Assembly (NCBI RefSeq): GCF_015840715.1
Contig: NZ_CP060397.1
Location: 2,004,686-2,068,685, forward strand
Source of the DNA: Synechococcus sp. CBW1004
Lineage (GTDB): Bacteria; Cyanobacteriota; Cyanobacteriia; PCC-6307; Cyanobiaceae
DNA: 64,000 nucleotides
Reading direction: 5' to 3'
Shown: piece by piece, positions 1 through 64,000 of the stretch
How the letters are laid out: every line of letters starts with the position of its first letter
Numbering within the stretch: the stretch's first letter is position 1
Notes under the pieces: model-generated
Told to the model about the DNA's origin: nothing
What the model saw: the letters and a program-made list of their open reading frames with translations, nothing else
Database searches by the model: none
Translations under genes and position numbers: made by a program

Positions 1-1164
1 CGGCGCAGCCTCGTGGCCGCGGCCTTCTAGCAGACGCTTCTCGGCCTGCACTGCCGGATCGAGATCGAGTTCCGGATAGGTGGGCGCCAGCGGCGGCCAG
101 CCGACCATCGCCTGGATGTGGCGCGGTCCTCCCTGAAGCCACCAGCCCACGACGCCATCGGGCAGGGCGGTGACCACCAGCAGGAACAGACCCCCCTGGA
201 TGAACAGCCAGGTTTCGGGAAGCTGCTCGCTGATCAGGCTCTTGGCATAGTTGATCAGCACGGCGCCCAGCACGGCTCCGATCAGGGTGCCTCGACCGCC
301 GACCGCCACCCAGATCACCATCTCGATCGAGAAGGGCACCGCCATGTACTGGGGGCTGACGATGCCGGACTGCACGGTGTAGAGGGCGCCGCTGATGCCC
401 GACAGGGCACCGGCCACCGTGAACACCAGGGTCTTGTAGGCGGTGGGGTTGTAGCCCGTGAAGCGCAGCCGCGGTTCGTCATCGCGCACGGCGACCAGCG
501 CATCACCGAAGCGGCCGCGGGTGAGCCAGCGGCATAGGAACCAGGCGCCGATCACCACCAGCACCGTCAGCCAGAAGAGGCTGCGCTGCATCGCATCACT
601 GCCCACCAGCTCGCCGAAGATGCGGGCGGTGTCGGTCTTGAGACCGTTGGTGCCGTTGATCAGCTTCTGCTGGCCGTTGAAGAAGTTGAAGAACACCAGC
701 AGGGCCGCCTGGGTGAGGATCGAGAAGTAGACCCCCTTGATGCGGTTGCGGAAGACCAGGAAGCCGAGCACGCCGGCGACCAGCGCCGGAATCACCCAGA
801 TGGCGAAGAAGGTGAGCAGCGGTGAATTGAACGGCTGCCAGAAGGCCGGCAGTTCCTTGACGCCGTAGAGGCTGAAGAACTCGGGGAGCTGGCCCGGTTC
901 CAAGGAATTCAGCGACAGATGCATGCCGATGGCATAGCCGCCCAGGGCGAAGAAGATGCCCTGGCCGAGGCTGAGCAGCCCCGTGTAGCCCCAGATCAGA
1001 TCCACCCCCAGGGCCACGATGCCCAGGGAGAGGAAGCGGCCCAGCAGGTTCAGCCGGAAGGGGGGGATCAGGAAGGGGACGATCAGCGCCGCCGCCACGA
1101 TCAGGATCCAGGGCCAGACGCGCCGCAGGAAACCGGTGGGGCTCACTGAGGAGGAAACCGTCAT
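1..1164 (-). CDS. urtC: Urea ABC transporter permease UrtC (partial, C-terminus beyond window)
   Basis: Second permease subunit of the high-affinity urea importer, in the inner membrane (LivM/BPD_transp_2 family). The minus-strand frame is open from the ATG at 1164 to the window edge: 388 residues are present and the stop lies outside. The protein opens MTVSSSVSPTGFLRRVWPW and then alternates hydrophobic helices; a GYTGLLSLGQGIFFALGGYA segment is typical of branched-chain-amino-acid/urea permeases of this family. It starts 3 bp after the urtB stop, so the two permeases are translationally linked. The ATPase genes urtD and urtE would be expected beyond the left edge. Identity rests on family resemblance plus the urtAB/urease context; confidence is high. 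Confidence 0.93.
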   Translation of the reverse strand, partial: MTVSSSVSPTGFLRRVWPWILIVAAALIVPFLIPPFRLNLLGRFLSLGIVALGVDLIWGYTGLLSLGQGIFFALGGYAIGMHLSLNSLEPGQLPEFFSLYGVKELPAFWQPFNSPLLTFFAIWVIPALVAGVLGFLVFRNRIKGVYFSILTQAALLVFFNFFNGQQKLINGTNGLKTDTARIFGELVGSDAMQRSLFWLTVLVVIGAWFLCRWLTRGRFGDALVAVRDDEPRLRFTGYNPTAYKTLVFTVAGALSGISGALYTVQSGIVSPQYMAVPFSIEMVIWVAVGGRGTLIGAVLGAVLINYAKSLISEQLPETWLFIQGGLFLLVVTALPDGVVGWWLQGGPRHIQAMVGWPPLAPTYPELDLDPAVQAEKRLLEGRGHEAAP

Positions 1165-1167
1165 GGT

Positions 1168-2325
1168 TCAGGCCTCCACCAGGCGACCCTTCTGCGGGAA
1201 CAGGCCCGCGGGACGGAACTGCAGGAAGACCACGATGATCGCGAACACCAGAACCTTGGCCATCGAGGTGGTGGCGAAGAAGGTGATCGTTTCGTTCAGA
1301 CCCGCCGGCATCTGGGGCCAGAGCAGCAGCAGGGAGCCCGAGCCGATCACATAGCTCAGGATTCCGATGCCAAGGGCAGCGACCACGGTGCCGAGCAGCT
1401 TGCCCACGCCGCCGAGCACCACCACCATGAAGCAGTCGACGATGTAGTTGCCCCCGAGATTCGGGCCCACCGAGCCGAGCAGGGTGACGGCCACGCCGGC
1501 CACGCCCGCCAGGCCGGAGCCCACCAGAAAGGTGAGCGCATCGACGGTTTCTGTGGGAATGCCCAGGCAGTTGCTCATCGGGCGGTTCTGGGTGACGGCG
1601 CGGATGCGGATGCCCCAGACGCTCTTCTGCAGGAACCAGTTGACCGCCACCAGAGACAGGGCGGTGAGCGCGATGATGAACAGCCGTCCCGTGGGCATGT
1701 TCACCCCCAGCAGATCAATCGAGCCGCGCAGCCACTGGGGGGCGGTGACCTCGATGTTGCGGGCGCTGAACCACGGCTGATCGAGGGCACGGATGCCTCC
1801 CAGGCCCGCTGCCACGGCCACGCCGATCAGGCCTGCCAGGATCCAGCGTCCGACCGCGAGCAGCGGCGTCCAGCGGCGCTGCCACCAGGAGGCAGGCGTG
1901 AAGCGCGGGAACAGCAGGCCGAGGCCCACCGCGAGCAGCAGGCCGATGAAGAAGGCGCCGGAGACGGAGCGGACGAACTGCTGCAGGATCAGGCTGACGC
2001 CCCAGGTGGCCAGCAGCGTTTCCAGCGGCCGGCCGTAGAGGCGACGGATCACCGTCTTCTCCAGCAGCAGGCCCGCCAGGCCGCTGACGATGAAGGCCGC
2101 TGGAATCGACAGCAGGATGTAGAGGGGGAAGAGCGCTTCGAGCGGTCCATCCTTGAACAGGTTCTGCACCACATAGGTGGTGTAGGCGCCGATCATCATC
2201 AGCTCGCCATGGGCCATGTTGATGACGCCCATCAGGCCGAACACCACCGCCAGGCCGAGGGCGGCAAGCATCAGCACCGATCCGATGGCGAGGCCGTTGA
2301 AGAGTGTGTCAAGAAGAATGCTCAT
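1168..2325 (-). CDS. urtB: Urea ABC transporter permease UrtB
   Basis: First permease subunit of the urea importer (LivH-like), 385 residues from the ATG at 2325 (MSILLDTLFNGLAIGSVLML). The frame is open further upstream, but that part is low-complexity and crosses the urtA terminator, so I reject it. Visible features are the family segment VFGLMGVINMAHGELMMIGA near residues 30-50, many transmembrane helices, and an internal region of about 70 residues with Trp-rich loops. The C-terminal half has the GIRIRAVTQNRPMSNCLGI loop typical of these permeases. It lies 124 bp downstream of urtA and 3 bp upstream of urtC in one minus-strand operon, with a terminator-like hairpin between urtA and urtB. 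Confidence 0.95.
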   Translation of the reverse strand: MSILLDTLFNGLAIGSVLMLAALGLAVVFGLMGVINMAHGELMMIGAYTTYVVQNLFKDGPLEALFPLYILLSIPAAFIVSGLAGLLLEKTVIRRLYGRPLETLLATWGVSLILQQFVRSVSGAFFIGLLLAVGLGLLFPRFTPASWWQRRWTPLLAVGRWILAGLIGVAVAAGLGGIRALDQPWFSARNIEVTAPQWLRGSIDLLGVNMPTGRLFIIALTALSLVAVNWFLQKSVWGIRIRAVTQNRPMSNCLGIPTETVDALTFLVGSGLAGVAGVAVTLLGSVGPNLGGNYIVDCFMVVVLGGVGKLLGTVVAALGIGILSYVIGSGSLLLLWPQMPAGLNETITFFATTSMAKVLVFAIIVVFLQFRPAGLFPQKGRLVEA

Positions 2326-2392
2326 GGAGTTCCGCAGAGCAAGGGAGAGGCGAACGGAATCCGCATCGCGATGGTCAGAAAGCCGGGGGATC

Positions 2393-2425
2393 AAAGAAAA
2401 AGGGGAGGAACACCGCTCCTCCCCT
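2393..2425 (-). terminator. Rho-independent terminator or attenuator between urtA and urtB
   Basis: On the minus strand a perfect 9-bp stem (AGGGGAGGA / TCCTCCCCT) with a 7-base loop is followed by TTTTCTTT. It sits 25 bp after the urtA stop and about 70 bp before urtB. Inference: it ends most urtA transcripts while letting some continue into urtBC, giving more binding protein than permease, a usual arrangement for ABC importers. Confidence 0.8.
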
Positions 2426-2449
2426 ACAGGCACCATGGCGGTGCTCCGA

Positions 2450-3772
2450 TCACATCTTGAACTTGCCGGCGTCGGGGCGATCCTGGGTCCAGTCGCAGGT
2501 GTAGCCCTTGGTCTCAGGCACGAACTGGTTCCAGGCCAGCGGCTTGACGACACCCTGGTTCTCGATGATCTTGAACATGCCGTCCTTCTGCACTTCGCCG
2601 ATCATCACCAGCTCGGTGGTGTGGTGGTTGGGCTGCACCTCGATCTTGCCCTGGGGGGCATCGAAGGTGACGCCGATCAGGGCCTTGCGCACATCGTTGT
2701 CGTCGATGCTGTTGGCCTTCTCGGCACCCTTGGCCCACAGATACACCATGTTGTAGGCGGATTCGGCCGGGTCATTGGTGACGCGGTTCTCGCCATACTT
2801 GGCCTTGAAGTCGGCGGTGAACTTCTTGGAGGCCGGTGTGTCGAGGCTCTGGAAGAAGTTCCAGGCGGCGAACGTTCCCTCGAGGTATTCGGGGCCGATG
2901 GCCGCCACTTCCTCCTCGGCGATCGAGAAGCTCATGATCGCGTAGCCATTGGCGGGGGTGATGCCCGCGGCCTTGAGCTGCTTGAAGAAGGCTACGTTGC
3001 TATCCCCGTTCAGGGTGTTGACGATCACGCCACCCTTGGGCAGGGCCTGTTTGATCTTGGCGATGATCGGAGCGACCTCGGTGTTGCCCAGGGGCAGGTA
3101 ATCCTCGCCGACGAGGTTGCCACCCTCTGCCTTCAGCTGCTCCTTGATGATCGTGTTGGCGGTGCGCGGATAGACGTAGTCCGAGCCCACCAGGAAGAAG
3201 TCCTTGCCCTTGTTCTTCAGCAGCCAGGACACCGCCGGCTCAGCCTGCTGGTTCGGGGTGGCGCCGCTGTAGAAGATGTTCTTCGAGCACTCCTGGCCTT
3301 CGTACTGGATCGGGTAGAAGAGGAAGTGATCCTTGGCTTCGAACACCGGCAGCATCGCCTTGCGGCTGGCCGAGGTCCAGCCGCCGAAGACGACGGCGAC
3401 CTTGTCCTGATCGATCAGTTTCTTGGCTTTCTCGGCGAAGGTGGGCCAATCGGAAGCACCATCTTCTTCGATCGGCACGATCTTCAGCTTCTTGCCGTCG
3501 ATCTTGATGCCACCGGCCTTGTTGATCTCCTCAATGGCCATCAGCTCGGCTTCGGCCACCGTGTTCTCGGAGATGGCCATCGTGCCGGAGCGGGAGTGAA
3601 GGATGCCCACCTTCACTTCACCATCAAATCCCTCGGAACCACCGCCGCCGGCAGTGTCGCCGCCACCGCCGCCGCATGCGATCAGGCTGATGGAGGTGGC
3701 GACCGCGGTGGCACCACCGATCAATCGCATGGTGGTGCGCAGGCTGGGGATCCGCTTCGCTGCTGGCTGCAT
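2450..3772 (-). CDS. urtA: Urea ABC transporter substrate-binding lipoprotein UrtA
   Basis: Periplasmic urea-binding protein (Peripla_BP_5/AmiC-like family), 440 residues. The start at 3772 is chosen because AGGAG lies 7 bases upstream; the frame is open to 3937 but the extension has no signal-like character. The N-terminus has basic residues, a hydrophobic stretch and a lipobox-like SLIAC followed by a Gly-rich linker, so it is probably lipid-anchored. The mature part begins EVKVGILHSRSGTMAISE, the family's binding-cleft start, and continues with IEEDGASDWPTFAEKAKKLI and KAMLPVFEAKDHFLFYPIQY. First gene of the urt operon, 181 bp from ureG, behind an NtcA-type promoter. Confidence 0.96.
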   Translation of the reverse strand: MQPAAKRIPSLRTTMRLIGGATAVATSISLIACGGGGGDTAGGGGSEGFDGEVKVGILHSRSGTMAISENTVAEAELMAIEEINKAGGIKIDGKKLKIVPIEEDGASDWPTFAEKAKKLIDQDKVAVVFGGWTSASRKAMLPVFEAKDHFLFYPIQYEGQECSKNIFYSGATPNQQAEPAVSWLLKNKGKDFFLVGSDYVYPRTANTIIKEQLKAEGGNLVGEDYLPLGNTEVAPIIAKIKQALPKGGVIVNTLNGDSNVAFFKQLKAAGITPANGYAIMSFSIAEEEVAAIGPEYLEGTFAAWNFFQSLDTPASKKFTADFKAKYGENRVTNDPAESAYNMVYLWAKGAEKANSIDDNDVRKALIGVTFDAPQGKIEVQPNHHTTELVMIGEVQKDGMFKIIENQGVVKPLAWNQFVPETKGYTCDWTQDRPDAGKFKM

Positions 3773-3859
3773 GGACAGGCTCCTGGAAAGTGATGCCGTC
3801 AGGTTGCGATCCCAGCCCGCGGGGGTGCGGTGCATGTGGCTTCCTGACGGTTTCAAGGC

Positions 3860-3902
3860 AAGGTAGTGAGCGGCGATACACAGGCTTGGTAACGGTTGCA
3901 AC
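3860..3902 (-). promoter_or_regulatory. Probable NtcA-activated promoter of urtA
   Basis: Reading the minus strand, GTTGCAACCGTTAC (3902-3889) matches the loose NtcA consensus GTN10AC and differs from GTAN8TAC at one base. It is followed after 23 bases by TACCTT (3865-3860), a match to the -10 form TAN3T. This site-to-(-10) distance is the classical NtcA class II geometry (22-24 bases). The site is embedded in a perfect 16-bp palindrome, AACGGTTGCAACCGTT (3891-3906). NtcA control of urea uptake under nitrogen limitation is established in cyanobacteria; its use here is inferred. Confidence 0.7.
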
Positions 3903-3953
3903 CGTTTCCGTGACTGTTTCGATTGGCGCACCCACAACGCCCGTCTCGGTCTT

Positions 3954-4571
3954 CTAAAAAGCCCCGTCTTTGCCTTTTGGTAGCTGTCGCAACAGAAAGG
4001 ATTCCACGCTCCCCAGGCCTTCGCCGCTGCGGAGGTTGGTGAAACACCACGGCCGCCCGTTGCGCATCCGTTCGGTGTCTTCCTCCATCACCTGCAGGCT
4101 GGCACCCACCAGAGGCGCCAGATCGATCTTGTTGATCACCAGCAGATCCGATCGGGTGATCCCGGGCCCCCCCTTGCGTGGGATCTTGTCGCCGCCGGCC
4201 ACATCGATCACATAGATGCACAGATCGACCAGTTCCGGACTGAAGCTGGCGGCCAGGTTGTCGCCGCCGCTCTCCACCAGCACCAGGTCGAGCCCAGGGA
4301 ATGCCGCCTCCAGCTCCGCAACCGCCGCCCGGTTGATCGAGCAGTCCTCGCGGATGGCGGTGTGGGGGCAGCCGCCCGTCTCGACACCGCGGATGCGCTC
4401 CGGTTCCAGGGCGCCGACGCGTGTCAGGAACTGGGCGTCCTCCTGCGTGTAGATGTCATTGGTGACCACCGCCAGCTGGAGGCGGTCACGCAACCGCCGG
4501 CACAGCGCTTCCACCAGGGCCGTCTTGCCTGATCCCACCGGCCCGGCCACTCCCACCCGCAGCTTGCTCAT
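3954..4571 (-). CDS. ureG: Urease accessory GTPase UreG
   Basis: SIMIBI-class GTPase that powers nickel insertion into urease with UreD, UreF and UreE in the cytoplasm. 205 residues, the usual size. The ATG at 4571 ([10 protein letters not shown]) is preceded by GGGAGGA at 9 bases; the upstream open frame is rejected. Visible: P-loop [10 protein letters not shown] near residue 11, the metal-binding CPH motif in [15 protein letters not shown], the switch segment [18 protein letters not shown], and the guanine-specificity motif NKIDLAP. It follows ureF by 108 bp and is the last gene of the ureEFG run, 181 bp before urtA on the same strand. Confidence 0.97.
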
Positions 4572-4679
4572 GGCGGCCGATCCTCCCGGCTGATCCCTGC
4601 GCTGCAGGCTAGGGAGCAGGGATCTGGACGCCAGGGAGGTTCCTCCTTCCACGGAGGTCTCTGGCGGCGGCTCAGACCT

Positions 4680-5579
4680 TCAGCTGCGGAACAGACGCGA
4701 ATAGAGCCCGCTGTGGCCCAGCTGGGCCAGTCCGGCGCCCACCCCCCCGTTCCAGAGCGTCTCCGGATCCGAGGTCGCCAGGTGAGCGGCCTGGGCGGCG
4801 ATGCGTGGCCCCAGCCGCAGCTGCAGACGCTGGGCTTCGGTGGGCCCGAGCGGCACCAGCCGCACGGCGGCGCTCAGCTGGTTGGACACCCAGCCGTAGA
4901 GGTAGGCCTCCACCAGCGCTTCGGCGGGCACCGCCAGACAGTGTCCGGCCCAGGCGAAGGCTGTTGGCCAGGCCAATCCAGTTGGCCAGGCGAAGCAGGC
5001 TGGCGTGGCCAGAGCTGCGGCACCGGGAAGCGGCCAGCCCAGATCGGCGAGCAGCTGCAGCAGCGAGCCCCCCATCTGGCGCTGCTGGGCCCGCACCTCG
5101 GCAGCCTCCCGCTGGGCCAGCAGCCAGCCATCGCGCTCGACCAGCCGTTGCCGCGCGGTCTCCGCTGCGCTGTCGCCACGCCCGGCCCGTTCCTGCCAGT
5201 CGCGCAGCAGCGCCATCAGCGATGGCAGGGCCGCCGCCTCCAGGCGCAGTGCCCCCCGCTGCAGTTCGGCCTCCAGCCAGCTTTCGACGGCGGCCGCATT
5301 GCCGAGCCGGCCGCTCTGCACCAGCACCTCCAGCCCTTCGGAGTAGCTGAACGCCCCCACCGGCAGGGCCGGGCTCACCAGTTGGTAAAGGCGCAGGCGT
5401 GCACTGCCTGCCGCCAGCCCGTCTGTCCGATCCGTTGCGTGCCGGGCCGGTGCTTCGCGGTTGGCACCCGCGTGTGTCGTCCTGCCGTCGCTGACCGAGC
5501 CGCCATGGGGATCTCCGCCGGTCGGGGCGGCGCGGTCAGAGCGGGATGCTTCGTCAGCGGGCGTGGATTCGCTCACCAT
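4680..5579 (-). CDS. ureF: Urease accessory protein UreF
   Basis: UreF bridges the UreD-urease complex and UreG during nickel insertion. The conserved core begins LRLYQLVSPALPVGAFSYSEGLE about 60 residues into the protein and ends WNGGVGAGLAQLGHSGLYSRLFRS. I give the ATG at 5579 (299 residues); a TTG at 5636, 12 bp after the ureE stop, would give 318. No ATG, GTG or TTG lies close to the core, so an N-terminal extension of low-complexity Ser/Ala/Gly-rich sequence appears real, against the usual total of about 225. A second oddity is an Ala/Trp/Pro insert (FAWPTGLAWPTAFAW) in the middle. The product call is firm; the start is not. Confidence 0.92.
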   Translation of the reverse strand: MVSESTPADEASRSDRAAPTGGDPHGGSVSDGRTTHAGANREAPARHATDRTDGLAAGSARLRLYQLVSPALPVGAFSYSEGLEVLVQSGRLGNAAAVESWLEAELQRGALRLEAAALPSLMALLRDWQERAGRGDSAAETARQRLVERDGWLLAQREAAEVRAQQRQMGGSLLQLLADLGWPLPGAAALATPACFAWPTGLAWPTAFAWAGHCLAVPAEALVEAYLYGWVSNQLSAAVRLVPLGPTEAQRLQLRLGPRIAAQAAHLATSDPETLWNGGVGAGLAQLGHSGLYSRLFRS

Positions 5580-5648
5580 GCTGTGTGTGGACCTCGGCGG
5601 CTCGGTGGGGGAGGGGGCGGGCCGATCGGCGCCCAATCTCAGCTGGGC

Positions 5649-6272
5649 TCAGTGCCGGTGCGGGTGGTGGTGCTCTCCCGGATCCCCCTTCCTGGTTCCG
5701 GCTGCATGGCTGGCGTGCCGGGCCGGGCCACCGGGCGAGGCGTCGTGGTCGGGGCCTGGCTCGTCGCGAGGGGTGGGCCCATGGTGATGGCTGTGGCTGG
5801 AGGTGTAGGCGCCGCTCTCCGGGGCGAACGGAGCGGTGATCGCCTCCAGGGAGACCCCCAGGCCCCGCAGCAGCTCCGCCAGCACCGGATCCTGCAGCAG
5901 GCGCAGTTCGCCGCTGCGCAGCTCCAGGGCCACATGGCGATTGCCGAGGTGATAAGCGGCCCGCAGCAGCGTGAAGGGATCGTCGCTGCGGGCGACCAGC
6001 AGCTCCTCAGGGGCCGCCTCGACGCGCACCCACGGCACGCCGTCGTCGTCGGCCAGCCGCTCCTGCGGTTGGAGGGGGCCGCCCTCCCGTGGCAGCTGCA
6101 GCAGCAGATCGCGGCCGCAGGCGCTGCGGCAGTGGCCGCGCAGGCGCTGACGTTCGTCGGCGCTCAGGGCAAGCACCAGCAGTGGAGCCGTGGTTGCCCC
6201 CGCATCCCCATCGGCCCGGGCGGTCTCCGGTGCCGGTGCCAGGCGGCGGCTGAGCAGCAGCGGCTCGGACAT
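5649..6272 (-). CDS. ureE: Urease accessory nickel chaperone UreE, His-rich tail
   Basis: Delivers nickel to the urease activation complex. 207 residues from the ATG at 6272 (MSEPLLLSRRLAPAPETARA). The core has LLLQLPREGGPLQPQERL and, in the C-terminal metal-binding domain, AAYHLGNRHVALEL with the conserved His of that family, then DPVLAELLRGLG. The last 50 or so residues form a His-rich tail (clusters HSHHH and GEHHHPHRH), which in other UreE proteins stores extra nickel. First gene of the minus-strand ureE-ureF-ureG run and divergent from ureD, with 68 bp between the two starts that must hold both promoters. Confidence 0.95.
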   Translation of the reverse strand: MSEPLLLSRRLAPAPETARADGDAGATTAPLLVLALSADERQRLRGHCRSACGRDLLLQLPREGGPLQPQERLADDDGVPWVRVEAAPEELLVARSDDPFTLLRAAYHLGNRHVALELRSGELRLLQDPVLAELLRGLGVSLEAITAPFAPESGAYTSSHSHHHGPTPRDEPGPDHDASPGGPARHASHAAGTRKGDPGEHHHPHRH

Positions 6273-6340
6273 GGTGGCGTCGGCACGGCGGAGGCGGGGG
6301 TCACTGTGTCACGGTCGCCGGGACCGGAGCTGCACCGACG

Positions 6341-7324
6341 ATGACGCTGTCCGCCCCCTCTGGATCCGGGCCTGTCCCGTCCGTCCCGACCGCGGCCCAG
6401 GCCCCCTGGCACGGTCGTCTGTGGCTGCGCTTCGAGGCAGGCGCCGAGGGCACCGTGCATCAGGGCGGCAGCACGGCGCCCCTGCGCCTGCAGCGCGGTT
6501 TCCGACGCGCCGGCGGCCGCTGTGAACTGCCGATCCTGCACACCGCCGGCGGCCTGGTGGGCGGCGACCGGCTCAGCCTCGAGGTGGAGCTGGCCCCGGG
6601 CAGCAGCGCCCTGCTCACCAGCGTCGCCGCCCAGAAGGTGTACGGCAGCATCGGCCGCAGCCACCGGGCGCCCGCCGGCCTCTGGGCGGCCCAGGACGTA
6701 CGGATGACCCTGGCGGAAGGGGCCGATCTCGAGTGGTTGCCCCAGGAGCTGGTGCTCTATGCCGATGGTCTGTACAGCCAGCGGCTGCGGGTGGAGCTGG
6801 CACCCGGCGCCAGCTGGCTGGGGGCCGAGGTGGTGCGGCTCGGACGCACCGCCGCCGGGGAGCAGCTCGGTGAGGGGCGCTGGCGCTCCGCTCTGGAGGT
6901 GGTGCGCCCTGGCCCTGATGGGCCTCGCTGGGAGCTGGTGGACCGGCTCGAGCTGGCCGATGCCGCCCTGCGGGATGGGCACGGCATGGGGGGCGAGCCG
7001 GTGTTCGGTTCGTTGGTGTGGGCGGCGCCGCAGCCGCTGGCGGCAGGAGCACTGGCGGAGCTGCTCGCCGAGGGGCGGCGGGCCCGCGTCGGCCTCGTGG
7101 GAGAGATGGAGTGCGGCGGGCTGGATCAGGGGGTGGTGGCCCGCTACCGCGGCCCCTCCACCACCGCCGCTCGCACCTGGTTCACCCGGCTCTGGGCCGC
7201 CATCCGGAGCGCTCGGGGTCTGAGCGCTCCGGAGCTGCCGCGCTGCTGGCCCTTTCAGGAGGAGCCCCTGGTGCTTCAGCCGCCTGCGGCGGAGCGGCAG
7301 GCTTCAGGCGGGGGGCATCCCTGA
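6341..7324 (+). CDS. ureD: Urease accessory protein UreD (UreH)
   Basis: Scaffold that binds apo-urease and channels nickel with UreF and UreG. 327 residues from the ATG at 6341, somewhat longer than the usual 270-300. Family landmarks are CELPILHTAGGLVGGDRLSL, SALLTSVAAQKVYGS, LEWLPQELVLYADGLYSQ and WLGAEVVRLGRTAAGE. The C-terminus (ARTWFTRLWAAIRSARGLSAPELPRCW) is also typical, followed by a short unrelated tail. It heads the plus-strand ureD-ureA-ureB-ureC series, with a 278-bp gap before ureA. Confidence 0.95.
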   Translation: MTLSAPSGSGPVPSVPTAAQAPWHGRLWLRFEAGAEGTVHQGGSTAPLRLQRGFRRAGGRCELPILHTAGGLVGGDRLSLEVELAPGSSALLTSVAAQKVYGSIGRSHRAPAGLWAAQDVRMTLAEGADLEWLPQELVLYADGLYSQRLRVELAPGASWLGAEVVRLGRTAAGEQLGEGRWRSALEVVRPGPDGPRWELVDRLELADAALRDGHGMGGEPVFGSLVWAAPQPLAAGALAELLAEGRRARVGLVGEMECGGLDQGVVARYRGPSTTAARTWFTRLWAAIRSARGLSAPELPRCWPFQEEPLVLQPPAAERQASGGGHP

Positions 7325-7375
7325 CCAGAGTCGCTTGTTGCGGCAGGGTGCGGCCCGTTCTCACGGCCGGTGGCC

Positions 7376-7394
7376 ATCGGAGCGGCGCTCCGAT
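7376..7394. repeat. Perfect hairpin between ureD and ureA
   Basis: An 8-bp perfect inverted repeat (ATCGGAGC / GCTCCGAT) with a 3-base loop, 52 bp after the ureD stop. No T-run follows, so it is not a clear terminator; it could be an RNA-processing or stability hairpin. I see nothing else interpretable in the 278-bp ureD-ureA gap. Confidence 0.4.
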
Positions 7395-7602
7395 AGGAAT
7401 GGCTCTCCCCGAACGGGCAGAACCGGGAGACGCTGCCAGAGTGAGGGCACCGCGTTTCGGCCCCCGGCGGCCGCGGGCGCGCTGCGGTTCCGTCGTCGCC
7501 GTGATCCATGGCCCTGACCCCGCCCGTCCCCCTGCGATCGCGGCCGGGCTCCCCTCCTGCAGTCTCCCTCCTGAAGCCACGCGCCCCTGAAGCCCTGCTC
7601 CG

Positions 7603-7905
7603 ATGCATCTGACCCCTCAGGAAAAGGACAAGCTCCTGATCGTCACCGCCGCCCTTCTGGCGGAGCGCCGTCTCAACCGGGGTCTGAAGCTGAACCATCC
7701 CGAGGCCGTCGCCTGGCTCAGCTTTCTGGTGCTGGAGGGGGCCCGTGACGGTCGCAGCGTCGCCGAGCTGATGGCCGAGGGCACCACCTGGCTGCGGCGC
7801 GATCAGGTGATGGAGGGCGTTCCCGAGCTGATCCCCGAGGTGCAGATCGAAGCGGTCTTCCCCGACGGCACCAAGCTCGTGACCCTGCACGATCCGATCC
7901 GCTGA
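7603..7905 (+). CDS. ureA: Urease subunit gamma UreA
   Basis: Small structural subunit of urease (urea to ammonia and carbamate). 100 residues, exactly the family size, beginning [27 protein letters not shown] and ending [16 protein letters not shown]. Typical segments [21 protein letters not shown] and [16 protein letters not shown] are present. No strong Shine-Dalgarno sequence precedes the ATG, but the N-terminus matches the family. Followed by ureB. Confidence 0.98.
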
Positions 7906-8034
7906 GCGGCTGCCATCGCGATGCAGCAGCAGCGCCGTCGCTTCCCCGGCGGCAGGACCCTCTCCCCTCCCGGCCCGGTTCTGCCTCTCCCCACGCTCAC
8001 GTCCCCTGTCCGTCCCCCCTCACCCCCGCCACCG

Positions 8035-8352
8035 ATGCCTCCCCTGATCCCCGGCGAACTGCTTCCGGAACCCGGCGAGCTCGAGCTCAACGCCGGCCGG
8101 CCTGTCACGGTGCTGACGGTGGCCAACAGCGGCGACCGGCCGGTGCAGGTGGGCTCCCACTTCCACTTCCACGAAGCCAACGACGCCCTGCGCTTCGATC
8201 GCGACGCGGCGCGGGGCCTGCGGCTCGACATCCCGGCCGGCACCGCCATCCGTTTCGAGCCCGGCGACAGCCGTGAGGTGCGCCTGGTGCCCTACGCGGG
8301 CGATCGTCGCGTGTTCGGCTTCAACGGCCTGGTGAACGGCCCGCTCGACTGA
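8035..8352 (+). CDS. ureB: Urease subunit beta UreB
   Basis: Structural beta subunit of urease. 105 residues from the ATG at 8035 ([21 protein letters not shown]). The same frame is open from 7921, but that extension is Pro/Arg-rich and unlike any UreB, so I reject it. Core motifs [19 protein letters not shown] and [14 protein letters not shown] are intact. It lies 129 bp after ureA and 90 bp before ureC, wider spacing than in many urease operons. Confidence 0.97.
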
Positions 8353-8442
8353 GTTCCGTGCGGGTCGAATGTGCCCGATGCCCGCTCCGCCGTTCCCTCC
8401 CATCCGCTTCATCCCCAGGCTCCTGCTCCGCACGCACCCGCC

Positions 8443-10155
<1,713 letters not shown>

Positions 10156-10224
10156 GTGCCAAGGTCCGGGTGAGATCAGGCGGGGCGTTGAGAGTCCTGG
10201 CCTCGGGCCGGGTCGCCCGGGCCG

Positions 10225-10779
10225 TCATTCGTTGGCCCAGGTTTCCGTGTTGGGGTCGCGGCGCACGGTGCGGCGCTCCAGCTCCAGCCGCGGCACCCGG
10301 GGCAGCAGCTCCAGGAAGGCCAGGCCCAGGGTCGTGAACGCTATCGAGCTGCGGCACCAGCGCATCACGCTCTCCAGCCGCAGCTGGCCGAAGTCGGGGT
10401 GGCAGCGCACATCCATCTGCAGATGCTGCTCGGCAGGCAGCTGCATGGGGCCGGACACCATCAGGCAGAGGCCGCCGCGGCTGATGTCGAGGATGTCGGC
10501 CAGGAACCAGCGCCCCTGTGGCTGGCCGCCGGCATCAAGCAGGCGCAGGGCGATCGGGCGGCTGGCCTGCACCGGGTAGCGCTCCAGCCGCCGGTGCTCC
10601 TGTCCCAGCCATTCGCCGCGGTCGGGGGGCGCCAGCAGCACACAGGGATCGCTGGCCGCCGGGGGCGCCGTCTGGGGCGGGGAATCCGCGGATGACGGCG
10701 GCTCCGGATTCGCGTCGAGACGCCCCGCCAGCCAGGCCCTGGCTTCGGCGTCGCCGCTGCTGGGCTGGGGCTCGACCAT
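10225..10779 (-). CDS. PilZ-domain protein (c-di-GMP binding candidate)
   Basis: 184 residues from the ATG at 10779, chosen because GGGAG lies 5 bases upstream; another ATG at 10800 is in frame. The N-terminal 60 residues are Pro/Ser/Ala-rich and look disordered. The rest is a PilZ domain: the first binding motif is in RRLERYPVQASRP (RxxxR) and the second in DILDISRGGLCL ((D/N)xSxxG), both intact, so c-di-GMP binding is plausible. The C-terminus is charged. It converges on ureC and is divergent from the ATP-grasp gene, so it is probably transcribed alone. The target process is unknown, but other c-di-GMP genes lie in this window (19064-26952 and 53778-58217). Confidence 0.85.
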   Translation of the reverse strand: MVEPQPSSGDAEARAWLAGRLDANPEPPSSADSPPQTAPPAASDPCVLLAPPDRGEWLGQEHRRLERYPVQASRPIALRLLDAGGQPQGRWFLADILDISRGGLCLMVSGPMQLPAEQHLQMDVRCHPDFGQLRLESVMRWCRSSIAFTTLGLAFLELLPRVPRLELERRTVRRDPNTETWANE

Positions 10780-10960
10780 GACTGCTCCCACTGCCCCCAT
10801 TGTGCCCCGATTCTGGCCGGTGAGCTCGTCGTTGCCCGATCAGAGGGGCGGCCTGTGACCTGAGCTCCGATCGGCCCTGGCCTGACGCCCTCAACCTGTA
10901 GCAACAGGCACCGGGCGGGCCGCTGCCGCGCTGCAGGATCGCGCCAACGGCAGCCCGTTC

Positions 10961-12472
10961 ATGTTCACGCATTATCGGCCCAACCACGGGTACGACGAGT
11001 ACTTCAGCTCCGTCGATCAGCCCCGCGCCTCGCTGCGTCCCCTGCTCTCCTCGCTCGGGCAGATGGGCCTCGCCCAGCTCAACCAGAACCACGCTGCCGC
11101 CGCCATGCTGCTCAAGCGGCTGGGGGCCACCTTCCGGCTCAATGACTCCGGCAGCAAGGGAGTGGAGCGGATTCTTCCCTTCGACCCCCTGCCACGCCTG
11201 ATCGGTGCAGCGGAGTGGCAACGGTTGGAGAAGGGGCTGATCCAGCGCCTGGAGGCCATCGACCGGTTTCTGGCCGATGTCTACGGCGAGGGGCGGATCA
11301 TGGCCGATGGCGTCGTGCCCCGCGAGGACGTCGAGAGCTCCCACGGCTGGCGACCCCAGATGCAGGGAGTGACGCCGCCGCTGGGGCGCTGGTGCCACAT
11401 CTCCGGACTGGATCTGGTGCGCGATGGTGAGGGCACCTGGCGGGTGCTGGAGGACAACCTGCGCTGCCCCTCGGGGGTGGCCTATTTCCTCGAGAACCGG
11501 CGGGTGATGAAGCGCATCTTCCCCAGCCTGTTCGCCGGCCGCACCGTGCAGCCGATCGACAACTACGCCTCGCAGCTGCTGCAGACCCTGCGCGAACTCG
11601 CCCCCTGGACCGACACACCGAAGGTGGTGCTGCTCACGCCGGGGGTGTTCAACAGCGCCTACTTCGAGCACAGCTACCTGGCCCAGCAGATGGGCATCCC
11701 CCTGGTGGAGGGTCGCGATCTGGTCTGTGAGGGGGATCGGGTGTGGATCCGCAGCACCAGCGGCCTGGAGCCGGTGGATGTCATCTACCGCCGCATCGAC
11801 GATGACTTCCTCGACCCTGATGTGTTCCGCTCGGATTCACTGCTCGGGGTGCGCGGGCTGATGTCCTGCCTGCGGGCCGGTCGGGTGGCGATCGCGAATG
11901 CGCCCGGCACCGGCGTGGCCGACGACAAGCTCATCTATGCCTATGTGCCGCAGATGATCCGCTATTACCTCGATGAGGAGCCGATCATCGAGAACGTGCC
12001 CACCTACCTCTGCTCCCGCCCGGATGATCGCGCCTATGTGCTCGAGAATCTGCCCAATCTGGTGGTGAAGGCCGTGGCTGAAGCCGGCGGTTACGGCATG
12101 CTCATCGGCCCCCACGCCAGCCGCGAGCAGATCAGTGAATTCGCCGCCAAGATCGAGGCCGATCCGCGCAACTACATCGCTCAGCCGACGCTGGAGCTCT
12201 CCACCGTTCCCTCGCTGAGTGAAGGAGAGATCTATCCCTGCCATGTCGATCTGCGCCCCTATGTGCTGCGGGGCAAGGGGGCCTGGGTCACCCCCGGAGG
12301 GCTGACGCGGGTGGCGCTGCGGCGCGGCTCGCTGGTGGTGAACTCCTCCCAGGGAGGCGGCTGCAAGGACACCTGGATCATCGATGATCGCAGCGAACCG
12401 GGTCGTGATCCAGCCGGCCAGAGCCAGAGCTCCGCTGCCGGGGCCTTCGGCCTGGAGGTGTCCTCATGCTGA
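10961..12472 (+). CDS. Circularly permuted ATP-grasp protein (DUF404/DUF407 family)
   Basis: 503 residues starting MFTHYRPNHGYDEYFSS. It belongs to the circularly permuted ATP-grasp family predicted to form amide/peptide bonds; no substrate is established. Recognisable parts: ERILPFDPLPRLIGAAEW, FLADVYGEGRIMADGVVP, the nucleotide/metal segment VLEDNLRCPSGVAYFLENR, VDVIYRRIDDDFLDP, ANAPGTGVADDKLIY and VVKAVAEAGGYGMLIGP. The C-terminal region WVTPGGLTRVALRRGSLVVN is also typical. The stop overlaps the start of the alpha-E gene by 7 bases, so the two are translationally coupled, and a transglutaminase gene follows, the classic partner set for this family. Confidence 0.9.
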   Translation: MFTHYRPNHGYDEYFSSVDQPRASLRPLLSSLGQMGLAQLNQNHAAAAMLLKRLGATFRLNDSGSKGVERILPFDPLPRLIGAAEWQRLEKGLIQRLEAIDRFLADVYGEGRIMADGVVPREDVESSHGWRPQMQGVTPPLGRWCHISGLDLVRDGEGTWRVLEDNLRCPSGVAYFLENRRVMKRIFPSLFAGRTVQPIDNYASQLLQTLRELAPWTDTPKVVLLTPGVFNSAYFEHSYLAQQMGIPLVEGRDLVCEGDRVWIRSTSGLEPVDVIYRRIDDDFLDPDVFRSDSLLGVRGLMSCLRAGRVAIANAPGTGVADDKLIYAYVPQMIRYYLDEEPIIENVPTYLCSRPDDRAYVLENLPNLVVKAVAEAGGYGMLIGPHASREQISEFAAKIEADPRNYIAQPTLELSTVPSLSEGEIYPCHVDLRPYVLRGKGAWVTPGGLTRVALRRGSLVVNSSQGGGCKDTWIIDDRSEPGRDPAGQSQSSAAGAFGLEVSSC

Positions 12473-13458
12473 GCCGCGTCGCCGATTCGCTCTACTGGAT
12501 CAATCGCTATCTCGAGCGCGCCGAGAACATCTCCCGCTTCGTCGAGGTGAGCGAGGCGATGGCGCTCGACTGCCCGCCCGGCAGTGCCGAACCCTGGCTG
12601 CCGCTGATCGATGCCAGCGGCGACCGGGAGCTGTTCGATCGCCTCTGCCCCCGGGGCACTCCTGAGGATGTGGTGCAGTTTCTGGTGCGCGATGAGCGCA
12701 ACCCCAGCAGTGTCGTCAACTGCATCGCCATCGCCCGCGAGAACGCTCGCCAGATCCGCGATGTGATCACCACCGAGATGTGGGAGCAGATCAACGCCGT
12801 CTACTGGAACCTGCAGGAGGACAGCTTCTGGCATCAGCCGCCCCAGGAGCAGCTGCGCGAGATCCGGCGCGCCTGCCAGCTCTTCTACGGCATCACCGAT
12901 GCCACCCTCAGCCGCGATCTCTCCTGGCAGTTCAGCCGGCTCGGGCGGCTGCTGGAGCGGGCCGACAAGACGACCCGCATCCTCGACGTGAAGTACTTCC
13001 TGCTGCTGCCCAGCCCCGAGGAGGTGGGCGGCGTGCTCGATGAACTGCAGTGGATCGCCCTGCTGCGCACCGCCGGTGCCTATCAGATGTTCCGCCAGTC
13101 GCAGCAGCGGGCGATCGCTCCCGAGCCGGTGGCAGCCTTCCTTCTGCTCGATCCGATCTTCCCCCGCTCCGTGCGCTACTGCCTCGAGCGGATCAGCGAG
13201 ACGCTGCGCATCATCCGCGGCAGCTCGGTGCCGGGTTGCCCGGACGACCTGGAATGCCTGATGGGCCTGGTGCTGGCACGCTGGAGCTACACCCGCATCG
13301 AGGAGCTGATCGCCACCGGTCTGCACGAGGCGATCGACATCCTGCAGCAGGATCTCAACCGCCTGCATGACCTGATCGAGCAGCGCTATTTCATCGCTGC
13401 CAGCCCCGCGGCCCCCACACCCCGCGTCGCCGTCAGTCTCCAGCTTTCCCGGTCCTAG
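12466..13458 (+). CDS. Alpha-E domain protein (DUF403)
   Basis: 330 residues, all-helical alpha-E family, beginning MLSRVADSLYWINRYLERAENISRFVEV, which is the family signature. Other typical segments are ENARQIRDVITTEMWEQINAVYW, FSRLGRLLERADKTTRILDVKYF and FPRSVRYCLERISETLRII. The start overlaps the ATP-grasp stop (ATGCTGA), and the transglutaminase gene follows 3 bp after the stop. Alpha-E proteins almost always travel with ATP-grasp and transglutaminase partners and are thought to be part of the same peptide-forming or modifying complex, but the chemistry has not been shown to my knowledge. Confidence 0.92.
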   Translation: MLSRVADSLYWINRYLERAENISRFVEVSEAMALDCPPGSAEPWLPLIDASGDRELFDRLCPRGTPEDVVQFLVRDERNPSSVVNCIAIARENARQIRDVITTEMWEQINAVYWNLQEDSFWHQPPQEQLREIRRACQLFYGITDATLSRDLSWQFSRLGRLLERADKTTRILDVKYFLLLPSPEEVGGVLDELQWIALLRTAGAYQMFRQSQQRAIAPEPVAAFLLLDPIFPRSVRYCLERISETLRIIRGSSVPGCPDDLECLMGLVLARWSYTRIEELIATGLHEAIDILQQDLNRLHDLIEQRYFIAASPAAPTPRVAVSLQLSRS

Positions 13459-13461
13459 GCC

Positions 13462-14406
13462 ATGCGCGCTCGCGTTCAACACACCCTCACCTATCGCTAC
13501 AGCACGCCGGTGCTGCTGGGGCCGCATCGCTTCTGCCTCAAGCCCCGCGGTCATGGTTTTCAGCGCCTGCTCGACTTCCGGCTGACGATCAGCCCCCAGC
13601 CCTCCTGGCTCTATCCGCTCGTCGCCGCCAGCGGTGATGAGATCCTGCGGGCCCGCTTCTTCGGCAGCACCGACCACTTCGAGGTGCGCGCCATCAGCGA
13701 GGTGGAGACCCAGTGGCCGCCCGATCTGCTCCAGTGCCTGGAGGATCGGGAACCGGCCCTCCCCTATCCGGTGGGCCAGCTCAACAGCGACCTCGCCGGC
13801 TCCCTGCAGGGCTGGCTGCCCAATGGCCAGCACGATCCGGCGGCGGTCGATCTGGCCCAGGAGGCGCTGATGGGCAGCGATCAGCGGGCCCTGATGTTCC
13901 TGCAGCAGCTCGTCGAGATCATCCAGGACCGGGTCAAATACACGCAGCGCCATGTCGGCCCTGCCTGGCCGGCGGGCCGCACCCTCAAGGAGCGCGTGGG
14001 CTCCTGCCGGGATCTGGCGATGCTGATGATCGAGGCCTGCCGCTGCGTCGGGCTGCCGGCCCGCTTCGTCAGCGGCTACCACCTGGTGGAGCCGAAGCCC
14101 GAGCGTTACGACCTGCATGCCTGGGCCGAGGTGTATCTGCAGGGGGCGGGCTGGCGTGGCTTCGATCCCAGCGGCCGCGGCGCCATCGATGATCGCTACA
14201 TCACCCTGGCCACCTCCTCCAAACCGCTGCTCACCGCCGCCGTGAACGGCAGTTTCTCGGGCAGCGAGCGGGTGGAGAGCGAGCTGGAGTGGAGCATCGA
14301 GGCGGAGGTGCTCGACGGCGACCTCGATGCAGGCGTCGGATCGCTCCCCTTCAACAGTGTCGGCTCGGTTCCGCAGGCGGTGGCCGTCTCCGGAAACCTC
14401 CCTTAA
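13462..14406 (+). CDS. Transglutaminase-like cysteine peptidase family protein
   Basis: 314 residues: an N-terminal bacterial transglutaminase-associated beta domain (MRARVQHTLTYRYSTPVLLG, about residues 1-90) and a transglutaminase/papain-like core. The catalytic triad is visible: Cys in VGSCRDLAMLMIEACR, His in YDLHAWAEVYLQGAGW and Asp in GFDPSGRGAIDDRY. Third gene of the ATP-grasp/alpha-E/transglutaminase operon, 3 bp after the alpha-E gene. In many bacteria this module is fused to a DUF2126 amidoligase; here the DUF2126 part is a separate gene at 16913, beyond glgP. Confidence 0.92.
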   Translation: MRARVQHTLTYRYSTPVLLGPHRFCLKPRGHGFQRLLDFRLTISPQPSWLYPLVAASGDEILRARFFGSTDHFEVRAISEVETQWPPDLLQCLEDREPALPYPVGQLNSDLAGSLQGWLPNGQHDPAAVDLAQEALMGSDQRALMFLQQLVEIIQDRVKYTQRHVGPAWPAGRTLKERVGSCRDLAMLMIEACRCVGLPARFVSGYHLVEPKPERYDLHAWAEVYLQGAGWRGFDPSGRGAIDDRYITLATSSKPLLTAAVNGSFSGSERVESELEWSIEAEVLDGDLDAGVGSLPFNSVGSVPQAVAVSGNLP

Positions 14407-14484
14407 GACTCGGATCCTGTAGCGGATCCTGCAGCGCTCAGCCCCTGCCGCCGATCAGACCGGTTCCCACTTTCCTTCCCATCC

Positions 14485-16893
14485 ATGACTGCCACCGTGA
14501 CGGGCTCCGGCTCGGGTCTGGCCGAGTCGATGCGGCGCCATCTCTTCTCCAGCCAGGCCAAATCGCCGTCCCTCGCCACCGCCCACGATCACTACCTCTG
14601 CCTGTCCCTGGCGGTGCGTGATCGGCTGCTCGCCAGCTGGGTGGATACGGCGGAGGTGTACACGCGCCAGCACGTGCGCACGGCGGTCTATCTCTCGGCC
14701 GAATACCTGCTCGGCCCCCATCTCGAGAACAATCTGGTCAACCTCGGCCTGCGCCAGGAGGCGGAGAGTGCCTGCGCCGAGCTGGGCCTTTCGCTCGACG
14801 AACTGCTGGCCCAGGAGCCGGAGCCGGGCCTCGGCAACGGCGGGCTGGGCCGCCTGGCGGCCTGCTTCCAGGAGTCGATGGCCAGCCTGGAGCTGCCGGC
14901 GATCGGCTACGGCATCCGCTATGAGTTCGGTATCTTCCGCCAGCAGATCGGCCCCAACGGCCAGCTGGAAAGCACCGATCCCTGGCTGGCGGGAGGCAAC
15001 CCCTGGGAGGTGATCCGGCCCGAGTGGAGCTACCCGGTGCAGATCGGGGGGCACACGGTGATCGGCGTCGCCCACGACACGCCGATCCTGGGTTATGGCG
15101 TGCACACCGCCAACACGCTGCGCCTCTGGTCGGCGCAGGCGCCGGATTCGTTTGATTTCGCCTCCTTCAATGCCGGCGACTACACGCGGGCGGTGCTGCA
15201 GAAGGTGCAGTCGGAAACGCTCTCGAAGGTGCTCTATCCCAATGATGAGATGGAGCAGGGCAAGCGCCTGCGTCTCAGTCAGCAGATCTTCTTCGTCAGC
15301 TGTTCGCTGCAGGACATGTTCCGCATCCTGCAGGGCCAGGGCCTCGCTCCCTCTGAGTTCCACCGCAAGTTCGCGGTGCAGCTCAACGACACCCACCCCG
15401 CCATCGCGGTGGCTGAGCTGATGCGGCTGCTGATCGACCAGCACCAGCTCGACTGGGAGCAGGCCTGGACGATCACGACGTCGGCGATCAGCTACACCAA
15501 CCACACCCTGTTGCCGGAGGCGCTCGAGTGCTGGGGCCTGGAGCTGTTCGGCTCGCTCCTGCCGCGCCATCTCGAGATCATCTACGAAATCAACGCCCGC
15601 TTCCTGCGCATGGTGCGGCTGCGCCATCCGGGTCGCCCGGATCTGCTCGAGAAGCTGTCCCTGATCCAGGAGGGGCCGCAGCGCAAGGTGCGCATGGCCC
15701 ATCTGGCGGTGGTGGGCAGCCATCAGGTGAACGGCGTGGCGGCGCTGCACAGCGACCTGCTGGTGAAGAACCTGTTTGCCGACTTCGCCGCCCTCTGGCC
15801 GGACCGATTCACCAACATCACCAACGGCGTCACACCCCGGCGCTGGCTGGCGGTGGCCAATCCCGGTCTGTCGGCCCTGCTCGATGAGGCGATCGGCACC
15901 GGCTGGACCCGTGATCTCGAGCAGCTGCGCCGGCTGGAGCCCTTCGCCGCCGATCCCGCCTTCCAGGAGCGCTGGGCGCAGGTGAAGATGCGCGCCAAGG
16001 AGCGCCTGGCGGCCACGATCCGCAGTGAGACCGGGGTGCTGGTGGATCCGGGCAGCCTGTTCGATGTGCAGGTGAAGCGCATCCACGAATACAAGCGCCA
16101 GCACCTGGCGGCCCTGCAGATCGTCGAGCGCTACCTGCGTCTGCGGGCCGGCGAGGATCTGCCGCCGCGCACAGTGATCTTCGGCGGCAAGGCGGCGCCG
16201 GGCTATGCGATGGCCAAGCTGATCATCCGCCTGATCGTCGGCATCGCCGAGATCGTGAACATCGATCCGGCCATCGATGGGCGCCTGCGTGTGGTGTTCC
16301 TGCCCAACTTCAACGTCAGCCTCGGGCAGCGCATCTATCCGGCGGTGGACCTCTCCGAGCAGATCTCGACGGCGGGGATGGAGGCCTCCGGCACCGGCAA
16401 CATGAAGATGAGCCTCAACGGCGCGCTCACGATCGGCACTCTCGATGGCGCCAACGTCGAGATCCGCGATCTGGTGGGTCATGACAACTTCTTCCTGTTC
16501 GGCCATACCGCCGAGCAGCTGGCCTCGATCAACCAGGCCGGCTATCACCCGATGCCGTGGCTCGAGAACGATCCCGTCGCCCGCGAGGCGATCGAGCTGA
16601 TCGGGTCGGGCCACTTCAGCGAAGGCGACTGTGATCTGTTCCATCCGCTGCTGGCCAACCTCTGCGGCAGCGATCCGTTCCGGGTGTGTTCCGATCTCGG
16701 CGACTATCGCCGCGCCCAGAACGATGTGGATGCGGTCTGGTGCGATCCCGAGCGCTGGCGCCGTATGTCGGTGCTGAACACGGCCCGCTGCGGCCACTTC
16801 AGCAGTGATCGCTCGATCCGCGAGTACGCCGAGCGCATCTGGAAGGTGCAGCCGGTGCCCATCTCCTCCTGCAGCCTGGTGCCCGATGCCTGA
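14485..16893 (+). CDS. glgP: Glycogen phosphorylase
   Basis: Pyridoxal-phosphate enzyme that releases glucose-1-phosphate from glycogen. 802 residues, slightly shorter than the typical 830-850, with the difference at the N-terminus. The start MTATVTGSGSGLAESMRRHL is the first ATG of the frame. Landmarks: RTAVYLSAEYLLGPHLENNL, GNGGLGRLAACFQESMASL, NDTHPAIAVAELMRLL, NITNGVTPRRWL, VQVKRIHEYKRQHL and the PLP-lysine region EASGTGNMKMSLNGALTIGT. All look intact. The gene sits between the transglutaminase and DUF2126 genes; 19 bp separate it from the latter, so co-transcription is likely although no metabolic link is known. Confidence 0.97.
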   Translation: MTATVTGSGSGLAESMRRHLFSSQAKSPSLATAHDHYLCLSLAVRDRLLASWVDTAEVYTRQHVRTAVYLSAEYLLGPHLENNLVNLGLRQEAESACAELGLSLDELLAQEPEPGLGNGGLGRLAACFQESMASLELPAIGYGIRYEFGIFRQQIGPNGQLESTDPWLAGGNPWEVIRPEWSYPVQIGGHTVIGVAHDTPILGYGVHTANTLRLWSAQAPDSFDFASFNAGDYTRAVLQKVQSETLSKVLYPNDEMEQGKRLRLSQQIFFVSCSLQDMFRILQGQGLAPSEFHRKFAVQLNDTHPAIAVAELMRLLIDQHQLDWEQAWTITTSAISYTNHTLLPEALECWGLELFGSLLPRHLEIIYEINARFLRMVRLRHPGRPDLLEKLSLIQEGPQRKVRMAHLAVVGSHQVNGVAALHSDLLVKNLFADFAALWPDRFTNITNGVTPRRWLAVANPGLSALLDEAIGTGWTRDLEQLRRLEPFAADPAFQERWAQVKMRAKERLAATIRSETGVLVDPGSLFDVQVKRIHEYKRQHLAALQIVERYLRLRAGEDLPPRTVIFGGKAAPGYAMAKLIIRLIVGIAEIVNIDPAIDGRLRVVFLPNFNVSLGQRIYPAVDLSEQISTAGMEASGTGNMKMSLNGALTIGTLDGANVEIRDLVGHDNFFLFGHTAEQLASINQAGYHPMPWLENDPVAREAIELIGSGHFSEGDCDLFHPLLANLCGSDPFRVCSDLGDYRRAQNDVDAVWCDPERWRRMSVLNTARCGHFSSDRSIREYAERIWKVQPVPISSCSLVPDA

Positions 16894-16912
16894 TCGTTCA
16901 GGAGCCCTGTGG

Positions 16913-19033
16913 ATGGACGCCGTGGCGCGCACGGCGGAGGAGCGGCTGCAGCGTGCCGGAATCCAGCTCACCCTCGGCGGCGAACCGACGGTGGTGCCCT
17001 TCGATCCGGTCGGCCCCGAGTGGAGTGTGGCCGCCGATGGTCCCGCCAAGCTGGAGGTGGCCCGGCGTCTGGCCCGCGAGCTGCAGCAGCGGGCCTGGCC
17101 CGGCAGCACGTTGATGTTCTGTCCGGGCAAGCGCTACGAGGGCGAGGTGAACCCCCGCTGGGCCCTGCGCCTGATCAGCGGTGCTGGCGGCCGGCCTCCG
17201 GTGCGCTGGCCGCAGCCCTGTCAGCCGGGGCTGCGCGGCCGCCTGCCCCGGCCCGAGGAGGGGCCCGCCTGGCTGGCGCGGCTGGGGCGCCAGCTGGGGA
17301 TCACCCTGCTGCCACTGCCCCTGCGGGATCCGCTCGATCCGCTGCGGCGGGTCTGGGCGGTGCCGCTGAGCGCCGCGTTCGAGGAGCCGGAGCCGGGGGG
17401 TGAGGCGCCAGATCCTGAGGAGGCCCCGATCCGCTGGCTGCCGGCGGTGTGGGAGCTGGCCGAGGAGCTGCGGGAGCTCACCGGTGCCCCCGGGCCGGCC
17501 GGTCTTCGCCTGCCGCTGGAGCACATGCCGGAGGAGATTCCGCGCCAGGTGCTCACCATGGAGATCGATGCCGAGGGCTGGGAGCTGTTCCTGCCACCGC
17601 TGGTCCGACGCCCCCTGGAGCTGCTGCTCCAGGCGATCGCCGACAGCCTGGCGGCGGATGGGGCGTCGGTCGAGGGCCAGGCCGATCTGGCGGCGCCTCG
17701 GCTCAGCGGCGTGCTGCCGGTGGATGCGATGCCCCACTGGCAGGTGCTCGGCCTGACGGCCGATCCCGGCGTGCTCGAGATCAACCTGCCGGTCTGCCAC
17801 AGCTGGGGCGATTACCACGGCTGGCTGCAGCTGCTCGAGCAGCTCTGCGCGGTGGTGGGGCTGCGCAGCTGGAAGCCCGGTCCCGGCGGCTGGCCGCTGA
17901 GCACCGGCGGCGGCAACCATCTGCTCTGGGGCGGTCCCGACCTGGCGCGGCATCCCTTCTTCTGCCGGCCCGCCTGGCTGGTGGGCATCCTGCGCTACTG
18001 GCAGTGGCATCCGTCGCTCTCCTATCTGTTCTGCGGTCCTTCCGTGGGGCCCGCCTCCCAGTCGCCCCGCCCCGATGAGGTGGCCGGCATCCCCTTCGAT
18101 CTGGAGCTCGCCTACCGCTGCCTGGAGGAGGCGGACGACGGCCGTGACCCGGACGATCCCCGCGGCGATCACCGGGCTCTGATCGGCGAGACGTTGCGCC
18201 ATCTGCATGCCGACAAGAGCGGCAACAATCACCGCAGCGAGATCAGCTTCGACAAGTTCTGGAACCCCGCGGCGCCCGGTGGTTGCCAGGGGCTCGTGGA
18301 GTTCCGGGCGCTGGAGAGTCTGCCCGAGGCCCGGTGGAGCAGCGCCGTGGCCCTGCTCTGGAGTGCCCTGGCGGCCCATCTGCTCGAGCCGGCCCATCGC
18401 CCCGCCGCCCTGAGGGACTGGGGCGCGGAGCTCCACGATCGTCTGCTGCTGCCCAGCCAGCTGTGGGCTGATCTGGAGGCGGTGCTCGCCGACCTGGCTG
18501 CCGACGGTCTGGTGCTGGAGCCGGAGATCTACCGGCGCATCTGGGAGTGGCGCTTCCCGCCGCTGCTGCAGTGGAGCCGGAACGACTGGGTCGTGGAGAT
18601 CCGCCAGGCCCTGGAGCCCTGGCCGCTGATCTGTGACACGCCGGTGGAGGGGGGCTTCACCAGCCGCTTCGTCGACGCCTCGCTGCGGCGGCTCGAAATC
18701 AGTGTGAGCGAGGCGATGCGGCGTGAGGGGGCGATCGTGCTGCAGGGCCGGCCCCTGCCGCTGGACGCCGAGCCGCTGGCTGTGCGCTACCGGCACCAGC
18801 GCCTCTATCCGTGCCTGCATCCGGCGATCGAACCGCAGCTGCCGTTGCGGTTGGAGCTCCATACCCCCGACGGCGTGGTGCTGTTCCAGCTCACCGATGC
18901 CGACACCCACTTCTCGCCGCTGGCCGGCACCGAGGACCCGCTGCCTCGGGATACTCAGGCGGGACGGGCCGCAGCCCCCTGGGACGGCCGCATCCGTCCA
19001 GGCGATGTGACCCTGGACCTCCGCCTGGGCTGA
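16913..19033 (+). CDS. DUF2126 family protein (putative amidoligase), stand-alone
   Basis: 706 residues from the ATG at 16913 (MDAVARTAEERLQRAGIQLT), chosen because AGGAG lies 8 bases upstream; an ATG at 16886, overlapping the glgP stop, is the alternative. It matches the DUF2126 half of long transglutaminase-DUF2126 proteins: LTLGGEPTVVPFD, the segment FCPGKRYEGEVNPRWALRLI, PVCHSWGDYHGWLQLLEQL, STGGGNHLLWGGPD (the GGGNH signature of COOH-NH2 ligases), DKSGNNHRSEISFDKFWNP and QGLVEFRALES. The usual transglutaminase domain is missing from this polypeptide and is supplied as a separate gene at 13462. Function is inferred only; no substrate is known. Confidence 0.88.
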   Translation: MDAVARTAEERLQRAGIQLTLGGEPTVVPFDPVGPEWSVAADGPAKLEVARRLARELQQRAWPGSTLMFCPGKRYEGEVNPRWALRLISGAGGRPPVRWPQPCQPGLRGRLPRPEEGPAWLARLGRQLGITLLPLPLRDPLDPLRRVWAVPLSAAFEEPEPGGEAPDPEEAPIRWLPAVWELAEELRELTGAPGPAGLRLPLEHMPEEIPRQVLTMEIDAEGWELFLPPLVRRPLELLLQAIADSLAADGASVEGQADLAAPRLSGVLPVDAMPHWQVLGLTADPGVLEINLPVCHSWGDYHGWLQLLEQLCAVVGLRSWKPGPGGWPLSTGGGNHLLWGGPDLARHPFFCRPAWLVGILRYWQWHPSLSYLFCGPSVGPASQSPRPDEVAGIPFDLELAYRCLEEADDGRDPDDPRGDHRALIGETLRHLHADKSGNNHRSEISFDKFWNPAAPGGCQGLVEFRALESLPEARWSSAVALLWSALAAHLLEPAHRPAALRDWGAELHDRLLLPSQLWADLEAVLADLAADGLVLEPEIYRRIWEWRFPPLLQWSRNDWVVEIRQALEPWPLICDTPVEGGFTSRFVDASLRRLEISVSEAMRREGAIVLQGRPLPLDAEPLAVRYRHQRLYPCLHPAIEPQLPLRLELHTPDGVVLFQLTDADTHFSPLAGTEDPLPRDTQAGRAAAPWDGRIRPGDVTLDLRLG

Positions 19034-19063
19034 CGCCGAGCGGGGGGCTGAACAGGGTTCCGT

Positions 19064-19700
19064 TCAGGCCGCCACCACCCGGTTGCGACCTGCCGCCTTG
19101 GCGGCGTAGAGGTTCTGGTCGATCCTCTGGAACCAGGCTTCCTCGCTCTCCCCCGCCTGGTGCTGGGCGACGCCGAAGCTGGCGGTCACGGCGCCGGCCC
19201 CGGGGAAGGGAGCGGCGGCGACCCCATGCCGCAGCTGTTCGGCCAGAGCGGCGGCGGCCTGCTGGTCGCTGTGGGGCAGCAGGATCACGAACTCCTCCCC
19301 GCCCCAGCGCCCGAAGCCATCGCTGCGGCGCAGCGTCTGCCCGATGCGCCGACAGAACTCGATCAGCACCTGATCGCCCACCGGATGGCCGTAGCGATCA
19401 TTGATGCTCTTGAATCCGTCGAGATCGCAGAGGATCAGGCTGAGCGGTTCGCCATAGCGACTGGATCGCTCGATCGACGCCTGGATCACGGTCTCCAGGT
19501 GACGGCGGTTCCAGATCCCTGTCAGACCATCGGTGGTGGCGAGCTGCTCAAGCTGCTGATTGGCGGCCATCAACTGGCGTTCAAAACGCTTGCGTTCGCT
19601 GATGTCGCGGCTCACGCCGAGCAGCCGTTCAAAGCGCCCGTCGCGATCGAACAGGGGCAGCGCATTCACCTCGGTCCAGATGGTGGAGCCATCTTTGCAG
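19064..19700 (-). pseudogene. 3' fragment of a giant PAS/GGDEF/EAL gene: C-terminal diguanylate cyclase domain
   Basis: End of a gene cut by the IS66 element at 19701. The fragment holds the tail of a PAS domain (KDGSTIWTEVNALPLFDRDG, then the PAC segment LLGVSRDISERKRFERQL) and a full GGDEF domain of about 160 residues. The catalytic motif is GGEEF (FGRWGGEEFVILL) and the RxxD inhibitory site (RRSD, five residues upstream) is present. Joining across the IS, with one copy of the 8-bp duplication, gives an in-frame EYYC-KDGSTIW. An internal ATG (MNALPLF) could still yield a 201-residue protein with an intact GGDEF domain, so residual activity is possible, but I see no evidence of expression. 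Confidence 0.88.
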
Positions 19701-21413
19701 GTAAGCGTTCAGGGGTCGGGACACCCCAGTGCGTCAGTCAATCTCCGATCTCTCCTCTGAGAGGGGCCATCTGTTCCTTCCACGTGTGATCGCTGCCTCA
19801 GCGATCCGGCACCAGCGATGGCATCACGCCGCCGAGGCGATGGGCAATCCAGGCCTGCTCCAGGAATTGCCAGACATCGCGGCCCTGCTGCCGCAGGGTG
19901 GCGGTGACGGTGAGCAACCGGCTGCGGCAGATGGCGCCGCCGGAGGACTGGACGCCATGGCTGATCTTGCGGTGAATCACCGATTGCCGCAGTGCCCGCT
20001 CGGCAGCGTTGTTGGTGGGCTCGATCCCTGGCGTTTCCAGAAAAGTCCAGAGCGCCTGCTTGCGCTGCAGCAACTGGCGACAGGTTCGCACCGTCTGGGC
20101 CCAGGGCGTTTGCTCGCCCCGCTCACAGCCCAGATCCACCACCCGCTGCAGCGTGGCCTCGAACGCCAAGCGGAGGGGGTGGCATCGATGCAGGAGCTGG
20201 GGCCGGTCGATCGCTCCGCTCTTCCACTGGTGCCAGTGAGCGAACAGATGCTGCTGCAGAGCCAGCATCTGGGCTCCGATCTCCCTGCTGGCGCCCTGGC
20301 GTTCAGCGATGGCCGCCAGATCCCGGATCAGGTGGGCCCAGCACAGCTGCCGCTGCTCCACGGGCAGGTGGTTGTAGGCCGAGAAGCGATCACTCACCAC
20401 GATCCCTGCAAAGGTATGGCCCAGAAGCTCCATTGCCGCTGCACTTGAGCGGCTCAGGCCCTGCAGGAACACCGTAACCAGTGGTGTGACCATGACCCAC
20501 TGCCAGCCGCGCCTGCCAGCAGGATTACAACCGTCGGCGTTGCCGGTGGGGGCGCCGGTTTCATCCACGTAGGCCACCGGCTGCTGCCGGGCCACCTCCA
20601 GGGCTTCCTCCACCGCCTGCTGCAGGGCTGCGCTCAGACGTGCCCGGATGGTGGCGATAGCGCCGCGGCTGATTTCCACACCCAGCAGCTGATCCAGCAG
20701 CGCCTGGGTTCGGCCGAAACTCAGGGGAAAGGCGCTGCCCAGCAGTCCCACCAGGCCGCTCAGGCGTGGGCCGTAGCGGCTGGGCTCCACATCCGCCGGC
20801 AGCTCGGCGCAGGTGCTGGTGGAGCAGCAGGGGCAGACCAGACGGTGCAGACGGTGTTCGATCACCACCGGGCTGATCGGTGGAATCTCGATCACCTGAT
20901 GGCGCAGCGGCTCCGCATCCTCCCCCTGTAGCAGGGTGCCGCAGCGGCGGCAGGCGTCCGGGTGGTGCTCGAGCACCTCATCCACACGCGCGATCGGCAG
21001 CAGCTCCGGCCCTGCTCCCGGGTGCCCCTGCTGACCACCCCGCTTGCGACCAGTGCCTTTGCAGCGGGTGGGCGGCTTAAAACCCGTGCCGTCACTGGAG
21101 GGCGGCTTGGAGGAGTTGCGGGAGTTGCGGCCGATCCGCTCGCGCAGGCTGGCCAGTTCCGTCGCCAGGTCGGTGAGCTGCGCTCGGAGCTGGTCGTTCT
21201 CCTGCTGTTGTCTCTGGAGCTGTGCAAGAACCTCAAGGAAGCCAGCCCTCACGCCCACCGGAGTGGAAGCCCAGTCCGCTTCTGAAATCCCGGCCGGAGG
21301 GGTGGTCATCGCAGGAAGTCTCTGCCTGAGATGCAACCGGGATTCAAGCCGACGTCAAGGGTTCAGTCGTATCGATGTTCGCGATGAGCTGTCCCGCCCC
21401 CCTGAATGGGTAC
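19701..21413 (-). mobile_element. IS66-family insertion sequence, copy 1 (ISBst12-like, transposase only)
   Basis: 1713-bp element with imperfect terminal inverted repeats: GTAAGCGTTCAGGGGTCGGG at the left and, inward from the right, GTACCCATTCAGGGGGGCGG. Flanks are ctttgcag (19693-19700) and ctatgcag (21414-21421), an 8-bp target duplication with one later mismatch, the length IS66 elements make. It carries a single transposase and no tnpA/tnpB, as in the ISBst12 subgroup. It splits a PAS/GGDEF gene. A nearly identical copy in inverted orientation is at 49499-51211. Confidence 0.95.
19798..21309 (-). CDS. IS66-family transposase (copy 1)
   Basis: 503 residues from the ATG at 21309 (MTTPPAGISEADW); an in-frame upstream extension to 21336 is unlikely. 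Domains in order: a coiled-coil (QRQQQENDQLRAQLTDLATE, residues 25-50), the Ser/Asn-rich RNSRNSSKPPSSDGTGF linker, an IS66 zinc-binding domain with CRRCGTLLQ and CPCCS pairs, and the DDE catalytic core with AYVDETGAPTGN, VSDRFSAYNHLP and the C-terminal TPGIEPTNNAAERALRQ. It looks intact. At the base level I noticed one difference from copy 2 (Glu instead of Gln in WTFLETPGIE). Confidence 0.95.
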   Translation of the reverse strand: MTTPPAGISEADWASTPVGVRAGFLEVLAQLQRQQQENDQLRAQLTDLATELASLRERIGRNSRNSSKPPSSDGTGFKPPTRCKGTGRKRGGQQGHPGAGPELLPIARVDEVLEHHPDACRRCGTLLQGEDAEPLRHQVIEIPPISPVVIEHRLHRLVCPCCSTSTCAELPADVEPSRYGPRLSGLVGLLGSAFPLSFGRTQALLDQLLGVEISRGAIATIRARLSAALQQAVEEALEVARQQPVAYVDETGAPTGNADGCNPAGRRGWQWVMVTPLVTVFLQGLSRSSAAAMELLGHTFAGIVVSDRFSAYNHLPVEQRQLCWAHLIRDLAAIAERQGASREIGAQMLALQQHLFAHWHQWKSGAIDRPQLLHRCHPLRLAFEATLQRVVDLGCERGEQTPWAQTVRTCRQLLQRKQALWTFLETPGIEPTNNAAERALRQSVIHRKISHGVQSSGGAICRSRLLTVTATLRQQGRDVWQFLEQAWIAHRLGGVMPSLVPDR

Positions 21414-21421
21414 CTATGCAG

Positions 21422-22406
21422 TAATACTCGAGCTCGCCCCGAAAGGTCTGCGGTGTCCGGCCGGCGGCGATGTCCTCCTGCAGCTGCTGGAAGAAGGCGC
21501 GGGAGCGTCGCAGCGAATCGGGGGGATGAATCTGCTCGAGGGGATGGACGATCGCCTCTTCGGGCGTGTAGCCGCGCAGCAGCTGGATCGAGGGGCTGAC
21601 ATAGCTGATGCTGCCGTCGGGCTCCATCGTCCAGATCACATCGCGGGCGTTTTCGGCGAGGAGCCGATAGCGCTGTTCGCTGATCCGCAGCCGTTTTTCG
21701 GCCGCCATCTCCTCGTCGATGACGCGGAAACTGGCGACGATGCCGTCGATCTCTCCGCGGGCGTTGCGGTAGGGGCCGGCGTGGGTCTCGACCCAGTGGA
21801 CGCTGCCGTCCCGGGCGAGCACCTGATCGCGGGCCACGGTCGTCTCCTCTCCCTGGCGCAGCCTCTGCAGGTTCTGCTGGTAGTGATCCGCCTCGCCGCG
21901 GTGAAGCAGGAACCTGGTGCCCGGCTGGCCGATCCACTCCTCGGGCCGCCAGCCCAGCGCATGGGTCAGTGAGGGGGACACCCAGAGCACGCGGCCGTCC
22001 TCCGCCAGCCGGAACACCACGTCGCTGGAGTTCTCGGCCAGCAGCCTGAAGTGTTCTTCCGAAGCCTCCAGGTCGGCGAGGGTCCGGCGCAGGGTGGTGA
22101 TCTCGGTGGAGAAGCCGATCAGGCAGTCCTCCTGTCCGCGCTGGTGGAAGAGCAGCTTTCTGGAGAGGAAGATGCGGTCGCTGCCGTCGGCCTGGGGAAG
22201 GCGCTCCTCGCGCAGCAGCGGTCCTCCCTGCTCGAACACCTGCTCGTCGACCTCCTGGATCATTCGCGCCGTGTCCGGCGGCAGCAGCTCGGCGTCGGTG
22301 CGGCCGATGACGCCGTCCTGGCCACCAAGCAGCTGTTCAGTGCTGGCATTGGCGTAGAGATAGCGACCCTGCCGGTCTTTCATGTAGACACTGGCATCGA
22401 TATGCG
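21422..22406 (-). pseudogene. Middle fragment of the giant PAS/GGDEF/EAL gene: three PAS domains
   Basis: This segment is in a different frame from the N-terminal part (22407-25499) because one base is missing near 22407: the reading LLNTA-stop becomes LLNTA-LTHIDASVYMKDRQGRYLYAN when one C is added to GCCTG. It encodes three PAS domains (starting near MKDRQGRYLYANAS, EEHFRLLAENSSDVVFRLAE and RYRLLAENARDVIWTMEPDG) and runs into the IS66 end at 21413 after GELEYYC. An internal ATG at 22383 opens it as a separate 342-codon frame whose last residues come from the IS. No function is expected from this piece alone. Confidence 0.85.
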
Positions 22407-25400
22407 TCAGGCCGTGTTCAGCAGGGTGCGTTCTTTCTCCAGCTGCAGCAGTGCCTCTTTCTGCGCCGTGATGTCGATCAGTACCCCCTCCCAGACGGTG
22501 CTGCCATCGGGAAGATCGCGCGGCACCGATTCGGCGCTGATCCAGCGGACCTCGCCCTCAGCCACGACGCGGCACTCGCCGTAGAACGGCTTCTTGCGTT
22601 CAAAGGTCTCGACATTGAGCTGAACCCAGGCGTCGTAATCATCGGGATGCACACAGGCGAAGGCCTGCAGCGGATCGGCGGCCGCCGCCTCCCGCTCGAG
22701 CCCGCAGATCTGCAGGAAGCGATCGCTCATGAACGAGAACGACGCCAGACCCCCGTCCGGCGGCTGCACCATGGTGTACGTGCCGACAGGAATGGCGGCG
22801 GTGATCGCCAGGGCGGAGTCCGCCAGGGAGGCCCGCGCCGCCGCCAGCTCCCGCTCGGTCTGCCGCAGGGATGTGATGTCGAGCACGGAGATCACCATCT
22901 CGTCGCCCAGCAGCACGGCGCTGAACAGCGCATCCCGCTCGCGCCCATCGCCGGTGGTGATCCTGGCCTCGAGCGGTTCGATGACGCCATCGCTCTGGCG
23001 GGCCCGGGCGAGGCTGTTGTCCCACGCCTGAAAGACCCGCTCCCGCTGCCCGGGATCGGGATAGGCCAGCCGGGCCCAGTCGGAGAGGTGGGGGATGGTG
23101 GTCAGGTCGTAGCCCAGGCTGCGGACGAACTGCTGATTCACGAAGGTGATCCGCGGGTCGTCCTCGCGCAGCTCCTGGATCGCGATGGCGATCGGGGCTT
23201 CATCGAGCAGGCGGCGCAGGTGCAGTTCCTGCCGCTTGCGGGCGGTGATGTCGCTCATCACCCCCTGCCAGATCCGGCTGCCGTCGGCCTGCTGCAGCGG
23301 CGACGCCTCCACCAGAACCCAGCTGTTTTCCCCATCGCCCTGCAGCCGTCCCTCCCAGCTCAGGGGCTGGTCGAGGTGTGCGTGCCGCCGCCACAGCCGG
23401 ATCAGGCCGCGGCGATCGCGCGGGTCCAGGCGCGACAGCAACAGAGTCGGATCACCCATCACCTGTTCGCGCTCCAGCTGCACCATCTCCAGCCAGCGGC
23501 GGCTGACGAACTGCAGCTCCGGAGGTCCGGCCGGGGGCAGGCGCAGCGCGAACAGCCCCACCGGCACGTTGTCGGTGACGGCCAGGGCCCAGCTGCTGCG
23601 GCTGGCGGGGGCCTGCAGGGTCGCCGCGCCGATCGCCGGACCGGGACGTGCTGCCCCCGGGAGGTATCTGCCTTCCGGGGGGGGCGAGCTCTGCCAGTGG
23701 CTGAGCGGAGCGGCCCGACCGAAGTGGTAGCCCTGTCCGCAGCGCCAGCCCAGATCGCGAAGGGAGGCGGCTTCCTCCGCCGCCTCGATGCCTTCGGCCA
23801 CCGTCTCCAGCCCCAGGCCTTCGGCCAGGCCGCCGAGGGCCTGGGCCAGCCGCACGCTCTTCTGGTCGCCATGGCGCAGCCCCTCGCTGAATGAGCGGTC
23901 CAGCTTCAGGCCGTGGATCGGCAGGTCCCGCAGGTGACTGATCGAGGAGAAGCCGGTGCCGAAGTCATCGACCACCCAGCGCACGCCCAGCTCGGACAGC
24001 TCCTGGATCGTGGCGGTCACCCGCGGCTCCAGGTTGAGCAGCGCCGTTTCGGTGATCTCCAGATGCAGGCGCTGGGGTGACACGCCCGCCTGCGACAGCC
24101 ATTTCCCCACCTGTTCCACCAGGCCGCCCTGGCTGAGGGTGTCGGCGCTGAGGTTGGCGCTGACACACAGGCCGGCGGGCAGCTGGGCCAGGGCCGCGAT
24201 GCTCCGGCCCAGGACCAGCAGGTCGATCTCCCGGGCCAGGCCCGCGCTGCGGGCGATCGGTAGAAAGGCGTCGGGCTGCTCCAGCGCGCCATCGGGCCGT
24301 CGCCAGCGCACCAGCGCTTCGTAGCCATGCAGCTGGCCCCCGCTGAGCGTCACCAGCGGCATGAACCAGCTCTCCAGCTCGCCGTTCTCCAGGGCGCCGC
24401 GCAGCTCCTCCTGCAGCACCAGCCGCTTCCGGGCGCTGACCGCCAGGTGCGGGTCGGAGAAGGCGAAGCGATCGCGCCCCTGGCTGGTGGCCTTTCGCAT
24501 GGCGAGGGTGGCATCGCGCAGCAGTTCATCCGCCGTCACGCCCTCCATGGCGGGGAATGCGGGTGCCACCTGGCTGGTGGGCGACTCTTCCGGAGCTGGC
24601 GGGGCGATCGCCACACCGATGCTCACCGACGGCTCGATCGCTTGGCCGCCGTAGGTGATCGTGCCCTTGACGGCCAGCCGCAACCGTTCGGCGATGGCGC
24701 CCGCCTGTTCCGCCGTCTCCAGTGGATCGAGCAGCACGATGAAGGTGTCGCCGGTGCCCCGGGCGGCCAGCTCGGGCTGCTCCAGGGCCTGCACCAGCCG
24801 TTCGGCGACGCTGGCGAGCAGCTGGTCGCCGGCCTGGTGCGTGAGGGCATGGTTCACCGCGGAGAGACGGTCGATGCCGATGCTCAGCAGGGCCGTGACC
24901 CCCTGTCGGTCACGCCGTGTCAGGGCTGCGTTGATGCGGCTGAGGATGGCGGCGCGGCTGGCCAGGCCGGTGAGCGGATCGGTGTGCAGAGCCTGGTCGA
25001 GCCGACTGACCACGTCGGCGGCGTTCTCGGCCAGCAGGCGGACCTGCTGCTCCTGCTCGGCCAGGGCCAGGCGCTGACGCCGGGCCTCGCTGATGTCGAC
25101 GATCTGGACGATGAACAGGCACTCCGCACCGCGGCGCAGGCAGGACACCGAGACCTGCCCCCAGATCAGGTGGCCGTCGGCGTGGACGTAGCGCTTCTCC
25201 CGTTGGAAGGGCTCGCGGCTGCCGCTGAGGATCTCCCCGACCAGGTGCAGGCTCTCGGCGAGGTCGTCGGGGTGGGTGATGTCGCGCAGCAGGAGCTGCC
25301 GCAGCGTCGCTTCGTCGCGGCCCAGCATCCGGCAGAGGGCGGCGTTCACCTCCAGGAAGACGCCTTCGGCGGTGACCAGGGCCATGCCGATGGCGGCGTG

Positions 25401-25499
25401 GCGCATCGCCTGCTCGAACAGTCCCTGATCCCTCAGGGCTCCCGGTCCTGGTTGTTGGGAGGACGCCAAGCGGAAAGGGCGGAACGCGGCAAACAACAA
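22407..25499 (-). CDS. N-terminal part of the giant sensor: PAS - degenerate GGDEF - EAL - three PAS
   Basis: 1030 residues, open from a TTG at 25499; the first ATG (25406) falls inside the first PAS domain. Order: PAS (about 30-150), a GGDEF domain whose motif is RGTGDTF and so probably not a cyclase (about 170-330), an EAL phosphodiesterase domain (about 370-600), then three PAS domains (about 640-1025). The EAL domain keeps YEALVRW, the Asn of CVSANLSA, the Glu of HLEITETA, VVDDFGTGFSS, LKLDRSF, ETVAEGIE and CGQGYHFGRA, so c-di-GMP hydrolysis is plausible. The frame ends at a stop created by a one-base deletion; the natural protein continued through 21422-22406 and 19064-19700. The truncated product may still be made and active. 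Confidence 0.85.
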   Translation of the reverse strand: MLFAAFRPFRLASSQQPGPGALRDQGLFEQAMRHAAIGMALVTAEGVFLEVNAALCRMLGRDEATLRQLLLRDITHPDDLAESLHLVGEILSGSREPFQREKRYVHADGHLIWGQVSVSCLRRGAECLFIVQIVDISEARRQRLALAEQEQQVRLLAENAADVVSRLDQALHTDPLTGLASRAAILSRINAALTRRDRQGVTALLSIGIDRLSAVNHALTHQAGDQLLASVAERLVQALEQPELAARGTGDTFIVLLDPLETAEQAGAIAERLRLAVKGTITYGGQAIEPSVSIGVAIAPPAPEESPTSQVAPAFPAMEGVTADELLRDATLAMRKATSQGRDRFAFSDPHLAVSARKRLVLQEELRGALENGELESWFMPLVTLSGGQLHGYEALVRWRRPDGALEQPDAFLPIARSAGLAREIDLLVLGRSIAALAQLPAGLCVSANLSADTLSQGGLVEQVGKWLSQAGVSPQRLHLEITETALLNLEPRVTATIQELSELGVRWVVDDFGTGFSSISHLRDLPIHGLKLDRSFSEGLRHGDQKSVRLAQALGGLAEGLGLETVAEGIEAAEEAASLRDLGWRCGQGYHFGRAAPLSHWQSSPPPEGRYLPGAARPGPAIGAATLQAPASRSSWALAVTDNVPVGLFALRLPPAGPPELQFVSRRWLEMVQLEREQVMGDPTLLLSRLDPRDRRGLIRLWRRHAHLDQPLSWEGRLQGDGENSWVLVEASPLQQADGSRIWQGVMSDITARKRQELHLRRLLDEAPIAIAIQELREDDPRITFVNQQFVRSLGYDLTTIPHLSDWARLAYPDPGQRERVFQAWDNSLARARQSDGVIEPLEARITTGDGRERDALFSAVLLGDEMVISVLDITSLRQTERELAAARASLADSALAITAAIPVGTYTMVQPPDGGLASFSFMSDRFLQICGLEREAAAADPLQAFACVHPDDYDAWVQLNVETFERKKPFYGECRVVAEGEVRWISAESVPRDLPDGSTVWEGVLIDITAQKEALLQLEKERTLLNTA

Positions 25500-25750
25500 A
25501 TCTAGGCCGTTGTCCTGCGTTTTCCGTGGGTCTTGCGCTGCCGCTCCTCCTGCCAGGCGGTCGCTCCGTCCGTAGGCCCTCGGTCCGGGTTCGCACGGAT
25601 TCCTGGAGCTCAGTCCCGCTTCCTTGGAGCCGATTCTCTAGAGCCAATCTCCCCTGCCCTGCTGGTGAACCGAAGGCCATGGATGCGGCTGCAGATCCGC
25701 GGTGCGGTGGCCTTGCGGGTGGCGGGAGTGATGGAGCGTGGGGCGTCTGC

Positions 25751-26952
25751 CTAAGTCCGGCTCACATGCAGATCGGGCCGCGGGCCGACGCCTTCCTCGC
25801 TGGCCCACCAGGCCCCCGCTCCCTGGAGGAACGGATCGATGTAGGCGGCGGCGATCGCCTGCCGCTGTTCGCGGCAGTCGAGCAGGATCTCCAGGCATTC
25901 CGGATCGATCTGGCCGCGATCCGCCATGCCCTGCATGATGTCCTCCACCTCCTGCAGTGGCAGGGCGGGTTTGTAGGGACGCACGTTGGAGAGGGCGTCA
26001 TAGATGTCGGCCACCGCCACGATGCGGGCCTCCAGGGAGATCTCCTCGGCCGTCAGACCCAGGGGATAACCGCTGCCATCGAGCTTCTCGTGGTGGCCCG
26101 CCACCACATGGCGCAGCATCTCCACCTTGGAATCGGCCACCAGCCGCAGGCCGCCGATCATCTCCTGGATCAGTTCGCTGCCGCGCACCACGTGGGTCTC
26201 CATCTCACGCCGCTCCTGCGGATCGAGGGGGCCGGGCTTGAGCAGGATCTCGTCGGCGATGCCGACCTTGCCCACATCGTGGAGGGCGGCGAACAGATAG
26301 ATGTCCTCGGCGAAATCGGAGCGCAGCGCACGGCGCTTGCCCAGCTCCATCGCGATCAGGCGGCTGTACAGCGACACCCGCTCCACATGGGCACCGGTCT
26401 CCGGATCGCGCAGTCCGGTGAGCTTCAGGGCCAGCTGCAGGCCACCCGCAGGCTGTCGCCGGTGCTGAGTTCCTGGTTGAGCACCGCGCCGAGCAGTTCC
26501 AGATGGGGATCGATCCGCTGGCGCAGCTCCGGGGTGAACAGGGCCGGCTTCTGGCCGTTGACGAACAGGAAGCCCAGCAGGTGCTCCTCGCGGAACAGGG
26601 GCACGGTGTAGGAGCTGCGCCAGCCGTGCTCCAGCAGCCAGCGGCTGTGGGCCGACTGGCGGGGCAGCTCGGAGGCCATGTCGTCGATCACGCGGCAGCT
26701 GCGTGAACCGGCCAGGGCCTGCAGCGAGGGGATCGCCGCCAAGGGCGCGTCGTAGAAGCTGAGGTTGGCCCCGTGGCTGTTGTGGCTGACGAAGGTGCTC
26801 AGCAGGTCGTTGCGGGGCTGATAGACCGCGAAGGCCAGCCGCTCGAGGCGGTCGTCGATCGCCAGCAGCCGCTCGTGGACCCAGCGCAGCCGGTCCTGGA
26901 TCGGCTGGCGCTGGTCCAGACAGCGGAACGGGTTGGGATGGGTCTGGGCCAT
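25751..26952 (-). pseudogene. GAF-like/HD-GYP phosphodiesterase with a one-base frameshift
   Basis: Two overlapping frames encode one protein. The first, from the ATG at 26952 (MAQTHPNPFRCLDQRQPIQD), gives about 170 residues resembling a GAF-type sensor domain and ends at SLRVACSWP-stop. The second continues QLALKLTGLRDPETGAHVER with a complete HD-GYP domain: HDVGKVGIADEILLKPG and GHHEKLDGSGYPLGL. Adding one base near 26448 (CTGCGGGT could be CTGCGGGGT) restores a single frame of 401 codons. HD-GYP enzymes hydrolyse c-di-GMP. The gene lies 251 bp upstream of the giant PAS/GGDEF/EAL gene on the same strand. Whether the shift is biological or a homopolymer sequencing error cannot be told from the sequence. 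Confidence 0.85.
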
Positions 26953-27873
26953 GGCGGATCGGCCGGTCTGGCGATGGCTCCCCGAACTGGCGAGGGGGCC
27001 TTGATGGGCGGTTGACGTGGTTGCAACAGGCTCCATGGCCATTCTGGCCGAGTTGCCTCGACAGGGCTTTCCGGGAGCAGGGCTCCAGAACACACGCCCA
27101 TGCCGTCTGGCCTGCCTCGGCTTGCCTGGGCGGTCCGCAGCGATCCAGGCGCCCCACCCCTGAGGTTGCCGGCGAGAGCGTGCGCCGGCGCTGAGGTGCT
27201 CCCTTCCCTCCGGATGGCCGCTTGTTGTCGGGCTCGTGCAGGAGTGCGAGATCTGCCGCCGCCGCCAGGATTGCCGCGCCTGATCAACCGTTGGGCCGGT
27301 GCAGGCTTGCGGCGCTGACGCAGGCCACGCTCGCTTGCGGAACTCTGGCTCCGCGTGATGCACCGCCTGGCTGGGGCGGGCCGGGCCGGGGGCGCCAGCC
27401 CAGGTTCCGGCCCCAGTGCTGAGCTGGCTCGGGAGCCCCCGAGGCCCGCTCGGTGGGCTGCAGAGGGGAGCGAACTCGCAGGGGAAGGCTGTTGCCGGCG
27501 GGAGTGCGGGCCCTCAAGGGAGCTGCCGCTCATGGCCCGGGACCGGCATGGACGGCCGGGATCAGGCCGGGACGGCTGCCACGGCGCCCCGACATGGCCA
27601 GGGAATGGCTTGAGTCATCGCCCCGTTGTCCTCAGGGGCTGGTGTCGGGCCGGTGCGCCTGACATCTTGCCGCGCTCCGCAAGCAAAAAGCCGGCTGAAA
27701 CGGGACGTCTTGCACCCATCAGCGCATGCTGCTGCCTGTATCCGATCGCCCATCTTGCGTTGTGGATGGCGAGCTAGGATCACTTTCCCCCCAACGCTGG
27801 CCGGAGTGTGAGACCCGGTTTTCACATGGTGTTCAAGTTGAGGCCGCAGCCTGGTCGGTTGGAGAAATTCAAG
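26953..27873. other. 920-bp intergenic region without a recognisable gene
   Basis: All frames here are short, Arg/Pro/Gly-rich and unlike any family I know. A weak promoter-like pair, TCTTGC - 16 bases - TAGGAT, lies at about 27752-27779 upstream of the FkbH-fusion gene. No tRNA, CRISPR-like repeat or terminator with a T-run was seen. It separates the c-di-GMP genes from the lipid/polyketide locus and could include decayed sequence. Confidence 0.5.
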
Positions 27874-30636
27874 ATGGTGAGAGAGAAAATCGTCGCCATC
27901 TTGTTGCAGTGTTTTTTGCTTTTCAGTGTTCTTGTCCCGTTCTCGCTCGCGGCGGGACTCGTGGCGGCTCTGCTGGCGAGCATCGGATTTCGTGCGCTGC
28001 CGCTGCTGATTCAGGGGGCGCTGCTGCCTGTCGTGCTGCTGGCCTGGCTGGTGCTGCTGATGCTGATTTATTGCGGCATCACCACGATCGCAGGCTTCTT
28101 TGTCTCCAAGCCTCGCCGGGCCACCGGTAGCTTGCATTCAATGTCGCCTGGGATGGCTTTTCTTTTTTATCAATATGCGGTGTACAGCCTGCTCGAGGCG
28201 ACGCCATTCCTGGTTAATTTGTTGCGGGATATCGCCCCCCTGAGGCTGCTCTTTTTCAGGAGCTTCAGCACACGCTGCAGGCTGCCTCTTTCGACTGCGG
28301 GAGCTGCCGGAACCATTCAGGATCCCGACATCATTCATATCGACCGTTCGGTGCTTGTCGGTCACGGTGCCCGCCTCGTGGCCCATTCGCTCGTGGTCGA
28401 CGATTCTGGTCGCTACGTTTACCAATCCGCGCCCATCCGCATTCACAGTGGAGCGACGATCGGGGGCGACACGTTGGTCGAGCTGGGGGTCAGCATCGGT
28501 CGCAACGCCATGATCGAGCCCTTCAGCAGGGTGCCTGCTTACACAGTGGTTCCCGATGGTGAGGTGTGGGGTGGTGTGCCGGCCCGATTTCTGCGCAGGC
28601 GATTCGAGGACCTCCCCGTCTCTGTTCAGGCGACCAATGCAACAGTGCTGCCCACATCATCCGATGAAGAGACGCTGCAACTGATCGCCACAAGTCTTGG
28701 GGTGGATCGCGGCAAGATTGATGCAAGCGGTGGATCGAATAACTGTGATGAGTGGGATTCGCTTGGTCAGATGTCGATCGCGGCTTCTTTGCAGCTTCGC
28801 CACGGCATCAAGCTGTCTCCGGAACAGATCTTTTCACTGAACAGCGTCCAGGATGTGCTGGCCCACCTGCAGCATCCCAACGGCATCCAGCCATCGGATC
28901 TTCCGTTGCAGCTCTCTCTGCCTCGCGATCCGGAATTGCTGCCCCTGCTGGATCATGGACGCGTGACATCTGCCCTCTTGGCCAGGGGCCAGTCACCCGA
29001 CCTTGAGGGTCAGGATGGTTCCATTCATGTGGTTGTTGCCGCGACCTTCGTGGCGGAGCCCTTGGCACAGGCTCTGCGGCTGTGGAGCCGGGCTTTTGGT
29101 GTCGCCGTCAGCATTGAATTCGCTGGCTTCAACCAGGTCACGGCCTCCCTTCTGGATCCCGGCAGTCCTTTCGGTCGCAATCGCGATGGAATCAATCTGG
29201 TCCTGGCAAGGCCGGAAGACCTGATGACCCTGAATGATGTGCGTGGCGAAAAAGTCGTCGATGCCATCTTCAGCGCTGCCCAGAAGTTTATGGAACGCGG
29301 AGGTAGCCTGATGCTGGCGAATCTGCCAGCGGCTGTCTCCCCGTTCTCTGCCATTGCGGCGGCTGATTTCAACTGCCTTCTCAATGACTGGAGCGAGCGG
29401 ATGAATTCCCTGCCTGGTCTGATCAGCTTTGATTTTGCTGCCATCGTCAATGCTGTTGGCGCCGATCACGCCCCCGATCCTGACCTGGAGATCGCGGCGT
29501 CCACCCCCTACAGCAGGGAAGTTTATGATCGGCTTGGAATCGCGCTTGCGCGTGTCGTTCGGCGTCGCCGAATCGCTGCGAAGAAGGTCATCGCACTGGA
29601 TGGTGATGGAACGCTCTGGCAGGGTGTTCTCGGTGAAGATGGTATGGAAGGGGTGCGACTTTCTGAGGGGCATGCCTGGTTTCAGAGGCGGCTCATTGAG
29701 CTCAAGGAAAAAGGCGCTCTGTTGGTGATCGTCAGCAAGAATGAGCCTGAAGATGTCTGGGAGCTGCTAGAAGTCCGAGCTGATTTCCCGCTGAACAAGC
29801 AGGACTTTGTCGCTCACAGGATCGGTTGGAAGCCCAAGTCTGAGGCGTTGCGTGAATTGGCCGTTGAGTTGAATGTCGGGTTGGATTCCTTTCTGTTCAT
29901 TGACGACAGTCCAACCGAGCGAGCGACGGTCGAGGCCGGCTGCCCGGAGGTGACGGTTCTGCCGCTTCCTGCGGATTCCAGGCATTACGCTTCGCAGCTC
30001 AATCGTCTGTGGTGTTTTGATGCCCTCGGCGCAACGATGGAAGACGCCAGCCGCCATTCCATGGTCCAGGCAGAAGCCAGGCGCCGTGAGCTGGCAGCGA
30101 AGAATGATGACCTCGAGGCTTATTTGAAGTCGTTGGGCCTTGAAGTCAGGTTTTCTGTGGCCGCATACCAGGACGTACCAAGGTTGGCGCAGCTCAGTCA
30201 GAAAACCAATCAGTTCAACCTTTCACTCAGGCGGCGAGACGAGGATGCCTTCAGGGCGCTGCTTGCAGATGGTGCTCATCAGGTCTGGAAGATTTCGGTG
30301 GTTGATCAGTTCGGGGAGTACGGAATTGTCGGGCTGATCATTGCGAGATTGGTTGATTCTCGGTCCCCTGTCTGCCTGGAGATCGAGAGCTTCATGCTGA
30401 GTTGCAGAGCGTTGGGACGGGGTGTGGAGGAGGCGGCCCTGCATGCCTTGTGCTGTTGGTGTCAGGATCTGGGTGTGGAAACGGTTGTGGCTCCCTACGT
30501 CGTTGCTCCCCGCAATAGTCCTGTGCGCGACTTCTTCAGGCGTCAAGGTTTTTCTGATGCCTCCCAGCTCTTCCGGCGTCCGCTGTTGCCGCTGCCTGTC
30601 CGGCCCGGTCATGTGAATCTGATCGTTCAGATGTGA
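27874..30636 (+). CDS. Membrane/LbH/ACP/FkbH-like multidomain protein
   Basis: 920 residues from the ATG at 27874, chosen because GGAG lies 9 bases upstream (GTG at 27808 and ATG at 27826 are alternatives). Order: two or three transmembrane helices (1-110), a left-handed beta-helix region of the type found at the C-terminus of some NRPSs (about 150-235: SAPIRIHSGATIGGDTLVEL), an acyl-carrier-like domain with Ser296 in CDEWDSLGQMS, then an FkbH domain with the HAD motif LDGDGTLWQG (Asp576, Asp578), VSKNEPEDV and FLFIDDSPTERA, and a GNAT-like C-terminus. FkbH enzymes load a glyceryl or lactyl unit from 1,3-bisphosphoglycerate onto a carrier protein; here the carrier may be built in. GC is lower than in the PKS genes. 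It precedes PKS1 by 119 bp. Confidence 0.85.
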   Translation: MVREKIVAILLQCFLLFSVLVPFSLAAGLVAALLASIGFRALPLLIQGALLPVVLLAWLVLLMLIYCGITTIAGFFVSKPRRATGSLHSMSPGMAFLFYQYAVYSLLEATPFLVNLLRDIAPLRLLFFRSFSTRCRLPLSTAGAAGTIQDPDIIHIDRSVLVGHGARLVAHSLVVDDSGRYVYQSAPIRIHSGATIGGDTLVELGVSIGRNAMIEPFSRVPAYTVVPDGEVWGGVPARFLRRRFEDLPVSVQATNATVLPTSSDEETLQLIATSLGVDRGKIDASGGSNNCDEWDSLGQMSIAASLQLRHGIKLSPEQIFSLNSVQDVLAHLQHPNGIQPSDLPLQLSLPRDPELLPLLDHGRVTSALLARGQSPDLEGQDGSIHVVVAATFVAEPLAQALRLWSRAFGVAVSIEFAGFNQVTASLLDPGSPFGRNRDGINLVLARPEDLMTLNDVRGEKVVDAIFSAAQKFMERGGSLMLANLPAAVSPFSAIAAADFNCLLNDWSERMNSLPGLISFDFAAIVNAVGADHAPDPDLEIAASTPYSREVYDRLGIALARVVRRRRIAAKKVIALDGDGTLWQGVLGEDGMEGVRLSEGHAWFQRRLIELKEKGALLVIVSKNEPEDVWELLEVRADFPLNKQDFVAHRIGWKPKSEALRELAVELNVGLDSFLFIDDSPTERATVEAGCPEVTVLPLPADSRHYASQLNRLWCFDALGATMEDASRHSMVQAEARRRELAAKNDDLEAYLKSLGLEVRFSVAAYQDVPRLAQLSQKTNQFNLSLRRRDEDAFRALLADGAHQVWKISVVDQFGEYGIVGLIIARLVDSRSPVCLEIESFMLSCRALGRGVEEAALHALCCWCQDLGVETVVAPYVVAPRNSPVRDFFRRQGFSDASQLFRRPLLPLPVRPGHVNLIVQM

Positions 30637-30686
30637 GCGCAGGAGGGATGTTTTGGTGCCTGCCCCGCCGCACGCGACTCGCGTGA

Positions 30687-30695
30687 TGCTACAAT
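30687..30695 (+). promoter_or_regulatory. Extended -10 promoter element upstream of PKS1
   Basis: TGCTACAAT is an extended -10 (TGn + TACAAT), 60 bp upstream of the PKS1 GTG. No good -35 is visible, as is common with extended -10 promoters. A closely related 19-base block is found upstream of the acyltransferase gene at 46441. Confidence 0.55.
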
Positions 30696-30755
30696 TGGGG
30701 TCTGGAACACGTTTAGTCAAGATCCTGTCATCGGCGCCCAATAGAGCGATTCACC

Positions 30756-33700
30756 GTGCCCACCCTCACCGCCCTGCAGCTTGCTCTTCTCAATCAGAAA
30801 GCGGCTCGGGAGCGGTCCCTGCAGGCTGCCGAGCCCATTGCTGTGATCGGCGTGGGCTGCCGCTTCCCCGCTGGTCCCGGTCGCCCCGATCTGGCATCTC
30901 CTGATCAGTTCTGGGACTTTCTCTGTTCCGGTGGTCACGCGATCGGTACCGTGCCCGCCAGTCGCTGGGCGCTTGATCGTTATTACGATCCAACCCCAGG
31001 CACCCCCGGCCGTATGCATTGCCGTCATGGGGCCTTCCTGGCTGAGGTGGATCAGTTCGACCCCGTCCGCTTCGGGATCTCCCAGCGTGAGGCGGAGGCC
31101 ATGGATCCTCAGCAGCGCCTGATCCTCGAGACGGCCTTGGATGCTCTGGAGCGCTCCGGTCTGGGCGAGCGTCAGCTCAGGGGCAGTTGCAGCGGCGTCT
31201 ACATGGGGATCAGCACCTCCGACTATGCGCTGCGGCAGGTGGCCGACCAGCCCCCTGACAGTCGTTACGACCTTTACTTCGCCACCGGAAACACCTACTC
31301 CATGGCGGCCGGAAGGCTGGCTTATGTGATGGGGCTGCAGGGCCCGGCCATGACCGTGGATACCGCCTGTTCCTCGTCGCTGGTGGCGGTGGATCTGGCC
31401 TGCCGCAGTCTGCGCGACCGCAACACCGACCTGGCCCTGGCAGGAGGTTCCAATGTGATGTTGTCGCCTCTGAACAGTCTCTGCTTCTCGCGCAGCGGCA
31501 TGATGGCCAGCGACGGTCACTGCAAGACCTTCGATGCCGCTGCCGACGGCTACGTCCGCGGCGAAGGCTGTGGCGTGGTCGTCCTCAAGCGGTTGGCCGA
31601 CGCGCTGGCGGCTGGTGATCCGATCCTGGCTGTGATTCGCGCCAGTGGTGTGAACCATGACGGGGCCAGTGCGGGTCTGACCGTTCCCAACGGAGAGGCG
31701 CAGCATGGTCTGATGCGTCGCACGCTTGCCCAGGGGCAACTGGACGGGGACCAGATCGATGTGCTCGAGGCGCATGGCACCGGCACCGCTCTCGGTGATC
31801 CGATCGAACTCAGGGCCCTGGCGCCGGTCTATGCCCGTCCGGAGCGCGGCACCGCACTGCAGCTCGGCTCCGTCAAGACCAACCTCGGGCACCTGGAAGC
31901 GGCGGCCGGCATCGCCGGTCTGATCAAGTGCGTGCTGATGCTCCAGCACGGCCGGATCCCCCCCCATCTGCACCTGCGCCAGCCGACGCCCTACATGAAC
32001 TGGGGCGACTGGAAACTCCAGATCCCTACGACGCTCACGCCCTGGCCGCGCCAGGGGGGAGAGCCGCGGCGCGCGGCGGTGAGCTCGTTCGGCTTCAGCG
32101 GCACGAATGCCCATGTCGTGCTGGAGCAGGCCCCGGTGGAAGCCGTGCTGCCCTGGCCCCGCCCGGCAGCGCCTCTCGCCGGGGGCGACTGGCTGGTGTT
32201 CAGCGCCCTCGACAGTGAAGCCCTGCGTCGCTTCGCCCAGGACTTCGCGCGCTGGCTGCCCGATCAACCCGAGCAGGCCTGGGCCGCCCTCTGTGCCACG
32301 GCGCGCCGGTCTCGCAGCCTCCTGCGCTGCCGTCTGGCGCTCCGGGCCGCCTCGGCCGCCGAGGCGGCTCAGCAGCTCCGTCACTGGCTCGAAGCCGATA
32401 GGGGCTGCGACGCGGTCCACACCGCCGAGATCCCCAACCAGCCGCCCCGGCTGGCGCTGCTCCTCTCCCCGCTGAGTCGCGCCGAGCACTGGCAGGCCTG
32501 GCAGCAGATCGGTCTGCGCCCTTCCGCTCTGGTGTTTGATCCGGGCGAGGCGGCCCTGGCGCACGAGCTGGCCGGCACGCCCCCCCAGCTGCGCCTCATC
32601 CCCCGTGAGGCCGGTAGCGAAGCCCTGCTCGCCGAGCATGGCTACGGGGCGCCCCTGCCCCTGGAGGCCCCGGCAGCCGAGACGATGGTGCGGCTCTGGC
32701 TGGCCGGTCACGCCATCAGCTGGGATTCGCTCGATCCCGCCGGCCTCTGGCCCCGCCAGGCGCTGCCCACCACGCCGTTCAGCCGCACGCGCTGCTGGAT
32801 CGACGAAGCCTCCGCAGCTCTGGATCCAGGGGCTGACGCTGGCCTGATTCACCTGCCGAGCTGGACGGCGATCGAGCCCGGGGATGGCCGGGCGGCGCCG
32901 GCGGGCGCCGAGCTGCTGCTGCTCGGTGGGCCCTCGGCATGCCGCGATGCGCTCGTGGCCTCGCTGTCCGGCCGCTCCGTGATCCCCTTGGCGGACCTGC
33001 AGGCGCTCGAGGCCCATCTCAGCCTCAGGCGGGACCAGGGAGCCGACGCGAAGCCCGAGCTGGTCGTGCTGCAGGGGCTGGCGAGTGCTCCTGGGGGGGA
33101 GCCGGTTCGGCTCGATCAGCCCTTCTGGCAGGAGTGGCTGCCCCTGCTCCAGCAGCTCACCGGCCAGGCGGCGCAGCTGGATGGAATCCACTGGGCCATC
33201 GACGCGACGGCCACCGCCGGCTCGGAGGCCCTGGCCGCACTGCTGCGCTGCTGGGCCCGCGAACTCGGTGCCCAAGCCGGCGGCCTGCTGCGCTGCGGCG
33301 CCGAGGGGCAGGGTCTCAAGGAGCTGCTGCTCGCCAACCGCCGTCCCAGCGCCGGGGACGACTGGCGCTGGGACGGCAGCCGCATCGTGCGGCGGGCGCT
33401 CACGCCCCAGGCCTCCGCTCCGGCCGGGCCTGGCCTGCGGCTGCCATCCGGCGCCACCACGATCATCAGTGGCGGCCTCGGCGCCCTGGGTCTGGCGACC
33501 GCCCGCTGGCTGCAGCAGCGCGGCGCCACCCATCTCACCCTGCTCAGCCGGCGTTCTCCTCAGGCCAGCCAGCAGCAGGTTCTCGACGAGCTGCGGGCCG
33601 CCGGTACGGAGGTGGTGGTGGAGCCGGTGGATGTCTGCGCTGCCGACCAGGTGCGAGATCTGACCGACCGGCTGCTGCAGAGCGGCCGGCCTCTGGCCGG

Positions 33701-35690
33701 CGTCATCCATGCCGCGGGCGTGCTCGACGATGGCCTGGTGACCAACCAGACAGCGGACCGCTGCGCCGCGGTCGCGGCCCCGAAGGTGCTCGGTCTGGTG
33801 CATCTCGATCGCTGCACGCGTGAGCTGAAGCCCTGCTTCTTCATCACCTACTCCTCGCTCGCGGCGACGCTGGGCTCACCGGGACAGACCGCCTATGGAG
33901 CCGCCAACGGCTGGCTCGATGGCTACATGCAGCAGCGTCAGCGCGAGGGGCTGTCCGGGCTGTCGGTGAACTGGGGGCCCTGGGCGGGCGGTGGCATGGC
34001 GGCACGCTCCCCGCAGCATCTCGATCTGCTGGAGCCGGATCTGGCCCTGCAGGCCCTGGGCCGGTGCCTGGAGGACTCCGCCGGCCGTGCGGACACGACC
34101 GTCGTGATCGCCCATCTGGGAGCGAGCAGCGCCAGCAACCCGCTTGCGGACCGTGTGCGCCAGCTGGCAGACCAGCTCGCCAGCCTCGAGCAGCCTGGCG
34201 GGGAGCGCGGCCTGGCGCTGATCGAAGCCTGTCTGGCCGAGCTGCTCGGAGAGCTCAGCGGCTTCAACGCCGGCAGTCTCGATCGCGATACGCGCCTCGA
34301 GGCCCTGGGGCTCGATTCCCTGATGGCCGTCGATCTGGCCACCGCCGTCCAGGCGGGGCTCGGGGTCAGCCTCGGCCTCGGGGCCCTCAGCGGTGATCCC
34401 ACCCTCGGGAGCCTGGCCAGCCATCTGCACGGCCTGCTCCACAGCGATGGGCAGGACCCGGAGGACGCCCTGGATCTGGGCGAGGAAGCCACCCTGCCCG
34501 GCGACCTGCTCTCGCTGCTCGGCTCGGCGTCGCAGGAGCCGCCGGCTGAAGGGCCGGGTGAGGCGATTCTGTTCACCGGTGCCACCGGCTTCCTGGGCGC
34601 CTATCTGCTCGCGGACCAGCTCAACCGCTATCCCGATCTGTCGATCTATTGCCTGGTGCGCGCCGACGGCCCCGGCATGGCCCGCAGCCGGGTGCGCAGC
34701 AACCTCGAGCATTACGGGCTCTGGCAGGAGAACTATGGCCAGCGCCTGATCGGCGTGCCCGGCAACCTGGCCGAACCCCGTCTGGGGCTGGATCCACAGG
34801 CCTGGGAGGCGCTCACTGAGCGCCTCAGCGGCATCCTGCACAACGGCGCCCAGCTGAGTTATGTGGCCCCCTATGGCCAGCTCAGGGCGAGCAATGTGCT
34901 CGGCACGCTGGAGGTGCTGAGGCTCGCCGCAGCACGCTGCGACGGCTCCCGCCAGCCTCTGCCGGTGGAGTTCATCTCCAGCACCTCGGTCTACGAGGCA
35001 GCCGCTTACCGGGGGCGCGACCTCGACGAGACCAGTGACCTGAGTGAGTGGCAGGGCATTCACCTCGGCTATTCGCAGACCAAGTGGGTGAGCGAGCGGC
35101 TGGTCTGGAATGCGGCTCTGCAGGGTCTGCCGGTGCGGATCTACCGGCCGCCCCTGATCGCCGGCCATTCGCTGACGGGGGCCTGGCACGAACAGGATTT
35201 TTTGCACCGTCTCATGCGCGGTTGCCTGCAGATGGGCCTTGCCCCTGACCTGACGATGTCGCTCGACCTCGTGCCCGTGGATTACGTGGTGGCTGCCGTG
35301 GGGGCGATGGCCTGGCGCTCCAGGCCTCAGGCGTCGATGCCGCCGGTGTTCCACCTGCACCATCCCGAGCCGGTCCTGTGGACCGATCTGCTGGACGGGA
35401 TGATCGCGATGGGAGCCCCCCTGCGCGCCGTGCCGCTCGACCAGTGGCTCAGCCGCCTGGCCACCGAGCCCGGCAATCCGCTCTATCCCCTGCAGCCCTT
35501 CTTCACCCACCGCTGGGGTCCGGAACAGCTCACCTATCCGGAGCTCAACGCTCCCGCCCATCGAGCCAGGCCGGCCTGCCGGATCACCCAGACGGCCCTC
35601 AACGATGAAGGTCTCCGCTGCCCGGCCTTCAGCGACTTGCTGCAAACGTATGCTCGCACCTTCTTGGCGGATCTCCTTCGTCATGGCTGA
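30756..35690 (+). CDS. Type I PKS: KS - degenerate AT - KR - ACP - thioester reductase
   Basis: 1644 residues from a GTG at 30756. KS (about 27-455) is intact: Cys205 in DTACSSS, His340 in EAHGTGTALGDP, His379 in NLGHLE. The next 230 residues have KS-AT and post-AT linkers (ending PTTPFSRTRCWID) around a shrunken AT in which GHSxGE has become LVFDPGEAAL, so it cannot self-load. KR follows (about 705-1070; SGGLGALG near 900, Tyr in YGAANGWLDG), then an ACP (Ser1188 in GLDSLMAV) and a thioester reductase (GATGFLG at 1275, Tyr1439/Lys1443 in YSQTKW) that should release an aldehyde or alcohol. It resembles HglB-type terminal modules. PKS2 overlaps its stop by 8 bp, so the two are translationally coupled. 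Confidence 0.92.
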   Translation: MPTLTALQLALLNQKAARERSLQAAEPIAVIGVGCRFPAGPGRPDLASPDQFWDFLCSGGHAIGTVPASRWALDRYYDPTPGTPGRMHCRHGAFLAEVDQFDPVRFGISQREAEAMDPQQRLILETALDALERSGLGERQLRGSCSGVYMGISTSDYALRQVADQPPDSRYDLYFATGNTYSMAAGRLAYVMGLQGPAMTVDTACSSSLVAVDLACRSLRDRNTDLALAGGSNVMLSPLNSLCFSRSGMMASDGHCKTFDAAADGYVRGEGCGVVVLKRLADALAAGDPILAVIRASGVNHDGASAGLTVPNGEAQHGLMRRTLAQGQLDGDQIDVLEAHGTGTALGDPIELRALAPVYARPERGTALQLGSVKTNLGHLEAAAGIAGLIKCVLMLQHGRIPPHLHLRQPTPYMNWGDWKLQIPTTLTPWPRQGGEPRRAAVSSFGFSGTNAHVVLEQAPVEAVLPWPRPAAPLAGGDWLVFSALDSEALRRFAQDFARWLPDQPEQAWAALCATARRSRSLLRCRLALRAASAAEAAQQLRHWLEADRGCDAVHTAEIPNQPPRLALLLSPLSRAEHWQAWQQIGLRPSALVFDPGEAALAHELAGTPPQLRLIPREAGSEALLAEHGYGAPLPLEAPAAETMVRLWLAGHAISWDSLDPAGLWPRQALPTTPFSRTRCWIDEASAALDPGADAGLIHLPSWTAIEPGDGRAAPAGAELLLLGGPSACRDALVASLSGRSVIPLADLQALEAHLSLRRDQGADAKPELVVLQGLASAPGGEPVRLDQPFWQEWLPLLQQLTGQAAQLDGIHWAIDATATAGSEALAALLRCWARELGAQAGGLLRCGAEGQGLKELLLANRRPSAGDDWRWDGSRIVRRALTPQASAPAGPGLRLPSGATTIISGGLGALGLATARWLQQRGATHLTLLSRRSPQASQQQVLDELRAAGTEVVVEPVDVCAADQVRDLTDRLLQSGRPLAGVIHAAGVLDDGLVTNQTADRCAAVAAPKVLGLVHLDRCTRELKPCFFITYSSLAATLGSPGQTAYGAANGWLDGYMQQRQREGLSGLSVNWGPWAGGGMAARSPQHLDLLEPDLALQALGRCLEDSAGRADTTVVIAHLGASSASNPLADRVRQLADQLASLEQPGGERGLALIEACLAELLGELSGFNAGSLDRDTRLEALGLDSLMAVDLATAVQAGLGVSLGLGALSGDPTLGSLASHLHGLLHSDGQDPEDALDLGEEATLPGDLLSLLGSASQEPPAEGPGEAILFTGATGFLGAYLLADQLNRYPDLSIYCLVRADGPGMARSRVRSNLEHYGLWQENYGQRLIGVPGNLAEPRLGLDPQAWEALTERLSGILHNGAQLSYVAPYGQLRASNVLGTLEVLRLAAARCDGSRQPLPVEFISSTSVYEAAAYRGRDLDETSDLSEWQGIHLGYSQTKWVSERLVWNAALQGLPVRIYRPPLIAGHSLTGAWHEQDFLHRLMRGCLQMGLAPDLTMSLDLVPVDYVVAAVGAMAWRSRPQASMPPVFHLHHPEPVLWTDLLDGMIAMGAPLRAVPLDQWLSRLATEPGNPLYPLQPFFTHRWGPEQLTYPELNAPAHRARPACRITQTALNDEGLRCPAFSDLLQTYARTFLADLLRHG

Positions 35691-36205
35691 GCAGCCGATC
35701 CCCCCTGAACCGATTGCAATCGTCGGGATCGGCTGCCGCCTCCCGGGCGGGGTGTCCGGTCCCGAGGATCTCTGGGCACTGCTGCGTGAAGGCCGCGAAG
35801 CCATTGGCGAGATCCCAGCTGATCGCTGGGATCTGAACCATCATTTCAACCCCGATCCCCAGGTCCCCCTGCGCCAGCATCTGCGCCGCGGCGGGTTCGT
35901 GGATGGGATCGATCAGTTCGACCCCTCCTTTTTCGGCATTTCCCCGCGGGAGGCCGTCTGCATGGATCCCCAGCAGCGTCTGCTGATGGAGGTGAGCTGG
36001 CAGTGCCTGGAAGATGCCGGGCAGCCCGCCGAGGACCTGCGCGGCAAGCCGGTCGCCGTGGTCATGGGGATTTCCAGCGCTGATTACAGCACGCTGCTCT
36101 GGATTTCACGATCTGATTATGGCCTGCCGGATAACGAGCCGTTCATTCTGCCGGGAAACACAGGCTGTATTGCCGCCAATCGCCTCTCCTATTTCTTTGA
36201 TCTGA
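35683..36205 (+). pseudogene. PKS2, 5' fragment (first part of KS), interrupted by IS5-family element
   Basis: Begins with the ATG at 35683 inside the end of PKS1 (8-bp overlap) and encodes the N-terminal 174 residues of a ketosynthase: EPIAIVGIGCRLPGG, FDPSFFGISPREAVCMDPQQ, ending NRLSYFFDL. The IS at 36206 interrupts it just before the active-site cysteine, and the frame stops at 36216 inside the IS (RKL-stop). The remainder is 37437-43427. Removing the IS and one CTGA copy gives DL-KGPSFTVDTACSSS in frame and a total of 2170 codons. The fragment itself lacks catalytic residues. Confidence 0.92.
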
Positions 36206-37436
36206 GGAAGCTCTGATCAAGACCGGGAATTGAGCGCAAGCGTGTCTCATTCTCGCCAATGAGACACAAGTGGGGTATTTTGTCCTTGGCTACTCGCCAG
36301 GTACTCCAATCCAGGGCCTGACTGGCTTATTTCTCGTGAGTTCCCCGATCATTTTTGGCTGCTCACCCTCAAGATGGCACACTTATTCTGTCATTTACGC
36401 TGTAGAAGGACAACGTTCGCGCACCATCCAGAGATTGGCGAGGGCAAACAGCATCGTCAGCTTGAGGTTGTTCTTGCGGATGCCTCGGTAGAAGACCTTC
36501 CGAAATCCAAACTGGCACTTGATGATCCGAAATGGATGCTCCACCTTTGCCCTGACATGTGCTTTCGCCGCCTCCATCAGATCCAGCAGTCTTCCCTCTG
36601 GGGTGTCCGGTAGAACTCGGCGCTGTCCGGGCTTCATGGCGATGCGCATCTCTGCTTCGCAGTCCTTGAACGCCTCACGCTTTTCGATGCCGATGTGGCC
36701 AGAGTCGCCGTAGATCACGCGTTCCTCGCCATGGACGCGATCGGGTGCCGTGTTCAGCTCATGGACGTTGGCAGCCGTGCTCACCACGGAATGGACCAGA
36801 CCCGAGGCTGCATCCACACCGATGTGGCACCGCATCCCAAAGAACCACTGGTTGCCTTTGGCCACCGAGTGCATTTCAGGATCCCGCTCGCCCGTCTTGT
36901 TCTTGGTTGAACTGGGAGCGTTGATGATTGTGGCATCGAGGATCGTACCCTCCTTAAGCATCACGCCCTTCTCCCGCAGGCTCTGGTTCACCGTCTCCAG
37001 GATCTGCTCTGCTATCCGATTCTCTTCCAGGAGGTGGCGGAAGTTCAGGATCGTCGTCTCGTCAGGGATCCGGTCCTCAACCATGTCGATCCCAGCAAAG
37101 CGGCGGAAGCAGGGGGTATCGATCAGCATCTCCTCCATCAAGGGATCGGAAAGCGTGAACCACTGCTGCAGCAGGTGGATGCGCAGCATCACCTCCAGCG
37201 GAAACGGTGGGCGCCCGCCCTTGGCAGAAGGCCTGTGGTACACAGGCGAAATCAAGGCCAGGAAAGGATCCCAGGGCACTGTGGCTTCCATCTCATCGAG
37301 GAAGCGCTGCCGGCGCGTTTTCTTCTTGGCGTAGGTCTGCTCGTAGTCCGTGAAACCCAACTGGAGGGGGGCCGCCATCCGCTGCCAGTCTCATTATTGG
37401 AACTGTACTGATTCTATCGGGTTTTTCAGGGGTTCC
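36206..37436 (-). mobile_element. IS5-family insertion sequence inside PKS2
   Basis: 1231-bp element with imperfect inverted ends GGAAGCTCTGATCAA (36206-36220) and, inward from the right, GGAACCCCTGAAAAA (37436-37422), 11 of 15 matching. It is flanked by CTGA on both sides (36202-36205 and 37437-37440), a 4-bp target duplication as expected for IS5-type elements. It carries one transposase on the strand opposite to the PKS. Confidence 0.93.
36395..37378 (-). CDS. IS5-family transposase
   Basis: 327 residues, full length for the IS5 subgroup. N-terminal DUF772-type region (AKGGRPPFPLEVMLRIHLLQ, then PCFRRFAGIDMVEDRIPDET), then the DDE core: first Asp in TILDATIINAPSSTKN, second in VIYGDSGHIGIEKR, and the C-terminal Glu region KAKVEHPFRIIKCQFGF-like segment (here VEHPFRIIKCQFGFRKV). 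It looks intact and able to mobilise the element. No accessory gene is present. Confidence 0.94.
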   Translation of the reverse strand: MAAPLQLGFTDYEQTYAKKKTRRQRFLDEMEATVPWDPFLALISPVYHRPSAKGGRPPFPLEVMLRIHLLQQWFTLSDPLMEEMLIDTPCFRRFAGIDMVEDRIPDETTILNFRHLLEENRIAEQILETVNQSLREKGVMLKEGTILDATIINAPSSTKNKTGERDPEMHSVAKGNQWFFGMRCHIGVDAASGLVHSVVSTAANVHELNTAPDRVHGEERVIYGDSGHIGIEKREAFKDCEAEMRIAMKPGQRRVLPDTPEGRLLDLMEAAKAHVRAKVEHPFRIIKCQFGFRKVFYRGIRKNNLKLTMLFALANLWMVRERCPSTA

Positions 37437-40400
37437 CTGAAGGGTCCCAGTTTCACGGTCGACACCGCCTGTTCGTCCTCGCTCGTTGCTGTTCATCTGG
37501 CCTGTGAAGCCATCTGGCGTGGTGAGGCCAGCGCGGCCCTGGCCGGCGGTGTCCAGGCCCTGCTGCAGCCAGGCGTTCACACCATGTTCTGCAAGGCGGG
37601 CCTGCTGGCTCCCGATGGTCGCTGCAAGAGTTTCGATGCGGCAGCCAACGGCTATGTGCGCTCGGAAGGCGCTGGCGCGGTGTTGCTCAAGCCGCTCAGC
37701 GAGGCCCAGGCGGACGGCGACACGGTCTACGCCGTGATCCGGGGCACGGCGGTCAATTCGGATGGCCGCAGCAATGGCATGGTGGCCCCCAATTACCGCG
37801 CCCAGGTGGCCTGTCTGAAGGCTGCATTCCGGCGGGCCGGTGTGGATCCTTCCTCAGCCCAGTATGTGGAGGCCCATGGCACCGGCACCCGTCACGGGGA
37901 TCCGATCGAACTGCGGGCCCTCGGCATGGTGCTCGGGCAAGGCCGCAGAGACGATCGCCCCTGCCGCGTTGGATCGGTGAAGACCAACCTGGGTCATTCC
38001 GAAACCGCCGCAGGCATCACCGGTCTGATCAAGGCGGCCCTGTGCGTGCACCATCGCCAGATCCCCCCCAGCCTGAACTTCCGCACCCCCAATCCCTCGA
38101 TCGATTTCCAGGGCCTCAAGCTCAGGGTGCAGACGGCACTGGAGCCCTTCCCCCAGCCCGACGCGCCGGCGGTGGTGGGGGTGAGTTCGTTCGGCTTCGG
38201 CGGCACCAATGCCCACGTGGTGCTCGATGAAGCACCCCGGCAGCCGGCTCCAGCCCGCTACGGCCAGCAGCTGCCCCTGCAACTGCTCTGCCTCTCGGCC
38301 CGCACCGAGCCGGCCCTGCGCGCCCTGGCCGTGGCCACGGCAGATCAGCTCGAGCGGCAGCCCCAGTCGGGCTTCGAGGACCTCTGCGCCACGGCGAATC
38401 AGTGCCGCAGCCCGATGGTGAAACGGCTCACCTGTCTGGCTCCGGACCGGGCCAGCCTGATCCAGCAGCTGCGGGCCTTCAGTCAGGGGCAGGAGCTGCC
38501 GGGACTGCGCCACGGCCAGGCCTCCCGCCAGCCCGGTCGGCTCGCCTTCCTGTTCACCGGCCAGGGTTCCCAGGCCCCGGGCATGGCCCAGGGCCTCTAC
38601 CAGGCCCATCCGGTCTTCCGTGAAGCCTTCGATCGCTGCACGGCCCTGCTCGATCCGCTGCTCGGTCAGCCCCTGGCGGAGCTGATCTTCCCCACCGAGG
38701 ACCGGCGTGAGCAGGCGGCGGAGCTGCTCTCCCAGACCCGCTTCACCCAGCCCGCCCTGTTCGTGGTGGGTTATGCCCTCAGCCAGCTGTGGCTGAGCTG
38801 GGGGGTGCGCCCCGACCTGCTGATGGGCCACAGCGTCGGTGAGGTGGTGGCCGCTCACCTGGCCGGGGTGTTCAGCCTTGAGGACGCCCTGCGCCTGATC
38901 GAGGCCCGCGGCCGTCTGATGCAGGATCTGCCGGCCGGCGGCGGCATGCTGGCCCTGCTCACCAGCCAGGAGCGGGTTCAGCAGCTGCTCGCCACGCTCG
39001 CGGACGAGGCGGGCGCGTTGCACCTGGCGGCCATCAATGGCCCCACCAACATCGTGGTGGCCGGTGCCGTGGGGCCGCTGCAACGGCTGGAGGCCGCCGC
39101 CGCCGCCGCCGGTGTGCAGGCCCAGCGACTGGCGGTGTCGCATGCGTTCCACACCCCGGCCCTGCGGCCGATGCTGCCGGCGTTCGAGCAGGTGCTGCTC
39201 CAGATCCGCTTCAGCCCCCCGCGGATTCCCCTGGTCAGCAATGTCACCGGGCAGCTGATCGGCGCCGAGATCGCCACGGCCGAGTACTGGTGCCAGCACG
39301 TGATCAGCCCCGTGCGCTTCGGCGACGGGATGGCCGCCTGCAGCGGCATCTCCACGTTCATCGAAATGGGGGCCCGGCCCACCCTGATCGGCATGGGGCG
39401 TCACTGCCTGCGGGAGCCCTACCTGAGCTGGCTGCCCAGCCTGCGCCCCGGCCAGGAGGATCTGGCCGTCCTGCTCGACAGCCTGGCCCGGCTGCACGAA
39501 CTCGGCCACAGCGTCGACTGGCGGGCCTTTCACCGCCCCTTCCCCCATCGGCGGGTCAAGCTGCCGGGCTATCCGTTCCAGCGGCAGCGCTACTGGTGGT
39601 CTCCGGTGGGGCAGGGGGAGGCGCCCAGCACCCTCTGGCGACAGTTCATCCACCCCGGTGGTTCCGGCGCCGCGCTGACGACGCTGCAGTCGGCCGCCGT
39701 CGCCGGCAGTCCCGCGACCGGCCTGCCGGCTCCTGCGCTGGCCGGCGCGGCGGCGGCCCTGGAACCGCTGGCCCTGCCCGGGGGGACGGAGCAGCGTCTG
39801 CAGACCTGGCTGTCGGCCGCCGCGCCGGAGGATCTGAGCGATCACCGCATCCGCAACCAGGTGGTGTTCCCGGCGGCGGGTTTCCTGCTGCTCGCCCTGC
39901 AGGCACTGCAGCAGCTGGAACGCCCCCTGGCACTGGCCGATCTGGAGCTGGACACGCCGCTGCGGCTCAGTGACGCGGCCACGACGCTGCAGCTGGTGCT
40001 GGGTGAGGCCATCGAGTTTCACAGCGCCGGCCCCGAGGCGGGCGCCGGATCCCCGGCCTGGCGTTGTCATGGCCGGGCCCGCCGGCCGCACGGCAGCGAC
40101 GCCTCGGCCATCCCGCCCCCCTTCGCCCCGTTCGAGGCGCCGGCCGACGCCGCCGAGCTCGACCTGGACCACTTCTATGCGGCCCTGCGGCAGTTCGGGC
40201 TCAACTACGGGCCCAGCTTCCGTGGGTTGATCAGCCTGCGCCGCGCCGGCGGCGACCGGCCTGACGCGGACTCCCCCGGCGTTGGTCAGGGGGCTGGCCG
40301 GGCCTGGGCCACGCTGCAGCGTCCCCCTGGCGCCAGCGACTGGGCTCTGCTTGATGCCTGCTTCCAGGCGGTGGCGGCCACGCTGGATCCCGAGGCGTCC

Positions 40401-43400
40401 GCGGGCCAGCTGCTGCTGCCGGTGGGCCTGCAGGAGCTGAGCCTGGCGCGGCTGCCGCTCCCCGATCGCTTCGAGTGCCAGGTGCAGCTGCGCCACAGCG
40501 ATGAGCCGGCTCTGGTGCTGGCCGATCTGCTGCTCTGCTCCAGCGGCGACGCCGCGAGCGCCCCCGAGGTTCTCGGCTGGCTGCGGGGCTTCCGGCTGCG
40601 GCGCCTGCCGCGCCAGGCCCTCGAGTGGCTGTTCCCGCAGGCGGAGGCGGAGCCGGCGGCTGGGGAGTCGCCGCAGGCCCTCAACCGTGATCTGGTGCGC
40701 CATCACTGGATTCCCTTGGCGACCGAAGAGCACCGCGACGGCGACGCCGATGCGCAGGGCCCTCCCGCGGAGGCGGATGTGCTCTGGATCGAGTCGGCCG
40801 ATGCCGACCTGGAGACAGGGATCGCCGCGCTGCTGCAGCTGGCCCAGAAGGCCAGCGCCGGCAGCGCCACGACGATCTGGCTCGTGCTGGAAGGACAGTC
40901 CGCCACGGCCCATGCCCTGGCGGCCATGGCCCGGACCGCGGCCCTGGAGGCGGGCCGCAGCACCTGGTTCACCCTGTGGCTGCCGGCTGGGGCGCGCCGC
41001 GACAATCTCAGCATTCCCTGGGGCGCCATCCAGTGCCTCGCCCAGGAGGAGGCCACGCTCGCCTTCGATGGTGCGCAGCTGCAGCGGGGCCGGCTGCTGC
41101 CGGTCCATCCCGAGCGGTTCCGCTACGGCACCGCCAGCTTCGGCCTCCTGGAAAGCCTGCACCCTGCTCCTCTCCCCCCCCAGAGCCCGGCCCGTGGCGA
41201 ACTGGAACTGGTGGTGGAGGCCACCGGCCTCAATTTCCGCGATGTGCTCAACGCCCTGGGGCTGTTGCGCGAGTACAGCCGTCAGCTGGGCATGGATGAG
41301 GCGGCCCGGGTTCCCTTCGGTGGCGAATGCGTCGGCCGTGTCGTCGCGGTCGGGGAGGGGGTGGATCCCGCCCTGATCGGCCAGCGGATGCTGGCGGCGC
41401 TGGCGGTGGGCAGTCTCGCCAGCCATGTGGTCACGCGCGCCGAGCTGTGCGTGCCTCTGCCCGAGGCGATGTCCATCGAGGTGGGCGCCAGCCTCAGCAC
41501 AGCCTTCCTCACCGCGGTCTATGGACTGGACACCCTGGCTCAGCTGAAGCCTGGCGAGACGGTGCTGATCCACGCGGCGGCCGGTGGCGTCGGTCAGGCG
41601 GCGGTTCAGGTGGCCCAGCGTCTCGGTGCGCGGGTGTTCGCCACGGCCAGCGATGCCAAGCACGCCCTGCTGCTGGAGCAGGGCGTCGAGGCGGTGTTCG
41701 ATTCCCGATCCACCCTGTTCGCCGAACAGCTGCTCGCCCGCACCGATGGCCGTGGCGTCGATGTGGTGCTCAACAGCCTCAAAGGCGAGTGGGTGGACGC
41801 CAGTTTCCGCGCCCTGGCCCGGGGCGGCCGCTTCGTCGAACTGGGCAAGATCGAGATCTGGAGCCGCACCGAAGCGGAGCAGCGCCGCCCCGATGCCCGC
41901 TACCTGCCGTTCGATCTGCTCGAGGTGGCTGCGGCCGATCCCGGCCTGATCCAGCAGCTGCTGCGCGACATCCTCACCCGCGTCGACAGCGGAGCGTTCC
42001 GACCCATCCCGCTGCAGAGCTTCCCGATCGAGCGGACCGAGGAAGCCTTCCGGCTGATGGCCCAGTCCCGGCACATCGGCAAGGTGGTGATTCAGCTGCA
42101 GCCGCGCACGCCGACCGGTCTGGCCATCCGCCCGGCGGGCACGTATCTGATCAGCGGCGCCTTCGGCGGCATCGGTCGCCTGCTCTGCTCGTGGCTGGCC
42201 GACCAGGGGGCCGCTTCTCTGCTGTTGCTGGCCCGTCCCGGTGGCCGCGATCCCGAGCAGCGGCGGGAGCTGCTGGCCTCCCTCACGGCCAGGGGCCTGG
42301 CCGTGCAGGTGCTGGAGCTGGATCTGGGCTGCGCCGGCGAGGGCGGCCACCGGGTGGTTGATGCCCTGCGCGCAGCCCTGGCCGGGCTGCCACCGGATCA
42401 GCCGCTGCGGGGGGTGTTTCATGCCGCCGGCGTGCTGGATGACGGCCTGATTCCCACCCAGACGCCGCAGCGGATCGCGGCCGTCATGGCTCCCAAGCTG
42501 GCCGGCTGGCAGCAGCTGGATCGGGCGCTGCAGGCCAGTGGCGCCGATCCGGAGCTGGTGGTGATGTTCAGTTCGATGGCCTCCCTGATCGGTTCGCCCG
42601 GCCAGTCGGGGTACAGCGCCGCCAACGGGGCCCTCGACGGACTGATGCGGGCTTCCGCGCGTCCTGGTTGGCTGTCCCTTCAATGGGGGCCCTGGGCCAG
42701 CGGTGGCATGGCCGCAGCCCTCGATCCGCAGCAGCAGCAGCGCCTGCAGGCCTTCGGCCTGCGCCTGCTGGAGCCTGCGCTCGCCCTGGAGCGCCTGGAG
42801 CGGGCCATCCGGCAGGAACTCGCCGGCCCGGTGGCTGTGATCGATGTCGACTGGCAGACCCTGGCGCGCCAGGCACCGGAGCGCCAGGCGAGGGCTCTGG
42901 AAGCGCTGGTGCGTTCCTCTGCGCGGGACGAGGAGTCGCCAGAGGCGGCTGAGCCGGCCTATTTGCTCACCCTGAGACAGATCCCGGCGGCGGAACGCTT
43001 GTCGACCCTGATTGCGTTCATTCAGAAGCAACTGGCGACGGTGATGGGCATCGTTGACAGTGACCAGATCGACCCTGGTGAGCCGCTGTTCAATCTGGGC
43101 CTGGATTCATTGATGGCCCTGGAACTGATGGTCCTCCTCGAGAAAAATCTGGGCATCAAGCTGACTGAATCGCTGGTCTTTGAATATCCAACAATCGAGG
43201 CGCTTTCGGGCTATTTCATGCAGGAACTGTTCCGTGATGATGGCTCCTCTGCGACCAGCATTCCGACTGAATCGCTGAGCAGTCACCAGGTCGAGCAGGC
43301 GACCGACATGCCTCCGCAAGATGGGTCTGCGGTTGATGAGCACGTCTCTGAATCGCGCATTGAGCAGGAACTGGAGGAGATCGGTTCGCTCGATGCCAGT

Positions 43401-43427
43401 GAGCTGCTGCGGCAGCTCAGAGGTTGA
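37437..43427 (+). pseudogene. PKS2, 3' fragment: rest of KS, AT, DH, ER, KR, ACP (fully reducing PKS)
   Basis: Main part of the IS-interrupted gene; numbering is for the restored 2169-residue protein. KS Cys185 (DTACSSS); AT with Ser639 in GHSVGE and HAFH, predicting malonyl specificity; DH with His976 in DHRIRNQVVFP (Asn where HxxxGxxxxP has Gly) and a DACFQ Asp motif; ER with HAAAGGVGQAAV near 1553; KR with SGAFGGIG near 1744 and Tyr1899 in GYSAANGALDG; ACP Ser2064 in GLDSLMALEL; a 100-residue acidic tail. A complete set should make saturated chains, probably iteratively, as in HglE-like or highly reducing synthases. The frame is open from 37350, but the residues before 37437 come from the IS. 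Converges on devA-like 24 bp away. Confidence 0.92.
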
Positions 43428-43451
43428 TGAGGGCGCTGATCAGCACCGCCA

Positions 43452-44138
43452 TCAGCTGACGATCTGGCCGTCGTCAATCTTGATGACCCGATCCGCCATG
43501 TCGATGACGCGCGGATCATGGGTGGCCATCAGCACAGCGATGCCGTGCTCCCGAGCCCTTGACTGCATGGTGAGCACCACATCGCGCCCCGTGGCCCGAT
43601 CCAGGGAGGCTGTGGGCTCATCCGCCAGGATCAGTTTCGGCTCACAGGCCATCGCCCGTGCGAAGGCCACCCGCTGCTTCTGGCCACCGGACAGCATCGA
43701 TGGGTAGGAATGGATCTTGCTTTCCAGGCCCAGGTCAGCCAGCAACTCGGTGGCCCGACGGGAGCGTTCCTTGTGGGTATGCCTGAGAGTCACCTCCATC
43801 GCCACCTGTACATTCTGAAGTGCCGTGAGAAAGGGCATCAGATGGTGGGCTTGAAAAACAATCCCGATTTCGGATCGCAGTCGCAGCAGCTCCTGATTGC
43901 TGCAACCACGCAATTCCCTGCCCAGCACCCGTAGAGAGCCGCTCTGTGTGGGCTTGAGACCGCCGATGAGGGTCAGCAGTGTTGTCTTGCCACATCCCGA
44001 AGGCCCAACCAGAGAAACGAACTCTCCAGCGGCCACGGAAAAACACACATTCTTGAGTACAGAGGTCGCCAGATCTCCAGCCTGGTAGACATGGCTCAGA
44101 TCATTGGCGATGATCGCATAGCCGTCTGATTCCTGCAT
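43452..44138 (-). CDS. ABC transporter ATPase, DevA-like
   Basis: 228 residues; ATPase of a MacB/LolD/DevA-type exporter. Walker A GPSGCGKTT near residue 45, Q-loop in GIVFQAHHLMPFLTA, signature LSGGQKQRVAFARA, Walker B LILADEPTASLD and the His switch in MATHDPRV are all present. It is the last gene of a minus-strand set (DevB-, DevC-, DevA-like), 42 bp after the permease gene. DevBCA exports heterocyst glycolipids in Anabaena, so with the PKS genes next door a lipid-export role is likely (inference). GC is noticeably lower than in the PKS genes. Confidence 0.92.
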   Translation of the reverse strand: MQESDGYAIIANDLSHVYQAGDLATSVLKNVCFSVAAGEFVSLVGPSGCGKTTLLTLIGGLKPTQSGSLRVLGRELRGCSNQELLRLRSEIGIVFQAHHLMPFLTALQNVQVAMEVTLRHTHKERSRRATELLADLGLESKIHSYPSMLSGGQKQRVAFARAMACEPKLILADEPTASLDRATGRDVVLTMQSRAREHGIAVLMATHDPRVIDMADRVIKIDDGQIVS

Positions 44139-44180
44139 GAATAAGGTGGCATTGTCGGTGGATGAGTGGGCTCGATCTGC

Positions 44181-45365
44181 TTAGCCAAAGAGCTCCGAAG
44201 GATCGGCGTCATTCAGTTTTGACATCGCAAACAAGGAAGAGGCGCAGCACATGGAAACAATCAATAGGAATGTGGCAACGACCGTCTTAAGGGGCAGATC
44301 CATGGGCAAGGAGGTGTTGGCTGTGATCAGCATGCACAGGATTGAACTCACCAGCCAGGCCACTGGGAAACCCAGCACCGAAAGGATCAAGCCTTCGTTA
44401 AAGACGATCCGTTCCAGTCTCAAGCGCCGATAGCCGATCGACATCATCAGGGCGTAAGCAGGAAGATGAAAGGTGACATCCATGCTCAGCAGTTGATAGA
44501 CCATCATGCTGCCAACGGACAATCCCATGACCGCACAAAAAGCGAACACTGTCCCAATGGGTTTGCTGGTTGACCAATAACTTTTTTCGGTGGAAACAAG
44601 GTCATCCCTAGTCATGATGGTCACGTCAGGGGACAGAGATTTTCTGATCCGGGATGCCGTTTGCACGGGATCCGCGCCCGGCCTGAGTTTGACCAAGCCA
44701 AGCTCGATGATTCTTTCTTCCTTGGGTGGGAAGATAGCATTGATGGTGTTGATATTTGTGATGAACGACGCGTCGTATCCAAAGGAGGGTCCCAGTCGCA
44801 CCAAGCCTGCAACCCTGAGCCTGTGATCATTGACAAAAGCGTTAACCGTCTTTCCAGAGTTGAATAACTCTTTGACGGGCCCAAACTCAGGTCTTGACAA
44901 TACATCGTAGAGCACACGGCTCTCCACCGTCAGCTTCCCTTGCTGTTCCTTCACGGCGGGGTCATTAAAGACCGGCTGGCTGGGATTGATTCCAATCCCA
45001 ATGGACCATCTGCTCATGTCATCGCCTGGGAGGCGCCACTTCACATATCGCCATCGAACTGGGTAGATATCATCAACGGATTTGTCTGCGTAAACATCTG
45101 CGAGCCGCGATTCAGGAAAACCGGCAATGCCTGTCAGGCTTGCTGATTGAGGATTCAGGACAACAAGATCGGTGTTGAACTTGTTGAAGATAGCGACACT
45201 GGAATTGTAGAGGGCATCCTGAATAGCAAGCTGCATCAAGATGAGAATAGAGGCGAACGCCACCCCAAGCACGGCAACCAGGAGCTTTGTTGGTTGCTTC
45301 TTCAGCAGCAGCCAGGCGATGGGGATTCTGCGCTTGCTGAAAGGATCAAAAGAAAATCTTTTCAT
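44181..45365 (-). CDS. ABC exporter permease, DevC-like (FtsX family)
   Basis: 394 residues, opening MKRFSFDPFSKRRIPIAWLLLKKQPTKL, with a first transmembrane helix (LLVAVLGVAFASILILMQLA), a periplasmic region of about 200 residues, and three helices at the C-terminus (VFAFCAVMGLSVGSMMVYQL onwards). This is the DevC/MacB-type layout. Its ATG overlaps the stop of the DevB-like gene (ATGA), so the two are translationally coupled. A hand count of one 60-base stretch (44701-44760) gives 25 G+C against 42 of 60 in ureC, suggesting a foreign origin. Confidence 0.92.
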   Translation of the reverse strand: MKRFSFDPFSKRRIPIAWLLLKKQPTKLLVAVLGVAFASILILMQLAIQDALYNSSVAIFNKFNTDLVVLNPQSASLTGIAGFPESRLADVYADKSVDDIYPVRWRYVKWRLPGDDMSRWSIGIGINPSQPVFNDPAVKEQQGKLTVESRVLYDVLSRPEFGPVKELFNSGKTVNAFVNDHRLRVAGLVRLGPSFGYDASFITNINTINAIFPPKEERIIELGLVKLRPGADPVQTASRIRKSLSPDVTIMTRDDLVSTEKSYWSTSKPIGTVFAFCAVMGLSVGSMMVYQLLSMDVTFHLPAYALMMSIGYRRLRLERIVFNEGLILSVLGFPVAWLVSSILCMLITANTSLPMDLPLKTVVATFLLIVSMCCASSLFAMSKLNDADPSELFG

Positions 45366-46294
45366 TTCTGGAATATGGCCACCACTTTGGCGCCAGTCAG
45401 TTTAGAAACAATCGCAGATTGATCGGGTTGGATTCTGACTTCCACGTCAATTGTCCGGGCCTCCCAGTCCGAGTCATCCCGCGGGTCCTGGGATAACTGT
45501 TTGCGGTTTCCAATCTTCTGTGAAATGCGGCTTACTGTCCCATTCAGCCTTTGCGGAAAGCTCATGTTCTCACTGCGGAGAATCACGTCTTGGCCAAGGT
45601 GAATCTGGCGAATATTGTCTTCATTGACTTGGATGACTGCCATCATCTGGTCAGTGGCCCCAAGTTCCATGACACCTCGTGGACTGGGTCGCTCGCCTGT
45701 GCGAACAAGAACCTTAAGAATGGTGCCTGAAATCGGTGCTCGGAGAAACGAATACTGACGTTCGGTCTCGCTCTTGTTCAGTTCCGCAATGGCTTCGCGA
45801 AGCTGAGATTTCAATTCCAGGAGCTTGAGCTCCTTGATTTCCAGCTCCGCTGCCGGGAAAACCCCTTGCTTGGCGAGTTGTCGATACCGCTTGGTTTCGT
45901 TTTCGAGCAGGCGGGCCTGAGATTTGATCGAGGCAATCCGTGCGATGACGAGTTCTTTTTGGCTATCGACGCGTTGGAGAGTATCAAAGACGGCTAGAAT
46001 CTGACCCTTTTCAACCTGTTGCCCCTCGTCGACATTGAGAGACTGAATTCTTGGAGCGCCTTCGGTGACCTGGATGGGAGCGGCCAACACACGAACCTTG
46101 CTGACCGGCTCCAGATAACCCAGCGCCGAAAAGTTGCCGGATCGGGCTGGCTGGATTGAAGCCTGGGGCCTGGGTGTCGTGCCAGCGACAGGGGTTGGAG
46201 TTGTTTTGGACGCCGCAGTGAAGAAACGAAGCAAGGCGACCGCGCCCAGTGCCACAACCAGCAACGGGAAGATAGGTCGTAAATGTTTGTTCAT
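45362..46294 (-). CDS. Membrane fusion protein, DevB-like (HlyD family)
   Basis: 310 residues from the ATG at 46294 (MNKHLRPIFPLLVVALGAVALLRFF); the frame is open to 46378 but without signal character. One N-terminal membrane anchor, then a biotinyl-lipoyl-like half motif (VRVLAAPIQVTEGAPRIQSL, NVDEGQQVEKGQILAVFDTL), a coiled-coil hairpin of about 80 residues (RLLENETKRYRQLAKQG onwards), and the second lipoyl half (FLRAPISGTILKVLVRTGER). It would link the DevC-like pump to an outer-membrane TolC-type protein, which is not encoded in this window. First gene of the exporter operon, divergent from the acyltransferase gene with 215 bp between the starts. Confidence 0.92.
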   Translation of the reverse strand: MNKHLRPIFPLLVVALGAVALLRFFTAASKTTPTPVAGTTPRPQASIQPARSGNFSALGYLEPVSKVRVLAAPIQVTEGAPRIQSLNVDEGQQVEKGQILAVFDTLQRVDSQKELVIARIASIKSQARLLENETKRYRQLAKQGVFPAAELEIKELKLLELKSQLREAIAELNKSETERQYSFLRAPISGTILKVLVRTGERPSPRGVMELGATDQMMAVIQVNEDNIRQIHLGQDVILRSENMSFPQRLNGTVSRISQKIGNRKQLSQDPRDDSDWEARTIDVEVRIQPDQSAIVSKLTGAKVVAIFQK

Positions 46295-46443
46295 TAACGC
46301 GACATTTGAATGAGAAAAATCAAGCAGCCTTTCGGAATGCTCCTGGCGTGGCGCTGGTGCGCGCCCCGTCAACTGCAATGGATGTCTGGATCACTTTACC
46401 CGAATGGGGACAATTTCTGCGGCGTCTTGTTTTGACACACTCA

Positions 46444-46452
46444 TGCTACGAT
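46444..46452 (+). promoter_or_regulatory. Extended -10 promoter element upstream of acyltransferase
   Basis: TGCTACGAT, an extended -10, 57 bp before the chosen ATG. The surrounding block TCATGCTACGATCGGGGCC matches the PKS1 promoter block in 15 of 19 positions. A weak -35 (TCTTGT) lies 16 bases upstream of the TACGAT hexamer. Confidence 0.5.
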
Positions 46453-46509
46453 CGGGGCCGGTCGGTCGGTTGAGCTGCCCAATCCACGATGGTTGAGGAG
46501 TCCCGGGTC

Positions 46510-47931
46510 ATGGGCAGCGGTCTGGAGCGGGGATCCTCGCGCCCCCTCAAGCTCAACGGTGTTGAGCAGTACATGCATGCCGATCATCGGCGCGACTATC
46601 CGATCTTTTATTATCACGTCGTCGCTCTGAAGGCCTCGTTTTCAAGGCAGCAGCTTGAGGCTGTGATTGAGTCCGTGAGTCGCTCCGATCCGCGTGTGAC
46701 AGCTCTGTTGGCGAGGGGGCCCGATCGCAGGGCTCGGTTGGAAGTGTCCGACTCGACTGTGTCAGGGCCCAGTCTGGATTGGGTTGAATCGGATGATCCT
46801 CAATCAGAGAGTCAGTCTGAATCAGCGCGTCAATTCTGGGAAAGCAGGCATTGCTTGCCGCGTCCTGCGGTCCGATTCCTGGCCATCAGGACCCGAGGCA
46901 ATGGCGCAGTCGTCACCCGGCTTTTTGTGGAGGTCTATCACGCTCTCTTTGATGGCTTGTTCACACTGCAGTACATGGGTGAGATCATCCGTGGTGTGCT
47001 GTCCTGCTCATCGTCTGATCAGGATGGGTCTCTCCGCAGGCAGGCTTCTCTGGATGAGCCAGCGGATCTCAGTGAGGACGCCGCGAGAGCGTCCTCTCCC
47101 GGTCTGTTGGCCTACGTGAAGACCTTGTCTCCGTTCCTCGGGAATTCATCCGATCCCTTGGTCAGGCACCGCAATGCCAAGGCCGGACAATGGCAAAGCG
47201 TGCTGATCGACAACAGTTCTCTGTGGCCGATTCATGGTGCCCAAGTGCTTGAACTTCGCGGCCCCCAGCTCCGAAGCCTCAAAATTGCTGCGGCCAAAAT
47301 GGGCAGCAATCTCAATGGCCTCTTGATGGCAGCAATTTTCTGTTCGATCAGGCAATTCTGGGAGCAAGCAGGCTCGCGCAACCACAGGATCTGTTTTTGC
47401 ATTCCTGTCAGCCTCAGATCGCGTCGAGGCCGTTTGCGCCCAGTCAACAGCATCAGTTATGTGTTTCTGAGGCGCAGTACTCGACGTGCTGAGTCCTTGT
47501 CCGAGTTGGCGCAATGGGCGACCCAGTCGCTGGCTCTGAAGTCAACTTCAGAGATGGCCCAAGTGATGACAAATGTGTTCGAACTGATGGCCAGGTCCCG
47601 CGTGTTGTTGCCCCTGGTGACGCGTTTTCCCGGTAGCATGTCCACGGTGATTGTCTCCAATGTTGGCAATATCAATCAGGCGATCCATGGGTCAGCAAAG
47701 CTGCGGCCGTCAAAAGCGGAGTCGCCTGTGTCGATTTACACGGGAATCACCTACCTCCGTCCGGGTAGTCAGGCAGGTTTCGGGATCTCGGAGTTGGATG
47801 GGAATCTGACCATCAGCGGGGTTTTCGATACGCTCAGTTTGGCTCCTGCCGACTGTGAAGCTGTGATGAATCATCTGCGCCATCGGCTCGCTGAGGTCGT
47901 CGCCGGAAGCACGAATGATGTGCTTCCCTAG
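46510..47931 (+). CDS. HxxxDG acyltransferase (condensation/BAHD/AATase-like fold)
   Basis: 473 residues from the ATG at 46510, chosen because GAGGAG lies 9 bases upstream; the ATG at 46489 is the alternative. The catalytic motif of CoA- or carrier-dependent acyltransferases, HxxxDG, is present as YHALFDG (His144, Asp148). The start (LKLNGVEQYMHADHRRDYPIF) and the C-terminal half (FPGSMSTVIVSNVGNI) resemble alcohol-acyltransferase, PapA5 or condensation-type enzymes rather than WS/DGAT. Inference: it esterifies an alcohol made by the PKS/thioester-reductase line. Its TAG stop contains the TA target duplicated by the IS630 element and is retained if the IS is removed, so the protein is not truncated. 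GC is about 52% in a 60-base sample. Confidence 0.82.
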   Translation: MGSGLERGSSRPLKLNGVEQYMHADHRRDYPIFYYHVVALKASFSRQQLEAVIESVSRSDPRVTALLARGPDRRARLEVSDSTVSGPSLDWVESDDPQSESQSESARQFWESRHCLPRPAVRFLAIRTRGNGAVVTRLFVEVYHALFDGLFTLQYMGEIIRGVLSCSSSDQDGSLRRQASLDEPADLSEDAARASSPGLLAYVKTLSPFLGNSSDPLVRHRNAKAGQWQSVLIDNSSLWPIHGAQVLELRGPQLRSLKIAAAKMGSNLNGLLMAAIFCSIRQFWEQAGSRNHRICFCIPVSLRSRRGRLRPVNSISYVFLRRSTRRAESLSELAQWATQSLALKSTSEMAQVMTNVFELMARSRVLLPLVTRFPGSMSTVIVSNVGNINQAIHGSAKLRPSKAESPVSIYTGITYLRPGSQAGFGISELDGNLTISGVFDTLSLAPADCEAVMNHLRHRLAEVVAGSTNDVLP

Positions 47932-49079
47932 TGTGCCGTCCCGCAAATAGCCGCTACAATATGAAGTGTCTCCCGAGGGGGTCGTTTCATGCCAAGCGGG
48001 CGCCCCATGGCTCCTCTGGAGCTGTCGGCTGATGAGGCCAGCCAGCTCCAGAGCCTGGCTGGATCAAGGTCCTTGCCCCATTCGATCGTTCAGCGGGCGC
48101 AGATCGTCCTGGCCTGCGCAGCTGGTGACACCAACACCTCAGTTGCCAAGCGATTTGGCGTTCGCAGCGCAACGGTGGGCAAATGGCGGCAGCGCTACCT
48201 CGATCTGGGGATCGAGGGGCTGCACGACGAGCTCCGTTCAGGCCGCCCGCGGACCTATGAGGACGACACGGTGGCGGAGGTGATCAACCGAGCCCTGCAG
48301 AGCAAGCCAACCGATGGCAGCACGCACTGGAGCGCTCGGACTTTGGCCGCAGAAACAGGGATCTCCAAGTCCACGGTTCACCGCTGGCTGCAGACCTTCT
48401 CGCTCCAGCCCCACCGGCAGAAATCGTTCAAGCTCTCCACCGATCCGTTCTTTGTGGAGAAGGTTCGGGACATCGTTGGCCTGTACCTGAACCCGCCCGA
48501 CAAGGCGATGGTGCTCTGCGTCGACGAGAAGACGCAGATCCAGGCCCTCGACCGCACCCAACCGCTGCTGCCCATGGGGCTGGGCTACGTGGAGGGTGTG
48601 ACGCATGACTACATCCGCCACGGCACCACGACCCTGTTTGCCGCGCTGGACGTGGCGACCGGTGAGGTAATCACTCAGTGCAAACCCCGGCACCGCCACC
48701 AGGAGTTCCTGGGGTTCCTCAGGCAGATCGAGAAGTCCGTCCCCGAGGATCTGGACCTGCACTTGATCGTGGACAACTACTGCACCCACAAGCACGCCAA
48801 GGTGCGTGCCTGGCTGGCCCAGCGTCCCCGTTTCCACGTCCACTACACCCCCACCTACGCCTCCTGGCTCAACCAGGTGGAGCGCTGGTTTGGACTGATC
48901 ACCCAGCGGGCAATCCGGCGCGGCAGCTTCTCCAGCGTCAAAGAGCTGATCGCCAGGATCGAGCAGTTTGTGGCCGCCTACAACACGACCAAGGCCCCGT
49001 TCAACTGGACGGCGACAGCTGACTCAATCCTGGAGAAGCTCCAGCGGCTTTGTGCGCAAATCTCTGGGACGGCACACTA
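47929..49079 (+). mobile_element. IS630-family insertion sequence
   Basis: About 1.15 kb between perfect 14-bp ends TAGTGTGCCGTCCC (47929-47942) and GGGACGGCACACTA (49066-49079), counting the duplicated TA target at each end, the hallmark of IS630/Tc1-type insertion. It sits in the TAG stop codon of the acyltransferase gene. The transposase stop (TAG at 49078-49080) is likewise made of the duplicated TA and the next genomic G. Confidence 0.95.
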
Positions 49080-49080
49080 G
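47989..49080 (+). CDS. IS630-family transposase
   Basis: 363 residues from the ATG at 47989, preceded by GAGGGGG. N-terminal helix-turn-helix (IVQRAQIVLACAAGDTNTSV, then AKRFGVRSATVGKWRQRYLD), a second winged-helix segment (AAETGISKSTVHRWLQTFSL), and the DDE core: VLCVDEKTQIQALDR, HLIVDNYCTHKHAKV and TPTYASWLNQVERWFGLITQ. All three acidic residues are present and there is no frameshift, so the element may be active. Confidence 0.95.
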   Translation: MPSGRPMAPLELSADEASQLQSLAGSRSLPHSIVQRAQIVLACAAGDTNTSVAKRFGVRSATVGKWRQRYLDLGIEGLHDELRSGRPRTYEDDTVAEVINRALQSKPTDGSTHWSARTLAAETGISKSTVHRWLQTFSLQPHRQKSFKLSTDPFFVEKVRDIVGLYLNPPDKAMVLCVDEKTQIQALDRTQPLLPMGLGYVEGVTHDYIRHGTTTLFAALDVATGEVITQCKPRHRHQEFLGFLRQIEKSVPEDLDLHLIVDNYCTHKHAKVRAWLAQRPRFHVHYTPTYASWLNQVERWFGLITQRAIRRGSFSSVKELIARIEQFVAAYNTTKAPFNWTATADSILEKLQRLCAQISGTAH

Positions 49081-49154
49081 GAGGTCGTCGCACGTTGCCC
49101 ACCGACCCAAGGGGCTCGGTCGAATTGCCGTCAGGCATTACAAGGGATGCCCCC

Positions 49155-49498
49155 TCATGCAACTGCCAACGAGGCCCTGAACAGCTTGAGGATGTTGTGG
49201 GTGGTGGCCATCAGGCTCCATTCCCCATTCACCTTCTCCAAACCGCGTAGCCAGAACCGATCCAGCCCTCTCGAGCTCTTGATCTGACCGAACACCGGCT
49301 CCACGATCGCCTTGCGCAGCGCATAGATCGCTTGGCCGGTCTTGGAACTGATCTTGCGGTCCATCCGGCCGCGGGTATCCAGATCTTTGGGGGCTCGCCC
49401 CCGTGTTCGCCTTGGCCATTGGCCATGCTGTTTCCTGCTTGTGGCATGTAGGCCTCCAGTCCTCGTTGCTTGTAGGCTTCCAGCTTCGAAGGATTGCC
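49155..49498 (-). pseudogene. IS1182-type transposase remnant, C-terminal part
   Basis: The minus strand reads GNPSKLEAYKQRGLEAYMPQ and, after a frameshift near 49390, DRKISSKTGQAIYALRKAIV, EPVFGQIKSSRGLDRFWLRG and LEKVNGEWSLMATTHNILKL, the C-terminal catalytic region of IS1182-family transposases. The rest of the same relic is at 51212-51567, the two having been separated by IS66 copy 2. Frameshifts and stops show it was dead before that insertion. Confidence 0.85.
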
Positions 49499-51211
49499 GT
49501 ACCCATTCAGGGGGGCGGGACAGCTCATCGCGAACATCGATACGACTGAACCCTTGACGTCGGCTTGAATCCCGGTTGCATCTCAGGCAGAGACTTCCTG
49601 CGATGACCACCCCTCCGGCCGGGATTTCAGAAGCGGACTGGGCTTCCACTCCGGTGGGCGTGAGGGCTGGCTTCCTTGAGGTTCTTGCACAGCTCCAGAG
49701 ACAACAGCAGGAGAACGACCAGCTCCGAGCGCAGCTCACCGACCTGGCGACGGAACTGGCCAGCCTGCGCGAGCGGATCGGCCGCAACTCCCGCAACTCC
49801 TCCAAGCCGCCCTCCAGTGACGGCACGGGTTTTAAGCCGCCCACCCGCTGCAAAGGCACTGGTCGCAAGCGGGGTGGTCAGCAGGGGCACCCGGGAGCAG
49901 GGCCGGAGCTGCTGCCGATCGCGCGTGTGGATGAGGTGCTCGAGCACCACCCGGACGCCTGCCGCCGCTGCGGCACCCTGCTACAGGGGGAGGATGCGGA
50001 GCCGCTGCGCCATCAGGTGATCGAGATTCCACCGATCAGCCCGGTGGTGATCGAACACCGTCTGCACCGTCTGGTCTGCCCCTGCTGCTCCACCAGCACC
50101 TGCGCCGAGCTGCCGGCGGATGTGGAGCCCAGCCGCTACGGCCCACGCCTGAGCGGCCTGGTGGGACTGCTGGGCAGCGCCTTTCCCCTGAGTTTCGGCC
50201 GAACCCAGGCGCTGCTGGATCAGCTGCTGGGTGTGGAAATCAGCCGCGGCGCTATCGCCACCATCCGGGCACGTCTGAGCGCAGCCCTGCAGCAGGCGGT
50301 GGAGGAAGCCCTGGAGGTGGCCCGGCAGCAGCCGGTGGCCTACGTGGATGAAACCGGCGCCCCCACCGGCAACGCCGACGGTTGTAATCCTGCTGGCAGG
50401 CGCGGCTGGCAGTGGGTCATGGTCACACCACTGGTTACGGTGTTCCTGCAGGGCCTGAGCCGCTCAAGTGCAGCGGCAATGGAGCTTCTGGGCCATACCT
50501 TTGCAGGGATCGTGGTGAGTGATCGCTTCTCGGCCTACAACCACCTGCCCGTGGAGCAGCGGCAGCTGTGCTGGGCCCACCTGATCCGGGATCTGGCGGC
50601 CATCGCTGAACGCCAGGGCGCCAGCAGGGAGATCGGAGCCCAGATGCTGGCTCTGCAGCAGCATCTGTTCGCTCACTGGCACCAGTGGAAGAGCGGAGCG
50701 ATCGACCGGCCCCAGCTCCTGCATCGATGCCACCCCCTCCGCTTGGCGTTCGAGGCCACGCTGCAGCGGGTGGTGGATCTGGGCTGTGAGCGGGGCGAGC
50801 AAACGCCCTGGGCCCAGACGGTGCGAACCTGTCGCCAGTTGCTGCAGCGCAAGCAGGCGCTCTGGACTTTTCTGCAAACGCCAGGGATCGAGCCCACCAA
50901 CAACGCTGCCGAGCGGGCACTGCGGCAATCGGTGATTCACCGCAAGATCAGCCATGGCGTCCAGTCCTCCGGCGGCGCCATCTGCCGCAGCCGGTTGCTC
51001 ACCGTCACCGCCACCCTGCGGCAGCAGGGCCGCGATGTCTGGCAATTCCTGGAGCAGGCCTGGATTGCCCATCGCCTCGGCGGCGTGATGCCATCGCTGG
51101 TGCCGGATCGCTGAGGCAGCGATCACACGTGGAAGGAACAGATGGCCCCTCTCAGAGGAGAGATCGGAGATTGACTGACGCACTGGGGTGTCCCGACCCC
51201 TGAACGCTTAC
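49499..51211 (+). mobile_element. IS66-family insertion sequence, copy 2
   Basis: 1713 bp, the same length and ends as copy 1 at 19701-21413 but in the opposite orientation. Flanked by a perfect 8-bp duplication ggattgcc (49491-49498 and 51212-51219). It has landed in the IS1182-type relic. The perfect duplication, against one mismatch at copy 1, suggests this is the younger insertion. Confidence 0.96.
49603..51114 (+). CDS. IS66-family transposase (copy 2)
   Basis: 503 residues from the ATG at 49603, with the same architecture as copy 1: coiled-coil, zinc-binding domain and DDE core. The only protein difference I noticed is Gln in WTFLQTPGIE, where copy 1 has Glu. The ORF is intact. An in-frame start at 49576 exists but is unlikely. 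Confidence 0.95.
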   Translation: MTTPPAGISEADWASTPVGVRAGFLEVLAQLQRQQQENDQLRAQLTDLATELASLRERIGRNSRNSSKPPSSDGTGFKPPTRCKGTGRKRGGQQGHPGAGPELLPIARVDEVLEHHPDACRRCGTLLQGEDAEPLRHQVIEIPPISPVVIEHRLHRLVCPCCSTSTCAELPADVEPSRYGPRLSGLVGLLGSAFPLSFGRTQALLDQLLGVEISRGAIATIRARLSAALQQAVEEALEVARQQPVAYVDETGAPTGNADGCNPAGRRGWQWVMVTPLVTVFLQGLSRSSAAAMELLGHTFAGIVVSDRFSAYNHLPVEQRQLCWAHLIRDLAAIAERQGASREIGAQMLALQQHLFAHWHQWKSGAIDRPQLLHRCHPLRLAFEATLQRVVDLGCERGEQTPWAQTVRTCRQLLQRKQALWTFLQTPGIEPTNNAAERALRQSVIHRKISHGVQSSGGAICRSRLLTVTATLRQQGRDVWQFLEQAWIAHRLGGVMPSLVPDR

Positions 51212-51567
51212 GGATTGCCTTAGCCCACATCTGTGATCAGGGCATCCGGCAGCCTACCGGTATTCGCCTGGATCTGTTCCATCATGGACCGCAGGGGCAT
51301 CGCATTGCTGGGCTGCTAGCTGGCACCGATCGCCACGATCGCCATCGACTGCTTCATGGCAGTTGTTGCCCTGGAACCAGCCCTTGTATCCCCTGAGGAT
51401 TGGGCTTGTCGGAGTCGCTGTAATTCCTTTGTGTGCTGGGCTTTGGGTGGCCTGCTGCATTGCTCGGGAGTGTTCGAGATGGCGTCGATTTCGGCCAGGA
51501 GAAGTGCGGGGTCTTCGATTGCCGTCAAGACAGCCATGACCCTATTTGACATTGTCTGGTGAGGCAA
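51212..51567 (-). pseudogene. IS1182-type transposase remnant, middle part
   Basis: The other half of the relic at 49155-49498. The minus strand carries DPALLLAEIDAISN, RGYKGWFQGNNCHEAVDGD, MAIVAIGAS-stop-QPSNAMPL and MMEQIQANTGRLPDALITDV, then G-stop-GNPSKL, where the family has a GYGN-like sequence. At least two in-frame stops and one frameshift are visible. About 150 bp between here and the next gene show nothing I recognise. Confidence 0.75.
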
Positions 51568-51722
51568 TCTATCGCATCCCCTCTGGTGGACGAGGTCTGC
51601 GGCCCTGATCTATGCATTTCGTTTCATCTGCGGATTTCTGTGGCTTGCTCGTGCAGGCGTCTTCGCGCGGATCTTTCTCGTGCTTCAGGCCTGGCCCCGC
51701 GGCTGCCGAGCATGGTCGTGCT

Positions 51723-52778
51723 TCACGGCGCAGCCTTGCTCAGGGGTACGTCGTTCACCGCCGGCAGGGGGCTGCCCGGCTTGATCAGGTCAAGCTGAAT
51801 CTGCACCTGCTGCACGGCTCTGAGGTTGCGGGCCACCGGTCCGTCGGGGGCCAGCAGGGGTCGCTGCTGGGGAAGATCGAAATACACAAGGCCTTTCTCC
51901 ACCTCGCGGAAGGCCTGCGGCGAGAGTCCCTCCCGGCTCGCCACCACCGGGATCGCCAGATCGGGCTGGTGACGCCGCAGGCGGTGGGCGGCCTGCCAGG
52001 CCCGGAGCAGCTTCGGCAGGACCTCTCCCCACCGCTCCAGTGCCTTGGGATCCACCACGAGGATGTCGAAGATCTCCCCGGGGATCTCGCGGCTGTCGAA
52101 CAGCCTGATGGCCGCGGCCTGTCGCCTGGCCTCCTCGCTGTAGGGCGGGAACAGGGCGGCGGCGTCCACCCTGCCGGCGGCCAGGGCGGCCGGGATCTCC
52201 GCCAGGGGCAGGTGCAGCACCTCGACGTCCCGCAGGCTGAGCCCTTCGCGTTCCAGCGCTCGGCTCAGCACGTAACTGCCGAGGGTGGACTGGGTGACCG
52301 CCACCCTGCGGCCTCGCAACTGGGAGATGCTGGTCACTCCAGGCCTGGCAAGCAGCTGATCCCCGCCGCGGGATTCATCCAGCACCAGCACCACCACCGG
52401 ACAGCGGTCGGGGGCGCGGGCGCAGATGTCAACCGCCTCCACGGTGGTGAGCGGGGCGATGGCCAGCTCGCCCTGCAGGTAGGCATGGACGATCCCCTGG
52501 GGATCGGCGAACTCCTCGGTCTTGAGCGTGAAGCCCTGCGCGCCGTCCAGGCCCTGTTGCTCGGCGAGATACAGGTACTCGTATCCCGGCCAGCTGGAGA
52601 CCGGCACGGTCAACACGGCCGGACGTGATGCGCAGCCGCCGAGGAGGGCGACCAGCAGGGGGAAGACGCGGACCCGGCCGGGGCGGAAGCCCGCCTGAGT
52701 GTGAGGGTCCTGAACGCGCTTGCGAGTGGATCTGTGGAGGGGCGAAATCCACAGCACGGAATCAGGCAACCACCTCAT
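51723..52778 (-). CDS. Periplasmic substrate-binding lipoprotein, NMT1/TauA-like
   Basis: 351 residues. A basic N-terminus, hydrophobic stretch and lipobox (LLGGC) at about residues 40-50 point to a lipid-anchored periplasmic protein. The binding-protein fold starts VPVSSWPGYEYLYLAEQQGL and shows IAPLTTVEAVDICARAPDRC, VLVLDESRGGDQLL, LRGRRVAVTQSTLGSYVLSR and VDAAALFPPYSEEA, typical of NMT1/THI5/TauA-type proteins. It is a clear paralogue of the protein at 55052-56059. No permease or ATPase gene is nearby, so a sensing role rather than transport is possible. The ligand is unknown and the start uncertain. Confidence 0.8.
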   Translation of the reverse strand: MRWLPDSVLWISPLHRSTRKRVQDPHTQAGFRPGRVRVFPLLVALLGGCASRPAVLTVPVSSWPGYEYLYLAEQQGLDGAQGFTLKTEEFADPQGIVHAYLQGELAIAPLTTVEAVDICARAPDRCPVVVLVLDESRGGDQLLARPGVTSISQLRGRRVAVTQSTLGSYVLSRALEREGLSLRDVEVLHLPLAEIPAALAAGRVDAAALFPPYSEEARRQAAAIRLFDSREIPGEIFDILVVDPKALERWGEVLPKLLRAWQAAHRLRRHQPDLAIPVVASREGLSPQAFREVEKGLVYFDLPQQRPLLAPDGPVARNLRAVQQVQIQLDLIKPGSPLPAVNDVPLSKAAP

Positions 52779-52976
52779 GCCGCCAAGGTAGGTGCGGGTA
52801 TGGACGTTGTCCGGAGGTTGAGGCCGCCGAGAACGTCCCGCTCAGGCGGTCCATGGGGTCGCATCGGAAGGGCCTTCTGTGCACGCGCGGGCGACCCGCA
52901 ACCGGATGGGGGGCTCGGCCTCTGGAGGGACCTGGCTGTCTGATGCGGCAGACGGCTCGGTCCCTGCCCGGGGGAC

Positions 52977-53510
52977 TCACCAGCTGACGCCGTGCAGCTT
53001 GGGAAGCGGTGCGGTCTTGAAGGTGATGGCGAACAGGCGCGGAATCAGGCGGCTGTTGTAGACGCGGAACTCGCGCAGCACGCTGGCGCCTTCCTCACGC
53101 ACGGCCTGGTTGAGCACCACCGAGCCATCGGGATCGGAGACGGAGCGGTGGAAGGTGCCGGGGGGAATGCGCAGGATGTCGCCGCCGGTTTCGAGACGGA
53201 CGATGTGATACGGATAATTCCAGCCGAAATTGACCAGATAGAAGGTGCGGCCGCCGTTCAGGGCCAGCAGGTTGTCCTCCTGGTGGGGGTGCAGATAGAA
53301 CTGCCAGGCGCCGGTCTTCTCCTCGTTCGGCGGGCTGACGGCCGGTCCGCTGTGGATCACCAGATCGCGGGCGTTCGACGTGGCAACCGTGATGTCGAAG
53401 AAGCGGACGGCGGGGGTATCGCGGAACTTCTCGTAGGGCAGCAGCTCGAACATCGGCGCCCGTTGTCGGCTTTCGTGCAGAGGTTCGCCGGAGGGCAGGC
53501 TGGCGGTCAT
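52977..53510 (-). CDS. Cupin-like protein of unknown function
   Basis: 177 residues from the ATG at 53510; an ATG at 53453 (MFELLPYEKF) is the alternative start, and neither has a clear ribosome-binding site. The pattern WQFYLHPHQEDNLLALNGGR followed by ILRIPPGTFHRSVSDPDGS looks like the two halves of a cupin barrel with His/Gln/Glu metal-ligand candidates. The C-terminus (SRLIPRLFAITFKTAPLPKL) is basic. It lies between the binding-protein gene (198 bp downstream) and the diguanylate cyclase gene (267 bp upstream) on the same strand. No specific function can be assigned. Confidence 0.7.
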   Translation of the reverse strand: MTASLPSGEPLHESRQRAPMFELLPYEKFRDTPAVRFFDITVATSNARDLVIHSGPAVSPPNEEKTGAWQFYLHPHQEDNLLALNGGRTFYLVNFGWNYPYHIVRLETGGDILRIPPGTFHRSVSDPDGSVVLNQAVREEGASVLREFRVYNSRLIPRLFAITFKTAPLPKLHGVSW

Positions 53511-53777
53511 GGCGGAGGCTGCGACGTCGCAGGCCGGGGCTTGGGAATGGGCCAGTGAACAGAGCCCGGGGGGCGCTGATCGTGCTCACGGCTACGAAAA
53601 GCCCGTTTCCACAGGCCAGTTCCGCGGCTGTTTGTCCGCTGCCCTGTCTGGAGGGTTCACGCGGTTACACCACCGCCCTCCGGCGCTCGAGGAGCGACCG
53701 ACGGCAGAATCATTCCTGGCTCGCTCGTGGTCGCGTCCGGCCGGTCAGTCGCTCAGTCGATCAGTCGATCAGCGCAC

Positions 53778-55055
53778 TCAGATGCCGCGCACCTGCCATT
53801 CCCCGGCCAGGGGGCGTGAGGCCGGCACGAGCCGGGCTCCCTGGGCCTCCAGCTCCAGATTCACCACCTGGGCGCGACCCCGGTCCTTGGCGACGTAGAG
53901 GGCGGCGTCAGCGCTGCTCATCAGCTCACTGAGTCCGAAGCCGCCGGGGCCGGCGCTGGAGGCCGCCCCGATCGACAGACTCACCCGCACCGGCCTGTCG
54001 GCTCCGACCTCCATGTCGTGACAGGACACCTGGGCCAGGGTGCGGCGCAGCATCGCCATCGCCCCCTCGGCGGGGAGCTGCACCAGGATCACGAACTCAT
54101 CACCGCCGAGGCGGCCGACCAGGTCGTTGCTGCGGACCGACGCGCGCAAGACATCGGCGACCCGGCGGATCACCTCATCGCCGGCGTCGTGGCCGTAGGT
54201 GTCGTTGATGCCCTTGAAGTGATCCACGTCGATCAGAGCCAGGGTCATCGGTGCGCGCTCCGGCTCGGCGCGGCGCAGCAGGTCGGAGGCGGTTTCCAGG
54301 AAGGCGGCACGGTTGAAGATGCCCGAGAGGGAATCCACCTGGGCCAGCTCCAGAAGCTGGGGAATCAGGCGCTGCCGCAGCCGCAGCATCAGTCCCACAC
54401 AACCGGCCACCAGGGGCAGCAGCCCGGCCAGGAACACCCACACCATGAACCGCAGGGCGTCGGGGCCGGCCTCACTGGCGTCGATGACGGTGATCAGCGT
54501 GGCCTGGTCGCCGAAGCGTCGGTTGCCCTCCAGGGCCAGGGGGTACTGGCGGCGGCTGCTCAGGGTCTCCCCCCCGATCCAGGGCAGGGCTCCCTGGAAC
54601 TGCTGGGCGTCGCGGCTCAGGCAGGCGAGCAGGGCGGAGGCCGACGGGCAGTCGGCAAACAGCTGCCGCAACGGCTTCTGCCGTGGCATCGCCAGCACCG
54701 AAGCGAGCGACATCCCCACCATGGCGTTGTTGGAGGCGGCCAGCACGATTCCGCGTTGATCGACCACCAGGGCTGAGGTTTCCTGCGGCCGCGTCGAGGT
54801 GATCTGCTGCAGCTGTCGCTGCAGGTTGTACATGGGCTGATAGCTGGTGAGCCCCACGCTCAACTGGCGCTGCAGATCCTGGGCGTCGCGCTCCAGCATC
54901 CTGGCGCCCTGGGAGAGCACCAGCGCGCCCGCCAGGACGGCCATCAGGGCTGAGGCTCCCGTCGCCACGAGGATCACCTCCAGCCACAGGCTGCGGTTCA
55001 CCCTTCCCTGCAGCAGCGGCGAGGTGCCCAGGAGTGCCAGCCGGCTGCGGATCAT
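53778..55055 (-). CDS. Membrane-bound diguanylate cyclase (GGDEF)
   Basis: 425 residues: transmembrane helix 1 (about 22-48), a periplasmic sensor domain of about 150 residues, helix 2 (about 205-230), and a complete GGDEF domain starting LAQVDSLSGIFNRAAFLETA. The catalytic motif is GGDEF (VGRLGGDEFVILV) and the RxxD inhibitory site (RSND) is intact five residues upstream, so it should make c-di-GMP from two GTP with product inhibition. Its ATG overlaps the stop of the binding-protein gene at 55052 (ATGA), a strong sign that the two work together, with the binding protein likely feeding ligand information to the periplasmic domain (inference). Confidence 0.9.
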   Translation of the reverse strand: MIRSRLALLGTSPLLQGRVNRSLWLEVILVATGASALMAVLAGALVLSQGARMLERDAQDLQRQLSVGLTSYQPMYNLQRQLQQITSTRPQETSALVVDQRGIVLAASNNAMVGMSLASVLAMPRQKPLRQLFADCPSASALLACLSRDAQQFQGALPWIGGETLSSRRQYPLALEGNRRFGDQATLITVIDASEAGPDALRFMVWVFLAGLLPLVAGCVGLMLRLRQRLIPQLLELAQVDSLSGIFNRAAFLETASDLLRRAEPERAPMTLALIDVDHFKGINDTYGHDAGDEVIRRVADVLRASVRSNDLVGRLGGDEFVILVQLPAEGAMAMLRRTLAQVSCHDMEVGADRPVRVSLSIGAASSAGPGGFGLSELMSSADAALYVAKDRGRAQVVNLELEAQGARLVPASRPLAGEWQVRGI

Positions 55056-56059
55056 GGTTTCTCCAGAAAGTCCGTGCTCAGCTCAGGCCGGGGGGCATCG
55101 GGACGGATGCGGCCCGCCCTCTGCATCAGTGCACTCATCCGAGCCATGGAGCGCGCCAGCGGACCATCGGCCGCCAGCAGGCGGCGCTGCTGTTCGGGCC
55201 CCGGGTAGCGCAGACCCTCTTCCGTGCGCCGGAATTGCTCGGGCGTCATGCGCTGGCGGCCGGCCATCAGCGCCACAGAGGGCCCCGGGCGTTGCCTGGC
55301 CTCCTCATGGGCGGCCCACCAGGTGTGCACCAGAGCCCTGACCGCGTCCGGATGGCGACGGGCGAACTCCGGATCCACCGCCAGCACATCCACCACTTCT
55401 CCAGGCAGGGCGGCGCTGCTGAACAGCTCCTGGAAGCGCGGGTCATCGCGCAGCGGGAGGTCATGGGGCGCGTAGGTGACGATTGCGTCGAGCCTGCCGG
55501 CCTGAAGGCTGCGCACGAGCGCCTCCGGACCGTCGTAGATGAGCGTCATGCCTTCGAGGTTGACCGGTCGATCCCCGAAGCTGCTCAGCAGCAGGTACTG
55601 ACCCAGGACCGAGGCCTCCAGCCCGACGCGACGGCCCAGCAGCTGCTCAGGACGCTGGATCTCCCGTCGGGCGATCAGCCGATCGGCCCCCAGCGATTCG
55701 TCGAGGACCAGCACCAGCAGGGGACAGCGTCGGGGGCTCTCCTGGCAGATGGCGATCGCCTCGGGAACGGTGGTGGCGATCACGTCCACATCGCCGTTGC
55801 TGTAGGCGCGGCGCTGGTCCTCCAGGGAGCTGAACTGCTCGATGCGCAGATCGATCCGGTCGCGGCTGGCCAGCTCCTTCTGCTCGGCCAGATAGAGGTA
55901 TTCGTATCCCGGCCAGCTGGTGATCGCCACCATCACCGGGCGCGGTCTTCGCGCATTCAGCCCCAGGGCCAGGGCCCCGGCTCCGATCAGACCCACCACT
56001 GCCGCCGTCAGCCAGGGCAGCAGGCGGGACCGGGCGGCCGCGGCAGGTTTCAGAGGCAT
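55052..56059 (-). CDS. Membrane-anchored periplasmic binding protein, NMT1/TauA-like, coupled to a diguanylate cyclase
   Basis: 335 residues with one N-terminal membrane anchor (LLPWLTAAVVGLIGAGALAL) and a binding-protein fold: VAITSWPGYEYLYLAEQKEL, VIATTVPEAIAICQESPRRC, VLVLDESLGADRLIARRE, LGRRVGLEASVLGQYLL and RLDAIVTYAPHDLPLRDD. Paralogue of the protein at 51723-52778. The stop overlaps the start of the diguanylate cyclase gene by 4 bases. With no transport genes nearby, it is best read as the sensor part of a binding protein/cyclase pair. The ligand is unknown. Confidence 0.82.
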   Translation of the reverse strand: MPLKPAAAARSRLLPWLTAAVVGLIGAGALALGLNARRPRPVMVAITSWPGYEYLYLAEQKELASRDRIDLRIEQFSSLEDQRRAYSNGDVDVIATTVPEAIAICQESPRRCPLLVLVLDESLGADRLIARREIQRPEQLLGRRVGLEASVLGQYLLLSSFGDRPVNLEGMTLIYDGPEALVRSLQAGRLDAIVTYAPHDLPLRDDPRFQELFSSAALPGEVVDVLAVDPEFARRHPDAVRALVHTWWAAHEEARQRPGPSVALMAGRQRMTPEQFRRTEEGLRYPGPEQQRRLLAADGPLARSMARMSALMQRAGRIRPDAPRPELSTDFLEKP

Positions 56060-56357
56060 CGGACGATCACAGCGGCAGCGGACCGGTCAGAGGTGCTCCG
56101 GGCGGCTGGGTGGACGGGGTGAACGAGACAGGCACGCCGAAGGCTGCGGAGGATGCCAGGAGCGAGGGCGAAGGCGGCAGGGCTCGACTGGGGTGGCATA
56201 CCGGTGATCTCAGCCTGACTTCTGCAGCAGGAGGACTGGCCCTCAGGCTGGCGGAAACCCCGGTGCGTGTTGCAGGGTTCTGAGTTTTCTTGAGGTTGAG
56301 GCCAGCGGAGGGCCTGCTTCGTCATCCTGAAGCCCCATTGGCCCTCAAGCCCTGTCG

Positions 56358-58217
56358 ATGCCCCTGCCACCCGTCAGCGACCGTCCCGAGGAGGTCATCG
56401 CCGACCGGAATGAGCTGAAGCCGGGGCACCGATCCCACCCCTGGCGGCGTCAGGGGCTGCTGCTCGCCCTGTTGACCGGCCTGGCGGTGCTGCTCAACAG
56501 CCTGCCTGTGCCCCTCTACTTCGGGGTGCAGGTGCTGCTGGGCTCGGTGCCGCCGATCCTGGCGCTGCTGCTCTGGCGCACCTGGTGGGCCGTGCCGATG
56601 GCCTTTCTGGCCAGCCTGCAGACCTGGACCCTGTGGGGGCATCCCTGGGCGGTGGTGATCTTCACGCTCGAAATGGTCTGGCTCACCGTCGCCATGCGCC
56701 TCTTCAACGGCCTGGCCCGCAACGACGGCAATGGCCGCGTGGTGCTCTTCTCGCTCGCCTACTGGCTGCTGCTGGGCGCCCCTCTGGTGTTCGTGTTCTA
56801 CGGGCTGGTGCTGCGCTTCGACGCGGCGAATGTCCTGGTGGTGGCGGTCAAGCAGAGTTTCAACGGGGTCTTCAACACCGGCCTGGCATTTGCGGCCCTG
56901 ATCGTGATCCGCGTCGTCCAGGCCCGGCGCGGGCAGGGTCCGGGCCTGTCGCTGCGGGGGGTGATCGTGGCTCTCGCCCTGCTGGCGATCACCGTGCCCA
57001 CGCTGGTGATCAGCCTGCTGGCCGGCCAGCAACTGGAACTCGCCGTGCAGGAGGGCGTCCTCGATGGCCTGCGCACCGTGAACCTCGCCGTGGCCCGCGC
57101 CGGCGTGGAGGATCCCACCCCGGATCTGCTGATGCGCGAGCTGGGCAACGATCTGGCCTACCGGCGCCTGGAGCCCGACGGGCAGTCCTCCAGTTCCGAT
57201 CCCGCCCTGTTCCAGCGCCTGGATGACGCCTTCCAGGACAGCGGCCGCACCTATGTGCGCAACAGCGACCTGGCGCTGCTCATCCCCCGGGGGCGTCTGC
57301 CGCTGCTGCGCAAGTGGGTGAACGGCTACTGGAGCTACAGCTCCCAGATCAACAGGGGCGTGGGCGAGACGGCGCTGGTGCAGGTGGTGGCCCCGGCCCG
57401 CGCCATCGTGACGCGCATGCAGGACCAGAGCACCTGGCTGCTGGCCACGAGCATGAGTGTGATGACGCTCGGAGCGCTGATCGGCTACTGGCTCGGGGGC
57501 CTCTTCGATCGCGAATTCCAGCGGGTGATCTCCCCCCTGCACCTGCAACAGGGTTCCGTCTCGATGCCGCCGCTGCAGCTCTCACCGGTGCTGGAGCTGC
57601 GCAATCTGGCGTTGTTGATCAACCACCGCATCCGCCAGGTGAACCGCCTGGCACTGCAACTGCGCCAGGCCTACAGCCGTCTGCGCCAGTCCAGGAATGA
57701 TCTGCAGCAGCATCTCAACATCGATCCGATCACCGGTTGCGGCAACCGTCAGGCCCTGAAGGCGCGCCTGCAGGAAGAGTTTCACCGCTGCTGTCGCAGC
57801 GGAGAGGCCCTCAGCTGCCTCTGCCTGCGGGTGGACAACCTGGTGGCGATCAACCGCACGTTCGGACCCCAGGTCGGTCACACCCTGTTGCAGGGCCTGA
57901 CCCAGGCCGCCCGCCCCCGCCTGCGCATCACCGATCACCTCTTCCGATGCGGCGATGCGTTCCTGGTGGTGGCCATCGGTTGTTCCGCCGCGAACGCCCG
58001 TGACCTCGCGGAGAGCCTCAGGAGCGCGATGGAGGGGATCTACCTCGCCAGCAGTGAGCCCGGTGGCACCACCCAGGAGTTGCGCACCCGTCTGAGTTTC
58101 GGCATCAGCAGCCTGAACGCCGAGGAGGCCGACGCCGAGGATCTGCCTGCCAGGGCCCGCCAGGACCTCGACCGTCGCCGCCCCGCTCCGGAGGAGACCT
58201 TCGGGGGCGACAGCTGA
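56358..58217 (+). CDS. Multi-pass membrane protein with degenerate GGDEF domain
   Basis: 619 residues. About seven hydrophobic segments in the first 220 residues (QGLLLALLTGLAVLLNSLPV onwards) form a MASE-like membrane sensor; then a periplasmic stretch (about 230-350), another helix (LLATSMSVMTLGALIGYWLG), a linker helix and a GGDEF-like domain (NIDPITGCGNRQALKARLQE). The signature is CGDAF (FRCGDAFLVVAIG), so cyclase activity is doubtful; it may bind GTP or act by dimerisation. Divergent from the binding-protein/cyclase pair with 298 bp between; that gap shows no feature I can name. Confidence 0.82.
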   Translation: MPLPPVSDRPEEVIADRNELKPGHRSHPWRRQGLLLALLTGLAVLLNSLPVPLYFGVQVLLGSVPPILALLLWRTWWAVPMAFLASLQTWTLWGHPWAVVIFTLEMVWLTVAMRLFNGLARNDGNGRVVLFSLAYWLLLGAPLVFVFYGLVLRFDAANVLVVAVKQSFNGVFNTGLAFAALIVIRVVQARRGQGPGLSLRGVIVALALLAITVPTLVISLLAGQQLELAVQEGVLDGLRTVNLAVARAGVEDPTPDLLMRELGNDLAYRRLEPDGQSSSSDPALFQRLDDAFQDSGRTYVRNSDLALLIPRGRLPLLRKWVNGYWSYSSQINRGVGETALVQVVAPARAIVTRMQDQSTWLLATSMSVMTLGALIGYWLGGLFDREFQRVISPLHLQQGSVSMPPLQLSPVLELRNLALLINHRIRQVNRLALQLRQAYSRLRQSRNDLQQHLNIDPITGCGNRQALKARLQEEFHRCCRSGEALSCLCLRVDNLVAINRTFGPQVGHTLLQGLTQAARPRLRITDHLFRCGDAFLVVAIGCSAANARDLAESLRSAMEGIYLASSEPGGTTQELRTRLSFGISSLNAEEADAEDLPARARQDLDRRRPAPEETFGGDS

Positions 58218-58319
58218 GGCGCCTCAGGCGGGAGTCCGGGCTTCGCCGGCTGCGGGGCCGTCACCCGGTCCGTGCCCGCTTCCGGAGCGGCAGGCCTTGA
58301 ATGGAACGCACCCTCCGTG

Positions 58320-59192
58320 ATGCCGATGGCTTCCCAGGCACGATCCGGCGGCCTGCTTCTCGCCGCCCTGCTGCTGCCACCGCTGGCGGCCCCGCTTCAG
58401 GTCCGGGCCCAGTCCATGCCCCCTCTGCCGAGGCAGCCCGTCGCCAGGCCGACCGTCTCGGTGCCCGACTTCAAGAACACCGTCACCCAGCCCGCCTGGT
58501 GGTGGCAGGGGCCGGTGGCCACCGACCTGGCCGCCGCCCTCGCCAACGAGCTGGCGGCCACCGGCACGCTGCAGGTGGTGGAGCGCAACAAGATCGGCGC
58601 CGTGCTCAGCGAGCAGGAGCTGGCGGAGCTGGGCCTGGTGCGCCAGGGGCCGACCGCCGCGACCCGAGGCAATCTCACCGGTGCCCGCTACATCGTGCTC
58701 GGCACCGTCACCTCCTACGACTCGAATGTCGAGGAGAAGAGTTCCGGCAGCAATTTCGGCCTGCTTGGCTTCGGCAAGAACCAGCAGCAGCTGGAGACCA
58801 AGGACTACGTGGCGATCGATGTCCGCGTGGTCGACAGCAGCACCGGTGAGATCGTCGGCCAGCGCACCGTCGAGGGGCGTGCCACCAACGTCGCCAGTGC
58901 CAATCAGCAGGGGGTGAGCCTGCTGCCGGCCGCCGGCGCCGCCCTGCTTCTGTTCCCCAACATGGGACGCACCGGCCAGGTGCTCACCGGGGCCGCCGGC
59001 ACGCTCAACTTCGGCAACAACAGCTCCCAGGCACAGCGCACACCCGCCGCCAAGGCGATCCGCGCCGCCCTGATCGATGCCGCCGGGTACGTCAGCTGCG
59101 TGCTGGCGCCCCAGGGCGACTGCCTGGCCCGCTACCAGGCCCAGGATCAGGAGCGCCGACAGCGCACCCAGGGGGTGTTGCAGCTGGAGTGA
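58320..59192 (+). CDS. CsgG-family (curli-assembly-like) secreted protein
   Basis: 290 residues from the ATG at 58320; an in-frame GTG at 58272 and ATG at 58326 are alternatives. A signal peptide is likely (GGLLLAALLLPPLAAPLQVR, AQ cleavage region). The CsgG-like core is recognisable: VSVPDFKNTVTQPAWWW, LAAALANELAATGTLQVVER, NKIGAVLSEQELAELG, ARYIVLGTVTSYDSN and AIDVRVVDSSTGEIVGQRTV. CsgG forms outer-membrane pores for amyloid export, but many family members have other or unknown roles and there is no csgE or csgF nearby, so I only claim the family. It follows the degenerate-GGDEF gene by 102 bp on the same strand. Confidence 0.8.
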   Translation: MPMASQARSGGLLLAALLLPPLAAPLQVRAQSMPPLPRQPVARPTVSVPDFKNTVTQPAWWWQGPVATDLAAALANELAATGTLQVVERNKIGAVLSEQELAELGLVRQGPTAATRGNLTGARYIVLGTVTSYDSNVEEKSSGSNFGLLGFGKNQQQLETKDYVAIDVRVVDSSTGEIVGQRTVEGRATNVASANQQGVSLLPAAGAALLLFPNMGRTGQVLTGAAGTLNFGNNSSQAQRTPAAKAIRAALIDAAGYVSCVLAPQGDCLARYQAQDQERRQRTQGVLQLE

Positions 59193-59214
59193 GGGTGGGG
59201 AGGGCCGGACCCGC

Positions 59215-60015
59215 TCAGAACGGAATCGGCATCGTCACGGTGGCGGGCTCCGGGGCGCAGGCGGCCACCCGCTGGGCCACCACCTCACCGATCACCACCA
59301 CGGAGGGGGAGGCGAAGCCCGCGGCGGCTGCCTTCTCGGCCAGCTCCGCCAGGGAGGCCAGCAGCAGCCGCTGGCCGCGCACCGTGCCCTGCTGGATCAC
59401 CGCGCCCGGGGTGTTCGGCGCCAGCCCGCCGGCCAGCAGTTCCTCGGCGATGCGGGCCAGGTTGTGCAGACCCATGTAGATCACCAGGCTGCCGCCGCTG
59501 CGGGCCAGGCCCTGCCAGTCCACGCCGGGCCGGCCCTTGTCGATCTCTTCATGGCCGGTGACGAAGGTGACGCAGGAGCCGGCCCTGCGGTGCGTCACCG
59601 GGATGCCGGCGTAGGCGGGAGCGGCGATGCCGGCGGTCACCCCGGGCACCACCTCCACCGGGATGCCGCGGGAGGCCAGGTGGGCGGCCTCCTCGCCGCC
59701 GCGGCCGAACAGGAAGGGATCGCCGCCCTTGAGCCGCACGATGCGCTGATGGCGGCCGGCGAGCTCCACCAGCAGGGCGTTGGTGCTGGGCTGGGGCACC
59801 GAGTGGTGGCCGCGGCGCTTGCCGACGAAGTGGCGCGCGCAGGAGGCCGGCACCAGATCGAGCAGATCCTGCGGCACCAGCGAGTCGTACACCAAGGCGT
59901 CGCAGCTCTGCAGCAGCCGGTGCGCCCGCAGGGTGAGCAGCTCCGGGTCGCCCGGGCCCGCCCCCACCAGATACACGGTGCCCGCTCCGCTGGCCTCCCG
60001 GGCGGGCTTGGTCAC
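59215..60015 (-). CDS. cobA: Uroporphyrinogen-III C-methyltransferase
   Basis: SAM-dependent enzyme that makes precorrin-2 from uroporphyrinogen III, the branch to siroheme and cobalamin. All landmarks are intact: VYLVGAGPGDPELLTLRA, ALVYDSLV, VRLKGGDPFLFGRGGEEA, VEVVPGVTAGIAAPAYAG and VTFVTGHEEIDKG. The GTG at 60015 gives 266 residues, the usual size. The frame is open to an ATG at 60306, which would add 97 Ala/Pro/Arg-rich residues; no start has a clear ribosome-binding site. If the short start is right, the 485 bp up to chlM hold nothing I recognise. It converges on the CsgG-like gene. Confidence 0.9.
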   Translation of the reverse strand: MTKPAREASGAGTVYLVGAGPGDPELLTLRAHRLLQSCDALVYDSLVPQDLLDLVPASCARHFVGKRRGHHSVPQPSTNALLVELAGRHQRIVRLKGGDPFLFGRGGEEAAHLASRGIPVEVVPGVTAGIAAPAYAGIPVTHRRAGSCVTFVTGHEEIDKGRPGVDWQGLARSGGSLVIYMGLHNLARIAEELLAGGLAPNTPGAVIQQGTVRGQRLLLASLAELAEKAAAAGFASPSVVVIGEVVAQRVAACAPEPATVTMPIPF

Positions 60016-60500
60016 GGCGGCGTCCGCGTCGGGGCTGGTGGCGGGGACGGGCAAGGCGGAGGAACCGGTGGCGGGGACAGGGGTGGCAAGCAACCGGCGC
60101 TGTCGCCGGCCGTCTCGCAGGGCCCGCGAGGACGGGTGCTGGGAGCAGGGGGGCGCGAACACGGAGGCCGCGGCGCCCCTCGGGCCTGTCTGCCCGTGGC
60201 CGGCAGCGGCAGACGCCCGACTGTAGGGAGAGGCCGGCGCTGGGATCCCCGCCGCGGCGGCCGTGGGCCCCGATCCCTGCCTCGGGCGCGGCCGCTCACG
60301 ACCCATCAGCCGGGCAGGGGGCCGCAGCCGGCGGATCCGGCCCCGGCCGATCGTGCCGGCGGGATCGCCCGGTGGCGCCGGGTTTCGTGTCCTCCCTCCC
60401 CCGGCCCGCTGCGCTCAGCCGGGTTCCTGGGGGGCCGCCTGGAACCAGCGTGCCAGCACCGACACGACGGCATCGCCGTCGCCATCCCTGTGTCCCAGGC

Positions 60501-61262
60501 TCAGCCGCGCTCGAAGGCGATCAGGCGTGAGAAATAGAAGGGGGCCTGGTTGAGGCTGCGGTGCACCGGCCGGAAGCCGCAGGCGGCGGCGGCGGCGACG
60601 ATGCCGTCCTCGCGCAGCTGGTAGGCGCGGGTGGTCTTGCTGGGGCCGGGGAACAGCTGGCCGATGCCCTTGAGAAGCGCCAGCAGCGGCGTGTAGGGGG
60701 CGAAGCTGACGATCAGCCGGTTCTCAGCCAGCGAGGCCAGGTGGCGCACCATCTCCTCGGCGGCCTGCTGCGGGTAGTGGATGAACACATCCAGGCAGAC
60801 AACGGTGTCGTAGCGGCCCTCCAGACTTTCGAGATCGGAGGCGTGGAAGCTGAGGCGCTCCGGCGCAATGCCGGCCTCCGCGGCGCGGCGGCTGGCCTCG
60901 CTCACCATCGCCTCCGACAGGTCGCTCGCGGCCACCGAGCCGGCGCCGGCCAGGGCCAGGGGGATCGCCAGGCTGCCGACGCCGCAGCCGGCGTCGCAGA
61001 AGCTGCGGCTCTCCAGACCGCCGCGTGCCTGCAGCCAGGCCAGCACCTCATCGACCGTCTTCTGGTGGCCGATGCGGATGTTGCGCTGCACCTTGTTGAC
61101 GTCGTCGCTGTCGCTGTAGATGCGCTTCCAGCGCTCGAAGCCGGTGGTCTCGAAGTAGCCCTTCACCTCCTGCTTCTCGGCGGCCTTCTCGGCCTGCTTG
61201 GCGTCCAGCGAGCCCGTTGCCGCGCTGCTGGCGGTGGTGCTGGTCTGCAGGTCGGCGGACAT
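60501..61262 (-). CDS. chlM: Magnesium protoporphyrin IX methyltransferase
   Basis: SAM-dependent methylation of Mg-protoporphyrin IX in chlorophyll synthesis. 253 residues from the ATG at 61262. An Ala/Lys-rich N-terminus is followed by VKGYFETTGFERWKRIYSDS and DDVNKVQRNIRIGHQKTVDE, both diagnostic of ChlM/BchM, then the SAM site FCDAGCGVGSLAIPLALAGA and VVCLDVFIHYPQQAAEEMV. The C-terminus SLNQAPFYFSRLIAFERG is also typical. This gene is the clearest single marker that the organism is photosynthetic. Start upstream of the glycosyltransferase by 81 bp on the same strand. Confidence 0.96.
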   Translation of the reverse strand: MSADLQTSTTASSAATGSLDAKQAEKAAEKQEVKGYFETTGFERWKRIYSDSDDVNKVQRNIRIGHQKTVDEVLAWLQARGGLESRSFCDAGCGVGSLAIPLALAGAGSVAASDLSEAMVSEASRRAAEAGIAPERLSFHASDLESLEGRYDTVVCLDVFIHYPQQAAEEMVRHLASLAENRLIVSFAPYTPLLALLKGIGQLFPGPSKTTRAYQLREDGIVAAAAACGFRPVHRSLNQAPFYFSRLIAFERG

Positions 61263-61343
61263 CGGGAGGGGGCTGGGGTGGCGCGGATCCTAGGGAGTGG
61301 AGGCGGTTGGGTTCCGGGGGGTGGAGCACCCGGGCCCGCGGTT

Positions 61344-63140
61344 TCAGAAGCGCTCGGGCCGTGGATCCATCCAGGTAAGACGCTCGCCGCGAGCGGCCAG
61401 CTGCCCGGCTCGCTGCTCCAGCCAGCGGCGGTCGAGTCGCAGCAGCCTGTAGGGCTCCGCCACGGCCAGCTGCTCGCCTCTCCAGTGCTGCCAGTGCGGG
61501 CGCCGGGCGGTCTCCCGGTCGATCACCACCAGCACCGTGGCCTCGCGCTGCGATGTGGAGGGCTGCAGACCCGGACGCTGTTCCCGCCGCAGACGATCCG
61601 CCAGGTTGCGCAGCGCTGACGCGGAACGCCCCTCGAAGATCACCGTGGAGCCGCTGTAGAAGTGAAGCGACGGCTTTCTCATCCCCACCATCGCCAGGCT
61701 TTCCCCTGCCCGCTGCTCGCGGGAGGCCGCGGCGGCCAGGATCCGGATCGGCGCTCCCCGCCGCTGATCGAGCCGCACCGTCAGGGGCAGCAGCAACAGC
61801 GGCACCAGCGGGAGCAGGGCCAGCTGACTCTGGAGCAACCGCTGCTCCGGACGGCCTGAGGCGAGACCGAAGGCCAGCAGGGAGGACAGCAGGGCCAGGC
61901 CGGCCCCGCACAGCATCCAGGGGCCGTTCAGGATCGCCCCGGGGAGGTCCGGAACGGAGGGATCCTCGATCCAGCGCACCCACAGCGGCGCCGCGCCAAG
62001 GCCAACGGACAGCAGCAGCAGCAGCAGGGCCGAGCTGATGAGGGCCAGTCTCCCGTTTCTGTCGGCCGCCCCAGGGCGCCCGCCGAGTGCCAGGCTCACG
62101 AGCAGGGCGGCGGCCGGAGTCGCTGGCAGCCAGTAGCTGGGGAGCTTGGTGGCAGAGAGGGAGAAGAACACCAGCACCGCCAGCAGCCAGCCGGCGGCGA
62201 AGCGGCCCAGGGAGGCCTCGGGCGCGGCCGGTCTCGGTTGCAGCAGGGCACGCTTCAGGCCGAGCAGCAGCAGAGGGGTGTAGGGCAGGCTCGCCACGAG
62301 CAGCAGCGCCCCGAAATACCACCAGCCCTGCTGGTGGTTGTTCACGACCCGGGTGAAGCGCTGCAGGTTGTGGTAACCGAAGAAGCTCTGCCAGTAGGCA
62401 TTGCCCTCGCGGAGCAACACCACGCCGTACCAGGGGGCCGCCGCCACCATCGCCAGCAGCAGCCCTCGTCCGGGCCTGAGCCGTTGCACCAGTCGGGGGG
62501 CATCCCCCTGAAGTGCTGCGAACAGGCCCAGGGTGAGGGCGCCCAGCACCAGGGCCACCGGCCCCTTGGTGAGGGTCGCGAGTGCCAGGGGAGGCCACCA
62601 GTGCCAGGAGGGCCCATGCGGGCAGGCATAGGTGCGCCAGGCCAGCAGCAGTCCCACCGCCAGCAGTGCACTGAAGAGGGCATCGCTCACCTCGGTGCGG
62701 CCCCAGATCAGGGCCAGGGGGCCGAGCGCGAAGGCCAGGGCGCTGCTGAAAGCCACGCTTCTGGTGTTCTCGGGCGAGGCGGAGGACGGGGGCCAGCGCA
62801 GCACCGTGTCGGCCAGGAGCAGCATCACCCCGATCGAGGCGATGGCGGAGGGCAGCCTCGCGGCCAGGCTGCCGGCGGGATCCCAGAGCATCCGGCCCGG
62901 CAGGGAATACACCGTTGCCATCAGCCAGTAGACGAGCGGCGGCTTGTCGTAGCGGGGCAGGCCGTTCACCCAGGGCACCAGCCAGTCGCCGCTGTCCCGC
63001 ATGCGCCGCGCGGAGGCGGCGAACAGCGCCGGGGTCTCGTCGATGACACCGGTCTGCCCCAGTCCGACCAGGAAGACCAGGGCTCCTGCCGCGAGGGTGA
63101 TCAGGAGCAGCCTGCGCCGGTCACCACGTCGTCGGCCCAT
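61344..63140 (-). CDS. Glycosyltransferase family 39 (PMT/ArnT-like) membrane protein
   Basis: 598 residues, multi-pass membrane protein with roughly 11-12 hydrophobic segments, most in the first 450 residues. The first loop has the family acidic motif in GQTGVIDETPALFAASARRM, followed by DWLVPWVNGLPRYDKPPLVY, characteristic of PMT_2-type enzymes that transfer sugars from polyprenyl phosphates. The C-terminal 130 residues are soluble (SLHFYSGSTVIFEGRSASAL). The substrate is unknown; lipid or protein glycosylation is possible. It lies 81 bp upstream of chlM on the same strand without an obvious functional tie. Confidence 0.88.
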   Translation of the reverse strand: MGRRRGDRRRLLLITLAAGALVFLVGLGQTGVIDETPALFAASARRMRDSGDWLVPWVNGLPRYDKPPLVYWLMATVYSLPGRMLWDPAGSLAARLPSAIASIGVMLLLADTVLRWPPSSASPENTRSVAFSSALAFALGPLALIWGRTEVSDALFSALLAVGLLLAWRTYACPHGPSWHWWPPLALATLTKGPVALVLGALTLGLFAALQGDAPRLVQRLRPGRGLLLAMVAAAPWYGVVLLREGNAYWQSFFGYHNLQRFTRVVNNHQQGWWYFGALLLVASLPYTPLLLLGLKRALLQPRPAAPEASLGRFAAGWLLAVLVFFSLSATKLPSYWLPATPAAALLVSLALGGRPGAADRNGRLALISSALLLLLLSVGLGAAPLWVRWIEDPSVPDLPGAILNGPWMLCGAGLALLSSLLAFGLASGRPEQRLLQSQLALLPLVPLLLLPLTVRLDQRRGAPIRILAAAASREQRAGESLAMVGMRKPSLHFYSGSTVIFEGRSASALRNLADRLRREQRPGLQPSTSQREATVLVVIDRETARRPHWQHWRGEQLAVAEPYRLLRLDRRWLEQRAGQLAARGERLTWMDPRPERF

Positions 63141-63294
63141 GGGGCGGTGCTGCAGGGGAGAGGGGATCCATGCTCCCTGCCTTCCAGGTGCCGGGCGATG
63201 TCGGCTGCACGACCAAGGGGCGTGTTGGCAATCGCGCTCTTAAGAGGCCATTAACAAGGATCGGTGAAGGTGAGGTATCGGTCCTCTCCCAGCC

Positions 63295-63609
63295 ATGGTC
63301 CGTTATCTGCCGCCCGAAGACCAGGCGATCGTCGCGCAGGCGCGTGGCTGCGGACTGCTCGGCGGGGGGGACTCCCCCGGCTACCTCTCACCCGATCTCT
63401 GCACCGCCCTGGCGCTGCTGCTGGCCGTGCCGACCCTGGGCTATTCCCTGCTCTTTGTCCCGATCGCCTGGGTCGCCCAGCATGAGCGCACCAACCACCG
63501 GCTCGCACGGTTGCGAGGCCAGCTGGAGCGGGTGTCTGCCCATGGGGATGCGACGCCGGAGCCGCCGCTGCCCACCAGCAGACCGATGACGGCGCTGCGG
63601 CGAACCTGA
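63295..63609 (+). CDS. Small single-span membrane protein of unknown function
   Basis: 104 residues from the ATG at 63295 (MVRYLPPEDQAIVAQARG). One strong hydrophobic stretch (ALALLLAVPTLGYSLLFVPI, about residues 40-62) followed by a basic helix (HERTNHRLARLRGQLERV) and a Pro-rich tail. I do not recognise the family. Divergent from the glycosyltransferase gene with 154 bp between the starts. Coding status is supported by codon choice similar to its neighbours and by the sensible topology only. Confidence 0.55.
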   Translation: MVRYLPPEDQAIVAQARGCGLLGGGDSPGYLSPDLCTALALLLAVPTLGYSLLFVPIAWVAQHERTNHRLARLRGQLERVSAHGDATPEPPLPTSRPMTALRRT

Positions 63610-63690
63610 GGGACCTGGCGGTCGCCGGACTGTGCTGCACCTCTTCTGCCCCACATGCCGTCCAGGTGGCGGCTCCCTCAGGGAGTGTCT

Positions 63691-63903
63691 TCAGAACACG
63701 ATCACGGTTGATCCATATCGCTCCAGCTGCCTGTCGGCGGTGAGCAGCAGCATCGGCTCCACCCTGCTCTGGCAGACCAGCAGGCGGTCGAATGGATCGC
63801 GATGATCGCCACCGCTCTCCAGCTCCGCCACCGCCAGCAGATGGGCATTGCGCAGCGGCAGCCAGCGGAGCAGCAGATGGGTGTCGAGCAGCAGGCGTGT
63901 CAC
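63691..63903 (-). pseudogene. VapC-type PIN toxin with internal deletion
   Basis: 70 codons from a GTG at 63903 that overlaps the antitoxin stop (GTGA). The N-terminus MTRLLLDTHLLLRWL and the C-terminus HRDPFDRLLVCQSRVEP plus LLTADRQLERYGSTVIVF are those of a PIN-domain toxin, but a normal protein is about 125 residues. The two ends are joined directly (RWLPLRNAHLLAVAELE), so about 50 internal residues are missing, including the region where the second conserved acidic residue (usually in a WEIAIK-like motif) lies. It is therefore probably inactive, though the frame itself is clean. Confidence 0.7.
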
Positions 63904-64000
63904 TGCAGCGCTTCAAACAGGTCGTCCAGTGGGGCGTCGAAGTCCTTGGCCAGCGTGATCTGGCCCCGCATCGCTCCCGGGGCAGCGATCGTGGCCTGTG
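63900..64000 (-). CDS. Antitoxin of a VapBC-like pair (partial; 5' end beyond window)
   Basis: Minus-strand frame entering from the right edge and ending at a TGA at 63900-63902. The visible C-terminus, GAMRGQITLAKDFDAPLDDL followed by FEALQ, matches the toxin-neutralising tail of small Phd/DUF2281-type antitoxins. Its stop overlaps the toxin start by 4 bases, the usual arrangement. DNA-binding residues lie outside the window. Confidence 0.7.
   Translation of the reverse strand, partial: QATIAAPGAMRGQITLAKDFDAPLDDLFEALQ

Follow-up and report, generated by a model that had tools for sequence, protein, structure and literature searches.

FkbH enzymes supply glyceryl units within assembly lines, and Mad7 and Mad14 of the tetromadurin pathway are glyceryl-loading HAD-IIIC FkbH enzymes. 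In the relevant passages of PMC8949500 and PMC7489565, FkbH is the accepted loader of glyceryl onto carriers, and parts of PMC8949500 and PMC6520454 describe assembly lines in which FkbH has a cis carrier. AerB of the suomilide pathway and DysB, as they appear in portions of PMC10143770 and PMC6520454, have FkbH with a cis carrier like the protein studied here, but with NRPS modules. In vioprolide an ester-forming C domain links a fatty acid to the glycerate that FkbH has loaded on a carrier (vioprolide passages of PMC8949500), and for tetronate pathways acylation of the glycerate-derived hydroxyl is proposed (a section of PMC7489565). Pls and PosA are among the closest described systems; excerpts of PMC10522769 present the PosA model as three sets of a helix pair, short helices, and a five-turn left-handed β-helix (LbH), and report the structure of the Pls terminal domain as unsolved. 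The hgl islands of heterocyst glycolipid biosynthesis occur also in some unicellular cyanobacteria, according to part of PMC11804610.

The gene described here (P0001) lies at positions 27874–30636 on the forward strand of the window, by which we mean the whole 64,000-nucleotide stretch of Synechococcus sp. CBW1004 DNA that was analyzed. ORF translation together with domain and family searches gives a TM-LbH-carrier-FkbH fusion protein of 920 residues with no internal stop. The reading frame is open as far 5′ as GTG 27808, a GGAG lies 5′ of ATG 27874, and the proteins of relatives start near this ATG. The order of parts is a membrane helix pair, the LbH, a carrier with Ser296, and the FkbH unit, made up of the HAD part and a GNAT-like end. 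The coordinates, frame, and five parts proposed in the initial annotation hold, and the FkbH unit has in addition an N-terminal domain at approximately residues 383–560.

The same architecture was sought in other genomes and was found at full length in four, which rules out an assembly or frame artefact. The five full-length members are from the present genome, two genomes of the same genus (G011 and G015), a distant cyanobacterium (G347), and a Terriglobia MAG; His171, Ser296, and Cys844 are conserved throughout. Separate LbH and FkbH genes, which would have spoken against a true fusion, were not seen in these relatives, where the two parts form one gene in 5/5 full-length members. The fusion is rare, being present in 3/42 same-genus genomes and at full length in 2/386 genomes sampled from the phylum. 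The Terriglobia copy comes from a 7.5-kb contig of its MAG, and its assignment may be a binning error. Weak N-terminal matches in G096, G308, and G176 (frames of 214–369 residues) were left out of the member count; the G176 protein, 233 residues long and matching profile positions 14–241, may be a further helix-pair-LbH protein. Six loci on viral contigs gave short LbH matches only, two phage records matched the FkbH part only, and the six plasmid records from the search with the N-terminal half comprised an Embleya Pls-like protein with three LbH units and otherwise LbH-only proteins.

In a tree of the best 30 of 50 FkbH loci plus others, the five fusions group by their FkbH parts in a single supported clade (99/96). 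The tree was built without L060 and L064 (second copies of the present genome and G347), has identical rows for L008 and L009, and drew program warnings about long branches and compositional heterogeneity. On this tree the fusion trait changes once, compared with a mean of 4.9 changes with shuffled labels. The fusion domains are under purifying selection, with dN/dS values between G011 and G015 of 0.23 for the membrane part, 0.10 for the LbH, 0.14 for the carrier, 0.14 for the FkbH N-terminal domain, and 0.15 for FkbH, and of 0.69 for the LbH-carrier linker, where only 15 codons are comparable. The LbH has the lowest value of all domains (0.096), a rough figure because it is near saturation. 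Full-length recurrence in four other genomes and purifying selection on the domains together indicate that the fusion is more than a chance joining of genes.

The membrane helix pair (residues 1–79, positions 27874–28110, forward strand) was assigned by hydropathy, with strong peaks at residues 6–24 and 49–67 and a weaker one at 90–127, and by low-confidence model helices at 3–36 and 43–76. The LbH domain (residues 142–246, positions 28297–28611, forward strand) is predicted from profile and structure-family matches to gamma carbonic anhydrases (best E 4.5e-8) and hexapeptide acyltransferases, and a seven-row LbH profile (A5) gave many matches to LbH structures, the best with E 5.6e-15. Pfam Hexapep alone scored 16.9 on the fusion, below its cut-off of 27. 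Models of the N-terminal region are poor, with a mean pLDDT of 49.6 and values of 29–56 for 10-residue blocks of the LbH, and when the full-length model was used as fold query, the matches listed were 3slr, GNAT and HAD-like proteins, and low-TM matches, with none for the LbH. The putative catalytic residue of the LbH is His171 (positions 28384–28386, forward strand), a role suggested by its invariance in 7/7 aligned sequences, two of which are LbH proteins without carrier or FkbH. A His occupies the aligned place of the third LbH unit in the three Pls/PosA proteins for which the alignment was shown, and the fourth has a His within a similar motif. By eye, a 204-residue LbH protein of a polysaccharide locus has a His in an apparently matching place.

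The carrier (PP-binding) domain (residues 266–336, positions 28669–28881, forward strand) is recognized by PF00550 at residues 270–332, with 23.5 bits against a cut-off of 20.8. Its predicted phosphopantetheine site is Ser296 (positions 28759–28761, forward strand), the Ser of the WDSLG motif; W294-D295-S296 is conserved in 5/5 carrier-bearing members, and the Ser of this DS motif stands at the start of helix II, modeled with low confidence at 296–310. In a Foldseek search with the N-terminal model, the best 50 of 265 matches are carrier proteins by title and chain length, including one PCP-R didomain, with a best E of 0.0053 and none below 0.001 among the matches listed. A failure of the region around residues 260–350 to fold as a carrier, which would have counted against the initial annotation, was not seen, as 266–336 models as a carrier with modest confidence.

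The FkbH unit is complete, with a TIGR01686 score of 309.5 bits (E 2.5e-92; cut-off 146.65). Its N-terminal domain (residues 383–560, positions 29020–29553, forward strand) was delineated by alignment to other FkbH proteins, and Pfam FkbH_N gave no match in a Pfam scan of the fusion protein. The HAD-IIIC part (residues 569–715, positions 29578–30018, forward strand), matched by TIGR01686 and TIGR01681, contains the HAD motif I DxDxT as DGDGT at 576–580; in G347 the Thr is replaced by Ile. The GNAT-like C-terminal part (residues 745–900, positions 30106–30573, forward strand) matches PF00583 with 22.2 bits against a cut-off of 20.7 and contains Cys844, which is kept in 5/5 fusions and in all seven rows of alignment A3. 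With motif I and Cys844 in its SCRxLGRGVE stretch the unit is like that of Mad7 and Mad14, from which the protein differs in that its single chain also includes the upstream carrier and the membrane LbH. The built-in carrier, first thought unusual for FkbH, has counterparts both in assembly lines and in FkbH-carrier-thioesterase proteins of two other cyanobacteria (G025 and G032). These belong to the group sister to the fusions in the FkbH tree and share the cis carrier, but it lies 3′ of FkbH and is followed by a thioesterase, and there is no membrane LbH. Given these precedents for the cis carrier, what is new is the membrane LbH half.

The fusion end is separated by 119 bases from PKS1 (positions 30756–35690, forward strand), for which Pfam gives KS, KR, ACP, and reductive release (NAD_binding_4) domains and no AT domain. 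A full-length PKS1 orthologue is present in 3/42 same-genus genomes, the same three that contain the fusion. PKS2 is disrupted in the present genome by a transposase gene (PF01609, PF05598; positions 36395–37378, reverse strand), leaving a 5′ piece with the N-terminal part of the KS (PF00109 model positions 2–164 of 252; positions 35605–36216, forward strand) and a 3′ piece with the remaining KS followed by AT-DH-ER-KR-ACP (Pfam; positions 37350–43427, forward strand), which is 63% identical to the unbroken G011 gene. Three genes on the reverse strand encode a DevA-like ABC ATPase (positions 43452–44138; TIGR02982, E 9e-85), a DevC-family permease (positions 44181–45365; TIGR01185, 304.6 bits against 290.35), and a DevB-family membrane fusion protein (positions 45362–46378; TIGR02971, 160.8 bits against 129). 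DevB and DevC exceed their cut-offs in 3/3 same-genus loci, whereas the DevA scores of 283.7 (present genome), 277.2, and 278.0 bits are slightly under the cut-off of 295.8. A possible PapA/condensation-like acyltransferase (positions 46489–47931, forward strand; PF16911, E 2.8e-5, below cut-off) has a 28% identical homologue in G011, and none was found in G015. In 3/3 same-genus genomes the fusion lies beside two reducing PKS genes, one of which encodes a reductive release domain, and a DevBCA-type exporter, and in these genomes the surroundings look like a lipid-like locus. Neither an HglT-type glycosyltransferase nor methoxymalonate or tetronate partner genes were recognized among the neighbor proteins scanned, which cover part of the ORFs. 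Within 57 kb around the G347 fusion there is no PKS, exporter, or acyltransferase match to this locus.

The initial annotation had proposed glyceryl loading on a built-in carrier at the membrane, and the cis carrier, membrane-anchored LbH, and complete FkbH unit found in the sequence make such loading in cis probable. We tentatively favor the view that the fusion is a self-contained membrane-anchored glyceryl O-transferase, whose acceptor in the same-genus genomes would be a PKS alcohol or diol. From what is known of the family, FkbH would take glyceryl from 1,3-bisphosphoglycerate, remove the phosphate, and charge the phosphopantetheine arm of Ser296. The LbH, probably homotrimeric and fixed to the membrane by the helix pair, would then move the glyceryl via His171 from the carrier to a membrane hydroxyl acceptor. 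Judging from the neighboring genes, in the same-genus genomes only, this acceptor may be the reductively released product of PKS2 and PKS1, a long-chain alcohol or diol, so that glycerate would replace the glucose of heterocyst glycolipids and the product could leave via the DevBCA-type transporter. A self-contained enzyme is favored by the G347 fusion, which lacks the locus genes in the surrounding 57 kb.

The co-occurrence of full-length PKS1 with the fusion would fit equally well if the fusion were a PKS starter loader, in which the KS of PKS2 or PKS1 takes the carrier glyceryl as starter to give a chain with a terminal vicinal diol, and the LbH only anchors and trimerizes the protein. The position of the fusion immediately 5′ of PKS1 on the same strand and the accepted role of FkbH in carrier loading are consistent with this reading, which we nevertheless consider doubtful, as the fusion is on the strand opposite to the PKS genes in G011 and G015, and the G347 fusion stands apart from these genes in a genome rich in other PKS. 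In addition, the invariance of His171 and the low, if rough, dN/dS of the LbH exceed the needs of an anchor. The acyl-to-glyceryl transfer suggested in the initial annotation, by which the LbH would acylate the hydroxyl of carrier-bound glyceryl and the acyl-glycerate would be released or passed on, is retained as a rival on account of the vioprolide parallel, but the order of parts is at least as compatible with glyceryl being passed to a hydroxyl acceptor. The proposed tetronate acylation and the likeness of the LbH to acetyl- and acyl-transferring hexapeptide enzymes also speak for it; however, Pfam and TIGR family scans of the fusion gave no match to a thioesterase or another release domain, and the set of parts resembles Pls, in which the carrier is the donor, making this reading quite unlikely. 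A homopolymer synthetase that, like Pls with lysine, adds glyceryl repeatedly to glycerate hydroxyls and so yields oligo- or polyglycerate esters would suit the shared part types and the carboxyl and hydroxyls of glycerate but is highly improbable, given the single LbH where Pls has three (a difference that a homotrimer could make up), the superfluous PKS and exporter neighbors, and a literature search in which, among the matches listed, no microbial polymer of glycerate and nothing relevant on glycerate polymers or membrane FkbH was found.

The preferred glyceryl O-transferase shares with Pls/PosA an activation domain, a carrier, and a helix pair with LbH, and the PosA order of helix pair, short helices, and LbH occurs once in the fusion. 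In contrast, Pls/PosA have an adenylation domain where the fusion has FkbH, three LbH units instead of one, and the parts in reverse order. Membership in Pls/PosA was rejected: TIGR02353 scored 30.4 bits on the fusion against a cut-off of 423.1, no AMP-binding match was obtained in the fusion at E up to 1 (3/4 Pls/PosA proteins fetched have this domain), and there is a single helix pair and a single LbH rather than three membrane-LbH units. No protein exceeded the TIGR02353 cut-off in 8/8 genomes searched. The likeness of the LbH to an NRPS terminal domain, pointed out initially, is real but unspecific. TIGR02353 is the top LbH family in 4/5 proteins scanned (in G347 two acetyltransferase families outscore it), and hhalign against a four-sequence Pls/PosA alignment found all three LbH units with probabilities of 98.7, 98.4, and 97.1. 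The LbH alone gave 98.7, 98.2, and 97.3, so this signal stems from the LbH, whereas the membrane region 1–136 scored no higher against Pls than 20 column shuffles, which weakens the case for homology of the membrane helices. A Pls-specific likeness of the LbH is likewise weakened, as generic LbH proteins equal the Pls repeats: in a control set of the six viral loci, a Cupriavidus protein, and the weak N-terminal matches, the N-terminal profile gave 53.0 bits for viral L049 and 51.3 for Cupriavidus, with 48 for a Caballeronia protein; the highest-scoring unit among the four Pls/PosA proteins reached 52.8, and their remaining units less. TIGR02353 also matches weakly in 9/14 control genomes. WcaF/LacA-type hexapeptide acyltransferases, which have an LbH with, by eye, a His in seemingly the same place, reach the profile scores of the best Pls units; the example whose full sequence was inspected has 204 residues and lacks helix pair, carrier, and FkbH.

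A closer correspondence, in which the fusion is the glycerate counterpart of the poly-lysine synthetase, with a homotrimer in place of three units, FkbH in place of adenylation, and an LbH trimer adding one or many glycerates to a polyketide alcohol for an envelope lipid with a glycerate or oligoglycerate head, exported by a DevBCA-type pump, appears unlikely. If this correspondence is true, both the head-group chemistry and the class of carrier-dependent membrane acyltransferase would be new. The combination of FkbH, carrier, and membrane LbH in a single chain suggests that glyceryl thioesters may also decorate membrane targets, and the fusion may be a clue to an envelope lipid of unicellular-type cyanobacteria that is still undescribed. 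It would also be a compact system for studying how a carrier feeds a membrane LbH, for which the three-unit Pls is harder. The heterocyst glycolipid pathway (Hgl PKS, HglT, DevBCA) and the fusion locus have in common a reducing PKS, reductive release, and a DevB/DevC-type exporter with a DevA-like ATPase, but where the former uses HglT, the latter would have the FkbH fusion as its head-group enzyme.

The fusion gene (27874–30636, + strand) encodes 920 residues without an internal stop, and its ATG is preceded by GGAG. Hydropathy places two strongly hydrophobic membrane helices at the N terminus, followed by a helical stretch and the left-handed β-helix (LbH, residues 142–246). The Pfam Hexapep model scores 16.9, under its cut-off of 27, so the LbH assignment is drawn from other family and profile matches. 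The carrier domain (residues 266–336; PF00550, 23.5 bits versus a cut-off of 20.8) contains Ser-296, and the FkbH unit (residues ~383–900; TIGR01686, 309.5 bits versus a cut-off of 146.65) includes DGDGT, the HAD motif, starting at 576, and closes with a GNAT-like part. The five parts proposed in the initial annotation are a fair description of this chain. In an alignment, His-171 of the LbH is identical in 7 of 7 sequences, including two stand-alone LbH proteins, Trp-294–Asp-295–Ser-296 and Cys-844 are unchanged in all five fusions, and HAD Thr-580 is replaced by Ile in the fusion of the distant cyanobacterium G347. Cys-844 and His-171 are candidate functional residues; WcaF/LacA acyltransferases have a catalytic His. 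The full-length structural model (7 alignment rows) has a mean pLDDT of 64.6; its quality is good in the FkbH part but poor in the first third of the chain. Features common to it and to an N-terminal model (3 alignment rows) are a pair of helices, further short helices, short strands arranged as a ladder, and a carrier of four helices, the second of which starts at Ser-296. The proposed carrier is predicted as such, at a mean pLDDT of only 49.6 for the N-terminal model. The 50 matches listed in a fold search with this model include carrier proteins (best E 0.0053, target TM-score 0.71), with none below E 0.001. The first match of the full-length model, 3slr, is also the top sequence match among solved structures.

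The strain's own genome has a single match to the fusion. A whole-protein search of 40 genomes (own and relatives) gave matches in 5: besides the own genome, two same-genus genomes, G011 and G015, contain almost full-length fusions (52 and 51% identity), and the remaining two match in the FkbH part only, through FkbH-carrier-thioesterase proteins. The N-terminal 350-position profile matches in 3 of 42 same-genus genomes. Across the phylum it matches in 5 of 386, at full length in two (own and G347) and weakly, in short frames, in three. A Terriglobia MAG also encodes a full-length fusion (37% identity) and is the sole match of the profile in its class (1/299 at E 1e-30) and phylum (1/396 at E 1e-20). 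The search for this architecture in other genomes recovered it in G011, G015, G347 and the Terriglobia MAG. The Terriglobia copy lies on a 7.5-kb contig that may be mis-binned, with an SDR (FabG-like) gene immediately 5′ (L007 610–1371). The same MAG encodes two shorter proteins of 241 and 250 residues (L031 1611–2336 and L032 8377–9129) with the helix pair and LbH and no carrier or FkbH, so the membrane LbH also occurs alone. Judged by eye, the neighbors of the L031 gene encode a FabH-like protein and possibly a sulfotransferase. FkbH matches at E 1e-30 number 50 in 43 of 377 genomes of the phylum. In an FkbH tree of 39 rows (two second copies removed beforehand), for which the software flagged long branches and compositional heterogeneity, the five fusions form one clade (support 99/96), from which we infer that they share one origin. 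Their sister group of 13 rows consists of two FkbH-carrier-thioesterase proteins, which the domain scan covered, together with the FkbH portions of longer frames (reaching ~3,900 residues) taken for megasynthases by length. Identical rows from L008 (Pirellula MAG) and L009 (Alphaproteobacteria MAG) suggest bin cross-contamination.

PKS1 (KS-KR-ACP-reductive release, with no AT match in the domain scan) starts 119 bases 3′ of the fusion on the same (+) strand. It is followed by PKS2 (KS-AT-DH-ER-KR-ACP), whose KS is interrupted, at 36216–37350, by a DDE_Tnp_1 transposase gene; this split may have inactivated the strain's lipid-like pathway. PKS2 of G011 is unbroken and 63% identical to the 3′ piece, and both pieces also match G015. 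DevA-, DevC- and DevB-type exporter genes come next, in this order; DevC and DevB exceed their cut-offs at each of the three loci in the genus, where DevA falls slightly under (50–63% identity). Heterocyst glycolipids are exported by DevBCA, a link to this exporter that is drawn from family names only. The next gene encodes an acyltransferase-like protein of the PapA/condensation kind; G011 has a homologue of 28% identity, and the search of G015 found none. No glycosyltransferase was recognized among the neighboring proteins scanned, a subset of the ORFs. A full-length PKS1 orthologue (63%) is present in 3 of 42 same-genus genomes, exactly those with the fusion, and two more have PKS1 matches confined to parts of other PKS frames. 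The fusion and PKS genes are on opposite strands in G011 and G015. Directly after the acyltransferase-like gene lies a transposase gene (47989–49080; DDE_3 and helix-turn-helix). Two IS66 transposases (19798–21336 and 49576–51114; 99.8% identical, opposite orientation) flank the fusion, PKS and exporter genes, and the stretch between them may be a mobile island.

Between G011 and G015, the membrane part has a dN/dS of 0.23, the LbH 0.10, the carrier and the FkbH N-terminal domain 0.14 each, and FkbH 0.15, with synonymous distance near saturation for the first two; the LbH-carrier linker gives 0.69 over 15 comparable codons. DNA identity is 41–64% in the kilobase 5′ of the fusion, 53–65% over residues 15 to ~214, 76% in the alignment window at residues 214–264, and 80–97% from there to the FkbH end. 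In both genomes an MFS transporter gene occupies this upstream kilobase; it has no match in the 64-kb window. In this one pair, the sharp step has the appearance of a recombination event close to the junction of LbH and carrier, as though the membrane LbH half and the MFS gene had been swapped together and the transferase and loading halves could be exchanged.

In assembly lines, as described in parts of PMC8949500 and PMC7489565, FkbH stands where an adenylation domain would otherwise be and charges a carrier with glyceryl taken from 1,3-bisphosphoglycerate. In the fusion, the FkbH unit would charge the in-chain carrier with glyceryl, which the LbH would most likely hand to a hydroxyl at the membrane; we favor this reading because the chain combines its own carrier with an LbH whose His-171 is invariant. 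A reductively released polyketide alcohol may serve as the acceptor at the three loci of the genus; the corresponding fatty alcohol of Anabaena is glucosylated by HglT (part of PMC7360850). Alternatively, the carrier-loaded glyceryl could be acylated, which has a parallel in vioprolide (part of PMC8949500). The other rival is loading of a PKS starter by the fusion; in the 57 kb around the G347 fusion, PKS1, PKS2, DevA, DevB, DevC and the acyltransferase have no match (E 1e-10, >80 residues) and the neighbors are, by eye, mostly housekeeping genes, with many PKS elsewhere in that genome. According to sections of PMC11804610, hgl islands are already known in some unicellular cyanobacteria (35 of 2,279 non-heterocytous genomes). 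No description of FkbH joined to a membrane LbH in one protein was found in the open-licence PubMed Central literature, searched partly through top-ranked matches.

The LbH half, the putative glyceryl transferase of the favored reading, was compared with four plasmid proteins annotated as the homopolymer synthetases Pls/PosA, three of which have adenylation and carrier domains in one chain; a separate AMP-binding gene adjoins the fourth. The initial annotation had likened this half to an NRPS terminal domain, and TIGR02353, the terminal-domain family of Pls/PosA, is indeed the top LbH family for 4 of 5 proteins scanned (own, Terriglobia and two stand-alone) and third for G347. The likeness is not specific, as generic LbH proteins score equally: with the same profile, the best Pls unit gives 52.8 bits and other LbH proteins 53.0 (viral L049), 51.3 (Cupriavidus), 49.4 (G308) and ~48 bits (Caballeronia; annotated as DapH/DapD/GlmU-related, among glycosyltransferase genes). 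Of 14 control genomes, 9 also give a TIGR02353 match, which exceeds the cut-off in one of them, and region 1–136 alone scores against Pls no better than 20 column shuffles. The fusion is not a Pls/PosA member. By these comparisons, the Pls likeness lies in the set and order of the parts. The three LbH units of the four-protein Pls/PosA alignment match the fusion with hhalign probabilities of 98.7, 98.4 and 97.1%, and the third unit has a His aligned with His-171 in the three proteins with printed alignments and a like motif in the fourth. The published PosA model, in the part of PMC10522769 that describes it, contains three sets, each made up of a pair of helices, short helices and an LbH of five turns; the fusion shares this order with each set, and by this analogy of parts the fusion may work like a Pls unit.
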